Of a DNA stretch of 64,000 bases, positions 1 to 64,000 are shown in pieces. This stretch comes from Catellatospora sp. IY07-71. GTDB taxonomy: Bacteria; Actinomycetota; Actinomycetes; Mycobacteriales; Micromonosporaceae. Each line of letters starts with the position of its first letter. The first letter of the stretch is position 1. Below the pieces are notes generated by a model. The model saw nothing but the letters and a program-made list of their open reading frames with translations, was not told the DNA's origin and did no database searches. Location of the stretch: the NCBI RefSeq assembly GCF_018326265.1, contig NZ_AP023360.1:6445001-6509000 (forward strand), in the 5' to 3' direction. The translations under genes were made by a program, and so were the position numbers.

Positions 1-77
1 GGGCCTTTCCGCTCGACTTGCATGTGTTAAGCACGCCGCCAGCGTTCGTCCTGAGCCAGGATCAAACTCTCCAAAAA
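1..77 (-). rRNA. rrs: 16S rRNA, 5' end (partial)
   Basis: Read on the minus strand, this is the start of a small-subunit rRNA: the universal AGAGTTTGATCCTGGCTCAG element is followed by GACGAACGCTGGCGGCGTGC and a first variable region typical of Micromonosporaceae. Only about 75 bases lie inside the window and the gene continues off the left edge. The exact mature 5' end is uncertain by a few bases. Confidence 0.97.
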
Positions 78-434
78 GAATTCTCAAACCCGGCAGAACA
101 AACCCGACATCAAAATGTCCAGATCTGTTTCATACCAAAGGAATCATCACGAGGATGAAAATAATTGGCACTGGCTATATAGCACCCTGTTGAGTTCTCA
201 AAGAACAAGCACACACCAAAACCAACCCGTTTCCGGGAAGTTCTCGGGGCGACCCACTCAGACTACCGGACCGGTTTCGCGACCCCCAACCGGGGGCCGC
301 CCCACTCCGGGCGGCTCAGCGATCCGGCCACCGCCCCGACCCTCAGGCCCTGGCGTTTTGTCCGTTCCTCGCTGGCAGAGAGAACATTACGCGACCCCCG
401 AACCACGATGCAAATCGGGGTCGCTTGTCGCCGG
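78..434 (-). promoter_or_regulatory. rrn promoter and leader
   Basis: This is the leader of the rRNA operon on the minus strand. TTGTTCTTTGAGAACTCAA (revcomp of 190-208) is the conserved actinobacterial pre-16S leader element next to the RNase III processing stem and antitermination signals. A strong sigma70-type promoter is visible further upstream: -35 TTGCAT at 413-408, an 18-base spacer and -10 TAATGT at 389-384, putting transcription start near 377. The leader is comparatively AT-rich (about 75-235), unlike the genes around it. No protein-coding gene is supported here. Confidence 0.85.
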
Positions 435-1841
435 TCACATCATCCAAACAGGGGTAATCGTGAATCCGATGCTCGTATGACCGAAGGTGTGCGGCAGCGG
501 CGAGCCCTCATCCAGCCGCGTCCGGGCGAGTAGCCGGAAGTCGTGCTCACGCAGCAGAGCGCCGAGCGCCGCCGTCACGGTCTGCAGCACGAGGCTGCGC
601 CCGGGGCATACCGCCGGACCCGCGCTGAACGGCACCAGCGCGGCAGGGTGCTCGGCACCGCCCCCGAGCCAGAGTTCGGGCTGGAAGCGGTCGGCCCCGG
701 GCAGGTACGCCGTATCCCGGTTCAGCAGCGGTGAGTAGATGACGAACGACGTGCCCCGGGGCAGCGGCGTTCCGTCCCACACGGTCATGGCGGTGCTCTC
801 CCGCAGGATCGCCAGCGTGGTCGGCCACAGCCGTACCGTGTCGAGCACGCACGCGCCCAGATAGGGGTACGGCCCGCCGGCCGGGTCGAGGGCGGCCGGC
901 TCGTCGCGTACCCGCCGCCGGGGTGTCGCGTGGGTGGACAGCAGCGCGAGGGTGCGGAACGCGGTGGCCGCCGCCGCGTCGAAGGCGAACAACCAGTGCG
1001 GCACCTGGCCGTATGGGTCGACGCCCGGCCGCGCTCGCTGCTCGGCCAGCAGCGCCGCCAGGCTGCCCGGCTCGGCCCGGTCCAGGTGGGTGGCGAGCCG
1101 CAGCCGGAACCGGTGCAGCAGGCTGCCGCGACGTGGGCGCAGGTAGGCCCAGTTCGCGTCGCCGCGCAGCGCGTCGAGCAGGCTGGTCAGTTCGGTGTCC
1201 GCGCGGGCGCCGTCGCCGAGCACGATCCGGCGCACCAGCCGCCCGAACGCGGCGGAGAACGCCGGCCACTCCAGCCGGTCGCGGCCGGTGACCAGGGCCG
1301 ACATCTCCTGCCGGGCGGCCGCGGTGATCTGGTCGGTGAGACGGTGCACCGGCAGCTCCGTCTCCAGGACCGCCTCGTTGAACGCGCGCCGCTCGGCGCG
1401 CAGCGGACCGTCGGAGATCAGCACGCCGGTCGGCTGAAAGTGGGCGAGGGACGCCCGTTTCTCCACGGTCGCGGTGCGGTACGGCACGGGCGTGCCCTGC
1501 AGTACGCGGGTCGCGGCTCGCGGCGAGAGCAGCAGCACCACGTCCCGGCCGGCCAGGCGCAGGACGAGCGCGTCGGTGTCGTAGCGCTCGCGCAGGCGCT
1601 GCAGCAGCCGTACGGCGCGCCGGTCGCTTCCCAACGCGGCAGCCGCGGCCACCGCGGCGGGCCGGCGCAGGATCACACCTTGGGCCACGGTCGGCAGCAG
1701 CACCTCTCCCAGGACGCGGGCGCTCTCCAGCGGCGACGCGAAGGCGATGCGGGTGCCCACGGTCGCCGAGGGCGGTGTCTCGGCCGTCTCACGCATCCCG
1801 GTGGCGGCGCGATCCACGCCGGTCCCCGCGCGTCGCGGCAT
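435..1841 (-). CDS. Cytochrome P450 with degenerate signature motifs
   Basis: This 468-residue protein is a heme-thiolate monooxygenase by its Cys-ligand loop FSAGPAVCPGR (Cys near residue 412), which fits FxxGxxxCxGR. Two other hallmarks are off. The K-helix ExxR reads DTVR (Asp for Glu), and the I-helix stretch FAFDAAAATAF lacks the usual (A/G)Gx(D/E)T oxygen-activation signature. I chose ATG at 1841 because GGAGG lies about 7 bases upstream; the frame stays open further upstream but runs into repeats. It stands alone between the CE7 esterase and the rrn promoter, with no ferredoxin gene nearby. The substrate is unknown; the altered motifs could mean peroxide- or isomerase-type chemistry, which is inference. 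Confidence 0.85.
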   Translation of the reverse strand: MPRRAGTGVDRAATGMRETAETPPSATVGTRIAFASPLESARVLGEVLLPTVAQGVILRRPAAVAAAAALGSDRRAVRLLQRLRERYDTDALVLRLAGRDVVLLLSPRAATRVLQGTPVPYRTATVEKRASLAHFQPTGVLISDGPLRAERRAFNEAVLETELPVHRLTDQITAAARQEMSALVTGRDRLEWPAFSAAFGRLVRRIVLGDGARADTELTSLLDALRGDANWAYLRPRRGSLLHRFRLRLATHLDRAEPGSLAALLAEQRARPGVDPYGQVPHWLFAFDAAAATAFRTLALLSTHATPRRRVRDEPAALDPAGGPYPYLGACVLDTVRLWPTTLAILRESTAMTVWDGTPLPRGTSFVIYSPLLNRDTAYLPGADRFQPELWLGGGAEHPAALVPFSAGPAVCPGRSLVLQTVTAALGALLREHDFRLLARTRLDEGSPLPHTFGHTSIGFTITPVWMM

Positions 1842-1961
1842 GGTGCACCTCCGGTGGCCTGGGCGTTCCTCCCCATCCTGGCCGAATCCGGCAGAGAACA
1901 TGCCGAAACCGTCAACTGTGCGAAGTCCCGTGCCCTCCTGCCCGCCGCAATTGATCATCGG

Positions 1962-2059
1962 ACTTGCCCGGCAGCTGGGCGAATCTTGAGCGCGCGACTG
2001 CCCGAGTGCCGGGCAAGTCGGTGGATCTTGGGCGCGCATCTGACCGGATGCCGGGCAAG
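1962..2059. repeat. Short intergenic repeats with hairpin
   Basis: In the 232-base gap between the P450 start and the esterase stop, ACTTGCCCGGCA (1962-1973) and TGCCGGGCAAGT (2007-2018) form a perfect 12-bp inverted pair. The core GCCGGGCAAG recurs at 2050-2059, 42 bases further on, and ATCTTG(A/G)GCGCGC also occurs twice. It may terminate the sugar operon that ends at 2074; the repeated unit looks like a genome-specific intergenic element. No gene is seen in this gap. Confidence 0.6.
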
Positions 2060-2073
2060 GCGGCGGATGTCGG

Positions 2074-3027
2074 TCAGCGGGCGAAGATCCCGTCGAGGAA
2101 GTCGAGGCGGGCGGCGGCCTGGACGGCCTGGCCGCCCTCGTGGCCGTTGAACGGGTAGACCTCGATGCGCTTGGGCCCGGCATAGCGGTGGTAGGCGGCG
2201 TACACGGTAGACGGCGGGCAGCTGGCGTCCATGTGCGCCACGCTGAACAGCGCGGGCGCCGTGGCGCGCGCGGCGAACAGCACCCCGTCGCAGTACGACA
2301 GCGTCCGGAACACCTGCTGCTCGTGCTCGCGATGCACGGCGAGGTACGCCGCGACCTCCCGGTACGGCCCGGCCGTGGCCAGCTCGGCGCCGCGCCGGTG
2401 GTCGCACAGGAACGGCACGTCCGGCAGGACGGCGGCCAGGTCCGGCACCAGCGCCCCGGCGGCCAGGGCCAGTCCCCCGCCCTGGCTCTCCCCGGTTACC
2501 GCGACCCGAGCCGCGTCGACCAGTGGAAACGCGCGGGCCGCCGCGACCGCGCGCACCGCGTCGGTGATCACCCGCCGGTAGTAGTGCTCGTGCGGGTCGA
2601 GCACGCCGCGCGTCATGAACCCGGGGTGCTGCGGCGCGCCGCCGGCCGGGTCCGGGGTGTCGCCGTGGCGCCAGCCGCTGCCCTGGCCGCGTACGTCCAT
2701 GAACAGGTGGGCGTACCCGGCGGCGGCGTAGAGCAGGCACTCGTGGGGCAGGCCCCGGCCGCCGCCGTAGCCGGGGTACTCGACCACGCAGGGCAGCGGC
2801 CGGTCGGTCCCGGCGGGCAGGGCCAGCCACGCCTTGACCGGCTGCCCGCCGAACCCGGCGAAGGTGACGTCGTGCACCTCGACCGCGCGCCGCCACGCCG
2901 GGGCGAAGCGCGCGTCGAGGGGGAACTCGCGCGCCTGGGCCAGGGTGGCGGCCCAGAACGCGTCGAAGTCCTCGGGCGCCCGCAGGGTGCTGCGGTAGTC
3001 CGCCGGGTTCGGTTCGGTGATCGGCAT
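2074..3027 (-). CDS. CE7 acetyl xylan esterase / cephalosporin C deacetylase
   Basis: This cytoplasmic alpha/beta-hydrolase of 317 residues, the usual CE7 length, removes acetyl groups from short oligosaccharides. The family motifs are in order: RGQGSGW (113-119), nucleophile elbow GESQGGG (Ser181), Asp267 in HMDASC and His296 in NGHEGG. It is the last gene of the minus-strand sugar operon; its ATG follows the permease stop by one base (TGACATG), so translation is probably coupled. It most likely deacetylates sugars brought in by the adjacent ABC importer. There is no signal peptide, as expected for CE7. Confidence 0.93.
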   Translation of the reverse strand: MPITEPNPADYRSTLRAPEDFDAFWAATLAQAREFPLDARFAPAWRRAVEVHDVTFAGFGGQPVKAWLALPAGTDRPLPCVVEYPGYGGGRGLPHECLLYAAAGYAHLFMDVRGQGSGWRHGDTPDPAGGAPQHPGFMTRGVLDPHEHYYRRVITDAVRAVAAARAFPLVDAARVAVTGESQGGGLALAAGALVPDLAAVLPDVPFLCDHRRGAELATAGPYREVAAYLAVHREHEQQVFRTLSYCDGVLFAARATAPALFSVAHMDASCPPSTVYAAYHRYAGPKRIEVYPFNGHEGGQAVQAAARLDFLDGIFAR

Positions 3028-3028
3028 G

Positions 3029-3859
3029 TCAGCCCTTGAGCCCCGTGTGCGCCAGGCCCTCGATGAACTGCCGCTGCGCGATGACGAACACGACCAGCAC
3101 CGGCAGCGCCGTCATCGAGGCGGCCGAGAGCTGGATGTCCCACATCGGGCCGCCGTACGCGTCGACGAACTGGGTCAGCGCCTGCGGCAGGGTGAACATC
3201 TCGGAGCTGGACAGGAACACGATCGGTTCGAGGTAGAGGTTCCAGCTGTGCAGGAACGTGAAGATGGCGACCGCGCCCAGCGCCGGGCGGGCCAGCGGCA
3301 GCGCGATCAGCCGGAAGATCGCGAACCGGCCGAGCCCGTCGACCCGGGCGGCCTCCTCCAGCTCGCCGGGCAGCGCGAGGAAGAACTGCCGCATGATGAA
3401 CGTGGCCAGCACACTGGGCGCGCCCAGGATCGGCACCAGGATCAGCGGCCAGTGCGTGTCGACCATGCCCCACGCGTCGAACATCTTGAACAGCGGCACG
3501 ATGGTGACCTCGCTCGGGATGAGCAGCCCGGTCAGGATCACCACGAACAGCACGTTCGCGCCGGGGAAGCGGATCCGCGCGAAGGCGTACCCGGCCATCG
3601 CCGAGACCGCCAGCGTGCCCACGGTGACCAGCACCGCGATGTACATGCTGTTGAAGTACTGCTGCGCGAACGGCTGCAGCTCGAACGCTTTGCGGTACGC
3701 GTCGAAGCTCACGTCGGTGGGCAGCAGCGAAGGCGGGAACGCGAAGATGTCGTTGATCGGCTTCACCGACGAGGTGACCATCCACCAGGTCGGGAACAGG
3801 AACGGCAGGGCGAGCAGGCACAGCACGCCGTAGATCGCGGTCTTGGCCCTACGACTCAT
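3029..3859 (-). CDS. ABC sugar importer permease (MalG type)
   Basis: This 276-residue inner-membrane permease belongs to the carbohydrate uptake ABC family (CUT1). It has six predicted membrane segments and the cytoplasmic EAA loop EEAARVDGLGRFAIFRLIALP near residue 190, which contacts the ATPase. Its start overlaps the upstream permease by 11 bases, and it forms a pore with that protein. No ATP-binding subunit is encoded in this operon, so a shared ATPase such as MsiK elsewhere in the genome is implied, as is common in actinomycetes. Confidence 0.93.
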   Translation of the reverse strand: MSRRAKTAIYGVLCLLALPFLFPTWWMVTSSVKPINDIFAFPPSLLPTDVSFDAYRKAFELQPFAQQYFNSMYIAVLVTVGTLAVSAMAGYAFARIRFPGANVLFVVILTGLLIPSEVTIVPLFKMFDAWGMVDTHWPLILVPILGAPSVLATFIMRQFFLALPGELEEAARVDGLGRFAIFRLIALPLARPALGAVAIFTFLHSWNLYLEPIVFLSSSEMFTLPQALTQFVDAYGGPMWDIQLSAASMTALPVLVVFVIAQRQFIEGLAHTGLKG

Positions 3860-4742
3860 GGAAAACCCACTTCCGGCGCATCCGCCACTGGACCAGGGTC
3901 AGCAGCAGCACGATCGCGAACAGCAGCACCGACAGGGTGGCCCCGTAACCGAAGTGGTGGAACTGGAACGCCTGCTGGTAGAGGTAGTAGACGAGCACGG
4001 TGGTGGAGGTCCCCGGCCCGCCCTGGGTGAGCACCGCGATCTGCGCGAACACCTGCAGCGAGCCGACCACCGTGATGATCGAGGTGAGCAGGATGGTCGG
4101 GCTGATCATCGGCACCGTGATGCTGCGGAACTGCCGGGTGCGGCTCGCGCCGTCGACGGTGGCGGCCTCGTAAAGGTTGCCGGGCACGCCCTGCAGCGCG
4201 GCCAGGAACAGCACCATGTTCAGGCCGACGTTCTTGACCACCTGCACCACGATCACGGCGATCATGGCGGTGGCCTCGCCGCGCAGCCAGTTCGGCCCGT
4301 CCACGCCGAACAGGTCGAGCAGCCCGTTCACCCCGCCGTTGTCCTGGAGCAGGAAGCCCCAGACGATGGTCCAGGCGACCAGGCTCACCACGACCGGCGA
4401 GAAGAACACGGTCCGGAAGAACACCGTGCCGCGCAGCCGCTGGTTGAGCAGCACCGCGAGCAGCAGCGCGAGGCTGAGGTTGAGCACGACCAGCCCGGCG
4501 GAGAAGAACCCGGTGGCGACCAGCGCGTCGGCGAGCTTCGGGTCGTCCAGCAGCGCCTGGTAGTTCTCGGCGCCGGTGAAGGTGAAGGTGTCGGCGAGCA
4601 CGTTCCACTCGTGCAGGCTGTACCAAAACACCAGGCCCAGCGGCACGAACACGAACAGCACCGAGCCGACGAGCTGAGGGGCGATGAACAGGTAGCCGGC
4701 GGCGGCATCGCGCCGGCTACCCGTCCAGAAGCGAGTGCTCAC
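3849..4742 (-). CDS. ABC sugar importer permease (MalF/UgpA type)
   Basis: This 297-residue partner permease of the CUT1 importer has six predicted membrane segments and the EAA-loop sequence EAATVDGASRTRQFRSITVP. The start chosen is GTG 4742 (VSTRFWTGS), which overlaps the stop of the binding-protein gene as GTGA. The frame is open for another 24 codons upstream, but that stretch is basic and low-complexity and overlaps the binding-protein gene, so it is unlikely to be translated. It works with the MalG-type protein at 3029-3859. Confidence 0.93.
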   Translation of the reverse strand: MSTRFWTGSRRDAAAGYLFIAPQLVGSVLFVFVPLGLVFWYSLHEWNVLADTFTFTGAENYQALLDDPKLADALVATGFFSAGLVVLNLSLALLLAVLLNQRLRGTVFFRTVFFSPVVVSLVAWTIVWGFLLQDNGGVNGLLDLFGVDGPNWLRGEATAMIAVIVVQVVKNVGLNMVLFLAALQGVPGNLYEAATVDGASRTRQFRSITVPMISPTILLTSIITVVGSLQVFAQIAVLTQGGPGTSTTVLVYYLYQQAFQFHHFGYGATLSVLLFAIVLLLTLVQWRMRRKWVFHES

Positions 4743-6016
4743 TTGGCCAGCAGGGGGTTGATGGCCTGGCACACGCCGCCGAGCACCGCCTTGACGTCGG
4801 CGTCGGCCTTCCACAGCGGGTCGAGCGCGGCGCGCACCGCCTGGGAGATCTCGGCCTGGCCGCTGTGGCTGGGCTTGACCACGCCGGTGGAGATGCCGTC
4901 GATGACGACCTGCTGCAGTTGCTCGGGCTTGAGCAGCGGGTTGGTCTTGGCGAGGGTCTCGGCGGTGAGCTGCGAGGTGCGCGGCGGCGGGAAGTACGCC
5001 GCGAGCTTGGCCGAGTTCTCCGGGCTGGTGAAGAAGGCCAGGAAGTCCGCGGCCACTTCGGCGTTCTTGCCCTTCTTCAGTACGCCGAGACCGGCCTGCC
5101 CGATCACCGAGTACTCGCCCTTCGGGCCGGTGGGCAGCGGCACCAGGTCCCAGCCGAACTTGGCGTCCTTGAGCAGCGACGCCCGCGAGATCTGGGTGAT
5201 CGTCATGGCGGACTCACCGGCGAAGAAGTCGGCGGTGGTGCCGGGGCCGGGCAGCGCCTTGTCCGTGAAGATCGCCTTGTGCAGGAAGGTCATCGCGTCG
5301 ACCATCGGCTGCTGGTCGAAGCCGCAGGTCTTGCCGTCGGCACTCCAGGCCTGCGCGCCCCAGCCGGTCCAGACCGTGGACAGGTTGTCCCAGCCCTTGT
5401 AGTCGAAGTCGCGCACGACCAGGCCCGACTTGCCGCTCTTGGCGGCGCTGGCCGCGGCCACGGCGACGACCCTGTCCCAGGTCCACTGGCCCGCGGCGAT
5501 CAGCTCGGCGGGGGTCTGCTGCCCGGCGGCCTTGACCATGTCGTTGTTCACGAACATGCCGAACGGCGAGGTGGAGAACGGGTAGGCGTACAGCTTGCCG
5601 TCGGTCTGCCACAGCTTGGTGGCGGCCGGGTTCAGGTCGGCGGCGTTGTAGCCCTCGGCCTTGGCCAGCGTCTCGTCCAGCGGCACGAGCGCGCCGGAGC
5701 TGACGAAGTCCGGTGCCGAGTTCTCCAGCACCCAGGCCAGGTCGGGGCCGTTGCCGCCGGCGATCTGGGTGGTCAGCGTGGTGGTGTAGTTCTCGAACGG
5801 GATCGGGTCGAACTTCACCTCGGTGACCCGGGGGTTCTTCGCCTTGTACGCGTCGGCGATCTCGTTGAACAGCTTCAGGTGCGCCTCGTTCGAGGACCAC
5901 ACCGTCATGCGCAGCGACACCGGGCCGGTGCTCGGCTCCTCGTCGGCGCCGCAGGCGGCCAGGCCCAGGGCGAGCGCGCCCGCGGCGGCGGTGGCGATCA
6001 GTCCGCGTATCTTCAT
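4739..6016 (-). CDS. ABC sugar-binding lipoprotein
   Basis: This extracellular solute-binding protein (family 1, CUT1 type, 425 residues) captures an unidentified sugar or oligosaccharide for the two downstream permeases. It starts with MKIRGLIATAAAG and has a lipobox LAAC, with Cys near residue 23 as the lipidation and anchoring site. The ATG at 6016 is preceded by GGAG. It lies 23 bases after the oxidoreductase stop and overlaps the next permease by 4 bases. The substrate is inferred only from context (acetylated plant-wall sugar). Confidence 0.93.
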   Translation of the reverse strand: MKIRGLIATAAAGALALGLAACGADEEPSTGPVSLRMTVWSSNEAHLKLFNEIADAYKAKNPRVTEVKFDPIPFENYTTTLTTQIAGGNGPDLAWVLENSAPDFVSSGALVPLDETLAKAEGYNAADLNPAATKLWQTDGKLYAYPFSTSPFGMFVNNDMVKAAGQQTPAELIAAGQWTWDRVVAVAAASAAKSGKSGLVVRDFDYKGWDNLSTVWTGWGAQAWSADGKTCGFDQQPMVDAMTFLHKAIFTDKALPGPGTTADFFAGESAMTITQISRASLLKDAKFGWDLVPLPTGPKGEYSVIGQAGLGVLKKGKNAEVAADFLAFFTSPENSAKLAAYFPPPRTSQLTAETLAKTNPLLKPEQLQQVVIDGISTGVVKPSHSGQAEISQAVRAALDPLWKADADVKAVLGGVCQAINPLLAK

Positions 6017-6039
6017 CGCAACTCCAACACAGTGGGGGG

Positions 6040-7620
6040 TCAGTAGCCGGAGACGTCGGGCCAGCGCAGCTCGACGCCGTCCCGGATGAGTTGTGCCTGG
6101 AACCCGGACAGGTGCTCCGGGGTGTTGCGCACGGCGCGCGGCGACAGCCCGTGGTTCAGGGAGTACGCCGCGAGCGCGCCCGCCACCTCGCCGACGTTCC
6201 ACTCGACCGGGTGCAGCCGGTACGAGCCGTTGGTGACGTGCGTGGTGCCGATGTTCTTGCCGGCGGGCAGCAGGTTGTCCATGCGGCGCGGGATGAGCGC
6301 GCCGAGCGGGATCTCGAAGGGGCAGGACCCGACGTCGATGTAGTTGTCGCCGCCGGTGGAGGGGTGCAGGTCGATGCGGTACATGCCGACGCCGATCGCG
6401 TCTTCATAGCTGACCGCGCCCTTGTCGCCGCGTACGGCCAGCGACAGGTCCTGCTCGACCACGGTGTACTCGGCCCGGATGCGCCGTGACTCCCGGATGT
6501 AGGGGGCCATGGCCAGGCCGTCGGCGCCGCCGGTGACGTCGCCGCGCAGCCGCAGGCCGGGGAAGCCGGCCTCGGTCTGCAGCCAGTAGAGGACCGACAG
6601 GGACAGCTGCCGGGCGTTGGCGTAGTGCGTGTCCGGGTCGGGCACGTCGATGACCGGGCTCTCGAAGTAGTCGATCATCGGCCAGTTGACCAGGCAGATG
6701 TCGCTGTCATAGCTGCCGGGCGTGAACAGCTTGCGGGCGGCGATGCGCCGGAACGTCCACAGGTTGCCGTCACCGGCGCTGACGCGCTGGTCGGCGACGA
6801 CCGACAGCGGGTCGTCGTCCGGGTTCGGGGTGAACGTGCGCTCGCTGATGGCGAGGGTGCGCGGGTTGGGCGAGCGGAACGACAGCAGCCGGTCGCCCCA
6901 GAAGTCCGGCTGGTACGCGCGCCAGAAGTCGTACTGCGCGGGCTTGTCGATCGTGTGGTCGCCGTCGACGTGGTCGATCGCGAAGCACACCGACACGGCC
7001 TGCATGTTCATCGGCTGCGCGGTGTCCGGGGCGCTCGGCTCGCCGGTCTCGTGGTGGGACTCGAAGCCGGTGACGTACTCGGTGCCGGTCAGCGGCAGCA
7101 GCTCGCCGGTCTCGGTCGCGTCCAGCACGTACGGCGCCTCGATGGTCAGCCGGTCCCCCGTGTGCCGGTGCTCGACGGTGACCGCGGTGACCCGGTCGCC
7201 GTCGGTGTCGGCGGCGACGGGCCGGTAGGGCTGGAGCACGGTGAGCCGCCCCGAGGAGCGATACGGCGCGAGCATCGACTCGATGACCGCGACCGCGACG
7301 CGCGGCTCGTGGCACAGCCGGCTGACGTGCCCGCCGCCCGGGTTGAGCTCGCGCCAGGCCCGCGCCGCCGGGGTCAGCGGGTAGTGGGCCCGGTAGTAGT
7401 CGCGGATGCCGTCGCGCAGCGCGCGGTAGCTCGCGGTGATGCCGAACTGCTCCACCCAGCTGTGCTCGTCCGGGGGCACGGCCTGGCTGGTCAGCTGGCC
7501 GCCGAGCCAGTCGTACTCCTCGGTCAGCACCACCCGGCGCCCCGCCCGCAGTGCGCCCAGCGCCGCGGCGACCCCGCCGAGGCCGCCGCCGACCACCAGA
7601 ATCTCGGCCTGCATGTTCAC
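6040..7620 (-). CDS. FAD-dependent oxidoreductase (PF12831-like)
   Basis: This 526-residue flavoprotein has an N-terminal dinucleotide-binding fold GGGLGGVAAALGALRAG (about 11-27) and a C-terminal flavin-contact region with LLPAGKNIGTTHVTNGSYR. It belongs to the FAD_oxidored group often found beside glycan-utilisation genes and called xanthan-lyase-like; its reaction is not established. GTG 7620 overlaps the LacI stop as GTGA; an in-frame ATG at 7614 with GAGG 8 bases upstream is an equally plausible start. It has no signal peptide, so it probably oxidises an imported sugar derivative in the cytoplasm. Confidence 0.85.
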   Translation of the reverse strand: MNMQAEILVVGGGLGGVAAALGALRAGRRVVLTEEYDWLGGQLTSQAVPPDEHSWVEQFGITASYRALRDGIRDYYRAHYPLTPAARAWRELNPGGGHVSRLCHEPRVAVAVIESMLAPYRSSGRLTVLQPYRPVAADTDGDRVTAVTVEHRHTGDRLTIEAPYVLDATETGELLPLTGTEYVTGFESHHETGEPSAPDTAQPMNMQAVSVCFAIDHVDGDHTIDKPAQYDFWRAYQPDFWGDRLLSFRSPNPRTLAISERTFTPNPDDDPLSVVADQRVSAGDGNLWTFRRIAARKLFTPGSYDSDICLVNWPMIDYFESPVIDVPDPDTHYANARQLSLSVLYWLQTEAGFPGLRLRGDVTGGADGLAMAPYIRESRRIRAEYTVVEQDLSLAVRGDKGAVSYEDAIGVGMYRIDLHPSTGGDNYIDVGSCPFEIPLGALIPRRMDNLLPAGKNIGTTHVTNGSYRLHPVEWNVGEVAGALAAYSLNHGLSPRAVRNTPEHLSGFQAQLIRDGVELRWPDVSGY

Positions 7621-8762
7621 TTACCTCTTTCGCTGAGCGTCTCGCCGGGCACGACCTCGCACGGCAGCAGGCGCTGCGCGGCGGAGGCCGAGCCCTCGAT
7701 CAGGGCGGTCAGGACCTCGACGGCCTGCGCGCCCATCGCCTGGCGCGGGATGCGCAGGCTGGTGAACTCCACCGCGGTCGGCAGGGCGGCCCGGGTCGGT
7801 TCCCCGAGCGTGGCCACCGACAGCGCCACCCCGCGCGAGCGGGCCAGCTCGAAGAGCGCGACACCGTCGGCGTGCTCCTCGGCGATCACCGCGGTCACGC
7901 CGGCGGCCAGGGCCGCATCCAGCACCGCGCCGATGTCGCGCACCACGGCTGCCGCACCGGGCTCGGGTGCACCGCCTGACAGCGGGCCGGGGCCCGAGCC
8001 GCGACGGTCGGCGGCGGGCGGCTCAACAGCGCCGTCCGGCGCCCCTGACTCGGATTCGCCGTACGCCGTGGGCGTGTAGTGGCCGCCGTACACCCCGGCC
8101 TGCGCCACGGCCTCGCGAAAGCCGCGGCCGCGGTCGGCCCACGACTCGGGGCCCGCGCCCTGACCGAGGTAGGCCAGCCGGTCGTGGCCCAGCGCCACCG
8201 CCCGGCGGACCACCTCGCCGGTCGCCGCGGCGTAGTCGGCGCCGACGTAGGGCACCGGCCCACCGGCGTCGTCGCGGCGGCCGATCGACACGAACGGGAT
8301 CTCCTCGGTGATCAGCCGGGCCAGATCCGTGGGGTCGATCGTGCGGCCGAGCAGGATGCTGCCGTCGGCCAGGCGCAGCCGGTTGTCGCCGTGGAAGATG
8401 CGCCGCCGACCGTCCACCACCGGGGTGCTGGTCAGCAGGAGCAGGTCGCAGCCGAGCACCTCGGCCTGCTGCTCGATGCCGACCAGGAACGGGTGGTAGA
8501 AGTCGCTGTTCGCGCTGGGGAAGACGGGTTCGTAGGTGAACACGCCCAGGATGCGGTTGTGCCGGGCGGCCAGGCGGCGGGCGATCGGGTCGGCCACGTA
8601 GCCGGTCTCGGCGATGGCGCGCAGCACCTTCTCCCGGGTCTCCGCCGACAGCTTGACGTCGGCATCGGAGCGTCCGTTGAGGACGAGGGAGACGGTCGCC
8701 TGGCTGACGCCGGTCATGCGGGCGATGTCCTGCTGGGTCACCCGCCTGCGGGCTCCGGTCAC
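7617..8762 (-). CDS. LacI-family repressor of the sugar operon
   Basis: This 381-residue LacI/GalR regulator has an N-terminal helix-turn-helix (TQQDIARMTGVSQATVSLVLNG, about 9-30), a hinge helix ending in ARRLAARHN, and a periplasmic-binding-protein-like effector domain. It starts the minus-strand operon and probably represses both itself and the divergent gene at 8975 through the CTAAT palindromes in the shared promoter region. An unusual Gly/Pro/Ala-rich insertion of about 35 residues lies near 218-252 (GAPDGAVEPPAADRRGSG onward) in the effector domain, where relatives are continuous. The start is GTG 8762. Confidence 0.92.
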   Translation of the reverse strand: MTGARRRVTQQDIARMTGVSQATVSLVLNGRSDADVKLSAETREKVLRAIAETGYVADPIARRLAARHNRILGVFTYEPVFPSANSDFYHPFLVGIEQQAEVLGCDLLLLTSTPVVDGRRRIFHGDNRLRLADGSILLGRTIDPTDLARLITEEIPFVSIGRRDDAGGPVPYVGADYAAATGEVVRRAVALGHDRLAYLGQGAGPESWADRGRGFREAVAQAGVYGGHYTPTAYGESESGAPDGAVEPPAADRRGSGPGPLSGGAPEPGAAAVVRDIGAVLDAALAAGVTAVIAEEHADGVALFELARSRGVALSVATLGEPTRAALPTAVEFTSLRIPRQAMGAQAVEVLTALIEGSASAAQRLLPCEVVPGETLSERGK

Positions 8763-8783
8763 GGTGCGTGTCCAATCCTCGGG

Positions 8784-8797
8784 CTAATGCGCATTAG
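8784..8797. promoter_or_regulatory. LacI-type operator O1
   Basis: CTAATGCGCATTAG is a perfect 14-bp palindrome with the central CG typical of LacI-family operators. It lies 21 bases upstream of the LacI gene start and is likely bound by that protein. Its centre is exactly 100 bp from that of the second site. Confidence 0.75.
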
Positions 8798-8883
8798 TTG
8801 TTGCGGTGAGATGACATCCTGCGGACGATCCGCCGCTTCGTCAAGCCCCGAAAGCAAAATCGATCGCACGGGAAGTTCCTGAA

Positions 8884-8897
8884 CTAATTCGTATTAG
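8884..8897. promoter_or_regulatory. LacI-type operator O2
   Basis: CTAATTCGTATTAG is a near-perfect palindrome (one mismatched pair) of the same design as the 8784 site. It lies 77 bases upstream of the beta-propeller gene. The pair brackets the divergent promoter region and could support looping. Confidence 0.72.
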
Positions 8898-8974
8898 CCC
8901 CTTGACGGCCGATCCGCGCGAGCCCGAGACTCACCGTTACTTTCGGTCATCCCCATCGATGGGAGGCAACACCG

Positions 8975-9958
8975 ATGAACCCGTCCCTCAGCCGCCGGCA
9001 GCTCCTGGCCGCAGGGGCCGCCGCGGCGGCCGGTGGGCTCGGCGCCGCAGCCCTCGGCGCCCCCGCCCACGCCGGCCCCGCCGGCTTCCCGACGTATCGG
9101 TACCTCGGGACCCCGTTCACCAAGGCCAACCTGCGCTACAACCCCACCAACGAGCTGATCTTCCCGTGCATCCGCGGGGTGTACGACAAGATCAGCTCAC
9201 CGCTGGGCAGGTACTACCTGTACTACGCGCCCCACGACGCGCCCGGCGGCATCTGCCTGGCCTACGGCGACTCGCTGTCCGGCCAGTTCACCGAGTACCC
9301 GAACAACCCGATCGTGTCCAACGTCTGGTCGCCGCACTACTCCGTCAGCCACGTGTCCAGCCCGCACGTCATCTGGAACGCCGCGAACAGCAAGTTCTAC
9401 ATGTACTTCCACGGCGAGAACAACACGACGCGGATGGCCTGGTCGACCGACGGCGTCAACTTCACCTACTTCGGGCGGGTGCTGCACACCGGCGTCATCC
9501 CCGGCTCGACGGAGACGTCGTACGCCCGCGTCTTCGAGCACGCCGTGCCCGGCCTGGGCAACAAGTACGTCATGGTGTTCATGGGCGTCACCAACGGCAC
9601 CCGCAAGATCTTCTGGGGCTGGTCGGCCGACGGCAAGACCTTCTCCTTCGACCCCACGCCGCTGGTCACCCCCGGCCCGGACGGGCAGACCGACATCGCC
9701 GCGCCGCACCTGCTCAAGCGCAACAACACGACGTACGTCGTCTACCACGGCAACGGCGGCGACATGTTCCTCACCGAGGTCGGCAACAGCTTCGACCGCG
9801 AGGTGCACCTCGGCGTCTTCCACGCGGCCATGGACGCCTGGCCCGACCGCGGGCGGGCGGCGGCAGCCAGCTTCGGCACCGACGGCGGCGTGCAGTACAT
9901 GTTCTACGAGGCAGGCCCGCGCCTCGACGGCACCATCGCGGTCGCGCGCGTGGTGTGA
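8975..9958 (+). CDS. Tat-exported five-bladed beta-propeller glycosidase-like protein
   Basis: This 327-residue secreted protein has a twin-arginine signal (SRRQLLAAG with an Ala-rich segment, cleavage after AHA near residue 33). The mature part has repeated aromatic/Gly blades (YYLYYAPHD, KFYMYFHGE, TYVVYHGNGG, VQYMFYEAG) like GH32/GH43/GH117-type beta-propellers. I cannot assign catalytic acids or a GH family with confidence. GGGAGG precedes ATG 8975. It is divergent from the LacI operon and shares its operators, so it probably releases the sugar that the importer takes up. Confidence 0.75.
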   Translation: MNPSLSRRQLLAAGAAAAAGGLGAAALGAPAHAGPAGFPTYRYLGTPFTKANLRYNPTNELIFPCIRGVYDKISSPLGRYYLYYAPHDAPGGICLAYGDSLSGQFTEYPNNPIVSNVWSPHYSVSHVSSPHVIWNAANSKFYMYFHGENNTTRMAWSTDGVNFTYFGRVLHTGVIPGSTETSYARVFEHAVPGLGNKYVMVFMGVTNGTRKIFWGWSADGKTFSFDPTPLVTPGPDGQTDIAAPHLLKRNNTTYVVYHGNGGDMFLTEVGNSFDREVHLGVFHAAMDAWPDRGRAAAASFGTDGGVQYMFYEAGPRLDGTIAVARVV

Positions 9959-9988
9959 CGGCTGGGCGCGCGTGCCCGAACGCTTGAA

Positions 9989-10033
9989 AGCCCCTGGTGG
10001 GCGGACCCGGAGAGGGTCTGACCACCAGGGGCT
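9989..10033. terminator. Bidirectional terminator hairpin
   Basis: AGCCCCTGGTGG (9989-10000) pairs perfectly with CCACCAGGGGCT (10022-10033), with extra inner pairing. It sits between the convergent beta-propeller and kinase genes; there is no clear U-tract on either side. Confidence 0.75.
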
Positions 10034-10037
10034 CGGT

Positions 10038-11261
10038 TCACGGCCTGCCCTTGGGTTTCGGCTTCGGCTTGCCCTTGACGTCGGCCGGGGCGGGGTGGGA
10101 CACCGGCTGCGGCGCCATGCGCTGCGCGGCGGGTGCGGGCACGGGTGACGGCGCACCGGTGCGGCCGGAGACGTCCTGGCAGCGCTGGTCGCCGGTAGCG
10201 CAGTATCCGCCGTCGGCGGGAGTGAAGCGGGCCGCGGTCTCCTCCGGCACACCGGCGGCGACCATGGTCGCGGTGAGGCCGAAGGTGAGCAGCGCCCCGG
10301 CGACCAGGACGGGCGTACGCTCCCACCAGTTCAGCTCCGGGCGCCCCGGCGGGACCGAGGTCGCCGGCACGGGTGCGCGGGTGATCGCCAGAAGCCGGGT
10401 GAGGTCTCCCGTCACCCGGTCCGCCGCGGGCACCGGTGGCAGGGACACGCCCTCGCCGAGTTCTGCGGCGATCTCCGCAGCGGTCGGCCGGTCCTCCGGC
10501 TTCTTGGCCAGGCACGCCAGGTACAGCTCCCGCACGCTGCCGGGCAGGCCGGGCAGCGGCGGCAGGTCTCGGGGCGGCTCCAGCACGTGGTCGCGCAGCC
10601 GCTGGGTCGGCGTGGTCTCCCGCCACGGCAGCTGTCCGGTCAGGCAGCGGTAGAAGACGATGCCCAGGGCGTACACGTCGCAGGCGGGGGTCACCGCGCT
10701 CGTGCCCGCCACCCGCTCGGGGGCGATGTAGTCGATGGTGCCGACCAGCTCGTCGTCGGCGTCGGCGGTGCCCGCGAGCGTGCAGATGCCGAAGTCGAGC
10801 ACCTTCACGCCGCGGGCGGTGAGCATGACGTTGGCGGGGGTGACGTCGCGGTGGACCACCCCCCGAGCGTGCGCGGCGGCCAGCGCGGCGGCCGTCTCCG
10901 CGGTGATCCGGGCGGTACGCGGCCAGCCCAGTCCCGCCGGATGCGCGTGCAGCGTCTGGAGCAGGGTGACCCCGTCCACCAGCTCCATGACGAGGTAGGG
11001 CCGCGCCTGCCCGGCGACGTGCTCGCCGTAGTCGTAGACCTGGGTGATGTGCGGGTGCTGCAGGTTGGCCGCGGCGAGCGCCTCAGTGCGCAGCAGGCGC
11101 AGGCCGTCCGGCCGGGCGCCGACGGCGGGCGACAGCATCTTCACGGCCACGGGGCGATGCAGGATCTCGTCGTACGCGCGCCAGACCACCGCCATGCCGC
11201 CCGCGCCGATGCGCTCCAGCAGGCGGTAGCGGTCGCCGAGCACGGTGGGTTGATCTTTCAC
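10038..11261 (-). CDS. Membrane-anchored Ser/Thr protein kinase (PknB type)
   Basis: This 407-residue Hanks-type kinase has a Gly-rich loop IGAGGMAVVW (near 18), lysine in AVKML, catalytic loop HRDVTPANVM, DFG and the APE-equivalent APERVAG, so it should be active. One membrane segment (VLVAGALLTFGLTATMVAAG, about 315-335) separates it from a short outer tail with two Cys (GGYCATGDQRCQD) and a C-terminal Lys/Pro-rich end. There are no PASTA repeats. The start is GTG 11261, chosen because the kinase domain begins ten codons later; no strong ribosome site is visible. The target is unknown. Confidence 0.88.
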   Translation of the reverse strand: MKDQPTVLGDRYRLLERIGAGGMAVVWRAYDEILHRPVAVKMLSPAVGARPDGLRLLRTEALAAANLQHPHITQVYDYGEHVAGQARPYLVMELVDGVTLLQTLHAHPAGLGWPRTARITAETAAALAAAHARGVVHRDVTPANVMLTARGVKVLDFGICTLAGTADADDELVGTIDYIAPERVAGTSAVTPACDVYALGIVFYRCLTGQLPWRETTPTQRLRDHVLEPPRDLPPLPGLPGSVRELYLACLAKKPEDRPTAAEIAAELGEGVSLPPVPAADRVTGDLTRLLAITRAPVPATSVPPGRPELNWWERTPVLVAGALLTFGLTATMVAAGVPEETAARFTPADGGYCATGDQRCQDVSGRTGAPSPVPAPAAQRMAPQPVSHPAPADVKGKPKPKPKGRP

Positions 11262-11383
11262 AACGCGCCAATACCCGGCATCAGGTGCGGATAACGCGAT
11301 CCGGCGCGGGCGCCAGCACGTAGTCCGCCATGACCCTCGCCGTCCCATCGGGACCAGGCTCGGCCAAGTCCCTCCGCGCCAGC

Positions 11384-11423
11384 CCACAACTTCTGGGTTG
11401 TATCTACAACCCAGAAGTTGTGG
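11384..11423. repeat. Perfect 40-bp palindrome upstream of kinase
   Basis: Arm CCACAACTTCTGGGTTGTA (11384-11402) and its exact complement (11405-11423) are separated by only two bases. It lies 123 bases upstream of the kinase start, within a 464-base stretch without a gene between the divergent kinase and pectate lyase. It has no U-tract, so an operator, a cruciform or a bidirectional attenuator is as likely as a terminator. Confidence 0.85.
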
Positions 11424-11554
11424 TCCCGCACCATTTACTCTTCCACCTGTCGGCAGGTCCACCGGCCATCTCGCCTGCGCCGACCCATCGCCACGGTGGT
11501 CGCAGCGTGCCAGTTCAATTCCGATCACACCCGCCGAAACAACACGATGAAGCC

Positions 11555-11610
11555 TGCAACAAATCTGCAAACGTCAACCCTTGCTAGCGGGCAAGCGCTT
11601 TCCAGAGACT
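11555..11610 (+). promoter_or_regulatory. Pectate lyase promoter with AAGCGCTT operator
   Basis: The stretch begins TGCAACAAATCTGC and includes a -35 TTGCTA (11581-11586), the LacI/CRE-like operator GCAAGCGCTTTCC (11591-11603) in an 18-base spacer, and a weak -10 GAGACT (11605-11610). Its organisation and much of its sequence recur at 14890-14945 before the sulfotransferase gene. The start codon it serves is 115 bases downstream. Confidence 0.7.
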
Positions 11611-11725
11611 GGAGCGCAGCGACGTTCCGGGTTCTCTCCGGGCGAGGACCCTCGTGCGTCATCACGCCCCGCGGCGTACGACCGGCATTCGGTGCCGCGT
11701 ACGCCGACGACAGCTTGGGAGACAC

Positions 11726-13303
11726 ATGAGAGTCACAACGTCCGCCGCGGCCGTCGCGCTGGCGGCCGCGGCGGTGCTCGCACTGCCCGCGCCCGCGGCG
11801 CTGGCCGCGCCGACCCGGTACGAGGCCGAGACCTCGCCCGCCGTCTGCGTCGGCACGATCGACAGCAACTGGTCCGGGTTCTCGGGCAGCGGCTTCTGCA
11901 ACGGCACCAACTCCACCAGCGGCTACGTGCAGTTCACGGTCAGCGCGTTCGCCGCGGGCAGCGCGACGGTCGGCGTCCGCTTCGCCAACGGGACCACCAC
12001 CGCCCGCCCCGCCTCGCTGGTGGTAAACGGCGCGACCGTGCAGAGCGTCTCGTTCGAGGGCACCGGCACCTGGGACGCCTGGACCACGAAGACGCTGACC
12101 GTGAACGTCAACGCGGGCAGCAACACGATCCGGCTCAGCCCCACCACCTCGGGCGGTCTGGCGAACGTGGACCACCTCGAGTTCGAGGTCGGCAGCACGC
12201 CGCCGCCCACGAACGCCCTGTATGTGGCCACCAACGGCAATGACTCGAACGCGGGCACGCTGAGCGCGCCGCTGCGCACCGTGCAGCGAGCGGTGGACCT
12301 GGCTCAGGCCGGCTACACCATCTACCTGCGCGGCGGGACGTACGCGCCGAGCACCAACATCCAGCTGCTCAAGAACGGCACGTCGAGCCAGCCGATCACC
12401 CTGCGCAGCTACAACGGCGAGCGGGCGATCATCGACGGCGAGAACATGCCGTACACCCCGGGTGCGCTGGACTCCTCGATCCCGCGCGCGGACCGCGGCG
12501 CGATCCACATCGAGGGCGACTGGTGGCGCCTCGTCGGGCTGGAGATCATCAACGGGCCGTACGGCGTCTTCGGCCTGGACACCAACAACAGCGTGTTCGA
12601 GCGCCTGGTCACCCGGGACAACTACGAGAGCGGCCTGCACCTGCAGGGCTCGTCGAGCAACAACCTGGTGCTGAACCTCGACGCGTACGGCAACCGCGAC
12701 CCGCGCAAGAACGGGGAGAGCGCCGACGGCCTGGCCATCAAGGAGGGCTCCGGCAGCGGCAACGTGGTGCGCGGCGTGCGGCTGTGGAACAACTCCGACG
12801 ACGGGCTGGACTTCTGGATGTTCCAGTCGCCGATCCTGCTGGAGAACAGCCTGGCCTGGGGCAACGGCTTCAACCGGTGGAACCTGCCGAACTACACCGG
12901 TGACGGCAACGGGTTCAAGCTGGGCGGCAACGCGGTCTCCGCGAGCCACACCGTGCGCAACAGCATGACCTGGGACAACGCGGTCGGCGGGTTCATCGAC
13001 AACAACAACCCGGGCCAGCACGTGATCGACCACTGCACCGCCTGGGACAACCCGGGCACCGGTTTCAACTTCAACCGCTCCGACAGCACGCTGACGAAGA
13101 ACCTGGCCGTGGCCAACGGCACGGCGGTGTCGCTGGGCTCGAACTCCAGCGGCTCGGGCAACTCGTGGGACCTGGGCGGCAGCTGGTCGTTCCAGAGCAC
13201 CAGCCCGAGCACCATCACCGGGCCGCGTAACGCCGACGGCTCGATCCCCTCCTCCACGTTCCTGCGCCCGAGCAACGGCGCCGACGTGGGAGCCCGCTTC
13301 TAG
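11726..13303 (+). CDS. Secreted CBM35-pectate lyase (PL9-like)
   Basis: This 525-residue exported enzyme probably cleaves polygalacturonate by beta-elimination. It has a Sec signal (MRVTTSAAAVALAAAAVLAL, cleavage after ALA near 28), then a CBM35-type module beginning RYEAE (about 31-155), a short Pro linker, and a right-handed parallel beta-helix opening with the DUF1565-like ALYVATNGNDSNAGTLSAPL and continuing through Asn-rich coils typical of PL9. ATG 11726 has GGGAG upstream; the longer frame from 11654 overlaps only leader. A LacI-type operator lies in its promoter, suggesting induction by a pectin-derived sugar. Confidence 0.85.
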   Translation: MRVTTSAAAVALAAAAVLALPAPAALAAPTRYEAETSPAVCVGTIDSNWSGFSGSGFCNGTNSTSGYVQFTVSAFAAGSATVGVRFANGTTTARPASLVVNGATVQSVSFEGTGTWDAWTTKTLTVNVNAGSNTIRLSPTTSGGLANVDHLEFEVGSTPPPTNALYVATNGNDSNAGTLSAPLRTVQRAVDLAQAGYTIYLRGGTYAPSTNIQLLKNGTSSQPITLRSYNGERAIIDGENMPYTPGALDSSIPRADRGAIHIEGDWWRLVGLEIINGPYGVFGLDTNNSVFERLVTRDNYESGLHLQGSSSNNLVLNLDAYGNRDPRKNGESADGLAIKEGSGSGNVVRGVRLWNNSDDGLDFWMFQSPILLENSLAWGNGFNRWNLPNYTGDGNGFKLGGNAVSASHTVRNSMTWDNAVGGFIDNNNPGQHVIDHCTAWDNPGTGFNFNRSDSTLTKNLAVANGTAVSLGSNSSGSGNSWDLGGSWSFQSTSPSTITGPRNADGSIPSSTFLRPSNGADVGARF

Positions 13304-13335
13304 CCGCGGCGGACCGGCGCAGCCGGGCACAGGCC

Positions 13336-13369
13336 GGCGGGTCGCCCGGCGCCCCCTGGGCGACCCGCC
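13336..13369 (+). terminator. Terminator-like hairpin after pectate lyase
   Basis: GGCGGGTCGCCC (13336-13347) pairs perfectly with GGGCGACCCGCC (13358-13369). It lies 33 bases after the lyase stop. The following ~100 bases (13390-13460) are AT-rich for this genome and probably carry the promoter of the SGNH gene. Confidence 0.7.
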
Positions 13370-13529
13370 GCTTCCCGCCGCACCGGACGGGCCTTTTTAA
13401 TCAGCCGATCCGTCAACCACGTCGATAGATTCGGATATCTACATATTACGTATTTATTGGCATGGTGGTCCCGGTGGCGGGACGCCCCCGCCGCGTCCCC
13501 CTTCTCGGGAATCGACGGAGGTTCCACAA

Positions 13530-14780
13530 GTGATGATCAAACGTAGGCGTGTCGTGGCGGGGCTGGCCGGTCTCGGCCTGGCCGCGGCGAGCCTGGTCGC
13601 GGCGGCCGGCCCGGCTTCGGGCGGGATCCCGCCGCGGTGGGTGGGGACCTGGGGGACCGCCCTGACCGCGCCGAGCCTGGCCAACACGGGCAGCAGCCTC
13701 AACGGGTTCGCCGACCAGTCGATCCGGCAGATCGTGCGGGTGTCGCTGGGCGGTGAGCAGGTCCGGCTGCGGTTCACCAACGCGTACGGCACCGGCCCGC
13801 TCACGATCGGCCACGCCACCGTCGGCCTGCCCGCCGCGCCGGGCTCGCCGACGCTGCAGGCGGGGTCGGTCCGGGAGGTCACCTTCAACGGCGGGTCGGC
13901 GTCGGCGACCGTGTACAAGGGTGCGGAGGTGCTGTCCGACCCGGTCGACCTGCCGGTGGCGGGCACGTCCGAGCTCGCGGTGACGATCTACCTGCCGACC
14001 CCGACCGGTGCCACCTCCTGGCACTGGACGGCACGGCAGACCTCGTACGTCTACGCCGGGGACCGGGCCGCCGACACCGACGGCACCGGCCAGACGGCTG
14101 CGTACAACCACTTCTACTACCTGGCCGGGGTCGAGGTCTCGACCAAGACCGGCCTGGGCACGGTCGTGGTGCTGGGCGACTCGATCTCCGACGGGTCGGG
14201 CTCGACGCTGGGCGCGAACACCCGCTGGCCGGACTACCTCGCCACGCGGATCAACAGCACCTGGCCCGCTCTCGGCGACCCCGGTGTGATCAACGTGGCC
14301 CTCGCGGGCAACCAGGTCACCAAGGACGGGCTGGCCATCAACAGCCCGGCCCTGGGCAACAGCGCCCTGGCCCGCCTCGACGACGACGTGTTCAACCAGC
14401 CCGGCGTGCGCAGCGTGTTCGTCGAGCTGGGCATCAACGACGTGCACCTGTCCGGCTTCACCGCCGAACAGGTCATCGCCGGGCTCGGCCAGCTCGCGGC
14501 GCAGGCCGAGGCCCACGGGCTGCGCACCGTCGTGGCCACCCTCGGCCCGTTCGAGGGCTACGCGACGTGGACGCCGGAGAAGGAGGCCGTCCGGCAGGCG
14601 GTCAACACGTGGCTGCGCGGCGACACCGGGTTCGACGGGCTGGTCGACTTCGACCAGATCCTGCGCGACCCGGCCAACCCGAGCAAGGTCCTGCCCGCCT
14701 ACGACAGCGGCGACCACATCCACCCCAACGACACCGGCGCCCAGGCCCTGGCCAACGCCGTGCCGCTCTGGCTGCTCTGA
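13530..14780 (+). CDS. Secreted SGNH/GDSL esterase
   Basis: This 416-residue exported hydrolase has an N-terminal signal (RRRVVAGLAGLGLAAASLVAAAG), a beta-rich N-domain starting PPRWVGTWGTALTAP, then an SGNH fold: block I VVVLGDSISDGSG (Ser nucleophile), block II Gly/Asn in ALAGNQ, block III GIND and block V DHIHPND (Asp/His). It is probably an acetyl esterase of pectin or other plant polysaccharide, given the lyase upstream; a lipase role cannot be excluded. GTG 13530 sits 8 bases after GGAGG; ATG 13533 is the alternative. Confidence 0.85.
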   Translation: MMIKRRRVVAGLAGLGLAAASLVAAAGPASGGIPPRWVGTWGTALTAPSLANTGSSLNGFADQSIRQIVRVSLGGEQVRLRFTNAYGTGPLTIGHATVGLPAAPGSPTLQAGSVREVTFNGGSASATVYKGAEVLSDPVDLPVAGTSELAVTIYLPTPTGATSWHWTARQTSYVYAGDRAADTDGTGQTAAYNHFYYLAGVEVSTKTGLGTVVVLGDSISDGSGSTLGANTRWPDYLATRINSTWPALGDPGVINVALAGNQVTKDGLAINSPALGNSALARLDDDVFNQPGVRSVFVELGINDVHLSGFTAEQVIAGLGQLAAQAEAHGLRTVVATLGPFEGYATWTPEKEAVRQAVNTWLRGDTGFDGLVDFDQILRDPANPSKVLPAYDSGDHIHPNDTGAQALANAVPLWLL

Positions 14781-14790
14781 TCGAACACCC

Positions 14791-14836
14791 GTGAGCAGGG
14801 GTCCCACCGCGCTGACACGGTGGGAGCCCTGCTCAC
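14791..14836 (+). terminator. Terminator hairpin after SGNH esterase
   Basis: Arms 14791-14809 and 14818-14836 pair over 19 positions with one mismatch. The core GTCCCACC/GGTGGGAGC resembles the hairpins at 31686 and 52165. Confidence 0.75.
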
Positions 14837-14889
14837 GGCTGAGCGTGTCGGAAATTGCGGATTGGCACGGTCCGCGGGGTTTGATGGCA

Positions 14890-14945
14890 TGCAACAAATC
14901 TGCGAATGCAAATACTTGTTCGAGGAAAGCGCTTACCCGTAGCGT
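14890..14945 (+). promoter_or_regulatory. Promoter with GGAAAGCGCTTACC operator
   Basis: It starts TGCAACAAATCTGC like the pectate lyase promoter and has -35 TTGTTC (14916-14921), an 18-base spacer holding the operator GGAAAGCGCTTACC (14924-14937), and -10 TAGCGT (14940-14945). Predicted transcription start is near 14952, directly before two hairpins. It should drive the sulfotransferase/ABC exporter unit or a small RNA. Confidence 0.68.
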
Positions 14946-14951
14946 GGGCGA

Positions 14952-15024
14952 CGTGGCTCGGTCTCCTGCCCGAGACCGAGAAGTGCAGATGAGGGCGGCC
15001 GGCATGCCGCCCTCATCTTCTTCC
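14952..15024 (+). ncRNA. Candidate small RNA or attenuator leader
   Basis: From the predicted start near 14952 the transcript folds into two perfect hairpins. The first has stem CTCGGTCTC with GAGACCGAG (14957-14980). The second has a 12-bp stem GATGAGGGCGGC with GCCGCCCTCATC (14988-15017) followed by the pyrimidine tail TTCTTCC, which looks like an intrinsic terminator. The sulfotransferase ATG is only 20 bases after the second hairpin and lacks a good ribosome site. The ~70-nt product is either a free small RNA or an attenuating 5' leader. This is inference from sequence only. Confidence 0.5.
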
Positions 15025-15037
15025 CTGGACGGTGTGG

Positions 15038-16087
15038 ATGGCCGAGCTGCGCGCACTGGTGGACCGGAGCAAGCCCTACCCCCTGGCGGTGGCGAGCCCC
15101 GCCGACCTCCGCTGCGAGCCGGTGGCCTCCGTCGATCCCCGGGTCGTGATGACCGATCCGGCATACAGCCTGTACTGCCTGGACCACGACGATCGCCGTG
15201 CCCTGTTCACCAGGACCGGCACCGACCCGGCCCGCGCCCCGTTCTACTTCCTCGCCCAGTACGAGCAGGCCACCGAGGTCGTCGCGCTGTCCTATGACGA
15301 GCTGCACGCCTTGCCGACTCCGGAACCGCGCGGGGTGTTCCTCCACTCCACGGGCCGCTGCGGCTCGACCCTGGTCGCCGCCGCGCTCGCCGGGCCGGGC
15401 GGCCTGGTGGGGGTGTCCGAACCCGACGCGCTCACCCAGCTGGTCGCCCTCGCCCCCCGGCTGGCCGAGGGCGAGCTGCGCGAGCTGGCCCGCAGCTGCG
15501 TACGGGTGCTGTCGCGGGGACGCCCGGTGGTGATCAAGCCGCGCAGCTTCGTCATCGAGCTGGCCGCGCTGCTGCACGAGGAGTGCCCCGCGTTCGCCGC
15601 CGTCTTCCTCTACCGCGACCCGCTGGCCTGGGCGCGTTCCACCGCGCGGGCCTTCGCCGCCTACGACCCGGCACTGGTTACCGACCCGGCGGCGGTGCAG
15701 GACCGGCTCGGCACGCTGATCCCGCTGGTCGCCCGGTGGCGCGGCCGGACCAGGCGGCTGCTGTCGCCCGAGGAGGTGATGGCCTGCCAGTGGGTGTCGC
15801 AGCTGGAACGCGCGCTGGCGCTGCGGCACCGGGGCGTCGACCTGTTCACCGCGACGTACGAGGACCTGCAGGCCGACCCGCACGCCGTGCTCGCGGCGCT
15901 GTTCGCGCACTGCGGGCTGCCCGCCCCGGACGGGCTGGACCCGATCCTGGCCGAGGACGCGCAGGCCGGGACCGCGCTGTCCCGCGCGGCCACGTCCGCC
16001 CGCGACGGGTCCGGCGACGCCGCCCTGTTCGATGAAGCCGCGCTGACCAGTGCCGTGGCCGGGCTGTGGGTGGAGGCGCTGCGGTGA
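15038..16087 (+). CDS. Sulfotransferase-like P-loop protein
   Basis: This 349-residue protein resembles PAPS-dependent sulfotransferases (Sulfotransfer_3 type). It has a 5'-phosphosulfate-binding P-loop HSTGRCGSTLVAAAL near residue 108 and a 3'-phosphate motif FLYRDPLAWARST near 190. It would sulfate a small molecule or glycan. ATG 15038 is preferred over GTG 15032; neither has a strong ribosome site. Its stop overlaps the ABC exporter start as GTGA, so the three plus-strand genes form one unit. Its link to the NRPS product is inferred from position and a shared operator type. Confidence 0.75.
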   Translation: MAELRALVDRSKPYPLAVASPADLRCEPVASVDPRVVMTDPAYSLYCLDHDDRRALFTRTGTDPARAPFYFLAQYEQATEVVALSYDELHALPTPEPRGVFLHSTGRCGSTLVAAALAGPGGLVGVSEPDALTQLVALAPRLAEGELRELARSCVRVLSRGRPVVIKPRSFVIELAALLHEECPAFAAVFLYRDPLAWARSTARAFAAYDPALVTDPAAVQDRLGTLIPLVARWRGRTRRLLSPEEVMACQWVSQLERALALRHRGVDLFTATYEDLQADPHAVLAALFAHCGLPAPDGLDPILAEDAQAGTALSRAATSARDGSGDAALFDEAALTSAVAGLWVEALR

Positions 16088-17820
16088 AGGCGCGGGAGCT
16101 GATCAGCCGCGGTGCCCGGCTGTGCGGTCACATGATCCGGTCCGAGCCCCGGCTGTTCGCGATCTCGCTGGGCGGGGCGTGCCTGGTGGTGGGCCTGTCC
16201 ATCGGCAGCGCGTTCGTGATCGGCGCGGTCGTCGCCGACGTGGTGGCGCCGATGCTCGACCGCGGCCGGGTCGACGCCGGGCTGCTGGCCCTGGCCGCCG
16301 CCGCGCTGCTGGGGGTGAGCGCGCTGAAGGTGCTGGGCATCTTCAGCCGGCGGCTGGGCGCCGTGCACCTGCAGCAGAGCCTGCAGGCGCGGCAGCGCAA
16401 ACAGATCGTGCGCAAGTACCTCAGCCTGCCGCCGGCCTGGCACCGGGACAACCCGACCGGAGCGCTGCTGTCCAACGCGTCGTCGGACGTGGACGCCGCC
16501 GCGTCGCCGGCGGGCAGCCTCGCGTACGCGATCGCGACGGTGTTCCTGCTGGCCGGGGCGCTGACCGCGCTGTTCGCCGTCGACTGGACGCTCGGCCTGG
16601 TCGGCGTGGTGGTCTTCCCGGGGCTGGTCACGGTGTTCGCCGCGTACTCGCGCCTGGTGGCCCCGCGCCACCGGCGCAGCCAGGCGATCCGCGCGCAGGT
16701 CACCGCGCTGGCGCACGAGAGCTTCGACGGCGCGCTGACGGTCAAGGTGATGGGCCGCGAGGAGCATCAGACGGCCCGGTTCGCCGCGCAGGTCGGCGAG
16801 CTGCGCGGCACCCTGGTGTCGATCGGCCGGGCCCGTGCCTGGCACGACCCGGTCATCGACGCGCTACCCCAGTTCGGCACGGTCGCGGTGCTCATCGTGG
16901 GCGCCTGGCGGTGCGAGCAGGGTGCGCTGGGGCTGAGCGAGCTGACCACGGCGGCGTTCCTGTTCGCGCTGCTGGACATGCCGATCCGGGCCATCGGCTG
17001 GCTGCTCGGGGCGCTGCCCCGGGCGGTGGCGGGAGCCGAGCGGGTGGACCGGGTGCTCGCCGCCGCGGACGCGCCGCCGTACGGCACCGTCGAGGTGAGC
17101 GGGCCGGCCGAGCTGCGATTCGCCGGGGTGGGTGTGCGGGGCCTGGACGGCGTGTCGTTCCGGGTGGCGCCCGGCCGGGTGGTCGCGGTGGTCGGCCGGA
17201 CGGGCTCCGGGAAGTCGAGCGTCGCGGCCGCCGCCGCCCGGCTGCTGCCGCCCGAGTCCGGCGCGGTGCTGCTCGGCGGCGTGGACATCCGCGAGCTCAG
17301 CACCGCCGCGTACGCGCGCGCCGTCGCCTACCTGCCGCAGGTGCCGTTCCTGTTCCAGGACAGCGTGCGGGCCAACGTGACGCTGGACCGGCCCGGTCTC
17401 GACGACGACGCGGTGTGGCAGGCGCTGGGCGTGGCGCAGGCCGACGACTTCGTCCGGGCGCTGCCCGACGGGCTGGACACCGCGGTCGGCGAGCGGGGCG
17501 CGGCCCTGTCCGGCGGGCAGCGGCAGCGGCTCGCGCTGGCCCGCGCGCTGGCCGGGCGGCCCCGGCTGCTCGTGCTCGACGACGCCACCAGCGCCGTGGA
17601 CCCGGTGGTGGAGGCGGACATCCTGGCCGGGCTGCGCGCCGCGCACGGCCCGGCGATGCTCGTGGTCGCCACCCGCCGGCCCGCCATCGCGCTGGCCGAC
17701 GAGGTCGTCTACCTGGATCGGGGCCGGGTCGCGGCGCTCGGCACGCATCAGGAGCTGATGGCGGGCGAGCCGGGTTACCGGGAGCTGCTGGCGGCGTACG
17801 ACCGGAGGGTGGCGGCGTGA
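16084..17820 (+). CDS. ABC exporter half-transporter, subunit 1
   Basis: This 578-residue fused membrane-ATPase protein has six predicted membrane helices (about 20-310), Walker A GRTGSGKSS (near 370), signature LSGGQ (near 475) and Walker B LLVLDDATS (near 495). The catalytic Glu after Walker B is Asp, as in the degenerate half of heterodimeric exporters. GTG 16084 overlaps the preceding stop. It pairs with the next gene and likely exports the product of the neighbouring NRPS operon. Confidence 0.92.
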   Translation: MKARELISRGARLCGHMIRSEPRLFAISLGGACLVVGLSIGSAFVIGAVVADVVAPMLDRGRVDAGLLALAAAALLGVSALKVLGIFSRRLGAVHLQQSLQARQRKQIVRKYLSLPPAWHRDNPTGALLSNASSDVDAAASPAGSLAYAIATVFLLAGALTALFAVDWTLGLVGVVVFPGLVTVFAAYSRLVAPRHRRSQAIRAQVTALAHESFDGALTVKVMGREEHQTARFAAQVGELRGTLVSIGRARAWHDPVIDALPQFGTVAVLIVGAWRCEQGALGLSELTTAAFLFALLDMPIRAIGWLLGALPRAVAGAERVDRVLAAADAPPYGTVEVSGPAELRFAGVGVRGLDGVSFRVAPGRVVAVVGRTGSGKSSVAAAAARLLPPESGAVLLGGVDIRELSTAAYARAVAYLPQVPFLFQDSVRANVTLDRPGLDDDAVWQALGVAQADDFVRALPDGLDTAVGERGAALSGGQRQRLALARALAGRPRLLVLDDATSAVDPVVEADILAGLRAAHGPAMLVVATRRPAIALADEVVYLDRGRVAALGTHQELMAGEPGYRELLAAYDRRVAA

Positions 17821-19583
17821 AGGACGGCTCCATGTGGGACACGTTGCGCCGCGCGCTGCGGCTCTCGCCCGAGCTGCGCCGCGGCCTGGTGGTCACGCTG
17901 CTGCTGGCGGTGGGCATGACCGCGGGCCGGGCGGCGGTGCCGGTGGCGGTGCAGCGGGCGATCGACGACGGTCTGCGCGGGCCCGGCGGCCCGGATTTCG
18001 CCGTGGTCGCCGCGATCGGCGCGGCCGGGCTGGCCGTGCTCGCCGTGTCGATGCTGTGCGGGTACGCGATGATGCTGCGCCTGTTCGACGTGAGCGAGAC
18101 CGCGCTGGCGGCGGTGCGGGTGAAGGTGTTCCGGCACATCCACGAGCTGTCGGTGCACCACGTCGGGGCGCAGCGGCGCGGCGCGCTGGTGGCCCGGGCG
18201 ACCTCCGACGTGGACCAGGTCACCTCGTTCCTGCAGTGGAACGGGGTGGTGCTGTTCATCTGCGCCGGGCAGACGCTGGTCACCGGCGCGGTGATGTTCT
18301 TCTACTCGTGGCCGCTGGCGCTGGTGGTGCTCGCGGTGTTCGCGCCGGTCGGGTGGGTGGTGCGCGCCTGCATGCGCAACCTCGCCGCGGCGTACGGGAC
18401 GGTGCGCGAGCGCTCGGCAGAGATGCTCGCGATGGTGTCGGAGAGCGTCACCGGCGCGGACGTGATCCGCTCCTACGACGTCGCCGACCGGGCCGTCGGC
18501 CGGCTGGATCGGGCGGTCGACGCGCACCGGCACGCCTCCCAGCGCGCCTCGCGGCTCACCGTCACCGCGTACTCCGTCGGCGAGCTGGCCACCGGGGTCG
18601 CGCTGGCCGCCACGGCGGTGCTCGGGGTGGTGCTCGGCGTGGCGGGCCGGCTGACGGTCGGCGAGATCGCGGCGTTCCTCTTCCTGGTGGCGCAGTTCGC
18701 GCTGCCCGCGCAGGTGGCCGGGGAGATGCTGAACGGGCTGCAGAACGCCGTCGCCGGGTGGCGGCGGGTGCTGGACGTGCTCGACATCCCGCCGGACGTC
18801 ACCGAGCACGCCGAGGCGGTCGAGCTGCCGGCGGGGCCGGTGCCGGTGTCGCTGCGGGGCGTGGGGTTCACCTATCCGGGCACGGCCGAGCCGGTGCTGC
18901 GCGAGGTGGACCTGGACATCGCGGCGGGCAGCCGGGTCGCGGTGGTGGGCCGGACGGGTGCCGGCAAGACCACGCTGGCCAAGCTCGTGGCCCGGCTGGC
19001 CGACCCGTCGTCCGGCCGGATCCTGCTGGCCGGGGTGCCCCTGGACCGGGTACGCCTGAGCAGCCTGCGCGAGCGGGTGATCCTCGTGCCGCAGGAGGGT
19101 TTCCTGTTCCGGGGGACGCTCGCCGACAACATCCGGTTCGGGCGCCCGCTCGACCACGACGAGGTGGCAGCCGTCCTGCGCGAACTGGGCCTGCTGGATT
19201 GGGCGGCCCGCCTGCCGGAGGGATTGGACACGGTCGTCGGCGAGCGCGGGGAGAGCCTGAGCGTGGGCGAGCGGCAGTTCGTGGCGCTGGCCCGTGCCCA
19301 TGCGGCGGGCGCGGACCTGCTGATCCTGGACGAGGCGACAAGTGCCGTCGACCCGGCGGCCGAGGTGCGGCTGCGCACCGCGATGGCGCAGGTGGCGTTC
19401 GGGCGGACCACGATCACCGTCGCGCACCGGCTGGCCACCGCACGCGAGGCGGACGAGGTGATCGTGATCGACGGGGGCCGGGCGGTGCAGCGCGGCCACC
19501 ACGACGAACTCGTCGCGGTGGCCGGTTCGGCGTACGCGAAGCTGCACGAGGCCTGGCTCGCCGGGGAGCGGGCGCTGGCCTGA
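17817..19583 (+). CDS. ABC exporter half-transporter, subunit 2
   Basis: This 588-residue partner has six predicted helices, Walker A GRTGAGKTT (near 377), Walker B LLILDEATS with the normal Glu (near 501), but a non-canonical signature LSVGE (near 481) instead of LSGGQ. Combined with subunit 1, this predicts one complete and one degenerate ATP site, as in TM287/288-type heterodimers. GTG 17817 overlaps the subunit-1 stop as GTGA; an internal ATG (MWDTLRR) five codons on is possible. The stop is 15 bases from the convergent glycosyltransferase stop. Confidence 0.92.
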   Translation: MKDGSMWDTLRRALRLSPELRRGLVVTLLLAVGMTAGRAAVPVAVQRAIDDGLRGPGGPDFAVVAAIGAAGLAVLAVSMLCGYAMMLRLFDVSETALAAVRVKVFRHIHELSVHHVGAQRRGALVARATSDVDQVTSFLQWNGVVLFICAGQTLVTGAVMFFYSWPLALVVLAVFAPVGWVVRACMRNLAAAYGTVRERSAEMLAMVSESVTGADVIRSYDVADRAVGRLDRAVDAHRHASQRASRLTVTAYSVGELATGVALAATAVLGVVLGVAGRLTVGEIAAFLFLVAQFALPAQVAGEMLNGLQNAVAGWRRVLDVLDIPPDVTEHAEAVELPAGPVPVSLRGVGFTYPGTAEPVLREVDLDIAAGSRVAVVGRTGAGKTTLAKLVARLADPSSGRILLAGVPLDRVRLSSLRERVILVPQEGFLFRGTLADNIRFGRPLDHDEVAAVLRELGLLDWAARLPEGLDTVVGERGESLSVGERQFVALARAHAAGADLLILDEATSAVDPAAEVRLRTAMAQVAFGRTTITVAHRLATAREADEVIVIDGGRAVQRGHHDELVAVAGSAYAKLHEAWLAGERALA

Positions 19584-19598
19584 GGCCGGCCGCGCCGG

Positions 19599-20774
19599 TC
19601 AGGTCAGGCAGTCCTCGATGATGTCGGCGGCCCGCGCCGCGCCGCCCGCGGTGGCGACCGCACGGCGCAGGTGGTCCACGCCGTCGCCGATGGCCGGGTC
19701 CTTGACCATCAGCTCGACGGTGTCCTTCAGCGCGCCGGGGTCGGTCAGGCCGGCCGGGAGCCGTACGCCGAGGCTCAGCTCCTCCACCCGCAGCGCGTTG
19801 GCCTCCTGCTCCAGGGTCTGCGGCGCGGCGAGCACCGGCACGCCGTGGCTCATCGCCTCCATCACCCCGCCCATGCCCGCATGGCAGATCAGCGCGGTGG
19901 CGTGGGCGAGCACGTCCAGCTGCGGCACGAAACGGTGCAGCTCGACGTTGCGGGGCAGGCGGCCGAGCGCGTCCAGGTCGATCCGCTCCCCCACGGCGAG
20001 CACCACGTGCCAGTCGCTGCCCGCGAACGCGTCCGCGCAGTAGCGGTAGAAGTCGGGCCGGGCGTTGTAGATCGTGCCGAGGGTGACCAGGATGACGTCC
20101 CGGTCCCGGGGCGGCCGCCAGCGCAGCGGCGTACGCCGCAGACACGGCCCGACGAACCGGTAGCCGGGGCCGAACCGCTCCCCCGCGTACTGGAACGCGC
20201 GTGGGTAGAACGCCAGGTGCGCCTCGGGTTGCGGGCTGAGGAACTCCTCCGGTGCCAGGGCCGGGCAGTGCGTGCCGAGGAAACGCTCCAGTTTGGCCAG
20301 ATAGGTGTGCAGGACCGGGTCGGTCGGGTCGAACGCGTTCAGCGCCTGCGCCATCGACCAGTGCTCGTTGGAGACGAGCATCGGCCACAGCTGGACCGAC
20401 GGCAGCTCCATCCGGGCGGCCAGGACCCGCCCGGCGAACGCCATCCGGTCGAAGACGACCAGGTCCGGCGGGTCGTCCCGGTAGACGGGGGCGAGCTGCG
20501 CGTACGCGGCCTCGGCCTCCTCCAGGAAGCTGAGCAGGCTGTGGCTGATGTAGCCGGACCGGTCGGGCGCGCGCACCGTCGGGTCGCTGTCCGGCGGGCG
20601 CAGCGACCGGTACGCGTGCACGGCCGCCCCCGCCTCGGCCAGCGCCGCACGGCGGCTCTCGGTGGTGCCGTAGGTGACCCGGTGTCCGCGGCGCGTCAGC
20701 TCCTGGACCACGGCCAGGGTGGGGAACACGTGCCCGATGGCGGGGATGTTGACGAACGCGATGTGCCTACCCAC
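19599..20774 (-). CDS. MGT-family glycosyltransferase (GT1)
   Basis: This 391-residue GT-B enzyme transfers a sugar from a nucleotide donor to a small acceptor. It has the N-terminal IPAIGHVFPTLAVVQEL acceptor-domain start and the donor signature HAGMGGVMEAMSHGVPVLAAP (near 290-310), like macrolide glycosyltransferases. GTG 20774 overlaps the condensation-domain gene by 8 bases. It is last in the five-gene NRPS operon, so it probably decorates the acyl-peptide product. No dedicated deoxysugar genes are nearby, which suggests a common UDP- or GDP-sugar. Confidence 0.92.
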   Translation of the reverse strand: MGRHIAFVNIPAIGHVFPTLAVVQELTRRGHRVTYGTTESRRAALAEAGAAVHAYRSLRPPDSDPTVRAPDRSGYISHSLLSFLEEAEAAYAQLAPVYRDDPPDLVVFDRMAFAGRVLAARMELPSVQLWPMLVSNEHWSMAQALNAFDPTDPVLHTYLAKLERFLGTHCPALAPEEFLSPQPEAHLAFYPRAFQYAGERFGPGYRFVGPCLRRTPLRWRPPRDRDVILVTLGTIYNARPDFYRYCADAFAGSDWHVVLAVGERIDLDALGRLPRNVELHRFVPQLDVLAHATALICHAGMGGVMEAMSHGVPVLAAPQTLEQEANALRVEELSLGVRLPAGLTDPGALKDTVELMVKDPAIGDGVDHLRRAVATAGGAARAADIIEDCLT

Positions 20775-22083
20775 GGAGCGCCCCCGTCTCCGAGAGGCGG
20801 TCCCCCGGCCGGGCGACCGCGGCGGACAGGATCTGCTCGTAGCGTTCGGCCAGTTCCGCGACGGTGTCGGGCCGGAACAGCGCGGTGTCGTAGCGGATCC
20901 CGGCGCGCAGTCCCGCCTCGTCCAGCCGCCAGATGTCGAACACGAGGTCGTGCAGCACCTTGGCGTGCCCGTGCGGGAAGCCCTCGATCTCCAGCGGGCC
21001 CAGGTGCGAGGCGAGCACCGGGTTGTCGTTGCGCATGCTGAACACGACGTCGAACAGCTGGGTGCGGCCGGGATCGCGGGGCACGCCCAGCGTCGAAATT
21101 ATCTTCCCGAGGGGCACGGACTGGCGCTGGAGCCCCCCGATGACACCGGTCCGGGCACGCCGGAGCAGGTCGGTGAAGGTCGGGTCGCCGGACAGGTCGG
21201 CGCGCAGCGCGAGCGTGTTCGCGAACAGCCCGACCACCGGCTCGAACTCGGCGCGGACCCGCCCGGCGACCGGCGTGCCCACGCAGAAGCCGTCCTGGCC
21301 GCTGCGCTCGCGCAGCAGCACCTGCAGCGCCGCGAGCAGCACCATGAACGGGGTGCAGCGGGTCCGCCGGGACAGCTCGATCACCTGGGCGGCCAGGTCC
21401 GGGCCCATCTGGTGGATGTGCTCGGCGCTGTGCGCGGACTTCTCGGCCGGCCGGGGCGAGTCGGTGGGCAGCTCCAGCGACGGGGCGCCGGCCAGCCGCT
21501 CGCACCAGTACGCCAGGTCGGCGGCCTGGTCCTGCGCCGCCTGCCACTGCGCGAAGTCGCCGTACTGCAGCGTCAGCTCCGGCAGGTCGGGTTTGGTCCC
21601 GTCGAGGGCGGCGAGGTAGGCGGCGCGGATCTCGCGGCCGACGATGCGCAGCGACGCGCCGTCGGCCAGCAGGTGGTGCATGGTGAAGCAGAAGACGTGG
21701 TGGTCGTCGTCCAACCGCAGCAGGCACGAGCCGACCAGCGGGTCGGCGGTGAGGTCCAGCAATCGGTGGGTACGGGCGCGCAGCAGCTCCCCGGCCCGGG
21801 CGTCCCGCTCGCCGCCGGGCAGCTCACGCAGGTCCACCAGCTCCGTGTCGATCCCGGCGGGCGGCATGACGACCTGCACCGGCTCGCCGTCGCGGAGCAC
21901 GAAGCCGGTGCGCAGGCTCTCGTGCCGGTCCACGACGGTGTCCACCGCCGCCCGCCAGGCGGCCACGTCCAGCGGGCCGCGCAGGCGCCAGTTGAGCACC
22001 AGGATCGGCGACGCGTCGCCGGGGTACGCGGTGCAGAGGTACCAGAAGCGCTGTTGCAGCGCCGACAGCGGCAGATGTCTCAC
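20767..22083 (-). CDS. Free-standing NRPS condensation domain
   Basis: This 438-residue single condensation domain begins LPLSALQQRFWYL (C1-like) and has the active-site motif HHLLADG near 135 (HHxxxDG intact), YGDFAQWQ (C4-like) and VGLFANTLALR (C5-like). It could form an amide or ester between carrier-bound intermediates or release the chain. GTG 22083 overlaps the carrier protein stop as GTGA. Together with the C domain of the 955-residue NRPS the operon has two intact condensation sites but only one amino-acid A domain and no thioesterase. Confidence 0.92.
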   Translation of the reverse strand: MRHLPLSALQQRFWYLCTAYPGDASPILVLNWRLRGPLDVAAWRAAVDTVVDRHESLRTGFVLRDGEPVQVVMPPAGIDTELVDLRELPGGERDARAGELLRARTHRLLDLTADPLVGSCLLRLDDDHHVFCFTMHHLLADGASLRIVGREIRAAYLAALDGTKPDLPELTLQYGDFAQWQAAQDQAADLAYWCERLAGAPSLELPTDSPRPAEKSAHSAEHIHQMGPDLAAQVIELSRRTRCTPFMVLLAALQVLLRERSGQDGFCVGTPVAGRVRAEFEPVVGLFANTLALRADLSGDPTFTDLLRRARTGVIGGLQRQSVPLGKIISTLGVPRDPGRTQLFDVVFSMRNDNPVLASHLGPLEIEGFPHGHAKVLHDLVFDIWRLDEAGLRAGIRYDTALFRPDTVAELAERYEQILSAAVARPGDRLSETGALRG

Positions 22084-22319
22084 AGCCGTTCCTCCACCAT
22101 CCGGGTGATCGCGTCGAGGGTGTCCGCGCCCGGCCCGTCGCCGAGGTCCACCTCGACGCCGAACTCCAGGTCGATGGCGTCGATCAGCCGCAGCGCGCCG
22201 AGCGAGTCCAGGCCCAGGGCCCGCAGCGAGCCCCCGGCCAGCGCCTGCTCGGCGGTGACCGTCCCGGTGGTGGCGTCGTGCACCAGCGCGGCCAGGCGGC
22301 CGCTCAGCCCCGCGCTCAC
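22080..22319 (-). CDS. Acyl carrier protein
   Basis: This 79-residue phosphopantetheinyl carrier has its attachment site in GLDSLGAL (Ser39). The DSL form and the acidic helix following it are more like acyl carrier proteins than peptidyl carriers (GGHS). It probably receives the acyl group activated by the AMP ligase two genes upstream. It overlaps both neighbours by 4 bases (GTGA at 22316-22319 and at 22080-22083), indicating tight coupling and stoichiometric synthesis. Confidence 0.9.
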   Translation of the reverse strand: MSAGLSGRLAALVHDATTGTVTAEQALAGGSLRALGLDSLGALRLIDAIDLEFGVEVDLGDGPGADTLDAITRMVEERL

Positions 22320-25183
22320 GGCTGCTCCCGCAGGTACTGCGCGATCTCGGCGATGGTGGGCGTGTCGAAGAAGACGTCCAGCGGCACGTCGCGGCCGAGC
22401 TGCTGGGTGATCCGCACGCTGATCCGGGTGATGGTCAGCGAGTGACCGCCCAGGTCGAACAGGTCCTCGTCGTCGCCGACGTCCTCGACGGACAGCACCT
22501 CCTGCCAGATCGCGCGCAGCGTGCCGAGCAGCTCGTCGTCACCGGCGGAGCCCTCGCCGCGGACGGGCGCGGGCGAGCGGGACAGGACCGGCTCGGGCAG
22601 CGCGGCGCGGTCGAGCTTGCCGCTCGGGGTGAGCGGCAGGCGGTCCAGCACCGTCCAGGACGTCGGCACGGTGGCTGCGGGCAAGCGCTGGCCGAGGTGG
22701 CGGCGCAGCTCGGCCGCATCGGGGGCGTTGCCGCGAGGCACCAGGTAACCGGCCAGCTCGCCGCCGTGCAGCGCGACGGCCGCCTGGGCGACGCCGGGGT
22801 GCTCGCGCAGGTGGGCCTCGATCTCCTCCAGCTCCACCCGGTGCCCGCGTATCTTGACCTGGCCGTCGTCCCGGCCGCCGTAGACGAGCCGCCCGTCGGC
22901 CGACCACCGGCACCGGTCCCCGGTGCGGTAGAGCCGGCCGGGTCCGAACGGGTCGGCTGTGAACCGCTCGGCGGTGAGGTCCGGGCGGCGCAGGTAGCCG
23001 TCGGCCACGCCGTCGCCGCCGATGCACAGCTCGCCCCAGACCCCGGCGGGCAGCGGCCGCCCGGCCGGGTCCAGCACGTAGGTGCGGGTGTTGGCGATCG
23101 GGCGGCCGATCGCGACCGTGTCCGGCTGTTCGGGGATCTCGTCGGCGGTGGACCAGATGGTGGTCTCGGTCGGGCCGTACACGTTGATCAGCCGGGCGGT
23201 GCGGGCGCGCAGCCGCCGGGCCAGGTCCAGCGGCAGGGCCTCGCCGCCGGTGAGCGCGGTGACCGCCGGGCCGCCGAAGCCCGCCTCCAGCAGGATCTGC
23301 CAGCCCGACGGGGTCGCCTGCACGTGGGTCACGCCCTCGCGGGCGATCAGCGCAGCGACGGCGCGGCCCTCCAGCGCGCTGAGGTCGCTGGCGATCACCA
23401 GCCGACCGCCGGTGACCAGCGGCAGGAACAGCTCCAGGCCGGAGATGTCGAAGGACAGCGGAGTCAGGCCGAGCCACCGGTCCCCGGGGCGGCTGCCGAC
23501 CGTCTCGGCCATGCCGAGCAGCAGGTTGGCCAGCGCGGAGTGCGGGACCACGACGCCCTTGGGCCGCCCGGTGGTGCCCGAGGTGTACATGACGTACGCC
23601 GTCCCCGCCGGGACCGCGCCGCCGGGACGCGCCTGCGGGACGGTGTCCAGGTCGTCGAGGATCAGCGCCGGGTCGGCGTCGGCGAGGATCAGCTCCTGCC
23701 TGGCCTGCGGGTAGGACGGGTCGACGGGCACGTACGCCGCGCCCGCGCGCAGCACCGCGAGCATCGCGACCAGCGCCCGCCAGCCGCGCGGCATGCGGAC
23801 CGCGACCAGCGCGCCCTCCCCGGGCAGCCGCGCGGCCAGTTCGGTCACGGCGCGGTCGAGGTCGGCGTAGCTGAGGCGCACGTCGCCGTCGACGACCGCC
23901 GTCTCGTCCGGGTGCAGCCCGGTCTGCGTGGCCAGCAGGCGGACCAGGCTCTCCCGCCGGGGGCGGGCGGTGTCGTTCCAGCGGTGCAGCACGGTGTCGG
24001 CCTCGGCGGCGGGCATGATCGGCAGCGTCGCGACGTCGGCGTCCGGGTCGGCCGCCACGGCGGTGAGCACCGTGCGCAGGTGCTCGCCGATCCGCCGCGC
24101 CGACGCCACGGGCAGCCGGGCCGGGTCGTGCTGGAGGCTCGCGGTGAGCCCGTCCGGGCCGTCGACGAACTGCAGGTGCAGCGCGTTGCGGGCGCTGCCG
24201 CCGAACAGCGCCCACTGCACCTCGGCGGCCAGGCCGGGGAAGTCCGGCGCGGGGCCGCGCCGCCGGTAGCCCACCGACACCGCGGTCAGCGACGGCGCGG
24301 CCCGCAGCCCGCCGCTGACCTGCGCCAGCGGCACGGCCCGATGCCGGTACAGGTCACGCAGCCGCGACCGCAGCGCCGTGGCGTAGTCCCGGAACCGCCC
24401 CATGGCCATGGCGACGGTGACGGGCAGCTCGTTGACGTGCAGGCCGATGTGCCGCGCGGTGTGCTCGGTGCGGGTGGACAGCCCGATGGCGACCGGCAGG
24501 CCGGTGTTGCCGTAGCGGGCCAGCAGCACGTGGATCGCGGCGAGCAGCACCTCGAACCGGGTGAGGCCCGCGACGTCGACCGTGGGCAGCTCGATCTCCA
24601 CGGCGTGACCGGGCTCCGCAGCGGTCGGGACACCGGTCAGGTCCGGCAGCACCACCTCGCCGGGGCTGGTGGCCTGGCCGGCCCAGTAGGCGCGGGCGGC
24701 GGCGACCGCCTGTTCGTCCGTCACGCCGTCCGTGGCGGCGGGCAGCGGGGCGAGTTCGGTCCCGGCGTACGCGGCGGCCAGGTCGGCCAGCAACAGGTCC
24801 TTGGACATGCCGTCGAAGACCAGGTGGTGGGCGGTGCACAGGAGCAGGTGCCGGGTGGGCGCCTCCCGCAGCAGCAGGAACCGGGCCAGCGGCCCGCGCG
24901 CCAGGTCGTACGGGCGCTCGATCTCCTCGCGCACCCGCTGCTCGCTGTACGGCGCGTCGGTCAGCGTGACCTTCTCCGCGGCGGGGACCAGCTCCGGCAG
25001 GTCACCCGCGAGGGTCACCGCGCTCGACAGCACCGGATGCCGGGCGACGACCGCGGCACACGCCTCCCCCAGGGCGTGCCGGTCGAGGTCGCCGTCGAGC
25101 CGGACCCCGAGCGCCATGTGGTACGCGGTGCCCGCGACCTGTGCCTGCTCGGTGAACCACACGCCGTGCATGGTCGGATTCAC
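22316..25183 (-). CDS. NRPS module C-A-T, predicted glycine-activating
   Basis: This 955-residue one-module synthetase has a condensation domain with HHLVFDG (near 118), an adenylation domain with A3 YTSGTTGRPKG (near 530), A5 NVYGPTETT, A7 YRTGD, A8 RGHRVELEEIE and A10 PSGKLDR, and a C-terminal thiolation domain LGGHSLT (near 910). Manual alignment to GrsA gives the pocket code DILQLGVIWK, one residue from the classic glycine code DILQLGLIWK. GTG 25183 follows GGAGGTGA and overlaps the ligase stop. There is no thioesterase or epimerase. Likely role: joining the ACP-bound acyl group to glycine. Confidence 0.93.
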   Translation of the reverse strand: MNPTMHGVWFTEQAQVAGTAYHMALGVRLDGDLDRHALGEACAAVVARHPVLSSAVTLAGDLPELVPAAEKVTLTDAPYSEQRVREEIERPYDLARGPLARFLLLREAPTRHLLLCTAHHLVFDGMSKDLLLADLAAAYAGTELAPLPAATDGVTDEQAVAAARAYWAGQATSPGEVVLPDLTGVPTAAEPGHAVEIELPTVDVAGLTRFEVLLAAIHVLLARYGNTGLPVAIGLSTRTEHTARHIGLHVNELPVTVAMAMGRFRDYATALRSRLRDLYRHRAVPLAQVSGGLRAAPSLTAVSVGYRRRGPAPDFPGLAAEVQWALFGGSARNALHLQFVDGPDGLTASLQHDPARLPVASARRIGEHLRTVLTAVAADPDADVATLPIMPAAEADTVLHRWNDTARPRRESLVRLLATQTGLHPDETAVVDGDVRLSYADLDRAVTELAARLPGEGALVAVRMPRGWRALVAMLAVLRAGAAYVPVDPSYPQARQELILADADPALILDDLDTVPQARPGGAVPAGTAYVMYTSGTTGRPKGVVVPHSALANLLLGMAETVGSRPGDRWLGLTPLSFDISGLELFLPLVTGGRLVIASDLSALEGRAVAALIAREGVTHVQATPSGWQILLEAGFGGPAVTALTGGEALPLDLARRLRARTARLINVYGPTETTIWSTADEIPEQPDTVAIGRPIANTRTYVLDPAGRPLPAGVWGELCIGGDGVADGYLRRPDLTAERFTADPFGPGRLYRTGDRCRWSADGRLVYGGRDDGQVKIRGHRVELEEIEAHLREHPGVAQAAVALHGGELAGYLVPRGNAPDAAELRRHLGQRLPAATVPTSWTVLDRLPLTPSGKLDRAALPEPVLSRSPAPVRGEGSAGDDELLGTLRAIWQEVLSVEDVGDDEDLFDLGGHSLTITRISVRITQQLGRDVPLDVFFDTPTIAEIAQYLREQP

Positions 25184-26646
25184 GCGTCACCTCCGGTGCC
25201 GGCGGGGAACAGCGCCACCAGCTGTCGTTTTAGGACCTTGCCCGCGTCGTTGCGCGGGAGTTCGTCGAGTACCAGCAGATCGCCGGGCAGCTGGTGGTCG
25301 GCGAGCCGCGCGGCGAGGAAGGCCCGGACTGCGGGCAGGTCGAGCCGGGCCGCGTCCGGCCGGGGCACGACCGCGGCGGCGAGCCGGGTGCCGAGCACCG
25401 GATGCGGCACGCCGAGCACGGCCGCGGCGGCGACGCCCGGGTGCTCGTGCAGCGCGTTCTCGACCTCCAGCGTGGAGATCTTGTAGGCGCCGGATTTGAC
25501 CACGTCGCCGTCCCGGTCGGACAGGTAGAGGAAGCCCTCGTGCAGGCGGCCCAGGTCGCCCATGCGCACCCAGCCGTCCTGGAAGGTGTCCCGGGTGGCG
25601 CGCTCGTCGCCGAGGTAGCGGCGGGCGAACGGCGAGCGCAGCCATACGTGGCCGGTCTCGCCGTCGGGCAGGGGGCTGCCGTCGGCGTCGGTGATGCGTA
25701 CCGCGCCACCGGTGACGCGGCCGACGGCGTCCGGACGCCGGGGGTCGAAGATCGTGGTGGTGTGCGCGGGCGCGGCCTCGGTGGACGTGTAGTGGTTGAC
25801 GATCGCGGCGTTGGGGAAGGCGCGGGCCAGCCGCAGCGCGACGGCGGGCGGCAGCGGCGCGGCGGTCGAGCCGACCAGGTGTACGCCGCCCAGGTCGACG
25901 CCGTCCAGCGCGCCGGAGTCGAGCAGCTCGATCGCCGTCGCGGGGACCAGGAACACGGTGCCCGCCTCGGGCAGGCGCGCGGCGAAGCGGCGCGGAGTGA
26001 AGCGGGGCAGGGTCAGCGCCGCGGGCCGGGCGGTGAGCGCGTTGACGAGCATCGTCTGCGCGGCGTTCGTGCCGATCGGAAAGGCGTGCAGGAACCGCCG
26101 GGAGTGGGCCAGCGGCATCCGGTTCGGGTGAGCGGGCGCGCCCGAGGTGAGGTTGGCGTGGGTGGCGGCGACCGCCTTGGGCAGGCCGGACGTGCCGGAG
26201 GTGAACAGGATCTGGGCGACGTCGGCCGGGCGGGACAGGTCCACGTCGTCGGGCGTCCCGGCCGCGACCAGCGCGTCGACGTCGTCCCGGCCGTTGATGA
26301 CCAGCTGCGCGCCGCACGCGGCCAGCAGCTGCGCCAGCCGCGCCGGGGGCAGCTGGTCGGGCAGCGGCACGGCGATCCCGCCGGCCAGCTGCACGCCGCA
26401 GTAGGCGACGGCGAAGGCGGTCCAGTCGCGGCCCGCGAAGGCCAGCCCGACGGCGGTGCCCGGCGTGACGCCCCGGTCGCGCAGCGCCCCGGCGAGGGCG
26501 GCGGACCCGTCGGCCCACTGCGCGAAGGTGAGCGTGTCGACGCCCGCGACCTCGATGGCGATCTGGTCCGGGTGCCGGGCACGCCGTGCGGCCAGCAAGC
26601 CGGGCACGGTGCACGGTCGCGGGGGGTGCTCGCCGATCCCGGGCAT
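25180..26646 (-). CDS. Acyl-AMP ligase (class I adenylate-forming)
   Basis: This 488-residue AMP-binding enzyme has ATP-loop LFTSGTSGLPKAV (near 145), the A5-like HYTSTEA, the hinge and C-domain KSGAYKISTLEVENALHEHPG, and the catalytic lysine in NDAGKVLKRQL at the end. The motifs fit acyl-CoA or acyl-ACP ligases better than amino-acid A domains. ATG 26646 has AGGAGA upstream; the frame is open for 24 more codons but lacks a ribosome site. It is the first gene of the NRPS operon, so it probably activates the fatty or aryl acid starter and loads the small ACP. Confidence 0.88.
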   Translation of the reverse strand: MPGIGEHPPRPCTVPGLLAARRARHPDQIAIEVAGVDTLTFAQWADGSAALAGALRDRGVTPGTAVGLAFAGRDWTAFAVAYCGVQLAGGIAVPLPDQLPPARLAQLLAACGAQLVINGRDDVDALVAAGTPDDVDLSRPADVAQILFTSGTSGLPKAVAATHANLTSGAPAHPNRMPLAHSRRFLHAFPIGTNAAQTMLVNALTARPAALTLPRFTPRRFAARLPEAGTVFLVPATAIELLDSGALDGVDLGGVHLVGSTAAPLPPAVALRLARAFPNAAIVNHYTSTEAAPAHTTTIFDPRRPDAVGRVTGGAVRITDADGSPLPDGETGHVWLRSPFARRYLGDERATRDTFQDGWVRMGDLGRLHEGFLYLSDRDGDVVKSGAYKISTLEVENALHEHPGVAAAAVLGVPHPVLGTRLAAAVVPRPDAARLDLPAVRAFLAARLADHQLPGDLLVLDELPRNDAGKVLKRQLVALFPAGTGGDA

Positions 26647-26752
26647 GGGAGAACGTCTCCTAACACGACGGAGAAGCGGGGATCGGCATCTCGCCCGCAC
26701 ATCGACACGAGTCTGCATCGGGAGCCGCCGGACGGGGCATCGTCCGAACGGA

Positions 26753-26785
26753 GGAAAGCGCTTTCCGTCACGCGCAGCCTACGCT
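26753..26785. promoter_or_regulatory. Divergent NRPS promoter: GGAAAGCGCTTTCC operator
   Basis: GGAAAGCGCTTTCC (26753-26766) is a perfect 14-bp palindrome between the divergent acyl-AMP ligase and condensation-like genes. TACGCT (26780-26785) is a -10 hexamer six bases before ATG 26792, the spacing of leaderless actinobacterial promoters, placing the operator over the -35 region of the rightward promoter. The same operator type occurs at 11591 and 14924. Confidence 0.75.
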
Positions 26786-26791
26786 GTCGTG

Positions 26792-28234
26792 ATGTCCATC
26801 CACGGTCATCACATCGATGCCGCGCCCGGCGGCTTCGTCCAGCGGTGGCGGGCGACGCAGGTGAGCGCCCCGTTCGCCGGGCCGCCAGACCCCGGCGCCC
26901 CGCTCACCTGGGGCCAGCGCGCACTGTGGATCGCCATCCGCCGGCACGGCGCCGCGCAGGCCATGTTCAGCCTGCGCCGGGTCGTCGCCGCACCCCGCCG
27001 CACCCCGCTCGGCGTACCCGCGGCGCTGCGCGCGGTCGGCGCCCTCGTCGCCCGGCACGGGTCGCTGCGCACCCGCGTCCGCGCGGTGGACGGCGAGCTG
27101 CGCCAGGTCGTCGCCGCGCAGGGCGAGCACCCGGTGCTGGTCGTGCCGATCGGCGACGCCACCGCCGACGACGGCGCGGCGCTCGCCCAGCAGCTCGCCG
27201 CCGACCTCGCCGCGACCCCGTTCGACCACGCCGAGGAGTGGCCCCAGCGTTTCGCGCTGCTGGTCACGGGCGAGCGCGTGTGCCAGGTCGTCGTCGTGCT
27301 GAGCCACACCACCGTCGACTTCCGCGCCGCCGAGCTGGTGCTGCGCGACCTGCGCCTGCTGCTGGTACGCGGCAGCGTGCCCGCCCCCGCCCCGCCCCAG
27401 TCGGCCGACATCGCCCGCCTCGAACAGAGCGAGCGGCACCGGCGGCGCTGCGAGCGCGCCGTACGCCACTGGATCGACAGCACGCGGCGGCTGCCCGCCG
27501 AGACGCTGCCGGCCGTCGGACCCGCCCTGGTCCCCCGCTTCCGCCGGTGCGTGCTCACCTCACGAGCGGCCGGCCCGGCGGCCCGCGTCATCGCCCGTCG
27601 CGCGCAGGTGTCCAGCTCGACCGTGCTGCTCGCGGCCGTCGCCGGGGTGATCACCGCCTGGTCGGGCGAGCCGGTCTGCGGGGTGTACACGATGGTCAAC
27701 AACAGGTCGGCCGACGACTACCGCGAGGCGATCGCGAAGCTCAACCAGCTCGGCCTGCTGGTGATCGACCTGGGCGACCGGCCGTCGTTCACCGCGGCGC
27801 TGCCCCGGGTGTGGCACGCCGCCGTCGAGGCGTACCGGCACGCGTACTACGACCCGGCGGAGATGGCGCGGGCGCACGAGGCCGCCGGGCTGCCCTACGC
27901 CACCGGCGTCAACCGGCACTGCTACTTCAACGACATCCGGCTCGCGCCCGAGTCCGAGACCGCCGGCGACACCGCCGACACCATGGACCTGCGTCGTGCC
28001 ATGGCGGACACGGTCTTCGCGCCGGCCGAGGAGCTGGACACCTTCACCTGGCTGATGCGGGTCGAGGTGATCGACGCGCCGGGCGCGATCGGGCTGGCCG
28101 TCACCGGGGACACCGCCCACCTGCCCCCGCCCGTGGCCGAGCGGTTCCTGCGCGACCTGGAACGGCTGCTGGTCGACGCGGCCCTCGGCGACCTGCCGTG
28201 GCCCTGGACCGCACCGGCGGACGCCGTCGGCTGA
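26792..28234 (+). CDS. Condensation-like acyltransferase with altered motif
   Basis: This 480-residue protein has the chloramphenicol-acetyltransferase-like fold signs of condensation domains: an N-terminal substrate-entry segment PLTWGQRALWIAIRR and the active-site equivalent SHTTVDF (near 170) in place of HHxxxDG. The catalytic second His and the Asp remain; the first His is Ser and the Gly is Phe. There is no carrier or A domain attached. Its promoter is shared with the NRPS operon, so it may acylate or esterify the product, or transfer a second acyl chain as PapA/WES-type enzymes do. Function is not established. Confidence 0.75.
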   Translation: MSIHGHHIDAAPGGFVQRWRATQVSAPFAGPPDPGAPLTWGQRALWIAIRRHGAAQAMFSLRRVVAAPRRTPLGVPAALRAVGALVARHGSLRTRVRAVDGELRQVVAAQGEHPVLVVPIGDATADDGAALAQQLAADLAATPFDHAEEWPQRFALLVTGERVCQVVVVLSHTTVDFRAAELVLRDLRLLLVRGSVPAPAPPQSADIARLEQSERHRRRCERAVRHWIDSTRRLPAETLPAVGPALVPRFRRCVLTSRAAGPAARVIARRAQVSSSTVLLAAVAGVITAWSGEPVCGVYTMVNNRSADDYREAIAKLNQLGLLVIDLGDRPSFTAALPRVWHAAVEAYRHAYYDPAEMARAHEAAGLPYATGVNRHCYFNDIRLAPESETAGDTADTMDLRRAMADTVFAPAEELDTFTWLMRVEVIDAPGAIGLAVTGDTAHLPPPVAERFLRDLERLLVDAALGDLPWPWTAPADAVG

Positions 28235-28355
28235 CCGCCACCACCGAATCCCCGGCCCGGCTCGTACTACCTGACGGGTTCACCGGAAGGGGCAGCCACG
28301 GCAGACGCTTCTCTCTATTGTGGACCGTCGTATTCGAGACCACACGGGAGGACCT

Positions 28356-29084
28356 GTGAGCGGAGTAGGATCGGGCTCGGCGAGCCCGGGTGCCAAGAGC
28401 GCCAATGGGGGCGGCTGCCTGTCCGGCGTCCCGTTGCTGCTCTGCATCGGCGGAGCGGTCTTCGGTGTGCTGATGATCCTGTGCACGGGCGGCAAGCTGG
28501 CCGCCGACCAGTCGGGGCCCGGGGTGTGGGTGATCATCGTGAGCATCAGCCTCGGCACCCTGATCGTCGGCTGGGTGATGCGCGGCAGCCAGGCCGCCGG
28601 GAAGACCGGCGCCGGGGTGGCGGCGCTGCTGCTGCTCGCCCTTTCGGTCGGGGTGACGCTGGCGGCGGTCACCGGCCTGCTGGTGCGCTGGCAGGCTCCC
28701 GCCTCGTACCACGCCCGGGTCGGCACGCTGGTGACCGCGCAGCTGCCCAACGGCTGCGCGGCGGACGTGCCGGCGAAGATCAGGCGCGGCACCCGGATCG
28801 ACATCGAGTGCGAGGGCGCCCGCTGGCAGGACGCCGGGCAGGACCGGACCGGCACGATCGTGATCGCGAGCGCGGACATGGGCAGCGGCTACCAGGCGCC
28901 CGCGCAGATCGACGCCTATGTGATCGACGACAAGGGCTTCAGCGTCGCGGAGGCGGGCCGCCAGCCCAGCATCGGCGGCTGGGGCGCGATGCCGCTGTGG
29001 CCGCTGCTGCCCGCGCTGCTCGTGGGCGCCGGGGCCGGATACCTGCTGCGCCGCCTCCGGTGGAGCGCCGACACACCGGCCTGA
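28356..29084 (+). CDS. Membrane protein of unknown function
   Basis: This 242-residue protein is not recognised. It has a Gly/Ser-rich N-terminus, three hydrophobic segments near 20-40, 58-78 and 88-112, a roughly 90-residue soluble region with two Cys (LPNGCAAD, IDIECEG), and a last membrane helix (PLWPLLPALLVGAGAGYLL) before a basic end. GTG 28356 is chosen because GGGAGGACCT lies directly upstream. The 120 bases between it and the previous gene show no other feature. Confidence 0.7.
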   Translation: MSGVGSGSASPGAKSANGGGCLSGVPLLLCIGGAVFGVLMILCTGGKLAADQSGPGVWVIIVSISLGTLIVGWVMRGSQAAGKTGAGVAALLLLALSVGVTLAAVTGLLVRWQAPASYHARVGTLVTAQLPNGCAADVPAKIRRGTRIDIECEGARWQDAGQDRTGTIVIASADMGSGYQAPAQIDAYVIDDKGFSVAEAGRQPSIGGWGAMPLWPLLPALLVGAGAGYLLRRLRWSADTPA

Positions 29085-29269
29085 CCGGGCGTCCCTGCCC
29101 GCTTCGTGACGTCTGCCGTCGCGGAGCGGGCAGGTCCTGCGGGTGAGCACGGTCGTCCCCCAGGACGACAGCCGCCTCCGCCCCGAGACCGACGATGGTG
29201 TCCGTCGCCGGGCTGACGGCAGGAACCAGCGGCTGGGGCAGCATTGCAGGTGTCCAAAGGGGAGGATCG

Positions 29270-30448
29270 ATGTCCAGAAGAACCGTCCATGCCGCCTTCG
29301 GCGCGGCTGTCGCCCTCGTCCTGCTGGCCGGGGCCGTGCCCGCCCAGGCCGCCACCGGCACACTGCGCCCGCAGCTGGAGGCGATCACCGCCGCCGGTAT
29401 GCCGGGCGTGTTCGCCCAGGCCGCCGACGGCCGCCGCCGCGAGTCGGCCGCCGCCGGGGTCGCCGACGTCACCACCGGCGCGCCCACCACGCCGGGTATG
29501 CGCCACCGCGTCGGCAGCATCACCAAGACCTTCACCGCGACCGTGCTGCTTCAGCTCGTCGGCGAGGGCCGGCTGCGGCTGGACGCGCCGATCGGCCGCT
29601 ACCTGCCCGATCATGCCGCGGCCGGGGTCACCGTGCGGATGCTGCTCAACCACACCAGCGGCATCGCCGACTACGACCACGTCATCTTCGCCACCGACAC
29701 GTCGCTGGAGGAGAACCGCCACCGCACCTTCACCCCGGCCGAGCTGGCCGCGATCGGGCTGGAGCAGCCCCGCACCGGCGAGCCGGGCGCGGCCTGGTCC
29801 TACTCGAACACCAACTACATCCTGGCCGGGATGATCCTGGAGCGGATCACCGGGCGGACCGTGGCGCACGAGATCGACAAGCGGATCATCCGCCCGCTGG
29901 GCCTGCGCCACACCTATCTGCCCGGCACGGGCACCCGCATCCACGGCCCGCACGCCGCCGCCTACATCCCGTGGTACGAGGGCGTCCTGGCCGACTTCGC
30001 CGAGTACAACATGTCCTGGGCGTGGGCCGCCGGGGAGCTGGTGTCCACCACCGGCGATCTCAACACGTTCTACCGCGCGCTGCTGACCGGCCGGCTGCTG
30101 CGGCCCGCGCTGCTGGCCCAGATGCAGACCACCGTGCCGTGGGTGCCGGACGCGCCGGAGTACGGCGGCTACGGCCTCGGGCTGTACTCGAACGCGCTCT
30201 CCTGCGGGCTGGTGTGGGGACACGACGGGCTCGTGCTGGGCCACAGCACGATCTCCTGGCACACCCCCGACGGCCGCCGCCAGGTCACCGTCGCGCAGAA
30301 CATGACCCACTACGTCGCGCCCGGGCAGCCCGACCCGATCACCGACGCCACGATCGAGATGATGAACGCGCAGCTGTGCGGCGAGCAGCCGGCCACCGCA
30401 CGGACGGCGGTCCGCCCGCACCTGGCCGACCAGGCCGTACGCCGCTGA
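29270..30448 (+). CDS. Secreted beta-lactamase-fold serine hydrolase
   Basis: This 392-residue exported protein of the serine beta-lactamase/class C/D-Ala-D-Ala carboxypeptidase family (PF00144) has a signal peptide ending AQA near residue 26, then SITK (SxxK, near 82), YSNTNY (YxN, near 180) and the KTG-equivalent WGHDG (HxG, near 315). It may be a DD-peptidase or esterase acting on cell-wall peptides; a true beta-lactamase is less likely. ATG 29270 has GGGGAGG upstream. It stands between unrelated genes and has no obvious partner. Confidence 0.88.
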   Translation: MSRRTVHAAFGAAVALVLLAGAVPAQAATGTLRPQLEAITAAGMPGVFAQAADGRRRESAAAGVADVTTGAPTTPGMRHRVGSITKTFTATVLLQLVGEGRLRLDAPIGRYLPDHAAAGVTVRMLLNHTSGIADYDHVIFATDTSLEENRHRTFTPAELAAIGLEQPRTGEPGAAWSYSNTNYILAGMILERITGRTVAHEIDKRIIRPLGLRHTYLPGTGTRIHGPHAAAYIPWYEGVLADFAEYNMSWAWAAGELVSTTGDLNTFYRALLTGRLLRPALLAQMQTTVPWVPDAPEYGGYGLGLYSNALSCGLVWGHDGLVLGHSTISWHTPDGRRQVTVAQNMTHYVAPGQPDPITDATIEMMNAQLCGEQPATARTAVRPHLADQAVRR

Positions 30449-30530
30449 ATCCCGGGGTCCGGGCGGCCGCGCCGGCCGCCCGGACAACTGTCTGTGTGAT
30501 CAGGCGCAGGGAGCCGGGTATGGGAGCGCC

Positions 30531-31688
30531 ATGACTTCCACCCTCGTTCCTGCCGACGTGCCCGCTCCCGGGCTGCCCGGCACCCCGCATGACCCGTCCG
30601 GAGACGACGCCACCCGGCTGCGCATCGCCATGGTGGCGCCGCCGTATTTCGACATCCCACCGGCGGGATACGGCGGCATCGAGGCGGTCCTGGCCGACCT
30701 GAGCAACGCGCTGGTCGCCGCGGGCCACCGGGTCACCCTGGTCGCCGCGGGCCGCGACGGCACCCGAGCCGACTTCCGCCCGGTGCTGCCCGCCGCCGTC
30801 CCGGAGCGGCTCGGCGAGCCCGGCCCGGAGATCATCTACGCGGCGCAGGCGCGGCGCGTGGTCGAGCAGCTGGCCGCCGAGGACGCGATCGACCTGGTAC
30901 ACGACCACACGTTCGCCGGTCCGCTCAACGCCCCGGCGTACGCGAACCTCGGCCTGCCCACCGTGGCCACCGTGCACGGGCCGGTGAACTCCGAGCTGCG
31001 CGACTACTACCGGGCCCTGGGCGCGGACCTGCCGCTCATCGCGATCAGCAACCGGCAGCGGGCGCTGGCCCCGGAGCTGCACTGGATCGACACGGTGCAC
31101 AACGGCCTCGACCCGGCCGACTGGCCGTTCCAGCTGATCAAGGGCGACTACGCGCTGTTCCTGGGCAGGTTCAGCCCGGACAAGGGCGCGCACACCGCGG
31201 TCACCGCCGCGCACGAGGCGGGGCTGCCGATCATCCTGGCCGGCAAGTGCAACGAGCCGCCCGAGCGCCGCTACTTCACCGAGCAGGTCGAGCCGCTGCT
31301 CGGCCCCCGGGACCGCATGTTCGGCCCCGCCGACGCGAAGGCCAAGCGCGAGCTGCTCGCCAATGCCCGCTGCCTGCTGTTCCCGGTGCAGTGGGAGGAG
31401 CCGTTCGGCATGGTGATGATCGAGTCGATGGTGTGCGGCACGCCGGTGGTGGCGCTGCGCGCCGGTGCGGTGCCGGAGGTGCTGGACGACCGGGTCACGG
31501 GTCTCATCTGCGACGACCCGGGTGAGCTGCCGCAGGCACTGGCCGACGTCAGGGAGCTCGACCCCGCCGACTGCCGCGCCCACGTGGTGCGCAACTTCAG
31601 CGCCAAGCACATGGCGCTGGGGTACGCGCGGGCGTACCGCCGTGCGCTCACCTCGTTCGAGACGCCGCTCTACATCACCACGCCCTGA
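30531..31688 (+). CDS. GT4 family glycosyltransferase
   Basis: This 385-residue retaining GT-B glycosyltransferase has a Gly-rich N-terminal acceptor loop PPAGYGGIEAVLADL (near 43-57), Arg/Lys donor contact in LFLGRFSPDKGAH, and the E-x7-E motif EEPFGMVMIESMVCGTPVVA near 285. It is a cytoplasmic enzyme transferring a hexose; acceptor unknown. ATG 30531 has GGGAG upstream. It is preceded by an 82-base gap and followed by a strong hairpin, so it is probably monocistronic. Confidence 0.88.
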   Translation: MTSTLVPADVPAPGLPGTPHDPSGDDATRLRIAMVAPPYFDIPPAGYGGIEAVLADLSNALVAAGHRVTLVAAGRDGTRADFRPVLPAAVPERLGEPGPEIIYAAQARRVVEQLAAEDAIDLVHDHTFAGPLNAPAYANLGLPTVATVHGPVNSELRDYYRALGADLPLIAISNRQRALAPELHWIDTVHNGLDPADWPFQLIKGDYALFLGRFSPDKGAHTAVTAAHEAGLPIILAGKCNEPPERRYFTEQVEPLLGPRDRMFGPADAKAKRELLANARCLLFPVQWEEPFGMVMIESMVCGTPVVALRAGAVPEVLDDRVTGLICDDPGELPQALADVRELDPADCRAHVVRNFSAKHMALGYARAYRRALTSFETPLYITTP

Positions 31689-31736
31689 TCAAAGCTCCCA
31701 CCATGCTCTGCTGCCGGCATGGTGGGAGCTTGATCA
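31686..31736. terminator. Strong terminator hairpin
   Basis: TGATCAAAGCTCCCACCATG at the left pairs with CATGGTGGGAGCTTGATCA at the right with one bulged A, around an 11- to 12-base loop. It begins in the GT4 stop codon and lies just before the convergent DUF5997 stop, so it may serve both genes. The AGCTCCCACCA core is shared with the hairpin at 52165. Confidence 0.8.
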
Positions 31737-31749
31737 TGGAAGCAGCCGG

Positions 31750-32232
31750 TCAGCGGCCGGAGCGGCCGCGGTTGAAGCTGAGCCTGGAGCTGAGTTTGGC
31801 GCCGAGCTTGGGCTTGATCTTGGTCTTGGGCTTGGGGCTCGGTTTGGGGCTCGGCTCGGGTGCGTCGCGGCGGCCTTCGAGGCGGCGCTGCTCGCGCTGG
31901 GCCTCGGCGTAGGTCTCGCGCTCGCGGGTCAGCCACTCCGGCGGGTCGGCGGCCAGCGCGGCGATCTCCTCGCTGGTGAGCGCCTCGGTGATGCCCGCAC
32001 GGGCCAGGCCGCTGTTGGACACGCGCAGCCGCGCGGCCACCACGGAACGCGGGTGCGGGCCGTTGCGGCGCAGGTCGGTGAGCCACTGGGGCGGGTTCTG
32101 CTGGAGCTCGTCGAACTCCTCGCGGGACACCATGCCCTCCTGGAACTCCCGAGGCGTGGCCGGCAGGTACACGTCCAGCTTCTGCGCCGCCGTGGCGGGC
32201 TTCATCACCTGGGGCTTCTTAGGCTTGCTCAC
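31750..32232 (-). CDS. DUF5997 family protein
   Basis: This 160-residue actinobacterial protein is of unknown function. The conserved core runs from KPATAAQKLDVYLPATPREF through NPPQWLTDLRRNGPHPRSVV to LTSEEIAALAADPPEWLTRER and could form small helical nucleic-acid-binding domains. The C-terminus is a charged coil and then a basic Pro/Lys tail (SPKPSPKPKTKIKPK). GTG 32232 has no ribosome site, but TATCCT lies exactly six bases upstream, so the mRNA is probably leaderless. It is divergent from the LysR-effector-like gene, a pairing seen in other actinomycetes. Confidence 0.8.
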   Translation of the reverse strand: MSKPKKPQVMKPATAAQKLDVYLPATPREFQEGMVSREEFDELQQNPPQWLTDLRRNGPHPRSVVAARLRVSNSGLARAGITEALTSEEIAALAADPPEWLTRERETYAEAQREQRRLEGRRDAPEPSPKPSPKPKTKIKPKLGAKLSSRLSFNRGRSGR

Positions 32233-32238
32233 CGCGTC

Positions 32239-32327
32239 AGGATAGCGGCCGCCCGATGGGTGGGACCTTTCACCCGGGCCGCAGGGTGCCTACGGTCACG
32301 TGCCCCGAGATCGGCGGCCGGTACGCT
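32239..32327. promoter_or_regulatory. Divergent pair of leaderless promoters
   Basis: TATCCT (minus, 32244-32239) ends six bases before GTG 32232, and TACGCT (plus, 32322-32327) ends six bases before GTG 32334. Both genes therefore probably start transcription at or beside their start codons. The space between also contains CGGTCACGTGCCCCG, with a CACGTG palindrome (32298-32303). Confidence 0.65.
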
Positions 32328-32333
32328 GGGGCC

Positions 32334-33104
32334 GTGCCCGCCGAGAATGACCTGCCCAACGTGTTCCGTCTGGTGGTCGTGCCCGGCGTCACCCCCGACA
32401 AGTGGGCCCGCGTCTGGTCGGAGCGGCTGCCGGACGTCTCGCTGGAGCTGGTGCCCGCCACCGCCGCCGACGCCGCCGCGCTGCTGCGCGAGCAGGCCGA
32501 CGCCGGGCTGCTCCGGCTGCCGGTCGACCCGGACGCCTGCCACGCCATCCCGCTCTACACCGAGACCACCGTCGTCGTGGTGCACCGTGAGCACCTGCTC
32601 GCCGCCGCGGACGAGGTCACCGTCGCCGAGCTGGCCGACGAGACCGTGCTGTGGCCGCTGGACGACGTGCTCGGCTGGCCCGGCACCCCGGCGGCGCCCG
32701 CTCCCGTGGCCGACTACCGCCCCGAGACCACGGCCGAGGCCGTCGAGCTGGTCGCGGCGAGCGTCGGCGTGCTGCTCGTGCCGCAGTCCCTGGCCCGGGC
32801 CCACCACCGCCGCGACCTCACCTACCGCGTGGTCACCGACGCCCCCACCGCCTCGATCGGGCTGGCGTGGGACCGCGACCGGCACACCGACCTGGTCGAG
32901 GAGATGATCGGCATCGTCCGCGGCCGGACCGCGAACAGCACCCGGGGCCGCGGCCCCGCCCCGGCCGACAAACCGGCGCCCGGCAAGCCACCGGCCGCGA
33001 AGGCACCGGTCAAGGCCGCCGGCCGCGCCACACCAGGCCGGGATGGCGGACGCCGCGGAGCCGCCGCCCCGCGCACCCCGGCGAAGAAGCGGCGGGGCCG
33101 CTGA
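32334..33104 (+). CDS. LysR effector-domain-like protein without HTH
   Basis: This 256-residue protein resembles the substrate-binding half of LysR regulators (FRLVVVPGVTPDKWARVW, later LVAASVGVLLVPQSLARAHH) but lacks the N-terminal winged helix. The last ~60 residues are a basic Ala/Pro/Lys/Arg tail, which may contact nucleic acid instead. GTG 32334 fits the leaderless -10 TACGCT. The pairing with DUF5997 suggests a joint role, unknown at present. Confidence 0.8.
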   Translation: MPAENDLPNVFRLVVVPGVTPDKWARVWSERLPDVSLELVPATAADAAALLREQADAGLLRLPVDPDACHAIPLYTETTVVVVHREHLLAAADEVTVAELADETVLWPLDDVLGWPGTPAAPAPVADYRPETTAEAVELVAASVGVLLVPQSLARAHHRRDLTYRVVTDAPTASIGLAWDRDRHTDLVEEMIGIVRGRTANSTRGRGPAPADKPAPGKPPAAKAPVKAAGRATPGRDGGRRGAAAPRTPAKKRRGR

Positions 33105-33111
33105 GCGCGGC

Positions 33112-34203
33112 TCAGCCGCGAGCCGCGCCGGTGAGCAGGTAGTCGTCGGTCTCGTTGTCCCAGCGCAGGTCCACGGCCCCGGCCGTCGCCGCCGCCTTGC
33201 AGAACTGCAGGAAGCTCCGGTAGCCGAGCTTCTTCTCGCTGAAGTCCGGCTGCACCCGGCGCAGCTGGTTCTTCAGCCCGGACAGCGCCACCGGGCCGGC
33301 GTTGCGGTCCAGGTCGGCGACGACCGACCGGAGCAGGCCGAACGCGGTCTCCCGCTCGCCGTGCTCGGGCAGTGTCACCTCGGGGTCTCCCTTGGCGGGC
33401 CCCTCCCCCAGCTCGACGACGTTGCGCTCGGCGAGGTGGCGCAGCAGCTCACCGAACGTGCGGAAGCCGAAGTCGCCCTCGTTGAACGTCGGGTCCTTGC
33501 GCAGCAGGGTGCGCTTGAGCGTGGACGCGCTCACCGTGCCCCCGGAACTGCCCTGCAGGCCCGCGACCGTCTGCGCGACCAGCACCGCGAGGGCGTCCGC
33601 GTCGCGGCCGGGCCCCTCCGGAGCCGCCACCGGTTCGACTTCCTGCTCCAGCGGCGGCGGTGCGGTCTCCGGCTGGCGGGCCGCGGCGGTGGGGGTACGC
33701 CCACCGCGGCTGCGCGCCGGACGGATCTCCACGCCTTCGAGCCGGTCGTAGTAGAGGAACTCGTCGCACGCGGGCGGCAGCAGGGCCGAGGTGGAGTGTT
33801 CCACGCCGACGCCGATGACCCGCTTGTTCAGCTCGCGGAGCTTGTGGACCAGCGGGGTGAAGTCGCTGTCGCCGGTGCCGAACACGAAGGTGGAGATGTA
33901 GTCGCGTTCGAAGGCCAGCTGCAGGGCGTCGACGGCCATCTTGATGTCGGCGGCGTTCTTGCGCGAGGCGCCCATCTTCTGCGGAATGTCGATCAGCTCC
34001 ACGTGCGACCGCGTGAGCAGGCGCCGGTCCTCGTCGAAGTACGACCAGTCGGCGTAGGCGCGGCGCACCACGACCCGCCCGCGTTCGGCGAGCGCGTCGG
34101 TGATCGGCCTGAGGTCGAAGGTCATGCCGCCGAGATGCTCCCGCGCGCCGATGGCGAGGTTCTCGTAGTCCAGGAACAGGGCGATGCGATCCTCTTGATC
34201 CAC
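33112..34203 (-). CDS. NYN ribonuclease with two OST-HTH domains
   Basis: This 363-residue protein has an N-terminal NYN (PIN-like) nuclease domain with acidic metal-binding residues (FLDYEN near 10-15, DIKMAVDAL, GTGDSDFTPL near 110), a Pro/Ala-rich linker (about 160-200), and two OST-HTH/LOTUS-like modules (about 205-275 and 290-355, each ending in a DFGFRTFGELL- or KLGYRSFLQFC-type helix). It is probably an RNA-processing or RNA-binding enzyme. GTG 34203 lies six bases after TAGGCT, so a leaderless mRNA is likely. It converges on the LysR-like gene with 7 bases between stops. Confidence 0.88.
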   Translation of the reverse strand: MDQEDRIALFLDYENLAIGAREHLGGMTFDLRPITDALAERGRVVVRRAYADWSYFDEDRRLLTRSHVELIDIPQKMGASRKNAADIKMAVDALQLAFERDYISTFVFGTGDSDFTPLVHKLRELNKRVIGVGVEHSTSALLPPACDEFLYYDRLEGVEIRPARSRGGRTPTAAARQPETAPPPLEQEVEPVAAPEGPGRDADALAVLVAQTVAGLQGSSGGTVSASTLKRTLLRKDPTFNEGDFGFRTFGELLRHLAERNVVELGEGPAKGDPEVTLPEHGERETAFGLLRSVVADLDRNAGPVALSGLKNQLRRVQPDFSEKKLGYRSFLQFCKAAATAGAVDLRWDNETDDYLLTGAARG

Positions 34204-34263
34204 GCACCCAGCCTACCGAGGTGTGGCGGGCCGGAGTGGCACCCCCGGCCCGCCACGGGCGGA

Positions 34264-35550
34264 TCAGTAGAGCAGGAAGGGGCGGCGCTGCTGCTCGAAC
34301 GCGGCCAGCTCCGCCGACCAGGCGCCCACCACGTCGGCCACGTCGGCTCCGGCGTCGATCATGGTGCGCAGCCGGGTCGAGCCGGTGAGCTTGTCCACCC
34401 AGTACGGCCGGACCGGGTCGTAGGAGTCCGCGCGCCACGCGAACGCCGGGTACTTGCGCGCCTCGACCAGCATCGCCACGGCGGTGCGGATCGGGTCGTA
34501 CGCCGCCCGGTCGGTCACCTTGACCTCGACGCCCGCGCACAGCTTGTTCAGCAGCGGCGGGTGGTGCCCGGCGATCGTCGGCACGAAGTACGCCTCCCGG
34601 AACCGCACGCCCGGCAGCTCGCGGGCGTTGAGCCGGTCCGCCCAGTGGTGGTCGAAGTCGGTGGCCAGCCCGCCCACCAGCTCGAACGGGCGGGTGGTGC
34701 CCCGGCCCTCGCTGATCGAGGAGACGCCCTCGAACAGGCCCGTACCCGGGTAGACCAGCGCGGTGTCCGGGGTGGGCATGTTGGGGCTGGGCATCACCCA
34801 CGGCACGTCGGTGTCGGCGGCGAACATGTCCCGCTTCCAGTGGCGGCAGGTCACCACCTCCAGATCCACCGCGCGCCCGGCCTCGGCGGGCAGGAACACG
34901 GCGTTGAAGTAGCGCGCCAGCTCGCCGACGGTCATGCCGTGCTGCTGGATGATCTCCTTGAGGCCCACACCCGAGGTGAACGGGGCGGTCATCATCGGCC
35001 CGTAGGCCCGGCCGCCGATCGGGTTCGGCCGGTCGAGCACGACGTACCGCCTGCCCAGCCGGGCGGCCGCGCACATCGAGACGTACATGGTCCAGATGTA
35101 GGTGTAGAAGCGGACCCCGACGTCCTGGATGTCGAACACGACGGTGTCCACCCCGGCCCGGGTGATCAGCTCCTCCCACTTGGCCTGCGAGGCGCCGTAC
35201 GCGTCGTACACGGTGATGCCGGTGCGGGCGTCGACGCCGGTGCCCTCGCTGCCGCCGGCCTGCGCCGAGCCGCGGAAGCCGTGCTCGGGGCCGAACGCCG
35301 CGACCAGGTTCACCCGGCCCGACTCGTGGATGAGGTCGACCAGGTGGCGGTAGTCGGCGTCCACGCCGGTCGGGTTCGACACGACGCCGACCCGCTGCCC
35401 GGCCAGCACCGCGAAGTCACCGGCGACCAGCCGGTCCAGTCCGGTCTGGACGCGGCGGGGCTTCGGCGCGGCGCCGGCGGGCAGCGCCAGCCCCGTCGCC
35501 CCGAGCGCGCCCGCCGCGGCCGCTCCGGTGAGCAGATTCCTGCGTTCCAA
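34264..35550 (-). CDS. namZ: Exo-beta-N-acetylmuramidase NamZ-like (GH171/DUF1343)
   Basis: This 428-residue secreted enzyme removes terminal MurNAc from peptidoglycan fragments. It has an RR-containing signal (MERRNLLTGAAAAGALG), then family motifs AFGPEHGFRG, DIQDVGVRFYTYIW, DRPNPIGG, PSPNMPTP and SISEGRGTTRPFE. The start codon is TTG 35550, unusual here, but AGGAGG lies five bases upstream and no better start fits the signal peptide. It follows the NagZ-like gene by 9 bases and is co-transcribed with it. The pair is the exolytic disaccharide-recycling set known from Bacillus (nagZ-amiE-namZ), without amiE. Confidence 0.9.
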   Translation of the reverse strand: MERRNLLTGAAAAGALGATGLALPAGAAPKPRRVQTGLDRLVAGDFAVLAGQRVGVVSNPTGVDADYRHLVDLIHESGRVNLVAAFGPEHGFRGSAQAGGSEGTGVDARTGITVYDAYGASQAKWEELITRAGVDTVVFDIQDVGVRFYTYIWTMYVSMCAAARLGRRYVVLDRPNPIGGRAYGPMMTAPFTSGVGLKEIIQQHGMTVGELARYFNAVFLPAEAGRAVDLEVVTCRHWKRDMFAADTDVPWVMPSPNMPTPDTALVYPGTGLFEGVSSISEGRGTTRPFELVGGLATDFDHHWADRLNARELPGVRFREAYFVPTIAGHHPPLLNKLCAGVEVKVTDRAAYDPIRTAVAMLVEARKYPAFAWRADSYDPVRPYWVDKLTGSTRLRTMIDAGADVADVVGAWSAELAAFEQQRRPFLLY

Positions 35551-35559
35551 GGGGTCCTC

Positions 35560-37359
35560 CTACCAGGTGATGCGGTGACCGATGGGGTAGAGCGCGGTGC
35601 CGGGGTCGCCGGCGGCGACGATGGTGACCGGCAGGCGCCCCTGCGGGGACAGCTCGCCGTGCAGCGCCCGGACCAGGGTGTCCATCGCGGCCGGGGTGTA
35701 GGTGTACGCCGCCAGATAGGTGCTCACGCCCGGCAGGTATGCGATGTCGTACGGGTCGCGCACAGCGACGACGACCACCGGGCGGCCGGTGGCCAGCAGC
35801 GCGGCGACCAGGCGCTGCTGGCTGGCGCGCGGGTCGCCGACGGAGGTGTCCCAGGCCTTGTTGACCAGCACCACGGTGAGATCGTGCGCGGCCGCCTGCA
35901 CGGCGGCGTTCGCGATCGCCTGGTCGGACGGCAGCGTCGCGGGCAGCGCGGTGGTGCGCGAACCGCGGTCGGCGAAGCCCTTCGCCAGGTTGCCGATCGG
36001 GTTGAAGGCGGCGTTGTTCCAGCCGGTGACCAGCACGGACCGGTCCGTCCCGGACAGCGGCAGCAGCCCGGCGTCGTTGCGTACGGCGGTCAGCGTCTGG
36101 TCGGTGACCTGGGCGACCGTGGCCAGATGCGGCGCGGAGCCGACCGTGGCGACGGCCGCGTCGGCGTCGACCTGCTGCGGCCGGGCCAGGCCCTGGCGGT
36201 ACTTGAGCGCCAGGATGCGGCGCACCGACTCGTCGATGCGGCGCTCGGTCAGCTCGCCGTCGCGCACGGCCTGGAGCACCGAGCGGTAGGCCAGGTCGAG
36301 GTCTGGCGGCATGAGCAGCTGGTCCGCCCCGGCCTTCAGCGCGAGCACGGGCACGCGGGCGTCGCCGTACCTGGTCCGTACCCCGGCCATGTTGAGCGCG
36401 TCGGTGACGACCACGCCCCGGTAGCCGAGCTGCCCGCGCAGCACGCCGTCGAGGATGACCGGCGACAGGGTGGCGGGATCGCCCGACGGGTCGAGCGCGG
36501 GGACGACGATGTGCGCGGTCATGATCGAGTCCACGCCCGCGGCGATGGCCGCCCGGAACGCCGGGGCGTCGATCTGCTCCCACTGCTCCCGGGTGTGGTG
36601 GATGACGGGCAGGCCGGTGTGGCTGTCGGTCGCGGTGTCGCCGTGGCCGGGGAAGTGCTTGGCCACGGCGGTGACCCCGGCGTCCTGCTCGAACCCGGCG
36701 ACCTGTGCCCGGGTCAGCTCGGCGACCAGCGCCGGGTCCGCGCCGAAGGAGCGCACCCCGATCACCGGGTTGGCCGGGTTGACGTTGACGTCGGCGATCG
36801 GCGCGTAGGGCTGGCGGATGCCGACGGCGGCCAGCTCACGTCCGGTGATCGCGGCGGCGAGCCGGGCCGCGGCGTCCGAGCGCGACGCGCCCAGCGCCAT
36901 CGCGCCGGGGAACTGCGCCGAGGGGGCGGGCATCCGCTGCACCACGCCCTGCTCCTGGTCGGTGGAGATGAGCAGCGGCACCTCGCCCTTGGCCCCGGTG
37001 CCGACGGCGGCGGCCTGCAGGCCGTTGGACAGGGTCGCGATCTGCCGCACGTTGTCGAGGTTGTGCGACCAGGCGAAGTAGACGACGCCGCCGAGGTGGT
37101 AGCGGTCGACGACCTCGGCCGGGGTCTCCACCCCGAACGCCGTCCGGTTGGCCGTACGGTCGCCCGCGGCGGGATTCACCGCGTCGTTGCCGTAGACGTA
37201 GGTGACGAACAGCTGGCCGACCTTCTGTTCCAGGCTCATGTGCCGCAGCGTCGAGGTCACCCAGCCGTGCTCGGCGTTGGGCGGGCGGGCCGGTTCGGCG
37301 TATCCGGCGCTGGGGAGCAGGATCGCCACGGCCGCGACGGCGGTGACAAATTTCCTCAT
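35560..37359 (-). CDS. nagZ: Secreted GH3 beta-N-acetylglucosaminidase (NagZ-like)
   Basis: This 599-residue GH3 enzyme has a Sec signal (AVAAVAILLPSAGYA), a TIM-barrel domain with the NagZ hallmark KHFPGHGDTATDSHTGLP (His/Asp acid-base) and nucleophile Asp in VVTDALNMAG (near 320), and a C-terminal alpha/beta domain. It releases GlcNAc from muropeptides or chitin oligomers. ATG 37359 has AGGAGG upstream. A 12-bp inverted repeat at 37391-37436 lies in its promoter. Export of a NagZ, together with NamZ, fits an extracellular recycling route as in Gram-positive bacteria. Confidence 0.92.
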   Translation of the reverse strand: MRKFVTAVAAVAILLPSAGYAEPARPPNAEHGWVTSTLRHMSLEQKVGQLFVTYVYGNDAVNPAAGDRTANRTAFGVETPAEVVDRYHLGGVVYFAWSHNLDNVRQIATLSNGLQAAAVGTGAKGEVPLLISTDQEQGVVQRMPAPSAQFPGAMALGASRSDAAARLAAAITGRELAAVGIRQPYAPIADVNVNPANPVIGVRSFGADPALVAELTRAQVAGFEQDAGVTAVAKHFPGHGDTATDSHTGLPVIHHTREQWEQIDAPAFRAAIAAGVDSIMTAHIVVPALDPSGDPATLSPVILDGVLRGQLGYRGVVVTDALNMAGVRTRYGDARVPVLALKAGADQLLMPPDLDLAYRSVLQAVRDGELTERRIDESVRRILALKYRQGLARPQQVDADAAVATVGSAPHLATVAQVTDQTLTAVRNDAGLLPLSGTDRSVLVTGWNNAAFNPIGNLAKGFADRGSRTTALPATLPSDQAIANAAVQAAAHDLTVVLVNKAWDTSVGDPRASQQRLVAALLATGRPVVVVAVRDPYDIAYLPGVSTYLAAYTYTPAAMDTLVRALHGELSPQGRLPVTIVAAGDPGTALYPIGHRITW

Positions 37360-37390
37360 CGACGACCTCCTGAGAGAGTTGTCCGCTTGT

Positions 37391-37436
37391 TGAAAGTTAG
37401 CTACGTCTCACAGCAAGGTCAAGAAGCTAACTTTCA
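37391..37436. promoter_or_regulatory. Inverted repeat upstream of nagZ-namZ
   Basis: TGAAAGTTAGCT (37391-37402) and its complement AGCTAACTTTCA (37425-37436) are perfect 12-bp arms 22 bases apart, in an AT-rich patch 32 bases before the GH3 start codon. The spacing suggests two operator half-sites for a repressor of the amino-sugar operon. The TGAAA/TTTCA ends recall RpiR-type sites, but I cannot assign the regulator. Confidence 0.65.
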
Positions 37437-37488
37437 GTAGCCGGACATGATGAGGCCGGGTGTCGCCGAGATGCGGGACGGGCCGGGG

Positions 37489-37755
37489 TTATCCGGTGCG
37501 GCGCGCCGGCCAGAGATCCGTGGTCAGCTTCTGCTCGACCACGCCGCCGTGCGCGTCGACCAGGTCGGCCAGGGCCGCGTGCAGGCGGACGCGCTGCGGC
37601 TCGGGCAGCATCCGATGTGGGGAGAACGTGGTCAGCAGGGTCAGATAGCGGGCGGTGGCATACGGCACCACCGTGACCACCTGCTGCAGCTCGACGCCGG
37701 TGAACCACGGTGACCCGCGCAGCTCCTCCGGGCGGAACGCGCCGGGATGCCGCAC
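37489..37755 (-). pseudogene. C-terminal remnant of a class I SAM methyltransferase
   Basis: The last ~88 codons before the TAA at 37491-37489 encode a sequence that looks like the end of an actinobacterial methyltransferase: FRPEELRGSPWFTGVE, then YATARYLTLLTTFSPHRMLP and LADLVDAHGGVVEQKLTTDL. The SAM-binding half is absent: upstream the frame runs into the GGDEF gene. GTG 37755 overlaps the GGDEF stop (TAGTG), so a short peptide could still be made, but a catalytic domain cannot. I read it as a gene truncated when the GGDEF gene or its left end was rearranged. Confidence 0.65.
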
Positions 37756-39704
37756 TAGCGCCCCGAGGGCCGGTGATACCGGGACGTCCGGTGCCGCCCG
37801 AACATGCGCACCGGCCCGTCCGGCTGCTGGCCGCCGGTCTGCTCGCGGGCCTGATACATCGCGGTGTCCGCGCGGGCGATCAGCTCCTCGACGCTGCCGG
37901 GCGTGTGGTGGTCGAAGACCGTCGCCCCCACCGTGACGGCGAGCCGCTGCTCTTGCGGGACGGACTCGTTGTGCCGGGCGACCTGGTCGCGCAGCCGGGC
38001 CGCCCACAGGTCGGCGTCGGCGAGCGTGCCCGCCTCGGTCAGCAGCACGCAGAACTCGTCGCCGCCGATCCGGCCGAGCACGTCGCGGCGGCGGATGTTC
38101 GCCCGCAGCAGCCGGGCGGTAGCGCGCAAAGCCTCGTCGCCGACGCTGTGCCCGTGCGAATCGTTGATGCGCTTGAGCCCGTCGAGGTCGATGAAGAGCA
38201 GAACCCCCGGCCGGTGGGCCTCGCGCGCGGACGCGATCTCGGTGCGGGCCGCCAGCAGGAAGCCGCGGCGGTTGTTGACGCCGGTCAGCTCGTCGATGAC
38301 CGAGAGCTGGCGCAGCTCCTCCGCCATCTCGCGTTCGTCGGTGATGTCGGCGAACGCGGTGAGCACGTACTGCACCTGCTCGCCGTCGCGGATCGGGGTG
38401 GCCACCACCCGCAGGTGGCGGCGCTGCGCATCGCGCTCGACCGCCATGTCGTCGACGCTCGCGACGTGTCCCTGCCGGGCCTTGTTGATCGGGAACCGGT
38501 CCGGCGGGAACGGCTCGCCGGTGCCGCTGGTGTAGAGGTTGGGCAGCTGGTCGGGCGAGGTGAACCGGCTGGGGTCGTAGCCGAGGATGCGCCGGGCCAC
38601 GCCGTTGACGTACACCGGCTGACCGGTGCCGGCCTCGCGCACGTCCACCCCGACGGGTATCGCGTCCAGGAACCGCTGGAGCCTGCCCTGCTCCCGGCGC
38701 CCCGACGCGACGATCTTCGAGAGCAGATCGCTCACCCGCAGCATGAGCAGCACGAACATGATCGCGGAGGCGCACGCCAGCACGATGGGCTCGATCCGCT
38801 GCCCGTGGCGCACCGACTGCACGACCAGCACCGGCACCGCCAGCCCGCACAGCGCCAGCGCCAGCAGCCTGACCCACCCCGCCGCATGGGCCTCCTCCCG
38901 CTCACCGGCGACCCGGCGCATCGTCGGGTGCAGCGCGGCCACCCCGAGGAACAGGAACGACAGCAGGTAGCCCAGGAACGACAGATCACCGTCCTGCTCC
39001 ACCCCCTGGACCTGCTCGATGCCGTAGAACGAGTCGGCCACGAACAGCGAGGCGGCCCAGCCGGCCAGCGCCAGCAGCGAGGCACACGGTCTCGCGGTGC
39101 CGAAGAACAGCCGGATCGCCAGCACCAGGAAGATCATGTCGAAGAAGGGGTAGACCCCGGCGAGGATCTGCGCGTAGCGGGACAGCTGCGTCGCGTCGAG
39201 CAGCGGCGCGATGACCAGCACGAAGTTGATGCTGGTGAAGGCGATGGTGACGATGAGGGCGTCGAGCAGCGCCGACCAGTCCCCACCGGCGCGCCGGGCA
39301 CGGATGAGCTGGAGCAGTGCTATGGCGCTGAGCAGGTAGGACAGCAGGTAGATCTCGGCGGCGGGCGACGGGAAGACGGTCTGCAACTGCTCGGCGGCCG
39401 GCGCGACGTACCAGTACACGTTCCCGATCAGGTACAGCACCTGTCCGGCGGCGAGCAGGCTCCACGCCAGGGTGCGGGCGGGCCGGTGCAGGCGTATGCC
39501 GGTCAGGATCGCCACGACGGCGGCCAGGTTGGCGCCCGCGAAGATGAGCGACTGGGCGAATCCGTGGTCCGCCGCGAGGACGTACGCGACGATGAGCGCG
39601 AAGGACAGGCCCAGATGACCCACCCACACCCAGTCCCGGATGTGGTGGCGCCGTCGCTGGCTGATGTCGCTCACGGCAGCGCCGGAGCCTGCGTCTGCGG
39701 ACAT
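37755..39704 (-). CDS. Membrane PAS-GGDEF diguanylate cyclase
   Basis: This 649-residue protein makes cyclic di-GMP. The N-terminal ~320 residues hold about nine hydrophobic segments (from LGLSFALIVAYVLAADHGF to SAIMFVLLMLRV), followed by a PAS domain (about 340-470, starting LQRFLDAIPVGVDVREAG) and a GGDEF domain with RIGGDEFCVLL intact (near 550). No inhibitory RxxD is evident five residues before it, and there is no EAL domain. ATG 39704 has GGAGG eight bases upstream. It probably links a membrane or redox signal to c-di-GMP. Confidence 0.92.
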   Translation of the reverse strand: MSADAGSGAAVSDISQRRRHHIRDWVWVGHLGLSFALIVAYVLAADHGFAQSLIFAGANLAAVVAILTGIRLHRPARTLAWSLLAAGQVLYLIGNVYWYVAPAAEQLQTVFPSPAAEIYLLSYLLSAIALLQLIRARRAGGDWSALLDALIVTIAFTSINFVLVIAPLLDATQLSRYAQILAGVYPFFDMIFLVLAIRLFFGTARPCASLLALAGWAASLFVADSFYGIEQVQGVEQDGDLSFLGYLLSFLFLGVAALHPTMRRVAGEREEAHAAGWVRLLALALCGLAVPVLVVQSVRHGQRIEPIVLACASAIMFVLLMLRVSDLLSKIVASGRREQGRLQRFLDAIPVGVDVREAGTGQPVYVNGVARRILGYDPSRFTSPDQLPNLYTSGTGEPFPPDRFPINKARQGHVASVDDMAVERDAQRRHLRVVATPIRDGEQVQYVLTAFADITDEREMAEELRQLSVIDELTGVNNRRGFLLAARTEIASAREAHRPGVLLFIDLDGLKRINDSHGHSVGDEALRATARLLRANIRRRDVLGRIGGDEFCVLLTEAGTLADADLWAARLRDQVARHNESVPQEQRLAVTVGATVFDHHTPGSVEELIARADTAMYQAREQTGGQQPDGPVRMFGRHRTSRYHRPSGR

Positions 39705-39848
39705 TCGGTATGCCTCCGACCACGGCCGTCTTGCCCCCAGCATGCCCCACTCACAGTGAGGGACCAAATGTGACAAAACAGACCACATGGTGACATCCGC
39801 GCTCCGGTGAGCCATTGCCCGCGTGCGCCGGCCGACTAGCGTGAGGCC

Positions 39849-40322
39849 ATGACCGGGTTTCTGATCGCTGTCATCGTGCTGCTCGCCTGCGCGCTCGGCC
39901 TGGCGCTCGCCCGCCGGGGCCGCGCCGGCTCGCCGGACCTGGTCCAGTCCGCGCTGGCCGCCCGCGCGGCGGCGCCTGCCCGCACCATCGTTCCGGCGGA
40001 CTCCGACGCCCTTTCCCAGCAGGTGTGGCTGCTGATGAGCCAGGGCAGAAAGATCCACGCGGTGAAGTTGTGGCGGGAGGCCACCGGCGTCCCCCTCGCC
40101 GACGCGGTACGCGCCGTCGAGCGGATCGCGGCCGGCGGCGCACCCCCACGGCAGCTCGCACCCGCTGATCCGCAGCTCGCCGCCCTGCTCGGCCCGCAGG
40201 TGCTGGCCGACGCGCAGCAGCTCAAACGGCAGGGCCGCGCGATCCAGGCGATCAAGCTGGTCCGCGAGCAGACCGGCGTCACCCTGCGCGAAGCCAAGGA
40301 TTTCGTCGACCACCTCCGGTGA
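39849..40322 (+). CDS. Membrane-anchored protein with two L7/L12 C-terminal-like repeats
   Basis: This 157-residue protein starts with one membrane helix (GFLIAVIVLLACALGLALA). Two related modules follow: QGRKIHAVKLWREATGVPLADAV (about 65-87) and QGRAIQAIKLVREQTGVTLREAK (about 127-149). Both match the helix-turn of the ribosomal protein L7/L12 C-terminal domain (KIxAIKxVRExTGLxLxEAK), which contacts translation factors. The N-terminal dimerisation domain of L7/L12 is missing, so it is not the stalk protein. TAGCGT lies six bases before ATG 39849, suggesting a leaderless mRNA. Function unknown. Confidence 0.82.
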   Translation: MTGFLIAVIVLLACALGLALARRGRAGSPDLVQSALAARAAAPARTIVPADSDALSQQVWLLMSQGRKIHAVKLWREATGVPLADAVRAVERIAAGGAPPRQLAPADPQLAALLGPQVLADAQQLKRQGRAIQAIKLVREQTGVTLREAKDFVDHLR

Positions 40323-40366
40323 CCGCAGCGACCCCCACGGGTGGCGACAGCAAGGGAAGGGCTTGC

Positions 40367-41863
40367 TCACCGGAGGGACGGGACGCCGCCGAGCCGCTTG
40401 CGCGCGGCGTCCCACCCGGAACGCTCCGGCAGGTAGACCCGCGGCGCGGTGTGGGCTCGCAGCAGCGCGCGCAGGCCGGTCAGCGCGCCGTGCACCGCAC
40501 CCAGGGCCCTGGCCTGCACCAGGGCGTTGCCCAGCGCGGTCGCCTCGACCGGGCCCGCGACCACCGGCAGCCCGCACGCGTCGGCGGTGAGCCGGCACAG
40601 CAGCTCGTTGCGCGCGCCCCCGCCCACCACGTGCACCACCTCGACCGGCCGCCCGGCCAGCTCCTGGGCCTGCTCGACCGCGCGGGCATGGGCCAGGGCC
40701 AGGCTCTCCAGGATGCAGCGCACCAGCGCGGGACGGGAGGCGGGCACCGGCTGGCCGGTGCGGCGGCAGAACGCGGCGATCCGGCCCGGCATGTCGCCCG
40801 GCGGCAGGAACGCCGCGTCGTCCGGATCGACCAGGCTCACGAACCCCGGCTCCCGCTCGGCGGCGGCGAGCAGCTCGGCCAGGTCGGCGGGCTCGCCCTG
40901 CTCCTGCCAGCCGCGCAGGCACTCCTGCAGCAGCCACAGACCCATCACGTTGCGCAGGTAGCGCACCGTGCCGTCGACCCCGGCCTCGTTGGTGAACCCG
41001 GCCCGGTGGCTCGCCGCGGTGCGCACCGGCGCGTCCAGTTCCAGGCCGACCAGTGACCAGGTACCGCACGAGATGTACGCGAAGCGCTCGCCCTGGGCCG
41101 GGACGCCGACCACGGCCGACGCGGTGTCGTGCGAGCCGACCGCCAGCACCGGCACCGTCACGTCCAGACCGGTCCGGGCGGCCGCGTCCGGCGTCAGCGT
41201 GCCGATCCGGTCGCCCGGCCGCCACAGCGGCGGCAGGGCCCCGGGTGCCAGCCCGACGGCGGTGGCCAGCTCTGCCGACCAGGTGCCGGTCCCGGCGTCG
41301 AGCAGCCCGGTGGTGGACGCGTTGGTCAGCTCCGCGCCCTGCTGGCCGGTCAGCCAGTAGGCGAGCAGGTCGGGGATCAGCAGCAGCCGGTGCGCCGCCG
41401 CCGCGGCCGGGGTGCCTTGCGCGGCGGCGACCTGGTAGATCGTGTTGAACGGCAGCTGCTGCACACCCGTGAGCTCGTACAGGCGCTCCGCGCCGAGCTG
41501 GTCGTGCACCCGCTCCGGCACCCCCTCGGTGCGCCGGTCGCGGTAGCAGACCGGATTGCCGATCAGCGCGCCGGTGGCGTCGAGCAGCCCGTAGTCCACG
41601 GCCCACGAGTCGATGCCGATGCCGTCCAGGCCACACTCCGGTCCCCCGGCGGCGCGGGCCGCCCGGCCCGCCTCGCGCAGCCCGGCGAGCACGCCGCGGT
41701 ACAGCGCGAGCACGTCCCAGTGCAGGGTCGGGCCGAGCTGGACCGGCTCGTTGGCGAACCGGTGCACCTCGGTCAGGTCGAGCCGGTCCGGGCCGACCCG
41801 GGCCAGCATCACGCGGCCGCTCGCGGCGCCCAGGTCGGCGGCGGCGACGGTGGCGACGGTCAT
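40367..41863 (-). CDS. rhaB: L-rhamnulokinase RhaB
   Basis: This 498-residue FGGY-family sugar kinase phosphorylates L-rhamnulose at O-1 with ATP. It has the N-terminal DLGAASGRVML loop, the substrate-region IGIDSWAVDYGLLD typical of RhaB, the ATP-site GSHDTASAVVG and SCGTWSLVG, and C-terminal VHVVGGGARNELLCRLTADA. It is the last gene of the minus-strand rhamnose operon, 21 bases after the aldolase stop, with GAAGGGGA before ATG 41863. Confidence 0.95.
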   Translation of the reverse strand: MTVATVAAADLGAASGRVMLARVGPDRLDLTEVHRFANEPVQLGPTLHWDVLALYRGVLAGLREAGRAARAAGGPECGLDGIGIDSWAVDYGLLDATGALIGNPVCYRDRRTEGVPERVHDQLGAERLYELTGVQQLPFNTIYQVAAAQGTPAAAAAHRLLLIPDLLAYWLTGQQGAELTNASTTGLLDAGTGTWSAELATAVGLAPGALPPLWRPGDRIGTLTPDAAARTGLDVTVPVLAVGSHDTASAVVGVPAQGERFAYISCGTWSLVGLELDAPVRTAASHRAGFTNEAGVDGTVRYLRNVMGLWLLQECLRGWQEQGEPADLAELLAAAEREPGFVSLVDPDDAAFLPPGDMPGRIAAFCRRTGQPVPASRPALVRCILESLALAHARAVEQAQELAGRPVEVVHVVGGGARNELLCRLTADACGLPVVAGPVEATALGNALVQARALGAVHGALTGLRALLRAHTAPRVYLPERSGWDAARKRLGGVPSLR

Positions 41864-41884
41864 CGCGGGGTCCCCTTCTCCCGG

Positions 41885-43915
41885 TCAGCGCAGGAACGCC
41901 GCGGCGACGCCCCCGTCGACCGGGACGTGCAGGCCGGTGGTGTGCGACAGCTCGCCCGCGGTCAGCACGAACACCGCGTTGGCCACGTGCTCGGGCAGCA
42001 CCTCGCGTTTGAGCAGGGTGCGCTGCGCGTAGAAGGCGCCCAGCTCGGCTTCGGGCACGCCGTACACGGCCGCACGCCGGGCGCCCCAGCCCCCGGCGAA
42101 GATGCCCGAGCCGCGTACCACGCCGTCGGGGTTGACCCCGTTGACGCGGATGCCGTGCCCGCCCAGCTCGGCGGCCAGCAGCCGGACCTGGTGCGCCTGG
42201 GCGGCCTTGGCGGCGCTGTAGGCGACGTTGTCCGGCCCGGCGAAGACCGCGTTCTTGCTGGCGATGTAGACGATGTCGCCGCCCATGCCCTGCGCGGTCA
42301 TCAGCCGGGCGGCTTCCCGCGAGACCAGGAACGAGCCGCGCGACATCACGTCGTGCTGCACGTCCCAGTCGGCGAGCGTGGTGTCCAGCAGCGGCCTGGA
42401 CAGCGACAACCCGGCGTTGTTGACCACGAGGTCGACGCCGCCGAAGGCGAGCGCCGCCGATGCGAGCGCCGCGCGGACCTCTGCCTCGTCGGTGACGTCG
42501 GCGGTGACGGCGACGGCGTGGTCCGCGTCGCCGATCTCGGCCGCGACCCGTTCCGCGGCGGCCGCGTCGCGGTCGGCGACCACCACGCAGGCGCCCTCGG
42601 CGGCCAGGCGCAGCGCGATGGCCCGGCCGATGCCCGAGCCGCCGCCGGTCACCAGCGCGACCCGTGCCGCGAGCGGCTTGGGCCGGGGCATGCGGGCCAG
42701 CTTCGCCTCCTCCAACGCCCAGTACTCGATGCGGAACTTCTCTGACTCGGTGATGGGCTGGTAGCGGGAGACGGCCTCGGCGCCGCGCATCACGTTGACG
42801 GCGTTGACGTAGAACTCGCCGGCCACCCGCGCGGTCTGCTTGTCGCGGCCGAAGCTGAACATGCCGACGCCGGGCACCAGCACGATCGCCGGGTCGGCGC
42901 CGCGCATCGGCGGCGAGCCGGGCTCGGCGTGCCGGTGGTAGTAGGCGGCGTACTCGTCGCGGTAGGACGCGTGCAGCTCCCTCAGCCGGGCGACCGTCTC
43001 GTCGAGATCGGCCGTGGGCGGCAGGTCCAGCACCATGGGCCGGACCTTGGTACGCAGGAAGTGGTCCGGGCAGGAGGTGCCCAGCGCGGCGAGCCTCGGG
43101 TGCTCGGCGCGGTGGAGGAAGTCCAGCACCGCGTCCGTGTCGGTGAAGTGGCCGACCTGCGGCCGGTCCGTGGAGGCCAGGCCGCGCAGCACCGGGGCGA
43201 GCGCCGCCGCGCGGGCCTGCCGTTGCGGGGCGGGCAGCGGCGCGTACTCCGGCAGCGGCGGCCCGAACGGCTCGGGCCGGCCCCGCTCGTCGAGGAACGC
43301 CTGGGCGGTGTGGATGATCTCCAGCGAGCGCCGCTCGCACTCCTCGCTGGTATCGCCCCAGGCGGTGATGCCGTGCCCGCCGAGGATGACGCCTATGGCC
43401 TGCGGGTGTGCCCGGCGTACCGCGGCGATGTCCAGGCCGAGCTGGAAGCCCGGCCGCCGCCAGGGCACCCAGATCACCCGGTCGCCGAAGCACTCCTTGG
43501 TCAGCGCCTGCCCGTCGGCGGCGGCGGCCAGCGCGATCCCGGCGTCCGGGTGTAGGTGGTCGACGTGCTCGGCGTCGAGCAGGCCGTGCATCGCGGTGTC
43601 GATGGACGGCGCCGCTCCCCCACGCCCGTGCAGGCAGTAGTCGAACAGGCCGACCATCTCGTCCTCGCGGTCCGCGCCCGGGTAGACGCCGGCCACCGCT
43701 TGCAGCCGGTCCAGGCGCAGCGCGGCGAGACCCGCCTCGGTCAGCGTGCCCAGGTCGCCCCCGGAGCCCTTCACCCACAGCAGGCGCAACGGCTCGCCCG
43801 TCACCGGGTCGGCCTCGGTGCCCTTGGCGGAGGTGTTGCCGCCCGCGTAGTTGGTGTTGCGCGGGTCGGCGCCCAGCCGCCGCGAGCGGGCCAGCAACTC
43901 GTCCTTCTCGCCCAT
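41885..43915 (-). CDS. rhaEW: Bifunctional rhamnulose-1-P aldolase / lactaldehyde dehydrogenase
   Basis: This 676-residue fusion has an N-terminal class II aldolase/adducin domain (about 1-400; NTNYAGGNTSAKG, metal ligands in HVDHLHPDAG, HGITAWG) and a C-terminal short-chain dehydrogenase (about 420-676; TGGGSGIGRAIAL, NNAG, YSAAK). It splits L-rhamnulose-1-phosphate into DHAP and L-lactaldehyde and oxidises the latter to lactate. The start is ATG 43915, which shares its A with the rhaI stop (TGATG). The fusion is the usual actinobacterial/Bacillus form replacing separate rhaD and aldA. Confidence 0.95.
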   Translation of the reverse strand: MGEKDELLARSRRLGADPRNTNYAGGNTSAKGTEADPVTGEPLRLLWVKGSGGDLGTLTEAGLAALRLDRLQAVAGVYPGADREDEMVGLFDYCLHGRGGAAPSIDTAMHGLLDAEHVDHLHPDAGIALAAAADGQALTKECFGDRVIWVPWRRPGFQLGLDIAAVRRAHPQAIGVILGGHGITAWGDTSEECERRSLEIIHTAQAFLDERGRPEPFGPPLPEYAPLPAPQRQARAAALAPVLRGLASTDRPQVGHFTDTDAVLDFLHRAEHPRLAALGTSCPDHFLRTKVRPMVLDLPPTADLDETVARLRELHASYRDEYAAYYHRHAEPGSPPMRGADPAIVLVPGVGMFSFGRDKQTARVAGEFYVNAVNVMRGAEAVSRYQPITESEKFRIEYWALEEAKLARMPRPKPLAARVALVTGGGSGIGRAIALRLAAEGACVVVADRDAAAAERVAAEIGDADHAVAVTADVTDEAEVRAALASAALAFGGVDLVVNNAGLSLSRPLLDTTLADWDVQHDVMSRGSFLVSREAARLMTAQGMGGDIVYIASKNAVFAGPDNVAYSAAKAAQAHQVRLLAAELGGHGIRVNGVNPDGVVRGSGIFAGGWGARRAAVYGVPEAELGAFYAQRTLLKREVLPEHVANAVFVLTAGELSHTTGLHVPVDGGVAAAFLR

Positions 43916-45090
43916 CAGGCGCCCCACCCGGCGGCCTGGCCGACAGCCCGATCGTCGCGGATCCGCTCGAAGTAGCCCGAGCCGCGGTAGGCCGCGATCG
44001 GGTCCGGGTCCAGGCCCATGTCCTCCCGCAGGTCACGCAGCAGCGGCCGCACGTCGGTGTGGTACGCGTCCATCAGCGCCGCGTTGGCCTCCAGCACGTC
44101 GCCGGCCCGCTGGGCGGCGGCCAGCGCCGCGTGGTCGACCAGCAGCGCCTTGGCCGTGGCCTCCTGCACGTTCATCACCGACCGGATCACCGCGGGGATC
44201 TTCGGCTCGATGTTGTGGCACTGGTCGAGCATGAACGCGATGCCCCGGTCCAGCTCGTCGGCGAGCACGATCTCGTGCATGATCCGGAACAGCTGGAACG
44301 GGTCGGCGGCGCCGACCATCAGGTCGTCGTCGGCGTAGAAGCGGGAGTTGAAGTCGAAGCCGCCCAGCCGTCCGGCGCGCAGCAGCATGGCGACGATGAA
44401 CTCGATGTTGGTGCCCGGCGCGTGGTGGCCGGTGTCGATGACGACCTGGGCGCGCTCGCCGAGCTGGACGCAGTGCAGGTAGGCGGTGCCCCAGTCGGGC
44501 ACATCGGTCATGTAGAAGGCCGGTTCGAACAGCTTGTACTCCAGCAGCATCCGCTGCTCGCCGGTGAGCCGGGCGTACGTCTCGGCCAGCGCCCCGGCGA
44601 GCCGGTCCTGGCGGGTGCGCACGTCGTCCTGGCCGGGGTAGTTGGTGCCGTCGGAGAACCACAGCTTCAGGTCGCGCGAGCCGGTGGCGTCCATGACGTC
44701 GACGCATTCGAGCAGGTGGTCGGTGGCCTTGCGGCGTACGGCCGGGTCGGCGTTGGTGACGCTGCCGAGCTTGTAGTCGTCGTCCTGGAACACGTTGGCG
44801 TTGATGGTGCCGAGCGTGACGCCCAGGTCCTTCGCATGCCGGGCCAGGTCCGCGTAGTCGTCGACCCTGTCCCACGGGATGTGCAGCGCGACCGTGGGCG
44901 CGACGCCGGTGAACCGGTGCACGGTGGCCGCGTCGGCGACCTTCTCGTACGGGTCGCGCGGCACGCCCTGCTGGGCGAACACCTTGAACCGGGTCCCCGA
45001 GTTGCCGTAGGCCCAGGATGCCGTCTCGATGCGCTGTGCGCGCAGGCTCGACAGGACGCGCGACCGGGTCTGCGGCGAGAGGTCAGTCAT
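43915..45090 (-). CDS. rhaI: L-rhamnose isomerase (RhaI type)
   Basis: This 391-residue TIM-barrel isomerase converts L-rhamnose to L-rhamnulose with divalent metal. Family stretches include LKLWFSDGTNYPGQDD, LLEYKLFEPAFYMTD, VVIDTGHHAPGTNIEF and FDFNSRFYADDDL, with Glu/Asp/His metal ligands as in the Pseudomonas stutzeri type enzyme rather than E. coli RhaA. ATG 45090 has GGAGAAG upstream and overlaps the mutarotase gene by 8 bases. Confidence 0.95.
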   Translation of the reverse strand: MTDLSPQTRSRVLSSLRAQRIETASWAYGNSGTRFKVFAQQGVPRDPYEKVADAATVHRFTGVAPTVALHIPWDRVDDYADLARHAKDLGVTLGTINANVFQDDDYKLGSVTNADPAVRRKATDHLLECVDVMDATGSRDLKLWFSDGTNYPGQDDVRTRQDRLAGALAETYARLTGEQRMLLEYKLFEPAFYMTDVPDWGTAYLHCVQLGERAQVVIDTGHHAPGTNIEFIVAMLLRAGRLGGFDFNSRFYADDDLMVGAADPFQLFRIMHEIVLADELDRGIAFMLDQCHNIEPKIPAVIRSVMNVQEATAKALLVDHAALAAAQRAGDVLEANAALMDAYHTDVRPLLRDLREDMGLDPDPIAAYRGSGYFERIRDDRAVGQAAGWGA

Positions 45091-45418
45091 GGTCTTCTCC
45101 CAGCTGGTCGTCCAGGTTGAACACTTCGGTGAGCACGTGCATGTGCTGGTCGGGGCGGCCGGTCTCGAAGAAGCCGGCCATCTCCGCCTGCCAGCGGGCG
45201 TTGATCTCGGTCGCGTCCATCGCGGCGAGCGCCGCGTCGAAGTCGTCGGTGTGCAGGTAGCCGACGAGCAGTCCGTCCTCGCGCAGGAAGAGGCTGTAGT
45301 CGTGCCAGCCGGTGTCGCGCAGGGCGGCCAGCATGTCCGGCCACACCCGGGCGTGGCGGCGCCGGTACTCCTCCAGCCGGTCGGGTCTGACCTGAAGGGT
45401 GAAGCAGATCCGGCGCAC
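45083..45418 (-). CDS. rhaM: L-rhamnose mutarotase RhaM
   Basis: This 111-residue ferredoxin-like-fold enzyme interconverts alpha- and beta-L-rhamnose, feeding the isomerase. Motifs are FTLQVRPDRLEEYRRRHARVWPDML with the active-site Tyr/His, GWHDYSLFLRED and INARWQAEM. The start GTG 45418 (VRRICFTLQ) lies six bases after GGGAGG; a longer reading upstream in this frame enters the binding-protein gene and is not used. It overlaps rhaI by 8 bases. Confidence 0.93.
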   Translation of the reverse strand: MRRICFTLQVRPDRLEEYRRRHARVWPDMLAALRDTGWHDYSLFLREDGLLVGYLHTDDFDAALAAMDATEINARWQAEMAGFFETGRPDQHMHVLTEVFNLDDQLGEDHD

Positions 45419-45441
45419 GCCATACCTCCCTGGGGAATCGA

Positions 45442-46494
45442 TCAGAAGTCGAACTGGTCGATGTTGGACGCGTTGAACGTGTACGGGTCGCCCAGCAGCA
45501 CCGTGGCGTCCTTGCCGACCGTGAACTCGCCGAGCTTGCCCGCGGTGAACTTGTCGCCCTCCTTGCCGGTGATCAGCCCGGAGGACAGCGCGCCGCCCGC
45601 GTACGCGGCGAGGTAGCCCAGGTCGGCCGGGTTCCACAGGGCGAACGCCTTGACCGTGCCGTCCTTGATGAACGCGCGCATCTGGTTGGGCGTGCCCAGC
45701 CCGGTGAGCTGCACCTTGCCCTTGTACGTCGAGCCGGACAGATAGCGGGCGGCCGCCGCGACGCCGACCGTGGTGGGCGAGATGATGCCCTTCAGGTCGG
45801 GGTGCTTGGCCAGCAGCGCCTGCGTCTCGGTGAACGACTTCTGGTCCTGGTCGTCGCCGTAGACGGTGTCGACGAGCTTGAGCTTGGCGTACTCGGGCTT
45901 GGCCAGCTCCGCCTTCATCAGCTCGATCCAGGCGTTCTGGTTGGTGGCGTTGGCGGTGGCCGACAGGATCGCGATCTCGCCGCCGTCCGGGCCGACCGCC
46001 TCGGAGATCAGCTTGACCTGGTTCTGCGCGATGCCCTCGGCGGTGGCCTGGTTGATGAACAGGTCCCGGCAGGACGGGTTGGTGTCGGAGTCGAAGGTGA
46101 CCACCTTGGCCCCGGCGGTGCGGGCCTCGTTCAGGGCGCCGCAGATGGCGTCCTTGTCGTTGGCGGACACCACGATCACGTCGGTGTTCTGCTGCGACAG
46201 CGTGTTGATGTAGCTGACCTGCGCCGACGGGCTCGCCTCGGACGGCCCGGTCTCGCTGTAGACGCCCTTGAACTCCTCGACCGCGGCCTTGCCGCCATTG
46301 TCGGAGGTGGTGAAGTACGGGTTGTTGACCTGCTTGGGCAGGAAGGCGATCTTCAGGCCGGTCTTCATGCCACCGGCGCCCGTCTCGGTGCCCGGGTCGC
46401 CGCCGGTGTCCTCCGCGCACGCGGCGGTGCCGAGGGCGAGCGCCGCCAGCACGGCCGCCGCGATCAGGCGGGCCCGCGTATTACCTGCTCTCAT
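45442..46494 (-). CDS. rhaS: Rhamnose ABC transporter binding lipoprotein RhaS
   Basis: This 350-residue CUT2-type sugar-binding lipoprotein has a signal ending in LGTAACA, with the lipidated Cys near 26, then the periplasmic-binding-protein-I fold (IAFLPKQVNNPYFTTSDNGG, DVIVVSANDKDAI, VTFDSDTNP). Context assigns it to L-rhamnose. It lies between the permeases and rhaM, 42 bases after the upstream permease stop. ATG 46494 has GGGAA upstream. Confidence 0.94.
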   Translation of the reverse strand: MRAGNTRARLIAAAVLAALALGTAACAEDTGGDPGTETGAGGMKTGLKIAFLPKQVNNPYFTTSDNGGKAAVEEFKGVYSETGPSEASPSAQVSYINTLSQQNTDVIVVSANDKDAICGALNEARTAGAKVVTFDSDTNPSCRDLFINQATAEGIAQNQVKLISEAVGPDGGEIAILSATANATNQNAWIELMKAELAKPEYAKLKLVDTVYGDDQDQKSFTETQALLAKHPDLKGIISPTTVGVAAAARYLSGSTYKGKVQLTGLGTPNQMRAFIKDGTVKAFALWNPADLGYLAAYAGGALSSGLITGKEGDKFTAGKLGEFTVGKDATVLLGDPYTFNASNIDQFDF

Positions 46495-46536
46495 CGTTGA
46501 GTTCCCTTCGCTCGGAAGCCGCGATCACCTGCGGCA

Positions 46537-47550
46537 TCAGGTGGTGGGCGTAGCGGTTGGTGCGGTGGAGCGCCGCCGGCGCAGCCGCTCGCGCAGCATC
46601 CCGGCGACATTCGGTCCGACGACCGAGGCGATCAGCAGTGCGCCTGTGATGACCGTGAGCGTGTTCGCGGGCACGTACGCCAGTTGCAGCGTGTTGCGCA
46701 GCACGCCGAGCAGGGCCACCGCGGCGAGCACGCCCAGCAGCGCGCCGCGCCCGCCGAAGATGGACACGCCGCCGAGCAGGACCGCGGCGACCACGGCCAG
46801 TTCCAGCCCGCTGCCGTTGTCGGCGCGGGCGCTGGCGAACCGCAGCGTCCAGAAGACCCCGGCCAGCGCGGACATCGCGCCGGTCGCCACGAACAGCCAG
46901 AACTTGGTGAGCCGGACGTTCACTCCGGCGAAGCGGGCCGCCTCGGCGTTGTTGCCCATGGCGTAGAGGGCACGCCCGACCGGGGTCGCGTGCAGCACGA
47001 CGGCGAACACCACGGCGAGCGCGGCCAGCACCAGGATCATCCACGGGATGGTGGTGCCGGGGATCGGCGCGATCGCCGCCGTCGTCCACTCCCGCGGGTA
47101 GTTCGCCACCGCCCGGTCGCCCAGCACCACGTACGCCAGTCCGCGGTACAGGGCCAGGGTGCCGATGGTGACGGCCAGCGACGGCAGCCCGAAGCCGGTG
47201 ACGAACAGCCCGTTGACCGCGCCGAGCACGGCGCCCAGCAGCAGGCAGAGGGCGATCAGCAGCGGCAGGGACGTCACCCCGGACACCCACAGCTGCCCCA
47301 TGACGGTGCAGGTCAGGCCGAGCACGCTGGCGACGGACAGGTCGATCTCGCCGGTGATGACGACCAGCGTCATCGGCAGCGCGATCAGCGCGATCGGCAG
47401 CGCCTCCAGCGCCACGAACCGCCAGAACCGGGGGCTGGCGACACCGTCGACGGTGAACGCGCCGACGACAGCGACGACCACCACCGCGAGCAGCACGATC
47501 ACGTCCCAGGAGCCGAGGACGCGGCGGACCGGGGCGACGCGCTCAGCCAT
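46537..47550 (-). CDS. rhaQ: Rhamnose ABC transporter permease RhaQ
   Basis: This 337-residue CUT2 permease (BPD_transp_2 family) has eight to ten hydrophobic segments and the cytoplasmic loop ALYAMGNNAEAARFAGVNVR typical of RbsC/RhaQ proteins. It pairs with the upstream permease and overlaps it by 8 bases at the start. It forms half of the rhamnose channel. Confidence 0.93.
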   Translation of the reverse strand: MAERVAPVRRVLGSWDVIVLLAVVVVAVVGAFTVDGVASPRFWRFVALEALPIALIALPMTLVVITGEIDLSVASVLGLTCTVMGQLWVSGVTSLPLLIALCLLLGAVLGAVNGLFVTGFGLPSLAVTIGTLALYRGLAYVVLGDRAVANYPREWTTAAIAPIPGTTIPWMILVLAALAVVFAVVLHATPVGRALYAMGNNAEAARFAGVNVRLTKFWLFVATGAMSALAGVFWTLRFASARADNGSGLELAVVAAVLLGGVSIFGGRGALLGVLAAVALLGVLRNTLQLAYVPANTLTVITGALLIASVVGPNVAGMLRERLRRRRSTAPTATPTT

Positions 47551-48577
47551 GGGCCTTCCCTTCGCGCAGGCTGCGGCCCACCCGGGCGGACAGGGCCCGG
47601 TCGAGGCCGATCGAGGCGAGGATCAGCGCGCCGACGGCGGCGTCCTGCCAGAACGGGTTGACGCCGAGCACCGGCAGGGCGGCGCGGATCGTGGTCAGCA
47701 GCACCGCCCCGAGCGCCGCGCCGTACACCGAGCCGCTGCCGCCGAAGATGGCCACCCCGCCGACGACCACCGCCGCGACGACGTTCAGCTCGATGCCCAG
47801 GCCGGCGTTGGCGTCGATGGTGCCGAACCGGGCGGCGTGCAGGACCCCGGCCAGACCGGCCAGCGCCCCGCTCGCGACGAACGCGGCGAACACGCGCCGC
47901 CCGCCGGGAATGCCGGACAGCCTGGCGGCGGCGGGGTCGGAGCCGATCGCGTACAGCTCCCGGCCGCCGCGGTAGTGGCGCAGGTAGTAGCCGACCGCGA
48001 CGAGCACGGCCACCGCGAACAGCGCCAGCACCGGCACCCCGAGCACGGTCGCGGTGCCCATCCGCAGGAACGCGGGCGGCATGTCGGCGGCGTTGATCTG
48101 CCGTGAGGTGGCCCAGGTGTAGTCCAGCCCCCGGAACATGTACAGCGTCCCCAGGGTGACCACCAGTGCGGGCACCTTCGCCGCCGCGATCAGGCCGCCG
48201 TTGACGGCGCCCAGCACCGCGCCGAGCGCCATGCCGATGAGCAGCATCACCGGGATCGGCAGGCCGGGTGCGGTGACGAACACGGTGCCGGTCGCGAAGG
48301 CGGCAAGGCCGAGCACGGACCCGACGGACAGGTCCACGTTGCGGGTGATGACGACGACGGCCTGCCCGACGGCCAGGATCGCCAGGATGGTCGAGCCGAG
48401 CAGCAGGTCCTTGATGTTCTGCGCGCTGAGGAAGCGCGGGTTGACGGCGTAGGTGACCGCGACGAGCAGCACCAGCGCCAGCGCGATGCCCAGCTCGCGG
48501 ACCAGGAAGGCGCGCCGCGCCACGCGCGTGCCGCTGGTGGCGGGTGCCTGCGCGGGCGGGGAGTCGACGAGGGTCAT
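47543..48577 (-). CDS. rhaP: Rhamnose ABC transporter permease RhaP
   Basis: This 344-residue CUT2 permease resembles RhaQ, with the ATPase-contact loop [23 protein letters not shown] 48577 overlaps the ATPase stop as ATGA. The same frame stays open far upstream, but that is antisense-type noise over the ATPase gene. Confidence 0.93.
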
Positions 48578-50061
48578 GCGGCGGCCTCCTGCCCCGTCGC
48601 GGCGCGCATGACCGTCTCCTGGTCGGCGCGGGCGCGCGGGATGTCGGCGGCCAGCCGGCCCTCGTGCATCACCAGGACGCGGTCTGCCATGCCGAGCACC
48701 TCCGGTAGTTCGCTGGAGACCATGAGCACCGCGACGCCGTCGGCGGCCAGCTGGGACAGCAGCCGGTGCACCTCGGCCTTGGTGCCGACGTCGATGCCCC
48801 GGGTGGGCTCGTCGACGATGAGCACCCGTGGTTCGGTGGCCAGCCATTTGGCCAGTACGACCTTCTGCTGGTTGCCGCCGGACAGGGTGGACACCGGGTC
48901 GGTGAGCCGCCCCGCCTTGACCTGCAGCCGCTGTGCCCAGCTCAGGGCCGAACGCCGCTCGGCGCCGCCGAACAGCAGGCCGCCACGGGTGAGCCGCCAC
49001 CGGCGGGGCAGGTTGGTGTTGCGCTCGACCGACAGCTCCATGACCAGGCCCTGCTGGCGGCGGTCCTCGGGCACCAGCGCGAGACCGGCCCGGATGGCGG
49101 CGGCGATGTCACCGGGCGGCAGGCGTACGCCGTCGACCAGGACCTCGCCGGAGTCGTACCGGTCGACGCCGAAGATCGCGCGGCTGACCTCGCTGCGCCC
49201 GGCCCCGACCAGCCCGGCCAGGGCGACGATCTCACCCGCGTGCACCGTGAAGCCGACCTCGGCGAACGCGCCCCGCCGGGTCAGGCCACGCACTTGCAGC
49301 CGGGGCGCCCCGGCGGCGGTCTCCAGCTTCGGGTACATGGCCGAGACCTCCCGGCCGACCATCCGCCGCACCACCTCGTCCACGCCCAGCTCGGACGTGG
49401 GATCGGTGGAGACCCACCTGCCGTCGCGCATCACGGTGATCCGCTGGCACAGCGCGAAGACCTCGTCGAAGCGGTGTGAGATGAACAGCACGGCCGTGCC
49501 CGCGTCGCGCAGCGACCGGGTCACCGCGAACAGCCGCTCGACCTCCACTCCGGACAGCGCGGCGGTCGGCTCGTCCATCACCAGCACCCGCGCGTCCAGC
49601 GAGATGGCCTTGGCGATCTCGACGAGCTGCTGGTCGGCGATGGACAGCCCGCGCGCGGGCCGGTCCGGGTCGAGGCGTACGCCGAGGCGCTCGAACAGCT
49701 CGGCGGCGCGGGCGCGCATCAGGGCGGTGTCGATGCGGCGCAGGCTGCGCAGCGGCTGGCGGCCCATGAAGATGTTCTCCGCGACGCTCAGGTCCGGGAA
49801 CAGCGTCGGCTCCTGGTAGATGACGGCGATCCCGGCGGCGCGCGCGTCGGCGGGGCCGGTCAGGCGCAGCGGGCGGCCGTCGAGGGTGATCGTGCCGGTG
49901 TCCGGGGCGTGCACCCCGGCGAGGATCTTGACCAGGGTGGACTTGCCCGCGCCGTTCTCCCCCACCAGCCCGTGCGCCTCGTGTGCGTGCAGCTCGACGT
50001 GCACGTCGCGCAGCGCGGCGACGGCGCCGAAGGACTTGCTGACCCCTTCGAGTGCGAGCAC
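48574..50061 (-). CDS. rhaT: Rhamnose ABC transporter ATPase RhaT
   Basis: This 495-residue protein has two fused ATPase domains like RbsA/MglA. Domain 1 has Walker [10 protein letters not shown], the signature-like LSIADQQ and Walker [11 protein letters not shown]. Domain 2 has the degenerate Walker [10 protein letters not shown], signature LSGGNQQ and Walker [11 protein letters not shown]. It energises uptake through RhaP/RhaQ. GTG 50061 is the first gene of the rhamnose operon; the operator TGAAACGTTTCA lies 24 bases upstream. Confidence 0.95.
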
Positions 50062-50085
50062 GGCCTCCCCTTCCGGCGACGCTTC

Positions 50086-50097
50086 TGAAACGTTTCA
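50086..50097. promoter_or_regulatory. Rhamnose operon operator TGAAACGTTTCA
   Basis: This is a perfect 12-bp LacI-type palindrome 24 bases before the rhaT start. Related sites precede the second LacI gene (52251) and the rhamnosidase gene (57319), so it is the likely binding site of the LacI protein at 52296. Confidence 0.82.
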
Positions 50098-50232
50098 TCA
50101 CCTCGTACGAAGACGGTAAGAGATCGACGGATGTGCAGTCAAGGAATTCCGCCGCGTTACCGAGTTGTGACGCCCCAACGGTTTCCGCGGACCCGGACGC
50201 CAGGTGCTCGCGCCTGAGAAGATGCACAGAAG

Positions 50233-50266
50233 TTGTGCAAAGAAGGTGTGCACAGTTATTGTGCAA
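50233..50266. promoter_or_regulatory. Triple TTGTGCAA-type operator
   Basis: TTGTGCAA (50233-50240), TGTGCACA (50247-50254) and TTGTGCAA (50259-50266) occur in a row directly before ATG 50269. Such clustered short palindromes fit autoregulation by the ArsR-like protein encoded downstream. The -10 region of that gene probably lies inside the array. Confidence 0.7.
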
Positions 50267-50268
50267 AC

Positions 50269-50865
50269 ATGGTCGAAGAGTCGAGCACTCCCACCCACCG
50301 TGTCGTGCGGCTGAGCGCGACACAGATCCGCACCCTGGCCCACCCGCTGCGCGTCCGCCTGCTCGGGATGCTGCGCCTGGACGGCCCGGCCACCGCCACG
50401 ACACTCGCCCGGCTGCTCGACACCAACACCGGTGCCACCAGCTACCACCTGCGCCAGCTCGCCGAGGTGGGCCTGGTGACCGAGGAGACCGACCGGGGCA
50501 CGGCCCGGCAGCGCTTCTGGCGCGCGGCGCACGAGGTCAGCACCTGGCAGCCCAACGACTTCGACGACGATCCCGACGCCCGCGCCGCGGCCGACTGGAT
50601 CGGCAGCGAGCAGCTGCGTTTCCTCGGCGAGCAGACCGAGAAGTGGTTCGCGGTGCGCGACACCGTCCCGCGGGCCTGGCGGGAGGCCGCCACCATCAGC
50701 GACGCGCTGCTGACCCTGTCCCCCACCCGCCTGCGCGCCCTCAACGAGGAGATGTGGAACGTGATCGTGAAGTACCGGCAGGACACCTCCTTCGCCGAGG
50801 AGGAGGACGCCAGCCAGGTGCACGTGTTCCTGGCGAGCATCCCCCGGGCGGAGGAGCTGCGGTGA
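50269..50865 (+). CDS. ArsR-like winged-helix regulator
   Basis: This 198-residue regulator has an ArsR-type helix-turn-helix near 15-85 (IRTLAHPLRVRLLGMLRLDGPATATTLARLLDTNTGATSYHLRQLAEVGLV) and a C-terminal helical domain common in actinobacterial drug-responsive members. No metal-binding Cys are present, so it probably senses an organic ligand. ATG 50269 follows the operator array. It overlaps the MFS gene as GTGA and likely represses both. It interrupts the rhamnose locus between the importer and its regulator. Confidence 0.9.
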   Translation: MVEESSTPTHRVVRLSATQIRTLAHPLRVRLLGMLRLDGPATATTLARLLDTNTGATSYHLRQLAEVGLVTEETDRGTARQRFWRAAHEVSTWQPNDFDDDPDARAAADWIGSEQLRFLGEQTEKWFAVRDTVPRAWREAATISDALLTLSPTRLRALNEEMWNVIVKYRQDTSFAEEEDASQVHVFLASIPRAEELR

Positions 50866-52142
50866 CCGCGCTGACCGTACGGCAGGTGCGCCGTCGCTAC
50901 CTGCTCCTGCACGGCCTGCGCTGGCTGCCGGTCGGCCTGATGATCCCCGTGCTGATCCTGTTCATGCAGGAGCGTGGCCTGTCGCTGCCCGAGATCGGGC
51001 TCGCGGCCACCGCGCAGGGCCTGCTCGTGCTCGCACTGGAGCTGCCCACCGGCGGCCTGGCCGACGCGATCGGCCGCAAGCCCGTGCTCGTGGCCTCGTG
51101 GACGGTGAGCCTGCTGTCCATGGCCCTGCTCGTCACTGCCACTTCGTTCTGGATGTTCTTCCTGGCCTGGGCACTGCAGGGCGTGCACCGCGCCCTGGAC
51201 AGCGGCCCCCTGGAGTCCTGGTACGTCGACGCCACCCTGGCCGCCGACCCGGAGGCGAACTACGAACCCGGCCTCGGCCACGCCGGCACCGTCATCGGCG
51301 TAGCCATCGCGAGCGGCGCGCTGCTGTCCGGCGGCCTGGTCGCCCTGGGTCCGATCGGCCCGGTCAGCGCGCTCACCGTCCCACTGCTCGCCGCCACCGC
51401 CCTGCAGGTCGTCGGGCTGATCGTGCTGCTGGTGCTGCTGACCGAGCACCGCCCGGCGCGCGGCGCCGCCGCGCTGCGGGACTCCGTACGCGAGGCACCC
51501 CGGATGATCGGGCAGGCGTTCGGCCTGCTGCGCCGCTCGCGGGTGCTGCTCGCGCTGGTCTGCGTGGAGCTGTTCTGGGGCTTCGGCATGGTGACCTTCG
51601 AGTCCCTGCTTCCCGTGCGGCTCGCCGAGGTCACCGCCGACGCCGAGCGCGCCGCGGCGCTGCTCGGCCCGGCAAGCTCGGCGGCCTGGCTGGTCTCGGC
51701 GGCGGGCGCGGCACTGACCCCGCTGCTGCTGCGCTGGCCCGGGGCCGCTCCCGGCGCCGCGCTGCTGCGCATCCTGCAGGGGCTGACCGTGGTCGGCATG
51801 GGACTGTTCGCCGGGCCGGCCGGTGTCCTGGTCGCCTACCTGTGCTGCTACGCCGTGCACGGAGCGTCCAATCCGCTGCACACCGGCCTGCTGCACCGCC
51901 AGGTGGACGGCCCCTACCGGACCAGCGTGATCTCGCTGAACTCGATGATGGGGCAGCCCGCGGGCGCGCTCGGCGGCGTCGTGCTCACCGCCCTGGCCGC
52001 CGGGACCAGTGTCAGCACCGCGATGCTGGTCGGGGCCGTGGTGCTGGCCCTGGCCGCCCCGCTCTACCTGCCCGCCTGGCGGGCGGCCCGGCGCGCCCCG
52101 GCGCCCGCCGCGGACCCCGCCGAGCTGGTGGCCGCTCGCTGA
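50862..52142 (+). CDS. MFS transporter
   Basis: This 426-residue major facilitator has about 12 membrane segments and the loop 2-3 motif GGLADAIGRKPVL (near 62). It is similar to multidrug or metabolite efflux carriers. GTG 50862 overlaps the ArsR-like stop. The regulator-pump pair is a typical efflux unit; the substrate is unknown. A hairpin follows at 52165. Confidence 0.9.
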   Translation: MTALTVRQVRRRYLLLHGLRWLPVGLMIPVLILFMQERGLSLPEIGLAATAQGLLVLALELPTGGLADAIGRKPVLVASWTVSLLSMALLVTATSFWMFFLAWALQGVHRALDSGPLESWYVDATLAADPEANYEPGLGHAGTVIGVAIASGALLSGGLVALGPIGPVSALTVPLLAATALQVVGLIVLLVLLTEHRPARGAAALRDSVREAPRMIGQAFGLLRRSRVLLALVCVELFWGFGMVTFESLLPVRLAEVTADAERAAALLGPASSAAWLVSAAGAALTPLLLRWPGAAPGAALLRILQGLTVVGMGLFAGPAGVLVAYLCCYAVHGASNPLHTGLLHRQVDGPYRTSVISLNSMMGQPAGALGGVVLTALAAGTSVSTAMLVGAVVLALAAPLYLPAWRAARRAPAPAADPAELVAAR

Positions 52143-52164
52143 CCGGGCGCTCCCGCGTGACTCG

Positions 52165-52204
52165 AAGCTCCCACCACGTTGCCAGAACAGCGTGGTGGGA
52201 GCTT
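52165..52204. terminator. Terminator hairpin after MFS gene
   Basis: AAGCTCCCACCACG (52165-52178) pairs perfectly with CGTGGTGGGAGCTT (52191-52204) around a 12-base loop. It shares the AGCTCCCACCA core with the 31686 hairpin. Confidence 0.78.
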
Positions 52205-52250
52205 TGATCGCGGAAGGGCGGGGTCGTGGGCACCGCGGAAGCCATTGGCT

Positions 52251-52262
52251 TGTATCGTTTCA
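52251..52262. promoter_or_regulatory. Rhamnose regulator operator TGTATCGTTTCA
   Basis: This is an imperfect copy of TGAAACGTTTCA, 33 bases before the LacI gene at 52296, consistent with autoregulation. Confidence 0.6.
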
Positions 52263-52295
52263 GCAACCGGGGCGGACGGCGAGGAGGGGCTAGCG

Positions 52296-53315
52296 GTGAC
52301 CGCGAGCATCAAGGAGGTCGCCCAGCGGGCGGGAGTGTCGCTGGGCACGGTCAGCAACGTGCTCAACCGCCCCGACGCGGTCGCCCCGCAGACCCGGCAG
52401 CGGGTGCTCGACGCGATCAGGGAGCTCGGCTACGTCCGCAACGACTCGGCGCGGCAGCTGCGCGCCGGTCGCAGCCGGACGGTGGCGATCGTCGTGCTGG
52501 ACGTGTCCAACCCGTTCTTCACCGACGTGGTCCGGGGCGCCGAGACCGTGGTCGAGGCAGCAGGCGGCATGCTCGTGGTGTGCAGCAGCGGCGAGGATCC
52601 CGCTCGCGAGCGGCACCACCTGGATCTGCTGGAGGAGCAGCGGGTGCGCGGCCTGCTGATCACACCGGTCGGCGACGACCACCACCGGCGCCTGGAGCGG
52701 CTGGTGGCGCGCGGTATCCCGGTGGTGCTGGTGGACCGGGGATCCGGCCAGTCCAACCGGTGCTCGGTGGCGGTGGACGACCGGCTCGGCGGGCGCCTGG
52801 CCGCCGAGCATCTCGCCGCGGCCGGGCACCGCAGGATCGGGTTCGTCGGCGGGCCGCTCGCGATCCCGCAGGTCGCCGACCGGCACGCCGGTGCCTCCGA
52901 GGCGCTGGCCGCGCACGGCGGCGGGGTCGAACTGCGGATGTTCGAGACCCGGTCGCTGACCGTCGCGGCGGGGCGGGAGGCCGCCGAGCGCATCTGTGCG
53001 CTGCCCGCCAAGCAGCGGCCGACCGCGCTGTTCTGTGCCAACGACCTGCTGGCGCTGGGCGCGCTGCAAGGCCTCACTGTGGGTGGGCTGCGCGTGCCGC
53101 AGGACGTCGCGCTGGTCGGCTACGACGACATCGAGTTCGCCGGTGCGGCGGCGGTGCCGCTGACCTCGGTACGCCAGCCGCGTGAGCAGCTCGGCCGCAC
53201 CGCGGCGCAGATGCTGCTGGAGGAGGCGGAGAACGACGGCGACCACGGCCACCGCCACGTCGTGTTCCAGCCGCAGCTCGTGGTACGCCAGTCCACCTCG
53301 GTCGTGCAGGGCTGA
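52296..53315 (+). CDS. LacI-family regulator of rhamnose genes
   Basis: This 339-residue LacI/GalR repressor has an N-terminal HTH SIKEVAQRAGVSLGTVSNVLN (about 4-24), hinge ARQLRAG and a sugar-binding core (VAIVVLDVSNPFFTDVVRGAE, LVGYDDIEFAGAAAVPLTSVRQP). GTG 52296 has GAGGAGGGG upstream. It lies between the rhamnose importer operon and the rhamnosidase gene, all preceded by TGAAACGTTTCA-like sites, so L-rhamnose or a derivative is the likely inducer. Its own promoter has a weaker site. Confidence 0.9.
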   Translation: MTASIKEVAQRAGVSLGTVSNVLNRPDAVAPQTRQRVLDAIRELGYVRNDSARQLRAGRSRTVAIVVLDVSNPFFTDVVRGAETVVEAAGGMLVVCSSGEDPARERHHLDLLEEQRVRGLLITPVGDDHHRRLERLVARGIPVVLVDRGSGQSNRCSVAVDDRLGGRLAAEHLAAAGHRRIGFVGGPLAIPQVADRHAGASEALAAHGGGVELRMFETRSLTVAAGREAAERICALPAKQRPTALFCANDLLALGALQGLTVGGLRVPQDVALVGYDDIEFAGAAAVPLTSVRQPREQLGRTAAQMLLEEAENDGDHGHRHVVFQPQLVVRQSTSVVQG

Positions 53316-53432
53316 TACGGCTGCCGACGCCTGCTCAGGCGCCGGCCGTAGGTCCACGCAGCGCTGCGGCCAGGAGCAGCATCCCGGCCGACACCGGCGA
53401 GCAGCGGGGCCCGATCGTCGGCGCGCCGGTGG

Positions 53433-53497
53433 ATGATCGTGAGTTCGTGTCGGAAAGTGCGGTCAGGGCACAGGTTTTGACACGAAATCGCGATCAT
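53433..53497. repeat. Intergenic inverted repeat
   Basis: ATGATCGTGAGTTCGTGTC (53433-53451) and GACACGAAATCGCGATCAT (53479-53497) are complementary except for two positions. They lie in the 261-base gap between the convergent LacI and rhamnosidase genes. Either a bidirectional terminator or a copy of a dispersed intergenic element. Nothing else is seen in the gap. Confidence 0.6.
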
Positions 53498-53576
53498 GGC
53501 CGGAGGGGGCCGCGCCGAAGCGCGGTGGCCCGCGCCCGGACCTGCCGGACGCGGGCCGCCGGTCAGCGGCTCGTGC

Positions 53577-56500
53577 TCACGCCGGGGCGGTGAACACGTA
53601 GCTGCCCGAGGGCAGGTGGTAGGCGGCCGCGCCCGAGGCGTAGCCGAACGGCACCGCCTGCGCCGGTGCGGTCACCACCGCGGCCGAGGCGGCGGGCACG
53701 CGTACCGTCGCCGAGGTCCCCGCCGGGACGGTCACCCGCAGCGTGAGCACGCCCCCGGACACCGACCAGTCGCTGACGGCCTGCCCGTAGGGCGTCTGCA
53801 GCGCCGTACGGGCCGAGTTCAGGCCGCCGCCCAGCCGGGGCGCGACCAGCTGCGCCTGGTAGCCGGGGCTCGCCGGGCCGAGGCCGCCGACCTGCCGGTA
53901 GAGGAAGTCGCCGACCGAGCCGAGCCCGTAGTGGTTGAAGGAGTTCATCGAGGGCGTGTTGAACGCACCGTTGGTCATGATGCCGTCCCAGCGCTCCCAG
54001 ATCGTGGTGGCGCCCCTGCCCAGCATGTAGCCCCAGCCGGGGAAGCCGGGCTGCAGCAGGATCTGGTACGCCAGGTCGGCCCGGCCGTTGTCGGCCAGCA
54101 CCGGCAGCAGGTTCTCCACGCCGAGGAAGCCGACGGTCAGGTGCCCGCCGGCGGCGGAGACCTCCCCGGCGAGCTTGTTCACGGCCGGGGCCACCAGGTT
54201 GGCGGGCAGCAGCCCGAACGACAGCGCGAGCACGTACCCGGTCTGGGTGTTGCCCGCGACCGTGCCGTCGCCGGACACCCAGCGGTTGCGGAACGCCGCC
54301 GCGACCTGGTCGGCCAGCGTGCCGTAGCTGCTCGCCTGCGCGGTGCGCCCGGTGGCCGCGGCCATCCGCGACACCAGCCGCGCCGACCAGGAGAAGTACG
54401 CCGTGGCGATGAGATCCCGGGCGGTGTCGTCGTTGACGTTGAGCCAGTCGCCGTACCCGCCGGTGTTGCGGATCAGGTCCGTGCCGGAGGTGGCGCGCAG
54501 GTAGTCCACCCAGCGGGCCATCGCGTCGAAGTGCTGGTCGACCACGCGCAGGTCGCCGTAGCGCTGCCACAGGGTGTACGGCACGATCACGCCCGCGTCG
54601 CCCCACCCGGCCGTCCCGGCGCCGCAGCAGGCGTCGGGCGCGGTGTCGGTGAACGCGCCGTCGGCGCGCTGCGCGTCGGTCAGGTCGTCGGCGAACTTGT
54701 CCAGGAACGCCTGCATGTCCACGTTGAACGTGGACGTGCCCGCGAACGCGGCGATGTCGCCGGTCCAGCCCAGCCGCTCGTCGCGGTTGGGGCAGTCGGT
54801 CGGGATGGACAGCATGTTGGAGCGCTGCCCCCAGACGATCGCCTGCTGGAGCTGGTTGACCAGGCTGTTCGAGGTGGTGAGCGTGCCGAGCTGCGCGCCC
54901 TTGGTCCAGGCCGCCAGGCCGGTCACGGTGTCCAGGTTCGGCGTGCCCGGGAAGCCGGTCAGCTCGACGTAGCGGTAGCCGTGCACGGTGAACCGCGGCA
55001 CGTACACCTCCTGCGCGCCGGTGCCGGCCAGGGTGTAGCGGTCGGTGGCCAGGCCCGCCACGCGCAGGTTGTCGGTGTAGAGGGTGCCGTCGGCGTTGAG
55101 CACCTCGGCGTGGCGCATGGTGACCGTGGTCCCGGCCGGGCCGGTGACCCGCAGCCGGTTCCAGCCGGCGAAGTTCTGGCCCAGGTCGAGGACCCATACC
55201 CCCGGCTTGGGCTGGCTGACCGAGACGGGCCGGATCTCGGCCTGCACGGCGACGCCCTTGTCCACCTGGGACACCAGCCGGGGCGCGGTGCCGGAGCGCA
55301 CGGCCGCGCCCTGCCACCCGCCGTCGTTGAAGTCCGGGCCGTCCCAGCCGGTCACGGCCAGCCGGGCGTCGTAGTCCTCGCCGGTGTAGAGGTCCTCGGC
55401 CCGGATCGGGCCGGTGACGGTCTTCCAGGTGCCGTCGGTGCGGATCACGGCGCTCGTGCCGTCGGTGTACGACACGTGCAGCTGCGCCGAGTACCACGGC
55501 TGGGTGCCGTAGCGCTGCGAGCCGGCCATGCCGAGGCTGCCGGAGTACCAGCCGTTGCCCAGCCAGGCCCCTAGCGCGTTCGTGCCCTGCCGCAGCTGCC
55601 CCGTGACGTCGTACACCTGGTACTGGACGCGTTTGTGGTAGTCGGTCCAGCCGGGGGCGAGCACGTCGTCGCCGACGCGGGCGCCGTTGAGGCGGGTCTC
55701 GTGCAGGCCGAGCGCGGTGGTGAGCAGCCGGGCCGAGGCGACCGGCTTGCTGATGGTGAAACCCTTGCGCAGCAGCGGGGCCGGGCGGCGGACCACCACG
55801 TTGGCGCCCCACGGCCCGGTGCCGTACCCGGTCAGCGCCCGTGCCGCGGGCCAGGCGGAGTCGTTGAAGCCGGTCTGCTGCCAGCCGGACGGGCCGCTCT
55901 GGAACGCCTTCCAGCCCGCGTCGGTGACGATGGTCGGGCCGCCGCCCACGGTGAGCTTGGCGATGAGCCCGGCCGGGGACTGGGTGGTGTTCTGCGCCGA
56001 GACGGCGATGACGTTGCTGCCGCTGGTCAGCCGCCCGGCCAGGTCGATCACGGCGGCCTGCTTCCACGAGTCGGTGACCCGCGGCGAGCTGCTCACCTGC
56101 GTGCCGTTGACCCACACGTCGGCGGTGTCGTCGCCGGTGACGACCAGGCTCGCCTGCGTGGGCGCGGCCGAGAGGGTGAACGCGCGCCGGTAGTAGCGGG
56201 TCATCGGCGGCAGCCCGGCGATCGGGTCGCCCTCGGGATACCAGATCCAGTTCGCGCCGGACAGGCCGTCGGTGACGGCGGGCTGGCCGATGAACGCCCC
56301 CTGCCACTCGGTGGCCGGGTTGCGCAGGCCGGTCTCGAAGAACTGCACGGCGCTCCAGCCGCCGGTGCGGCCCTGGGTGTCCCAGACCCGCACCCGCCAG
56401 TGGTATCGCCGCAGCGAGGTGAGCGCCGGACCGGCGTAGGCGACGTCGACCGCCTGGCGGCTGCCGACCCGGCCGCTGTCCCACACGTCGCCGGTGCCGC

Positions 56501-57290
56501 TGTTCGCGTCGGCGGCGCTGCTCGCCACGATCACCTGGTACGCCGCCTGATACTGCTGCGCGGTGCCCGAGCTGAGCTTCCAGCCGAACCGGGGTACGGC
56601 GGCGTCCACGCCCAGCGGGTTGACGCGCCGTTCCGTGGTGGCCTCGGCGACGGCGAGCGGCGACGCCGCGCCCGTGTCCGGGCCGACCACCTGGCTGTTC
56701 CACGGTGCGATGCCGTAGGCGCCGAGGTCGGCGGCGGCGGGCCAGGACCCGTCGCCGAAGCCGGACTGCTCCCAGCCCGACGGTGGGCTCTGGAACGCCT
56801 TCCAGCTCGCGTCGGTGATCAGGTCGACGGTGCCGCCCGCCGTGGCGACGCGGACCCGGCCGAGCAGCCCGGCCGGTCCGGCGGCGGTGTTGCGTACGGC
56901 CACGGCCAGCGTGTTGACACCGGTGACCAGGGCGGGTGCGAGGTCGACGTAGACGGCGCTCTTCCAGGAGTCGACGGCGCGGGTGGACCCGGCCAGGGGT
57001 TTCCCGTTGAGCCAGACGTCCACGGTGTCGTCGCCGGTGACGACGAGCTGGGCGTCGGTGACCGCGCCGGCGGCCACGGTGAAGGTCTTGCGGAAGTAGC
57101 GGTGCGCGGCCGGGGCTGTGGTGCGCGGATCGCCTTCCGGATACCAGATCCAGTGCGCGCCGCTGACGCTGACCGGTGCCGCGGCCGCCGCGGCGGGCGG
57201 CGCGGACAGGGCGGCGGTGGCGCTGAGCAGAACGGTGACCAGCGCGGCGGTGCGGGCGCGGGCACGGGCGAGAGGGACGTGATCGGGCAT
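53577..57290 (-). CDS. Secreted GH78 alpha-L-rhamnosidase, multimodular
   Basis: This 1237-residue exported enzyme releases L-rhamnose from pectin side chains or glycosides. After the signal peptide (cleavage near AAAAA at about 35-40) comes a carbohydrate-binding-like module starting GAHWIWYPEGDP, the GH78 Fn3-like domain (NPLGVDAAVPRFGWKL), a second copy of the module (GANWIWYPEGDP), then the GH78 core with CPNRDERLGWTGD (general acid Glu near 833) and TTIWERWDG (second Glu near 1097). ATG 57290 has GAGGAG upstream; the longer start at 57332 would translate the operator. The TTGAAACGTTTTAA operator lies upstream. Confidence 0.94.
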   Translation of the reverse strand: MPDHVPLARARARTAALVTVLLSATAALSAPPAAAAAAPVSVSGAHWIWYPEGDPRTTAPAAHRYFRKTFTVAAGAVTDAQLVVTGDDTVDVWLNGKPLAGSTRAVDSWKSAVYVDLAPALVTGVNTLAVAVRNTAAGPAGLLGRVRVATAGGTVDLITDASWKAFQSPPSGWEQSGFGDGSWPAAADLGAYGIAPWNSQVVGPDTGAASPLAVAEATTERRVNPLGVDAAVPRFGWKLSSGTAQQYQAAYQVIVASSAADANSGTGDVWDSGRVGSRQAVDVAYAGPALTSLRRYHWRVRVWDTQGRTGGWSAVQFFETGLRNPATEWQGAFIGQPAVTDGLSGANWIWYPEGDPIAGLPPMTRYYRRAFTLSAAPTQASLVVTGDDTADVWVNGTQVSSSPRVTDSWKQAAVIDLAGRLTSGSNVIAVSAQNTTQSPAGLIAKLTVGGGPTIVTDAGWKAFQSGPSGWQQTGFNDSAWPAARALTGYGTGPWGANVVVRRPAPLLRKGFTISKPVASARLLTTALGLHETRLNGARVGDDVLAPGWTDYHKRVQYQVYDVTGQLRQGTNALGAWLGNGWYSGSLGMAGSQRYGTQPWYSAQLHVSYTDGTSAVIRTDGTWKTVTGPIRAEDLYTGEDYDARLAVTGWDGPDFNDGGWQGAAVRSGTAPRLVSQVDKGVAVQAEIRPVSVSQPKPGVWVLDLGQNFAGWNRLRVTGPAGTTVTMRHAEVLNADGTLYTDNLRVAGLATDRYTLAGTGAQEVYVPRFTVHGYRYVELTGFPGTPNLDTVTGLAAWTKGAQLGTLTTSNSLVNQLQQAIVWGQRSNMLSIPTDCPNRDERLGWTGDIAAFAGTSTFNVDMQAFLDKFADDLTDAQRADGAFTDTAPDACCGAGTAGWGDAGVIVPYTLWQRYGDLRVVDQHFDAMARWVDYLRATSGTDLIRNTGGYGDWLNVNDDTARDLIATAYFSWSARLVSRMAAATGRTAQASSYGTLADQVAAAFRNRWVSGDGTVAGNTQTGYVLALSFGLLPANLVAPAVNKLAGEVSAAGGHLTVGFLGVENLLPVLADNGRADLAYQILLQPGFPGWGYMLGRGATTIWERWDGIMTNGAFNTPSMNSFNHYGLGSVGDFLYRQVGGLGPASPGYQAQLVAPRLGGGLNSARTALQTPYGQAVSDWSVSGGVLTLRVTVPAGTSATVRVPAASAAVVTAPAQAVPFGYASGAAAYHLPSGSYVFTAPA

Positions 57291-57318
57291 GGCGACTCCT
57301 CGGACGGGATCGCATGGA

Positions 57319-57332
57319 TTAAAACGTTTCAA
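57319..57332. promoter_or_regulatory. Rhamnosidase operator TTAAAACGTTTCAA
   Basis: On the coding strand this reads TTGAAACGTTTTAA, 28 bases before the rhamnosidase start, matching the TGAAACGTTTCA operator of the rhamnose importer in 11 of 12 positions. It is the likely site for the LacI protein at 52296. Confidence 0.78.
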
Positions 57333-57414
57333 TTGCCCATGGGTGTCCAGACCCTAATGGCCCGCTTTCATGACTGTCAATGCATGCCGGAAACATGCCC
57401 GACACGTTCCGGGG

Positions 57415-58272
57415 TCAGACGGCGGCGAGCACGGCCGGGATCTCGTCGGCCAGCTCCCGGGCGAGGAACCCGATCCGGCCGAAGCGCGGCGCCAGCCGCT
57501 GGGCGCTGCCGGCGTGGGCGTACGCGGCCCAGCACGCCGCCTGCGCGGGGTCGGCGCCACGCGCCAGCAGGCCGGTCACCAGCCCGGCGCGCACGTCACC
57601 GCTGCCGGAGGTGCCCAGGCCGCTGCCGCCGGTCTGCTCCCACCACACCCGCCCGCCGGGATCGGCGACGCGGCCGAACAGCGACACCACCGCCTGGTAG
57701 CGCTCGGCGATGCGCAGCGCCACCGCCGCGAGATCGTCGCCGAGGTCGTCCACGCCGAGCAGGTAGCGCGCCTCCTCCAGGTTGGGGGTGAGCAGGTAGC
57801 GGCCGGGACGGCCGGCGATCAGCGACGGGTCGCGGCTGAGCGCGCCGAGGGCGTAGGCGTCCAGCACCACGGTGGTGTCGACGGGCGCGGCGTCGAGCAC
57901 GTACCGCATGATCTCGGCGGTGTGGTCGATGTCGCCCAGGCCCGGCCCGATCGCGATGGCCGACGCGTGAGCGGCCAGCTCCGCCAGCCGCTCGGGCAGC
58001 CCGCCCGGGGTCTCGGGCAGGTCGAGGACCAGCGCCTCGGGCATCTGGATGCTCAGCGCCGCCGCGGTGGACTCGGCGACGGCCAACTGCAGCACGCCCG
58101 CCCCGGCACGCAGCGCGGCGACCCCGGCCAGCAGCACCGCCCCCGGCGTGTGCCGGGAGCCGCCGACGATCAGCGCGGTGCCCCGGCTGTCCTTGGCCCC
58201 CTCCGGCTCGGGCAGCGGCCAATCGCGCAGCAACTGCACGGTGACGACCGTGGGTTCAGACGGGTTCGGCAC
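57415..58272 (-). CDS. nnrD: ADP-dependent NAD(P)H-hydrate dehydratase
   Basis: This 285-residue ribokinase-fold enzyme of the YjeF C-terminal (CARKD) family repairs hydrated NAD(P)H using ADP or ATP. Motifs are GTALIVGGSRHTPGAVLLAG (start), AIGPGLG, LTPNLEEA and the catalytic GTSGSGDVRAGLVTGLLARG (Asp near 220). The usual epimerase domain (NnrE) is absent. Start GTG 58272 sits six bases after GAGGAGG; GTG 58278 abuts the ribosome site. It overlaps the phosphatase gene by 17 bases. Confidence 0.92.
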   Translation of the reverse strand: MPNPSEPTVVTVQLLRDWPLPEPEGAKDSRGTALIVGGSRHTPGAVLLAGVAALRAGAGVLQLAVAESTAAALSIQMPEALVLDLPETPGGLPERLAELAAHASAIAIGPGLGDIDHTAEIMRYVLDAAPVDTTVVLDAYALGALSRDPSLIAGRPGRYLLTPNLEEARYLLGVDDLGDDLAAVALRIAERYQAVVSLFGRVADPGGRVWWEQTGGSGLGTSGSGDVRAGLVTGLLARGADPAQAACWAAYAHAGSAQRLAPRFGRIGFLARELADEIPAVLAAV

Positions 58273-58978
58273 GCACACCCTCCTCGGCGGTGGGCTCGGT
58301 GTCCTGCGCGCGCAGGTGGGCGATGTCGTTGAAGGACTGTGCGGCCAGGCGCCCGCCGCCGTCGCCGGTCCAGGTGCTGATCGAGGCGTTGGCGATGACC
58401 TGCTGCCGGGCCGCCTCCATCAGTCCCTGCTCGGTCATGTCCTCGACGAGGTAACGCACGAGCTGCACGACGACGTCGTGGGTGACCAGCAGGACGCGCC
58501 CGCCGGGGTGGTCGCGGCGCAGGTCGGCCAGCAGGGCGCGCAGGCGCAGGGCGACGTCGGCCCAGGACTCGCCGCCGGGCGGGCGGTAGTAGAACTTGCC
58601 GAGCCGGGCCCGCCGCTCCGCCTCCTGGGGATAGCGGCTGCGCACCCCGTGGGTGGTCAGCAGGTCGAGCTGGCCCAGGTCACGATCGCGCAGGCGCTCG
58701 TCGCAGGCCGTCGGGAGATCCAGCCCGGCGAGCGCGCCCCGTGCCGTCTCGACGGTGCGCAGGTATGGGGAGATCAACACGAGGTCCGGCGGCGGGACGG
58801 TGCGCAGCCAGCGCCCCACCGCGGCCGCCTGCTCCTGGCCCAATGGCGAAAGCGGCACGTCCGGATCACGCGGGGCGAGGTCGAGCCGTTCGGCGCCTTC
58901 CTGCTCGGCGCGTACGGCGGCCAGGTTGCCGACGCTCTCCCCGTGGCGCACCACGCCCAGCCAACCGAGCTCGTTCAT
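58256..58978 (-). CDS. Histidine phosphatase family protein
   Basis: This 240-residue phosphoglycerate-mutase-like phosphatase has catalytic His in VVRHGES (near 11), LSPLGQEQA, the Arg-containing ISPYLRTVETA and the second His in VLLVTHDVVVQ. The substrate is unknown. ATG 58978 has GGGAAGGGA upstream; a longer reading from 59104 runs into the GH20 promoter. It forms a two-gene unit with the hydrate dehydratase. Confidence 0.9.
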   Translation of the reverse strand: MNELGWLGVVRHGESVGNLAAVRAEQEGAERLDLAPRDPDVPLSPLGQEQAAAVGRWLRTVPPPDLVLISPYLRTVETARGALAGLDLPTACDERLRDRDLGQLDLLTTHGVRSRYPQEAERRARLGKFYYRPPGGESWADVALRLRALLADLRRDHPGGRVLLVTHDVVVQLVRYLVEDMTEQGLMEAARQQVIANASISTWTGDGGGRLAAQSFNDIAHLRAQDTEPTAEEGVRAEPV

Positions 58979-59129
58979 GAGTCCCTTCCCCCACCGTGCC
59001 GCAAGCCCGCCATACCCCGTCGGAGCCGTACGCAATCGGGCGGCACGCTCCGGCTTGACACCACTCGACCCGAGACATAGCCTTCCGTCGAACTGGTAAG
59101 ACACTTTACCGTTCCGCTGGGAGGTCGCC

Positions 59130-61496
59130 GTGCACGCTCGCGCCCGTCAGACTCGGCTCGCTCGCGCGGTCGTCGTCGCCGTCACCGCCATCGCCGCCGC
59201 CCTGCTCGCCGCCCCGGACCCGGCCCAGGCCGCCCCGGCGAGCCTCGGCAGCGTGGTGCCCGTGCCGGTCTCGGTGCAGCCAGCCGCCGGAGTCGTGCAC
59301 ACCATCCCGGCCGGCGCCACGATCCAGACCCAGGCGGGCTCGACCGCCGCCACCGACGTCGGCAACCACCTCGCCGCGCTGCTGCGCCCCGCCACCGGGT
59401 ACGCGCTGCCGGTCACCGCCGCGAGCGGCACCCCCACCAGCGGCATCGCGCTGCTGCTGTCCGGCGCCGACCCGAGCGTGGGCAGCGAGGGCTACCAGCT
59501 CGACGTGACCGCCGCGCTGATCACCATCCGCGCGCAGACCGCGGCGGGCCTGTTCCACGGCGTGCAGACGCTGCGCCAGCTGCTGCCGGCAGCCGTCGAG
59601 GCGCGCACCGTCCAGTCCGGACCGTGGGAGGTCGCGGGCGGCCGCATCATCGACTTCCCCCGCTACGGCTACCGCGGGGCGATGCTCGACGTGTCCCGGC
59701 ACTTCTTCGGTGTGGACGTGGTCAAGCGCTACCTCGACGAGATCGCCCAGTACAAGGTGAACGTCCTGCACCTGCACCTGTCCGACGACCAGGGCTGGCG
59801 CATCGTGATCGACGCCTGGCCCCGCCTGGCCGCCTACGGCGGCAGCACGCAGGTCGGCGGCGGCGCGGGCGGCTACTACACCAAGGCGCAGTACAGCGAC
59901 CTCGTCGCGTACGCCGCCGCGCGGCACATCACGATCGTGCCCGAGATCGACATGCCCGGCCACACCAACGCCGCGCTCGCCTCCTACGCCGAGCTGAACT
60001 GCAACAACACGGCGCCGCCGCTGTACACGGGCACCGCCGTGGGGTTCAGCTCGCTGTGCGTCGGCAAGGAGGTCACCTACACGTTCGTGCAGCAGGTGCT
60101 CGCCGAGCTGGCCGCGCTCACCCCCGGGCCGTACCTGCACGTCGGCGGCGACGAGGCGTCGAGCACCTCCGACGCCGACTACCGCACCTTCATGAACCGC
60201 ATCCAGCCGTACGTCACCGCCAACGGCAAGACCGTCATGGGCTGGCACCAGCTCGGCCAGGCCGACCACTCCCCCGGCCGGATCGCGCAGTACTGGGGCA
60301 CGTCCACCTCCGACGCCGACCTGAGCGCCGCGGTCAGCAAGGGCGCGAAGGTGCTGATGTCGCCCGCCAACAAGGCCTACCTCGACATGAAGTACACCAA
60401 CCAGACGCCGCTCGGGCTCACCTGGGCGGGCCTGATCGAGGTGCAGACGGCGTACAACTGGGACCCGGCCACGCTGCTGCCGGGTATCCCGGCGAGCGCG
60501 GTCATCGGCGTCGAAGCGCCGCTGTGGTCCGAGACGATCACCAAGCTCGCCGACATCGAGTTCATGGCGTTCCCGCGCCTGCCCGCGCTCGCCGAGCTGG
60601 GCTGGTCGCCGCAGTCGGCGCGCAACTGGGACACCTTCAAGGTGCGCCTGGGCGCGCAGGGCCCGCGCTGGACCGCGCAGGGCATCAACTTCTACCGCTC
60701 GCCGCAGGTCCCGTGGGCCACCCCGCCGGTGACCGGCCGGGTCGAGGCGGAGTCGTACACCTCGCAGTCGGGGGTCCAGATCGTGGCCGACGCGGCGGCC
60801 AACGGCGGCAACCGCGTCGGCTACATCGACAACGGGGACTGGATCGGGTTCTCCGGCGTCAACGTGTCCGGCAAGACCGGCTTCACCGCCCGGATCTCGT
60901 CCGGCGGCACCGGCGGGACGATCCAGATCCGCGCCAACTCGGCCACGGGCACGCTGCTCGGCTCGGTCGCCGTCGCCAGCACCGGTGGCTGGGGCGTCTA
61001 CGCCGACGTCACCACCAGCCTGAGCGCCGGGTCCGGACCGCTGTACCTCGTGTTCACCGGGGCCGGAACCGGCCTGTTCGACATCGACTCCTTCGCGCTC
61101 ACCGGGACGGCCAATCCGCCGAGCCGGGTCGAGGCGGAGTCGTACACGTCGCAGTCGGGTGTGCAGATCGTGGCCGACGCGGCGGCCAACGGCGGCAACC
61201 GCGTCGGCTACATCGACAACGGGGACTGGATCGGGTTCTCCGGCGTCAACGTCTCCGGCAAGACCGGCTTCACCGCCCGGATCTCGTCCGGCGGCACGGG
61301 CGGCACGATCCAGATCCGCGCCAACTCGGCCACGGGCACGCTGCTCGGCTCGGTCGCCGTCGCCAGCACCGGTGGCTGGGGCGTCTACGCCGACGTCACC
61401 ACCAGCCTGAGCGCCGGGTCCGGACCGCTGTACCTTGTCTTCACCGGAGCCGGCGCCGGTCTGTTCGATGTCGACTCCTTCGCGCTGACCCCCTGA
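59130..61496 (+). CDS. Secreted GH20 beta-N-acetylhexosaminidase with two CBM6/35-like modules
   Basis: This 788-residue exported enzyme releases GlcNAc/GalNAc from glycans or chitin oligomers. It has a signal ending AQA near 35, a GH20b-type N-domain, then the catalytic barrel with VNVLHLHLSDDQGWR, the catalytic pair Asp341-Glu342 in HVGGDEASS and WAGLIEVQTAYNW. Two C-terminal beta-sandwich modules (about 538-658 and 667-787), each beginning RVEAESYTSQSG and with GYIDNGDWIGFSGV, are almost identical. GTG 59130 has GGGAGG upstream. An imperfect repeat GGTAA-N6-TTACC (59095-59110) precedes it. Confidence 0.93.
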   Translation: MHARARQTRLARAVVVAVTAIAAALLAAPDPAQAAPASLGSVVPVPVSVQPAAGVVHTIPAGATIQTQAGSTAATDVGNHLAALLRPATGYALPVTAASGTPTSGIALLLSGADPSVGSEGYQLDVTAALITIRAQTAAGLFHGVQTLRQLLPAAVEARTVQSGPWEVAGGRIIDFPRYGYRGAMLDVSRHFFGVDVVKRYLDEIAQYKVNVLHLHLSDDQGWRIVIDAWPRLAAYGGSTQVGGGAGGYYTKAQYSDLVAYAAARHITIVPEIDMPGHTNAALASYAELNCNNTAPPLYTGTAVGFSSLCVGKEVTYTFVQQVLAELAALTPGPYLHVGGDEASSTSDADYRTFMNRIQPYVTANGKTVMGWHQLGQADHSPGRIAQYWGTSTSDADLSAAVSKGAKVLMSPANKAYLDMKYTNQTPLGLTWAGLIEVQTAYNWDPATLLPGIPASAVIGVEAPLWSETITKLADIEFMAFPRLPALAELGWSPQSARNWDTFKVRLGAQGPRWTAQGINFYRSPQVPWATPPVTGRVEAESYTSQSGVQIVADAAANGGNRVGYIDNGDWIGFSGVNVSGKTGFTARISSGGTGGTIQIRANSATGTLLGSVAVASTGGWGVYADVTTSLSAGSGPLYLVFTGAGTGLFDIDSFALTGTANPPSRVEAESYTSQSGVQIVADAAANGGNRVGYIDNGDWIGFSGVNVSGKTGFTARISSGGTGGTIQIRANSATGTLLGSVAVASTGGWGVYADVTTSLSAGSGPLYLVFTGAGAGLFDVDSFALTP
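60741..61489 (+). repeat. Tandem duplication of CBM-coding segment
   Basis: Segments 60741-61102 and 61128-61489 align without gaps at an offset of 387 bases (129 codons). By eye about 14-15 of 362 bases differ, mostly silent. The duplication is recent or maintained by gene conversion. Confidence 0.9.
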
Positions 61497-61566
61497 CCAG
61501 ACCTGCATCGGCCCACAGCACCCGGCTGCCTTGCCGGGCTCGACCAGATCGGACTAGATTGACGCC

Positions 61567-61953
61567 GTGATCGAGAAGATCCACAGCGACGAGATCGCGT
61601 CGCTGCCCGTGCCCCTGTCACACGCGACGCGGGCCGGAGACTACGTCTTCGTCTCCGGCCAGGTGGCCGTCCGGCCCGACGGCAGCACGGTCACCGGCGA
61701 CTTCGAGGCGGAGGTCCGCCAGGTCCTCGACAACCTCCAGGCGGTCTGCCGGGCCGCGGGCGGGGACCTCGGCGACGTGTGCAAGGTGACCGCGTTCCTG
61801 CTCAGCGCCGCCCTGTTCGCGCCGTTCAACGCGGTGTACCGGGAGTACTTCGGCGAGCCGTTCCCGGCCAGGTCGACGGTGCTCGCCGCGCTGGCCAACC
61901 CGGACCTGCGCGTCGAGGTCGAGGCGATCCTCTACCTGCCCCGCGAGGCGTAA
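61567..61953 (+). CDS. RidA/YjgF family protein
   Basis: This 128-residue trimeric enamine/imine deaminase-type protein has the family start PVPLSHATRAGDYVFVSGQVAV, the middle DNLQAVCRAAGGDLGDVCKVTAFL, and the end ARSTVLAALANPDLRVEVEAILYL. The typical active-site Arg position (PARS) is present. It removes reactive 2-aminoacrylate or related enamines; exact substrate open. GTG 61567 lies six bases after TAGATT, so a leaderless mRNA is likely. Confidence 0.92.
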   Translation: MIEKIHSDEIASLPVPLSHATRAGDYVFVSGQVAVRPDGSTVTGDFEAEVRQVLDNLQAVCRAAGGDLGDVCKVTAFLLSAALFAPFNAVYREYFGEPFPARSTVLAALANPDLRVEVEAILYLPREA

Positions 61954-62014
61954 CCACCGGACGTTCCGATCGGGGCGAGCCTCGGCCTGCCCCGGGTGAC
62001 CGGCCACACGCTCT

Positions 62015-62773
62015 CTACATCGTCCTAGGAGACTGTCCTGACAGCGCGGCCATGGTGGTCACCAGATGGGCCGCCCACGTGCGGTAACCATCCGCACCGG
62101 GGTGGAAGCCGTCCTCGGCGTACAGGCCGCTGGTGTCGATGCCGAAGGCGGGCGCGTGCACGGCCCACGGCGTGGCCGCGGCGACCCGGGCCAGCCCCTG
62201 GTCCAGATGCCGGGCGTGCAGGCCCAGCACGGCACGGGTCGGCTGCGGCAGCGCCGGGAAGCCCGACATGTCCGGCACCCCGGCCAGGACGACGCGGCCG
62301 CCGGAACGCAGGCGCGGCCGCAGGGCGGCCAGCAGCGCGGCGACGTCGCGCCGCCACCCGCGTCCCGAGCGCATCTCCAGCACGTCGTTGACCCCGAGGA
62401 CGACCACGACCACGTCGTACGTCTCGTCCGGCAGCCGCGGGACGAGCAGGCCGAGGACCTTGCGCGCGCTGTACCCGGTGTGTGCGGCGACCCGCCAGGT
62501 CACCGACCGGTCGCTGTGCCCGGACAGCCCGGCCGCGAGCGCCGGTGCCAGGCCGTCGGCCTGGGTGGGCACGCCGACGCCGGCCGCGGTCGACTCGCCC
62601 AGGACCAGCAGCGACAGCCGGTCACCCGGCGCATCACCCCGCACGCCTTCGCGTGCACCGGCGGCCTCGGGCAGCACCGGGGTCCGGCGGCGTACGCGTG
62701 CCCCCTGCACCAGCAGGATCGGTGCCATCGCCAGGGCGAGCGGGCGGCCTGCCCAAGACATGTTCCGGCGCAT
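62015..62773 (-). CDS. SGNH/GDSL hydrolase
   Basis: This 252-residue esterase-like protein has block I LLVLGESTAAGVG (Ser), block III VLGVNDVLE and block V DGFHPGADGY (Asp/His). A short hydrophobic N-terminal stretch (RPLALAMAPILLVQG) may anchor it to the membrane; there is no clear cleavage site. ATG 62773 is seven bases after TAGCAT, again a possible leaderless start; ATG 62761 is an alternative. Divergent from the amidohydrolase. Confidence 0.85.
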   Translation of the reverse strand: MRRNMSWAGRPLALAMAPILLVQGARVRRRTPVLPEAAGAREGVRGDAPGDRLSLLVLGESTAAGVGVPTQADGLAPALAAGLSGHSDRSVTWRVAAHTGYSARKVLGLLVPRLPDETYDVVVVVLGVNDVLEMRSGRGWRRDVAALLAALRPRLRSGGRVVLAGVPDMSGFPALPQPTRAVLGLHARHLDQGLARVAAATPWAVHAPAFGIDTSGLYAEDGFHPGADGYRTWAAHLVTTMAALSGQSPRTM

Positions 62774-62876
62774 CCCGCGGATGCTAGCGACGAGCCTGCC
62801 CCGCCTGGCCACCGGGTCGTGGGACCACGCCGCGGCCGTCTTGGCGCGGCACACCTCGACACCCCATTCTGACAGG

Positions 62877-64000
62877 ATGACGGTCACCACGCGCCCCCGC
62901 CCACGGCTGCTCCTGCTCCGCGCCGCGCGCCTGTTCGACGGCGAAGCCCTGCTCGACGACCCGGCCGTGCTGGTGGACGGGGCACGGATCGCATCCCTCA
63001 CGCAGGGCGCGACCGGAGTGCCGGACGGCGCCGAGGTGGTCGACCTGCCCGGGGCCACGCTGCTGCCGGGACTCGTCGACACGCATGTGCACCTGGCTTT
63101 CGACGCCTCCACGACGCCGGTCACCCGGCTGGCCGAACGCGACGACGCGGCGGCGTACGAGGCGATGTGCCGCGCGGCGCGCTCGGCCGCGGCCGGTGGC
63201 GTCACCACCGTGCGCGACCTCGGCGACCGCGGTTACCTGGCGCTGCGGGTCCGGGCGGCGGCCCGCGCCGGGGATCACACCCTGCCCGAGGTCTTGGCGG
63301 CCGGCGTGCCGATCACGACACCCGGCGGGCACTGCCACTTCCTGGGCGACGACGCCGCGGGCGACGTGGCGCAGCTGCGCGAGGCGGTGCGCGCGCGGGC
63401 CGCCCGTGGCGTGGACGTCATCAAGGTCATGGCCAGCGGCGGCCACATGACCGCGGGCAGCCGCCCGGAGGTGTCCCAGTACACCGTGGCCGAGCTGCGG
63501 GCGGTGGTCGAGCAGGCGCATGCGCTCGGGCTGCCGGTCGCCGCGCACGCGCACGGCACGGCGGCGATCGTCGCCGCGGTCGAGGCCGGGGTGGACTGCC
63601 TGGAGCACGCCACGTTCATGACCCCCGACGCGGTCGACGACGTGCCCGCCGAGCTGCTGGACACGATCGTGGCCCGGGGCGTCGCGCTGAGCCTCACCTT
63701 CGGCACCCGGCAGGTCGAGGGACACGCGGTGCCGCCGAGCATCGCCACCCGGATGGCGGGCTTCATCCGCAACGCGGGCCGGATGCACCGGGCGGGCGCG
63801 CGGATCGTGATCGGCACCGACGCCGGCATCGCCCCGGTCAAACCGCACTTCGTGCTGCGCCATGCGGTGCCGCAGCTCGCCCCGCTGGGCATGAGCGGCG
63901 CGGAGGCGCTGCACGCGGTCACGGCGCGCGCGGCCGACGTGATCGGGCTGGGCCACCGCAAGGGCCGGATCGCGGCCGGCTACGACGCCGACATCCTGGC
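62877..64000 (+). CDS. Metal-dependent amidohydrolase (partial, 3' end outside)
   Basis: 374 codons are visible and the gene runs off the right edge. It is an amidohydrolase of the imidazolonepropionase/prolidase-like group: DTHVHL (HxH metal ligands, near 68), VIKVMASGGH (usual position of the carboxylated Lys), VAAHAHGTAAI, LEHATFM and IGTDAG (Asp). The N-terminal beta-sandwich starts LLLLRAARLFDGEALLDDPAVLVDG. The exact substrate (a dipeptide or cyclic amide) is unknown. ATG 62877 has no ribosome site; CATTCT lies six bases before it. Confidence 0.9.
   Translation, partial: MTVTTRPRPRLLLLRAARLFDGEALLDDPAVLVDGARIASLTQGATGVPDGAEVVDLPGATLLPGLVDTHVHLAFDASTTPVTRLAERDDAAAYEAMCRAARSAAAGGVTTVRDLGDRGYLALRVRAAARAGDHTLPEVLAAGVPITTPGGHCHFLGDDAAGDVAQLREAVRARAARGVDVIKVMASGGHMTAGSRPEVSQYTVAELRAVVEQAHALGLPVAAHAHGTAAIVAAVEAGVDCLEHATFMTPDAVDDVPAELLDTIVARGVALSLTFGTRQVEGHAVPPSIATRMAGFIRNAGRMHRAGARIVIGTDAGIAPVKPHFVLRHAVPQLAPLGMSGAEALHAVTARAADVIGLGHRKGRIAAGYDADIL

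What the first reader, a model, noticed from the sequence alone, without database searches (positions are those of the whole stretch)
14890..28234. Compact acyl-glycine NRPS/glycosyl/sulfo locus with its own exporter
Seen: one operon encodes an acyl-AMP ligase, a C-A-T module, a free ACP (DSL motif), a free C domain and an MGT-type glycosyltransferase, with 4- to 8-base overlaps throughout; a convergent operon encodes a sulfotransferase-like protein and a heterodimeric ABC exporter; a condensation-like protein is divergent. Known: the pocket code DILQLGVIWK is one residue from the glycine code. Inference: the locus makes and exports a glycosylated, perhaps sulfated, N-acyl-glycine or a small lipopeptide. 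It has no thioesterase and only one amino-acid A domain for two or three condensation-type proteins, a combination I do not recognise.
Basis: partly seen in the sequence, partly recalled or inferred. Interest (0 to 1): 0.82.

Follow-up and report, generated by a model that had tools for sequence, protein, structure and literature searches.

The report
One-module lipo-glycine assembly locus
A conserved soil-bacterium gene cluster probably joins a fatty or other acid to glycine, decorates the product with a sugar and sulfate, and pumps it out; its parts are known, but this stand-alone combination looks unusual.

Summary
In a Catellatospora genome, nine intact genes lie as described: sulfotransferase and two ABC half-exporters (+), convergent with acyl-AMP ligase, C-A-T, ACP, free C domain and MGT glycosyltransferase (-), and a divergent condensation-like gene; overlaps are 4 or 8 bases. 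The pocket code DILQLGVIWK is identical in the nine relatives compared, and its first eight residues equal a published glycine-predicted code (PMC5466765, passage). All nine genes share one contig in 8 of 200 family genomes: 7 of 11 Catellatospora and one other genus. Two more carry parts on separate contigs. dN/dS is below 0.6 throughout. The parts are not unique: ligase, ACP, glycine-code A domain, free C domain and an SH-type condensation-like protein recur together in other genera and families, mostly beside larger NRPSs. I read the locus as a lipo-initiation cassette that stands alone, with its own tailoring and exporter. Product, acyl group, glycosylation, sulfation and release are inferred. 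New variant of a known kind.

The parts
13530..14780 (+). GDSL/SGNH hydrolase with an N-terminal signal-like stretch (by eye); probable accessory of the locus
   Evidence: Pfam Lipase_GDSL_2 4e-21. Upstream of SulfoT in 5 Catellatospora relatives (L047, L048, L052, L053, L054) and partly in L088; not in G009. 3 of the 4 GDSL matches in the genome (E 1e-20) lie within about 6.5 kb of its 3 MGT matches (E 1e-60).
15038..16087 (+). sulfotransferase
   Evidence: Pfam Sulfotransfer_3 over cut-off; AF2 pLDDT 92.9; the 23 Foldseek hits at E 1e-3 are sulfotransferases or sulfotransferase-fold enzymes such as retinol dehydratase; STGRCGST in 9 of 12 aligned relatives, SVGRCGST or SIGRCGST in the other 3, SEPD in all 12
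16084..17820 (+). ABC half-exporter 1 (degenerate nucleotide site)
   Evidence: Pfam; LDDATSA and no H-loop His
17817..19583 (+). ABC half-exporter 2 (catalytic site)
   Evidence: Pfam; LDEATSA and TVAHR
19599..20774 (-). MGT-type glycosyltransferase
   Evidence: NCBIfam TIGR01426, 353 bits over cut-off 260
20767..22083 (-). free-standing C domain (Cfree), HHLLADG
   Evidence: Pfam Condensation 3.8e-82; best PDB relatives Txo2 and Txo1; HHxxxDG kept in the relatives shown
22080..22319 (-). free-standing acyl carrier protein, GLDSL
   Evidence: Pfam PP-binding 5.6e-6 over cut-off; DSL in 14 of 14 aligned rows, two of them the same gene
22316..25183 (-). C-A-T module; A-domain code DILQLGVIWK (glycine)
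   Evidence: Pfam; HHLVFDG, LGGHSL and code
25180..26646 (-). acyl-AMP/CoA-type ligase (AAL)
   Evidence: Pfam AMP-binding 4.4e-50; nearest PDB chains FadD5 and feruloyl-CoA synthetase
26647..26791 (.). 145-base divergent intergenic region, presumably holding the two promoters
   Evidence: gene boundaries; a sigma-70-type scan found no site
26792..28234 (+). condensation-like protein (Cdiv), SHTTVDF in place of HHxxxDG
   Evidence: Pfam Condensation 2.9e-14; weak model (pLDDT 48), Foldseek best SgcC5 3e-13; SHxxxD in 45 of 45 rows shown

Best explanation
The locus is a small self-contained lipo-NRPS gene cluster. Inferred steps: the acyl-AMP ligase activates a carboxylic acid and loads it on the free ACP; the A domain loads glycine on the T domain; the C domain of C-A-T joins them to acyl-glycyl-T; the free C domain releases it without a thioesterase by passing acyl-glycine to a soluble amine or alcohol (as SgcC5 and VibH are recalled to do), or joins a second unit; Cdiv, which keeps the second motif His and the Asp, is an accessory acyltransferase or binding partner of the acyl-ACP/C-A-T pair. 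MGT adds a sugar, the sulfotransferase a sulfate, the heterodimeric ABC pair exports the product, and the secreted GDSL hydrolase may trim it outside. Shown: gene content, intact motifs, glycine-type code, conserved linkage, purifying selection. Not shown: every chemical step.
For: Gene content and domains. Code DILQLGVIWK in 10 of 10 compared clusters of the nine-gene type or its Rhizocola version, and in L064, L065 and L164; first eight residues equal NcmB. All nine genes on one contig in 8 of 200 family genomes; 8 of 11 Catellatospora genomes hold the C-A-T at 77% or more. dN/dS 0.06-0.55. Of 14 distant acyl-ligase loci fetched (of 22 listed), 11 have the ACP, 10 the Cdiv homologue and 11 an A domain DILQLG[V/M][I/V]WK close by: the cassette tends to travel as a set. 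The nearest other AMP-binding genes in the own genome are about 95 kb away. FAAL:ACP:C-domain initiation with ABC transporters is described for daptomycin-type clusters (PMC9113097, abstract and passages). Sulfotransferase fold.
Against: The ligase is closest to acyl-CoA synthetases among solved structures, so loading of ACP is assumed. MGT is absent from the Rhizocola version. In Allorhizocola the nearest Cdiv homologue (59%) has no other locus gene within the 16 kb fetched, and Rhizocola also has a lone Cdiv (56%) (L057, L060). Rhizocola has a second set Cdiv-sulfotransferase-ABC1-ABC2 with no NRPS gene in the 15 kb fetched before the contig end (L059). Cdiv lacks the first His and the Gly of the C motif. 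In 13 of 14 distant loci other NRPS proteins lie beside the cassette, so stand-alone release by the free C domain has little precedent there. G009 has no GDSL upstream of its cluster.
Confidence: 0.6

Rival explanations
1. The cassette is only the first stage: it hands acyl-glycine in trans to an NRPS coded elsewhere in the genome, so the product is a larger lipopeptide.
For: In 13 of the 14 distant loci fetched the same parts sit beside further NRPS proteins, often with other codes such as DFTKIGHVGK; likewise L065 and L171. The own genome has 65 AMP-binding places, several in reading frames over 1000 aa.
Against: The nearest other AMP-binding genes in the own genome are about 95 kb away, and tblastn found no second C-A-T or Cfree in the relatives' stretches of the nine-gene type, L046-L055. 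It has its own exporter and tailoring genes, kept in order. L164 is another compact set.
Confidence: 0.2
2. The product is an envelope glycolipid (acyl-glycine lipid flipped by an MsbA-like ABC pair), not a secreted metabolite.
For: Both half-transporters score best with the MsbA model, though far below its cut-off (288 and 355 of 602 bits); kept in 8 of 11 genomes of the genus with low dN/dS.
Against: Absent from 3 of 11 Catellatospora genomes; scattered in the family; heterodimeric exporters with one degenerate site are common drug or metabolite exporters (general knowledge).
Confidence: 0.12
3. MGT is a self-protection enzyme, not a tailoring enzyme: it inactivates the compound (or another one) inside the cell and the secreted GDSL hydrolase reverses a masking group outside.
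For: The MGT family includes macrolide-inactivating enzymes; 3 of 4 GDSL matches lie within about 6.5 kb of the genome's 3 MGT matches.
Against: The macrolide-inactivating models are missed by far (272.7 of 700 and 250.6 of 700 bits). GDSL enzymes are esterases, not glycosidases (general knowledge). G009 has MGT without a nearby GDSL in this cluster.
Confidence: 0.2
4. The sulfotransferase activates a hydroxyl for elimination, as in CurM, and the product is an alkene rather than a sulfate.
For: CurM and the olefin-synthase sulfotransferase domain are among the nearest structures.
Against: CurM-type chemistry pairs the sulfotransferase with a thioesterase (recalled); none was listed here. Tyrosylprotein sulfotransferases rank as high and Teg12 also matches.
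Confidence: 0.08

Closest known systems
FAAL:ACP:C-III lipo-initiation of daptomycin-type lipopeptides (PMC9113097, abstract and passages)
   Same: free acyl ligase, free ACP and a C domain on the first module that joins an acyl group to the first residue; ABC transporters in the cluster
   Different: one amino-acid module only, no CAT-CATTe termination, two extra free condensation-type proteins, sugar and sulfate enzymes; the ligase resembles acyl-CoA synthetases
SgcC5-type free-standing condensation enzymes (C-1027)
   Same: stand-alone C domains; SgcC5 forms ester and amide bonds (PMC10212144, passage) and is the best structural hit of Cdiv (weak model)
   Different: Cdiv has SHTTVDF instead of HHxxxDG; the free C domain is nearer to modular teixobactin C domains
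Paralogous cluster in the same genome (L063)
   Same: acyl ligase, carrier, three C domains, C-A-T, MGT, GDSL, ABC pair
   Different: ligase-T-C fused in one 1014-aa protein, code DMPHVGLVWK, no sulfotransferase match in the 20 kb fetched, a 361-aa protein without Pfam match
Nocamycin NcmB C-A-T module
   Same: A-domain pocket DILQLGVI, predicted for glycine (PMC5466765, passage)
   Different: tetramic-acid pathway with a Dieckmann cyclase (same passage)

Membership tests
Daptomycin-type FAAL:ACP:C-III lipopeptide cluster | acyl-AMP ligase and free-standing ACP | tested here: met
   FAAL rather than FACL character not shown
Daptomycin-type FAAL:ACP:C-III lipopeptide cluster | specialised starter C domain on the first module | tested here: inconclusive
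   C of C-A-T keeps its motif but its nearest PDB sequence is Txo2; the CDA first C domain scores only 20.6 bits
Daptomycin-type FAAL:ACP:C-III lipopeptide cluster | multi-module elongation with CAT-CATTe termination | tested here: not met
   one module and no thioesterase in the nine proteins; nearest other AMP-binding genes about 95 kb away
Glycine-specific NRPS module | A-domain specificity code of glycine | tested here: met
   DILQLGVIWK; DILQLGVI in NcmB, DILQLGMIWK for Gly domains with MOX (PMC12283262, passage); activity not tested
Free-standing active C domain (SgcC5-like): Cfree | HHxxxDG motif | tested here: met
   HHLLADG
Free-standing active C domain (SgcC5-like): Cdiv | HHxxxDG motif | tested here: not met
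   SHTTVDF; second His and Asp kept in 45 of 45 rows shown, first His in none; some rows are the same gene fetched twice
MGT glycosyltransferase (TIGR01426) | score over curated cut-off | tested here: met
   353 vs 260 bits
Macrolide-inactivating MGT (NF033129) | score over curated cut-off | tested here: not met
   272.7 vs 700 bits
PAPS sulfotransferase | fold and 5'-phosphosulfate loop | tested here: met
   fold; profile; loop motif read by eye
PAPS sulfotransferase | sulfate transfer activity | not testable with these tools
   needs enzyme assay
Heterodimeric ABC exporter | two TMD-NBD halves, one degenerate catalytic site | tested here: met

The most novel reading that the evidence does not exclude
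The locus shows the smallest free-living form of a portable glycine lipo-initiation cassette (acyl ligase, ACP, glycine C-A-T, free C, and an SH-type condensation-like partner) that elsewhere accompanies larger NRPSs. On its own it makes a thioesterase-free, glycosylated and sulfated N-acyl-glycine conjugate, with the free C domain as the release enzyme and the SH-type protein as a new bacterial class of condensation-fold acyltransferase.
Probability: 0.22. Interest if true: 0.62.

Novelty: new variant of a known kind. Interest (0 to 1): 0.45.

Why it matters
A one-module lipo-NRPS with its own exporter in about 13 kb is a small, testable system for how acyl chains are joined to the first amino acid and released without a thioesterase. 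I found no assigned function for the SH-type condensation-like family that travels with it, and its frequent partnership with a glycine-code A domain in several genera makes that function directly testable. A sugar- and sulfate-bearing N-acyl-glycine from such a cluster did not turn up in the open-access searches made here (listings only).

Tried and rejected
Of the 11 family genomes (of 200) with a sulfotransferase at 49% or more, eight hold both operons complete on one contig. G109 and G019 carry the halves on separate contigs, with other genes next to the exporter (both) or after MGT (G019), so linkage there is unresolved. Rhizocola (G042) has the NRPS operon convergent with an ABC pair on one contig, without MGT between them; whether a sulfotransferase gene follows is hidden by the contig end. 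A second Rhizocola set (L059) has Cdiv, sulfotransferase and ABC pair at a contig end with no NRPS gene seen.

Glycine code from literature: the exact recalled string DILQLGLIWK with 'glycine' gave 0 papers; the shorter string gave two, of which I read passages.

Congocidine-type pyrrolamide clusters were thought of from memory only and not tested. Promoter and terminator scans were uninformative. Of the 67 sulfotransferase-relative loci L094-L161 other than L098, tblastn saw C-A-T or Cfree homologues in 3 and MGT homologues in 6 (many loci are short). Literature: searches showed no description of this cluster in their listings; most subscription journals are not held, and only four papers were opened (passages).

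Gene boundaries in fetched loci come from my own simple caller (on), trained on window genes, so starts are approximate and some genes may be missed or misplaced (in L055 it put one long minus-strand call across AAL and Cdiv; tblastn was used there instead). C-T and A-T splits were read from blastp segments, not from Pfam.
Full report
Setting. The window lies in an 8.6-Mb genome in one contig. Its nearest relatives by this locus are Catellatospora species: the sulfotransferase is 91% identical in C. bangladeshensis and 75-79% in five other Catellatospora records.

The observation. Nine intact genes occupy 15038-28234: sulfotransferase, ABC1, ABC2 on +; acyl ligase (AAL), C-A-T, ACP, free C domain (Cfree), MGT on -, transcribed towards them; and the divergent condensation-like gene Cdiv on +. 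Overlaps are 4 or 8 bases. Domains were confirmed with Pfam and NCBIfam. I add the GDSL hydrolase gene at 13530-14780.

Conservation. Of 200 genomes of the family (own included), 14 have a sulfotransferase match at 1e-15 and 11 of these are at 49% identity or more. Of the 11 Catellatospora genomes, 8 hold the C-A-T at 77% or more; the other three (G118, G125, G133) have only copies near 50% and no sulfotransferase match. All nine genes lie on one contig in G000, G051, G071, G087, G016, G100, G129 and G009, the last a different genus. G109 and G019 carry the parts on different contigs with other genes beside them; in G019 the ligase was not seen and the nearest Cdiv homologue has no other locus gene within 16 kb. 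In G129 about 7 kb of other genes sit between ABC2 and MGT, yet both halves remain. Rhizocola (G042) has AAL, C-A-T, ACP and Cfree convergent with ABC2-ABC1 on one contig, without an MGT between them (its only MGT match at 1e-60 is elsewhere); there the Cdiv beside AAL is only 42% identical. Rhizocola also has a second Cdiv-sulfotransferase-ABC pair at a contig end without an NRPS gene in the stretch fetched (L059). dN/dS (Nei-Gojobori, my script) is 0.06-0.55 in every comparison made with seven relatives; genes not covered by a fetched stretch were left out (GDSL in two, AAL and Cdiv in one).

Specificity. The A-domain code is DILQLGVIWK in the window and in L046-L048, L051-L055, L075 and L166, except that L049 and L050 hold no C-A-T; it is also DILQLGVIWK in L064, L065 and L164. 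L171 (DIVQVGGVYK) and the paralogue group L063, L068, L070, L072, L079 (DMPHxGLVWK) differ. NcmB of nocamycin has pocket DILQLGVI, predicted to activate glycine in accord with the structure (PMC5466765, passage); DILQLGMIWK is reported for glycine domains with MOX (PMC12283262, passage). Glycine is therefore well supported by sequence, untested by assay.

Enzyme integrity. The C domain of C-A-T has HHLVFDG and the T domain LGGHSL. Cfree has HHLLADG, ACP DSL, ABC1 a degenerate site and ABC2 a catalytic one. The sulfotransferase model is confident (pLDDT 92.9) and matches tyrosylprotein sulfotransferases, CurM, mycobacterial sulfotransferases and Teg12, all at low sequence identity and TM-scores of 0.5 or less (profile); its first ~95 residues form an added beta-rich stretch in the model. 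The MGT passes the MGT subfamily cut-off but not the macrolide-inactivating models.

Cdiv. Pfam calls it Condensation weakly (2.9e-14). Its motif is SHTTVDF. In the 45 best-scoring rows (the script's cap; 35% identity or more) the second His and the Asp are always kept, the first His is always Ser and the Gly is never present (some rows are the same gene fetched twice). In 19 rows with an L/I/M-T/S-W-G/A-Q start in a wider set, His and Asp are kept in all 19, the first position is Ser, Thr or Cys, and 2 have the Gly. A fungal C subtype (LCL-A) with SHXXXDXX(T/S) is described and said to occur only in fungi (PMC10212144, passage); Cdiv resembles that motif in bacteria, but I did not test kinship. 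Keeping the second His and the Asp suggests that the site is still used (inference).

The cassette elsewhere. L164 (G009) has AAL-C-A-T-ACP-Cdiv-Cfree in one run, without an MGT or sulfotransferase match beside it; L171 has Cdiv-ACP-C-A-T-AAL beside a C-A-T-TE-MFS fusion (code DFTKIGHVGK) and a tandem Cdiv protein; L064 has only Cdiv and a C-A-T. A class-wide search for the ligase (394 genomes, 1e-120) found 14 genomes: the own one, 11 of family f19 and 2 of f21 (unnamed), at 50-60%. I fetched 14 of the 22 places listed outside the own genome: 11 have an ACP homologue, 10 a Cdiv homologue, 11 an A domain with DILQLG[V/M][I/V]WK, and 13 further NRPS proteins; in 8 the C-A-T is split into C-T and A-T proteins. 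L183 and L185 have a fused ligase type, L184 a ligase fused to C-A; these three lack the ACP and Cdiv. L182 is compact, like the window, but its code could not be read. So the parts form a set that usually lies beside larger NRPSs. The Catellatospora locus is that set standing alone with tailoring genes and an exporter.

Paralogue. At 4.80-4.82 Mb the same genome has an ABC pair, a 361-aa unknown, Cfree (46%), MGT (52%), GDSL, a fused AAL-T-C protein and C-A-T (48%), without a sulfotransferase match. It too has three C domains for one amino-acid A domain, so that ratio is a property of the type, not an accident of the window.

Reading. Initiation by ligase, ACP and first-module C domain has a precedent in daptomycin-type clusters (PMC9113097, abstract and passages). 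What is unusual is the lack of later modules and of a thioesterase, and the two extra condensation-type proteins. The likeliest use of Cfree is release onto a soluble partner, as recalled for SgcC5, which forms ester and amide bonds (PMC10212144, passage); that of Cdiv is unknown. Sugar and sulfate on the product are inferred from linkage alone. I rate the finding a sound, conserved, probably undescribed variant of a known kind; the searches behind 'undescribed' are listed under Tried and rejected and cover an open-access library only.

Noticed in passing
window 13451-14782 and L063 8527-9858: 1332 bases are 97.7% identical between two distant clusters of the genome, covering the whole GDSL gene, while the Catellatospora copies compared have diverged (about 79-85% DNA); looks like recent gene conversion or duplication. 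Both C. bangladeshensis contigs end next to where this gene should be.
   Followed up: partly
G000:C1 near 4.81, 6.46 and 8.57 Mb: The genome's three MGT matches (E at most 1e-60) each have a GDSL hydrolase of one subfamily within about 6.5 kb; the fourth GDSL match is elsewhere. G016 (3 of 4 GDSL matches) and G118 (2 of 3) show the same pairing.
   Followed up: partly
L066-L067 (8.54-8.58 Mb of the same genome): A third MGT/GDSL region with acyl ligases and, by eye, ketosynthase- and dehydrogenase-like genes; similar MGT/GDSL/ligase order in L071, L080, L081 and L082.
   Followed up: no
L171 6967-12531 and 12672-15533: A 1854-aa protein with C-A-T-TE and a Major Facilitator domain fused at the end, and a 953-aa tandem of two Cdiv-like domains.
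   Followed up: partly
L174-L180, L187: C-T proteins without an A domain (by blastp segments) beside separate A-T proteins of glycine-like code DILQLGVVWK; who loads the C-T carrier is unclear.
   Followed up: no
L048 about 7692-14255: About 7 kb between ABC2 and MGT in G129; one gene has an HGGEP stretch that by eye suggests a radical-SAM maturase.
   Followed up: no
window 40367-50061: By eye from gene starts only, a rhamnose-utilisation and sugar ABC-transport region.
   Followed up: no
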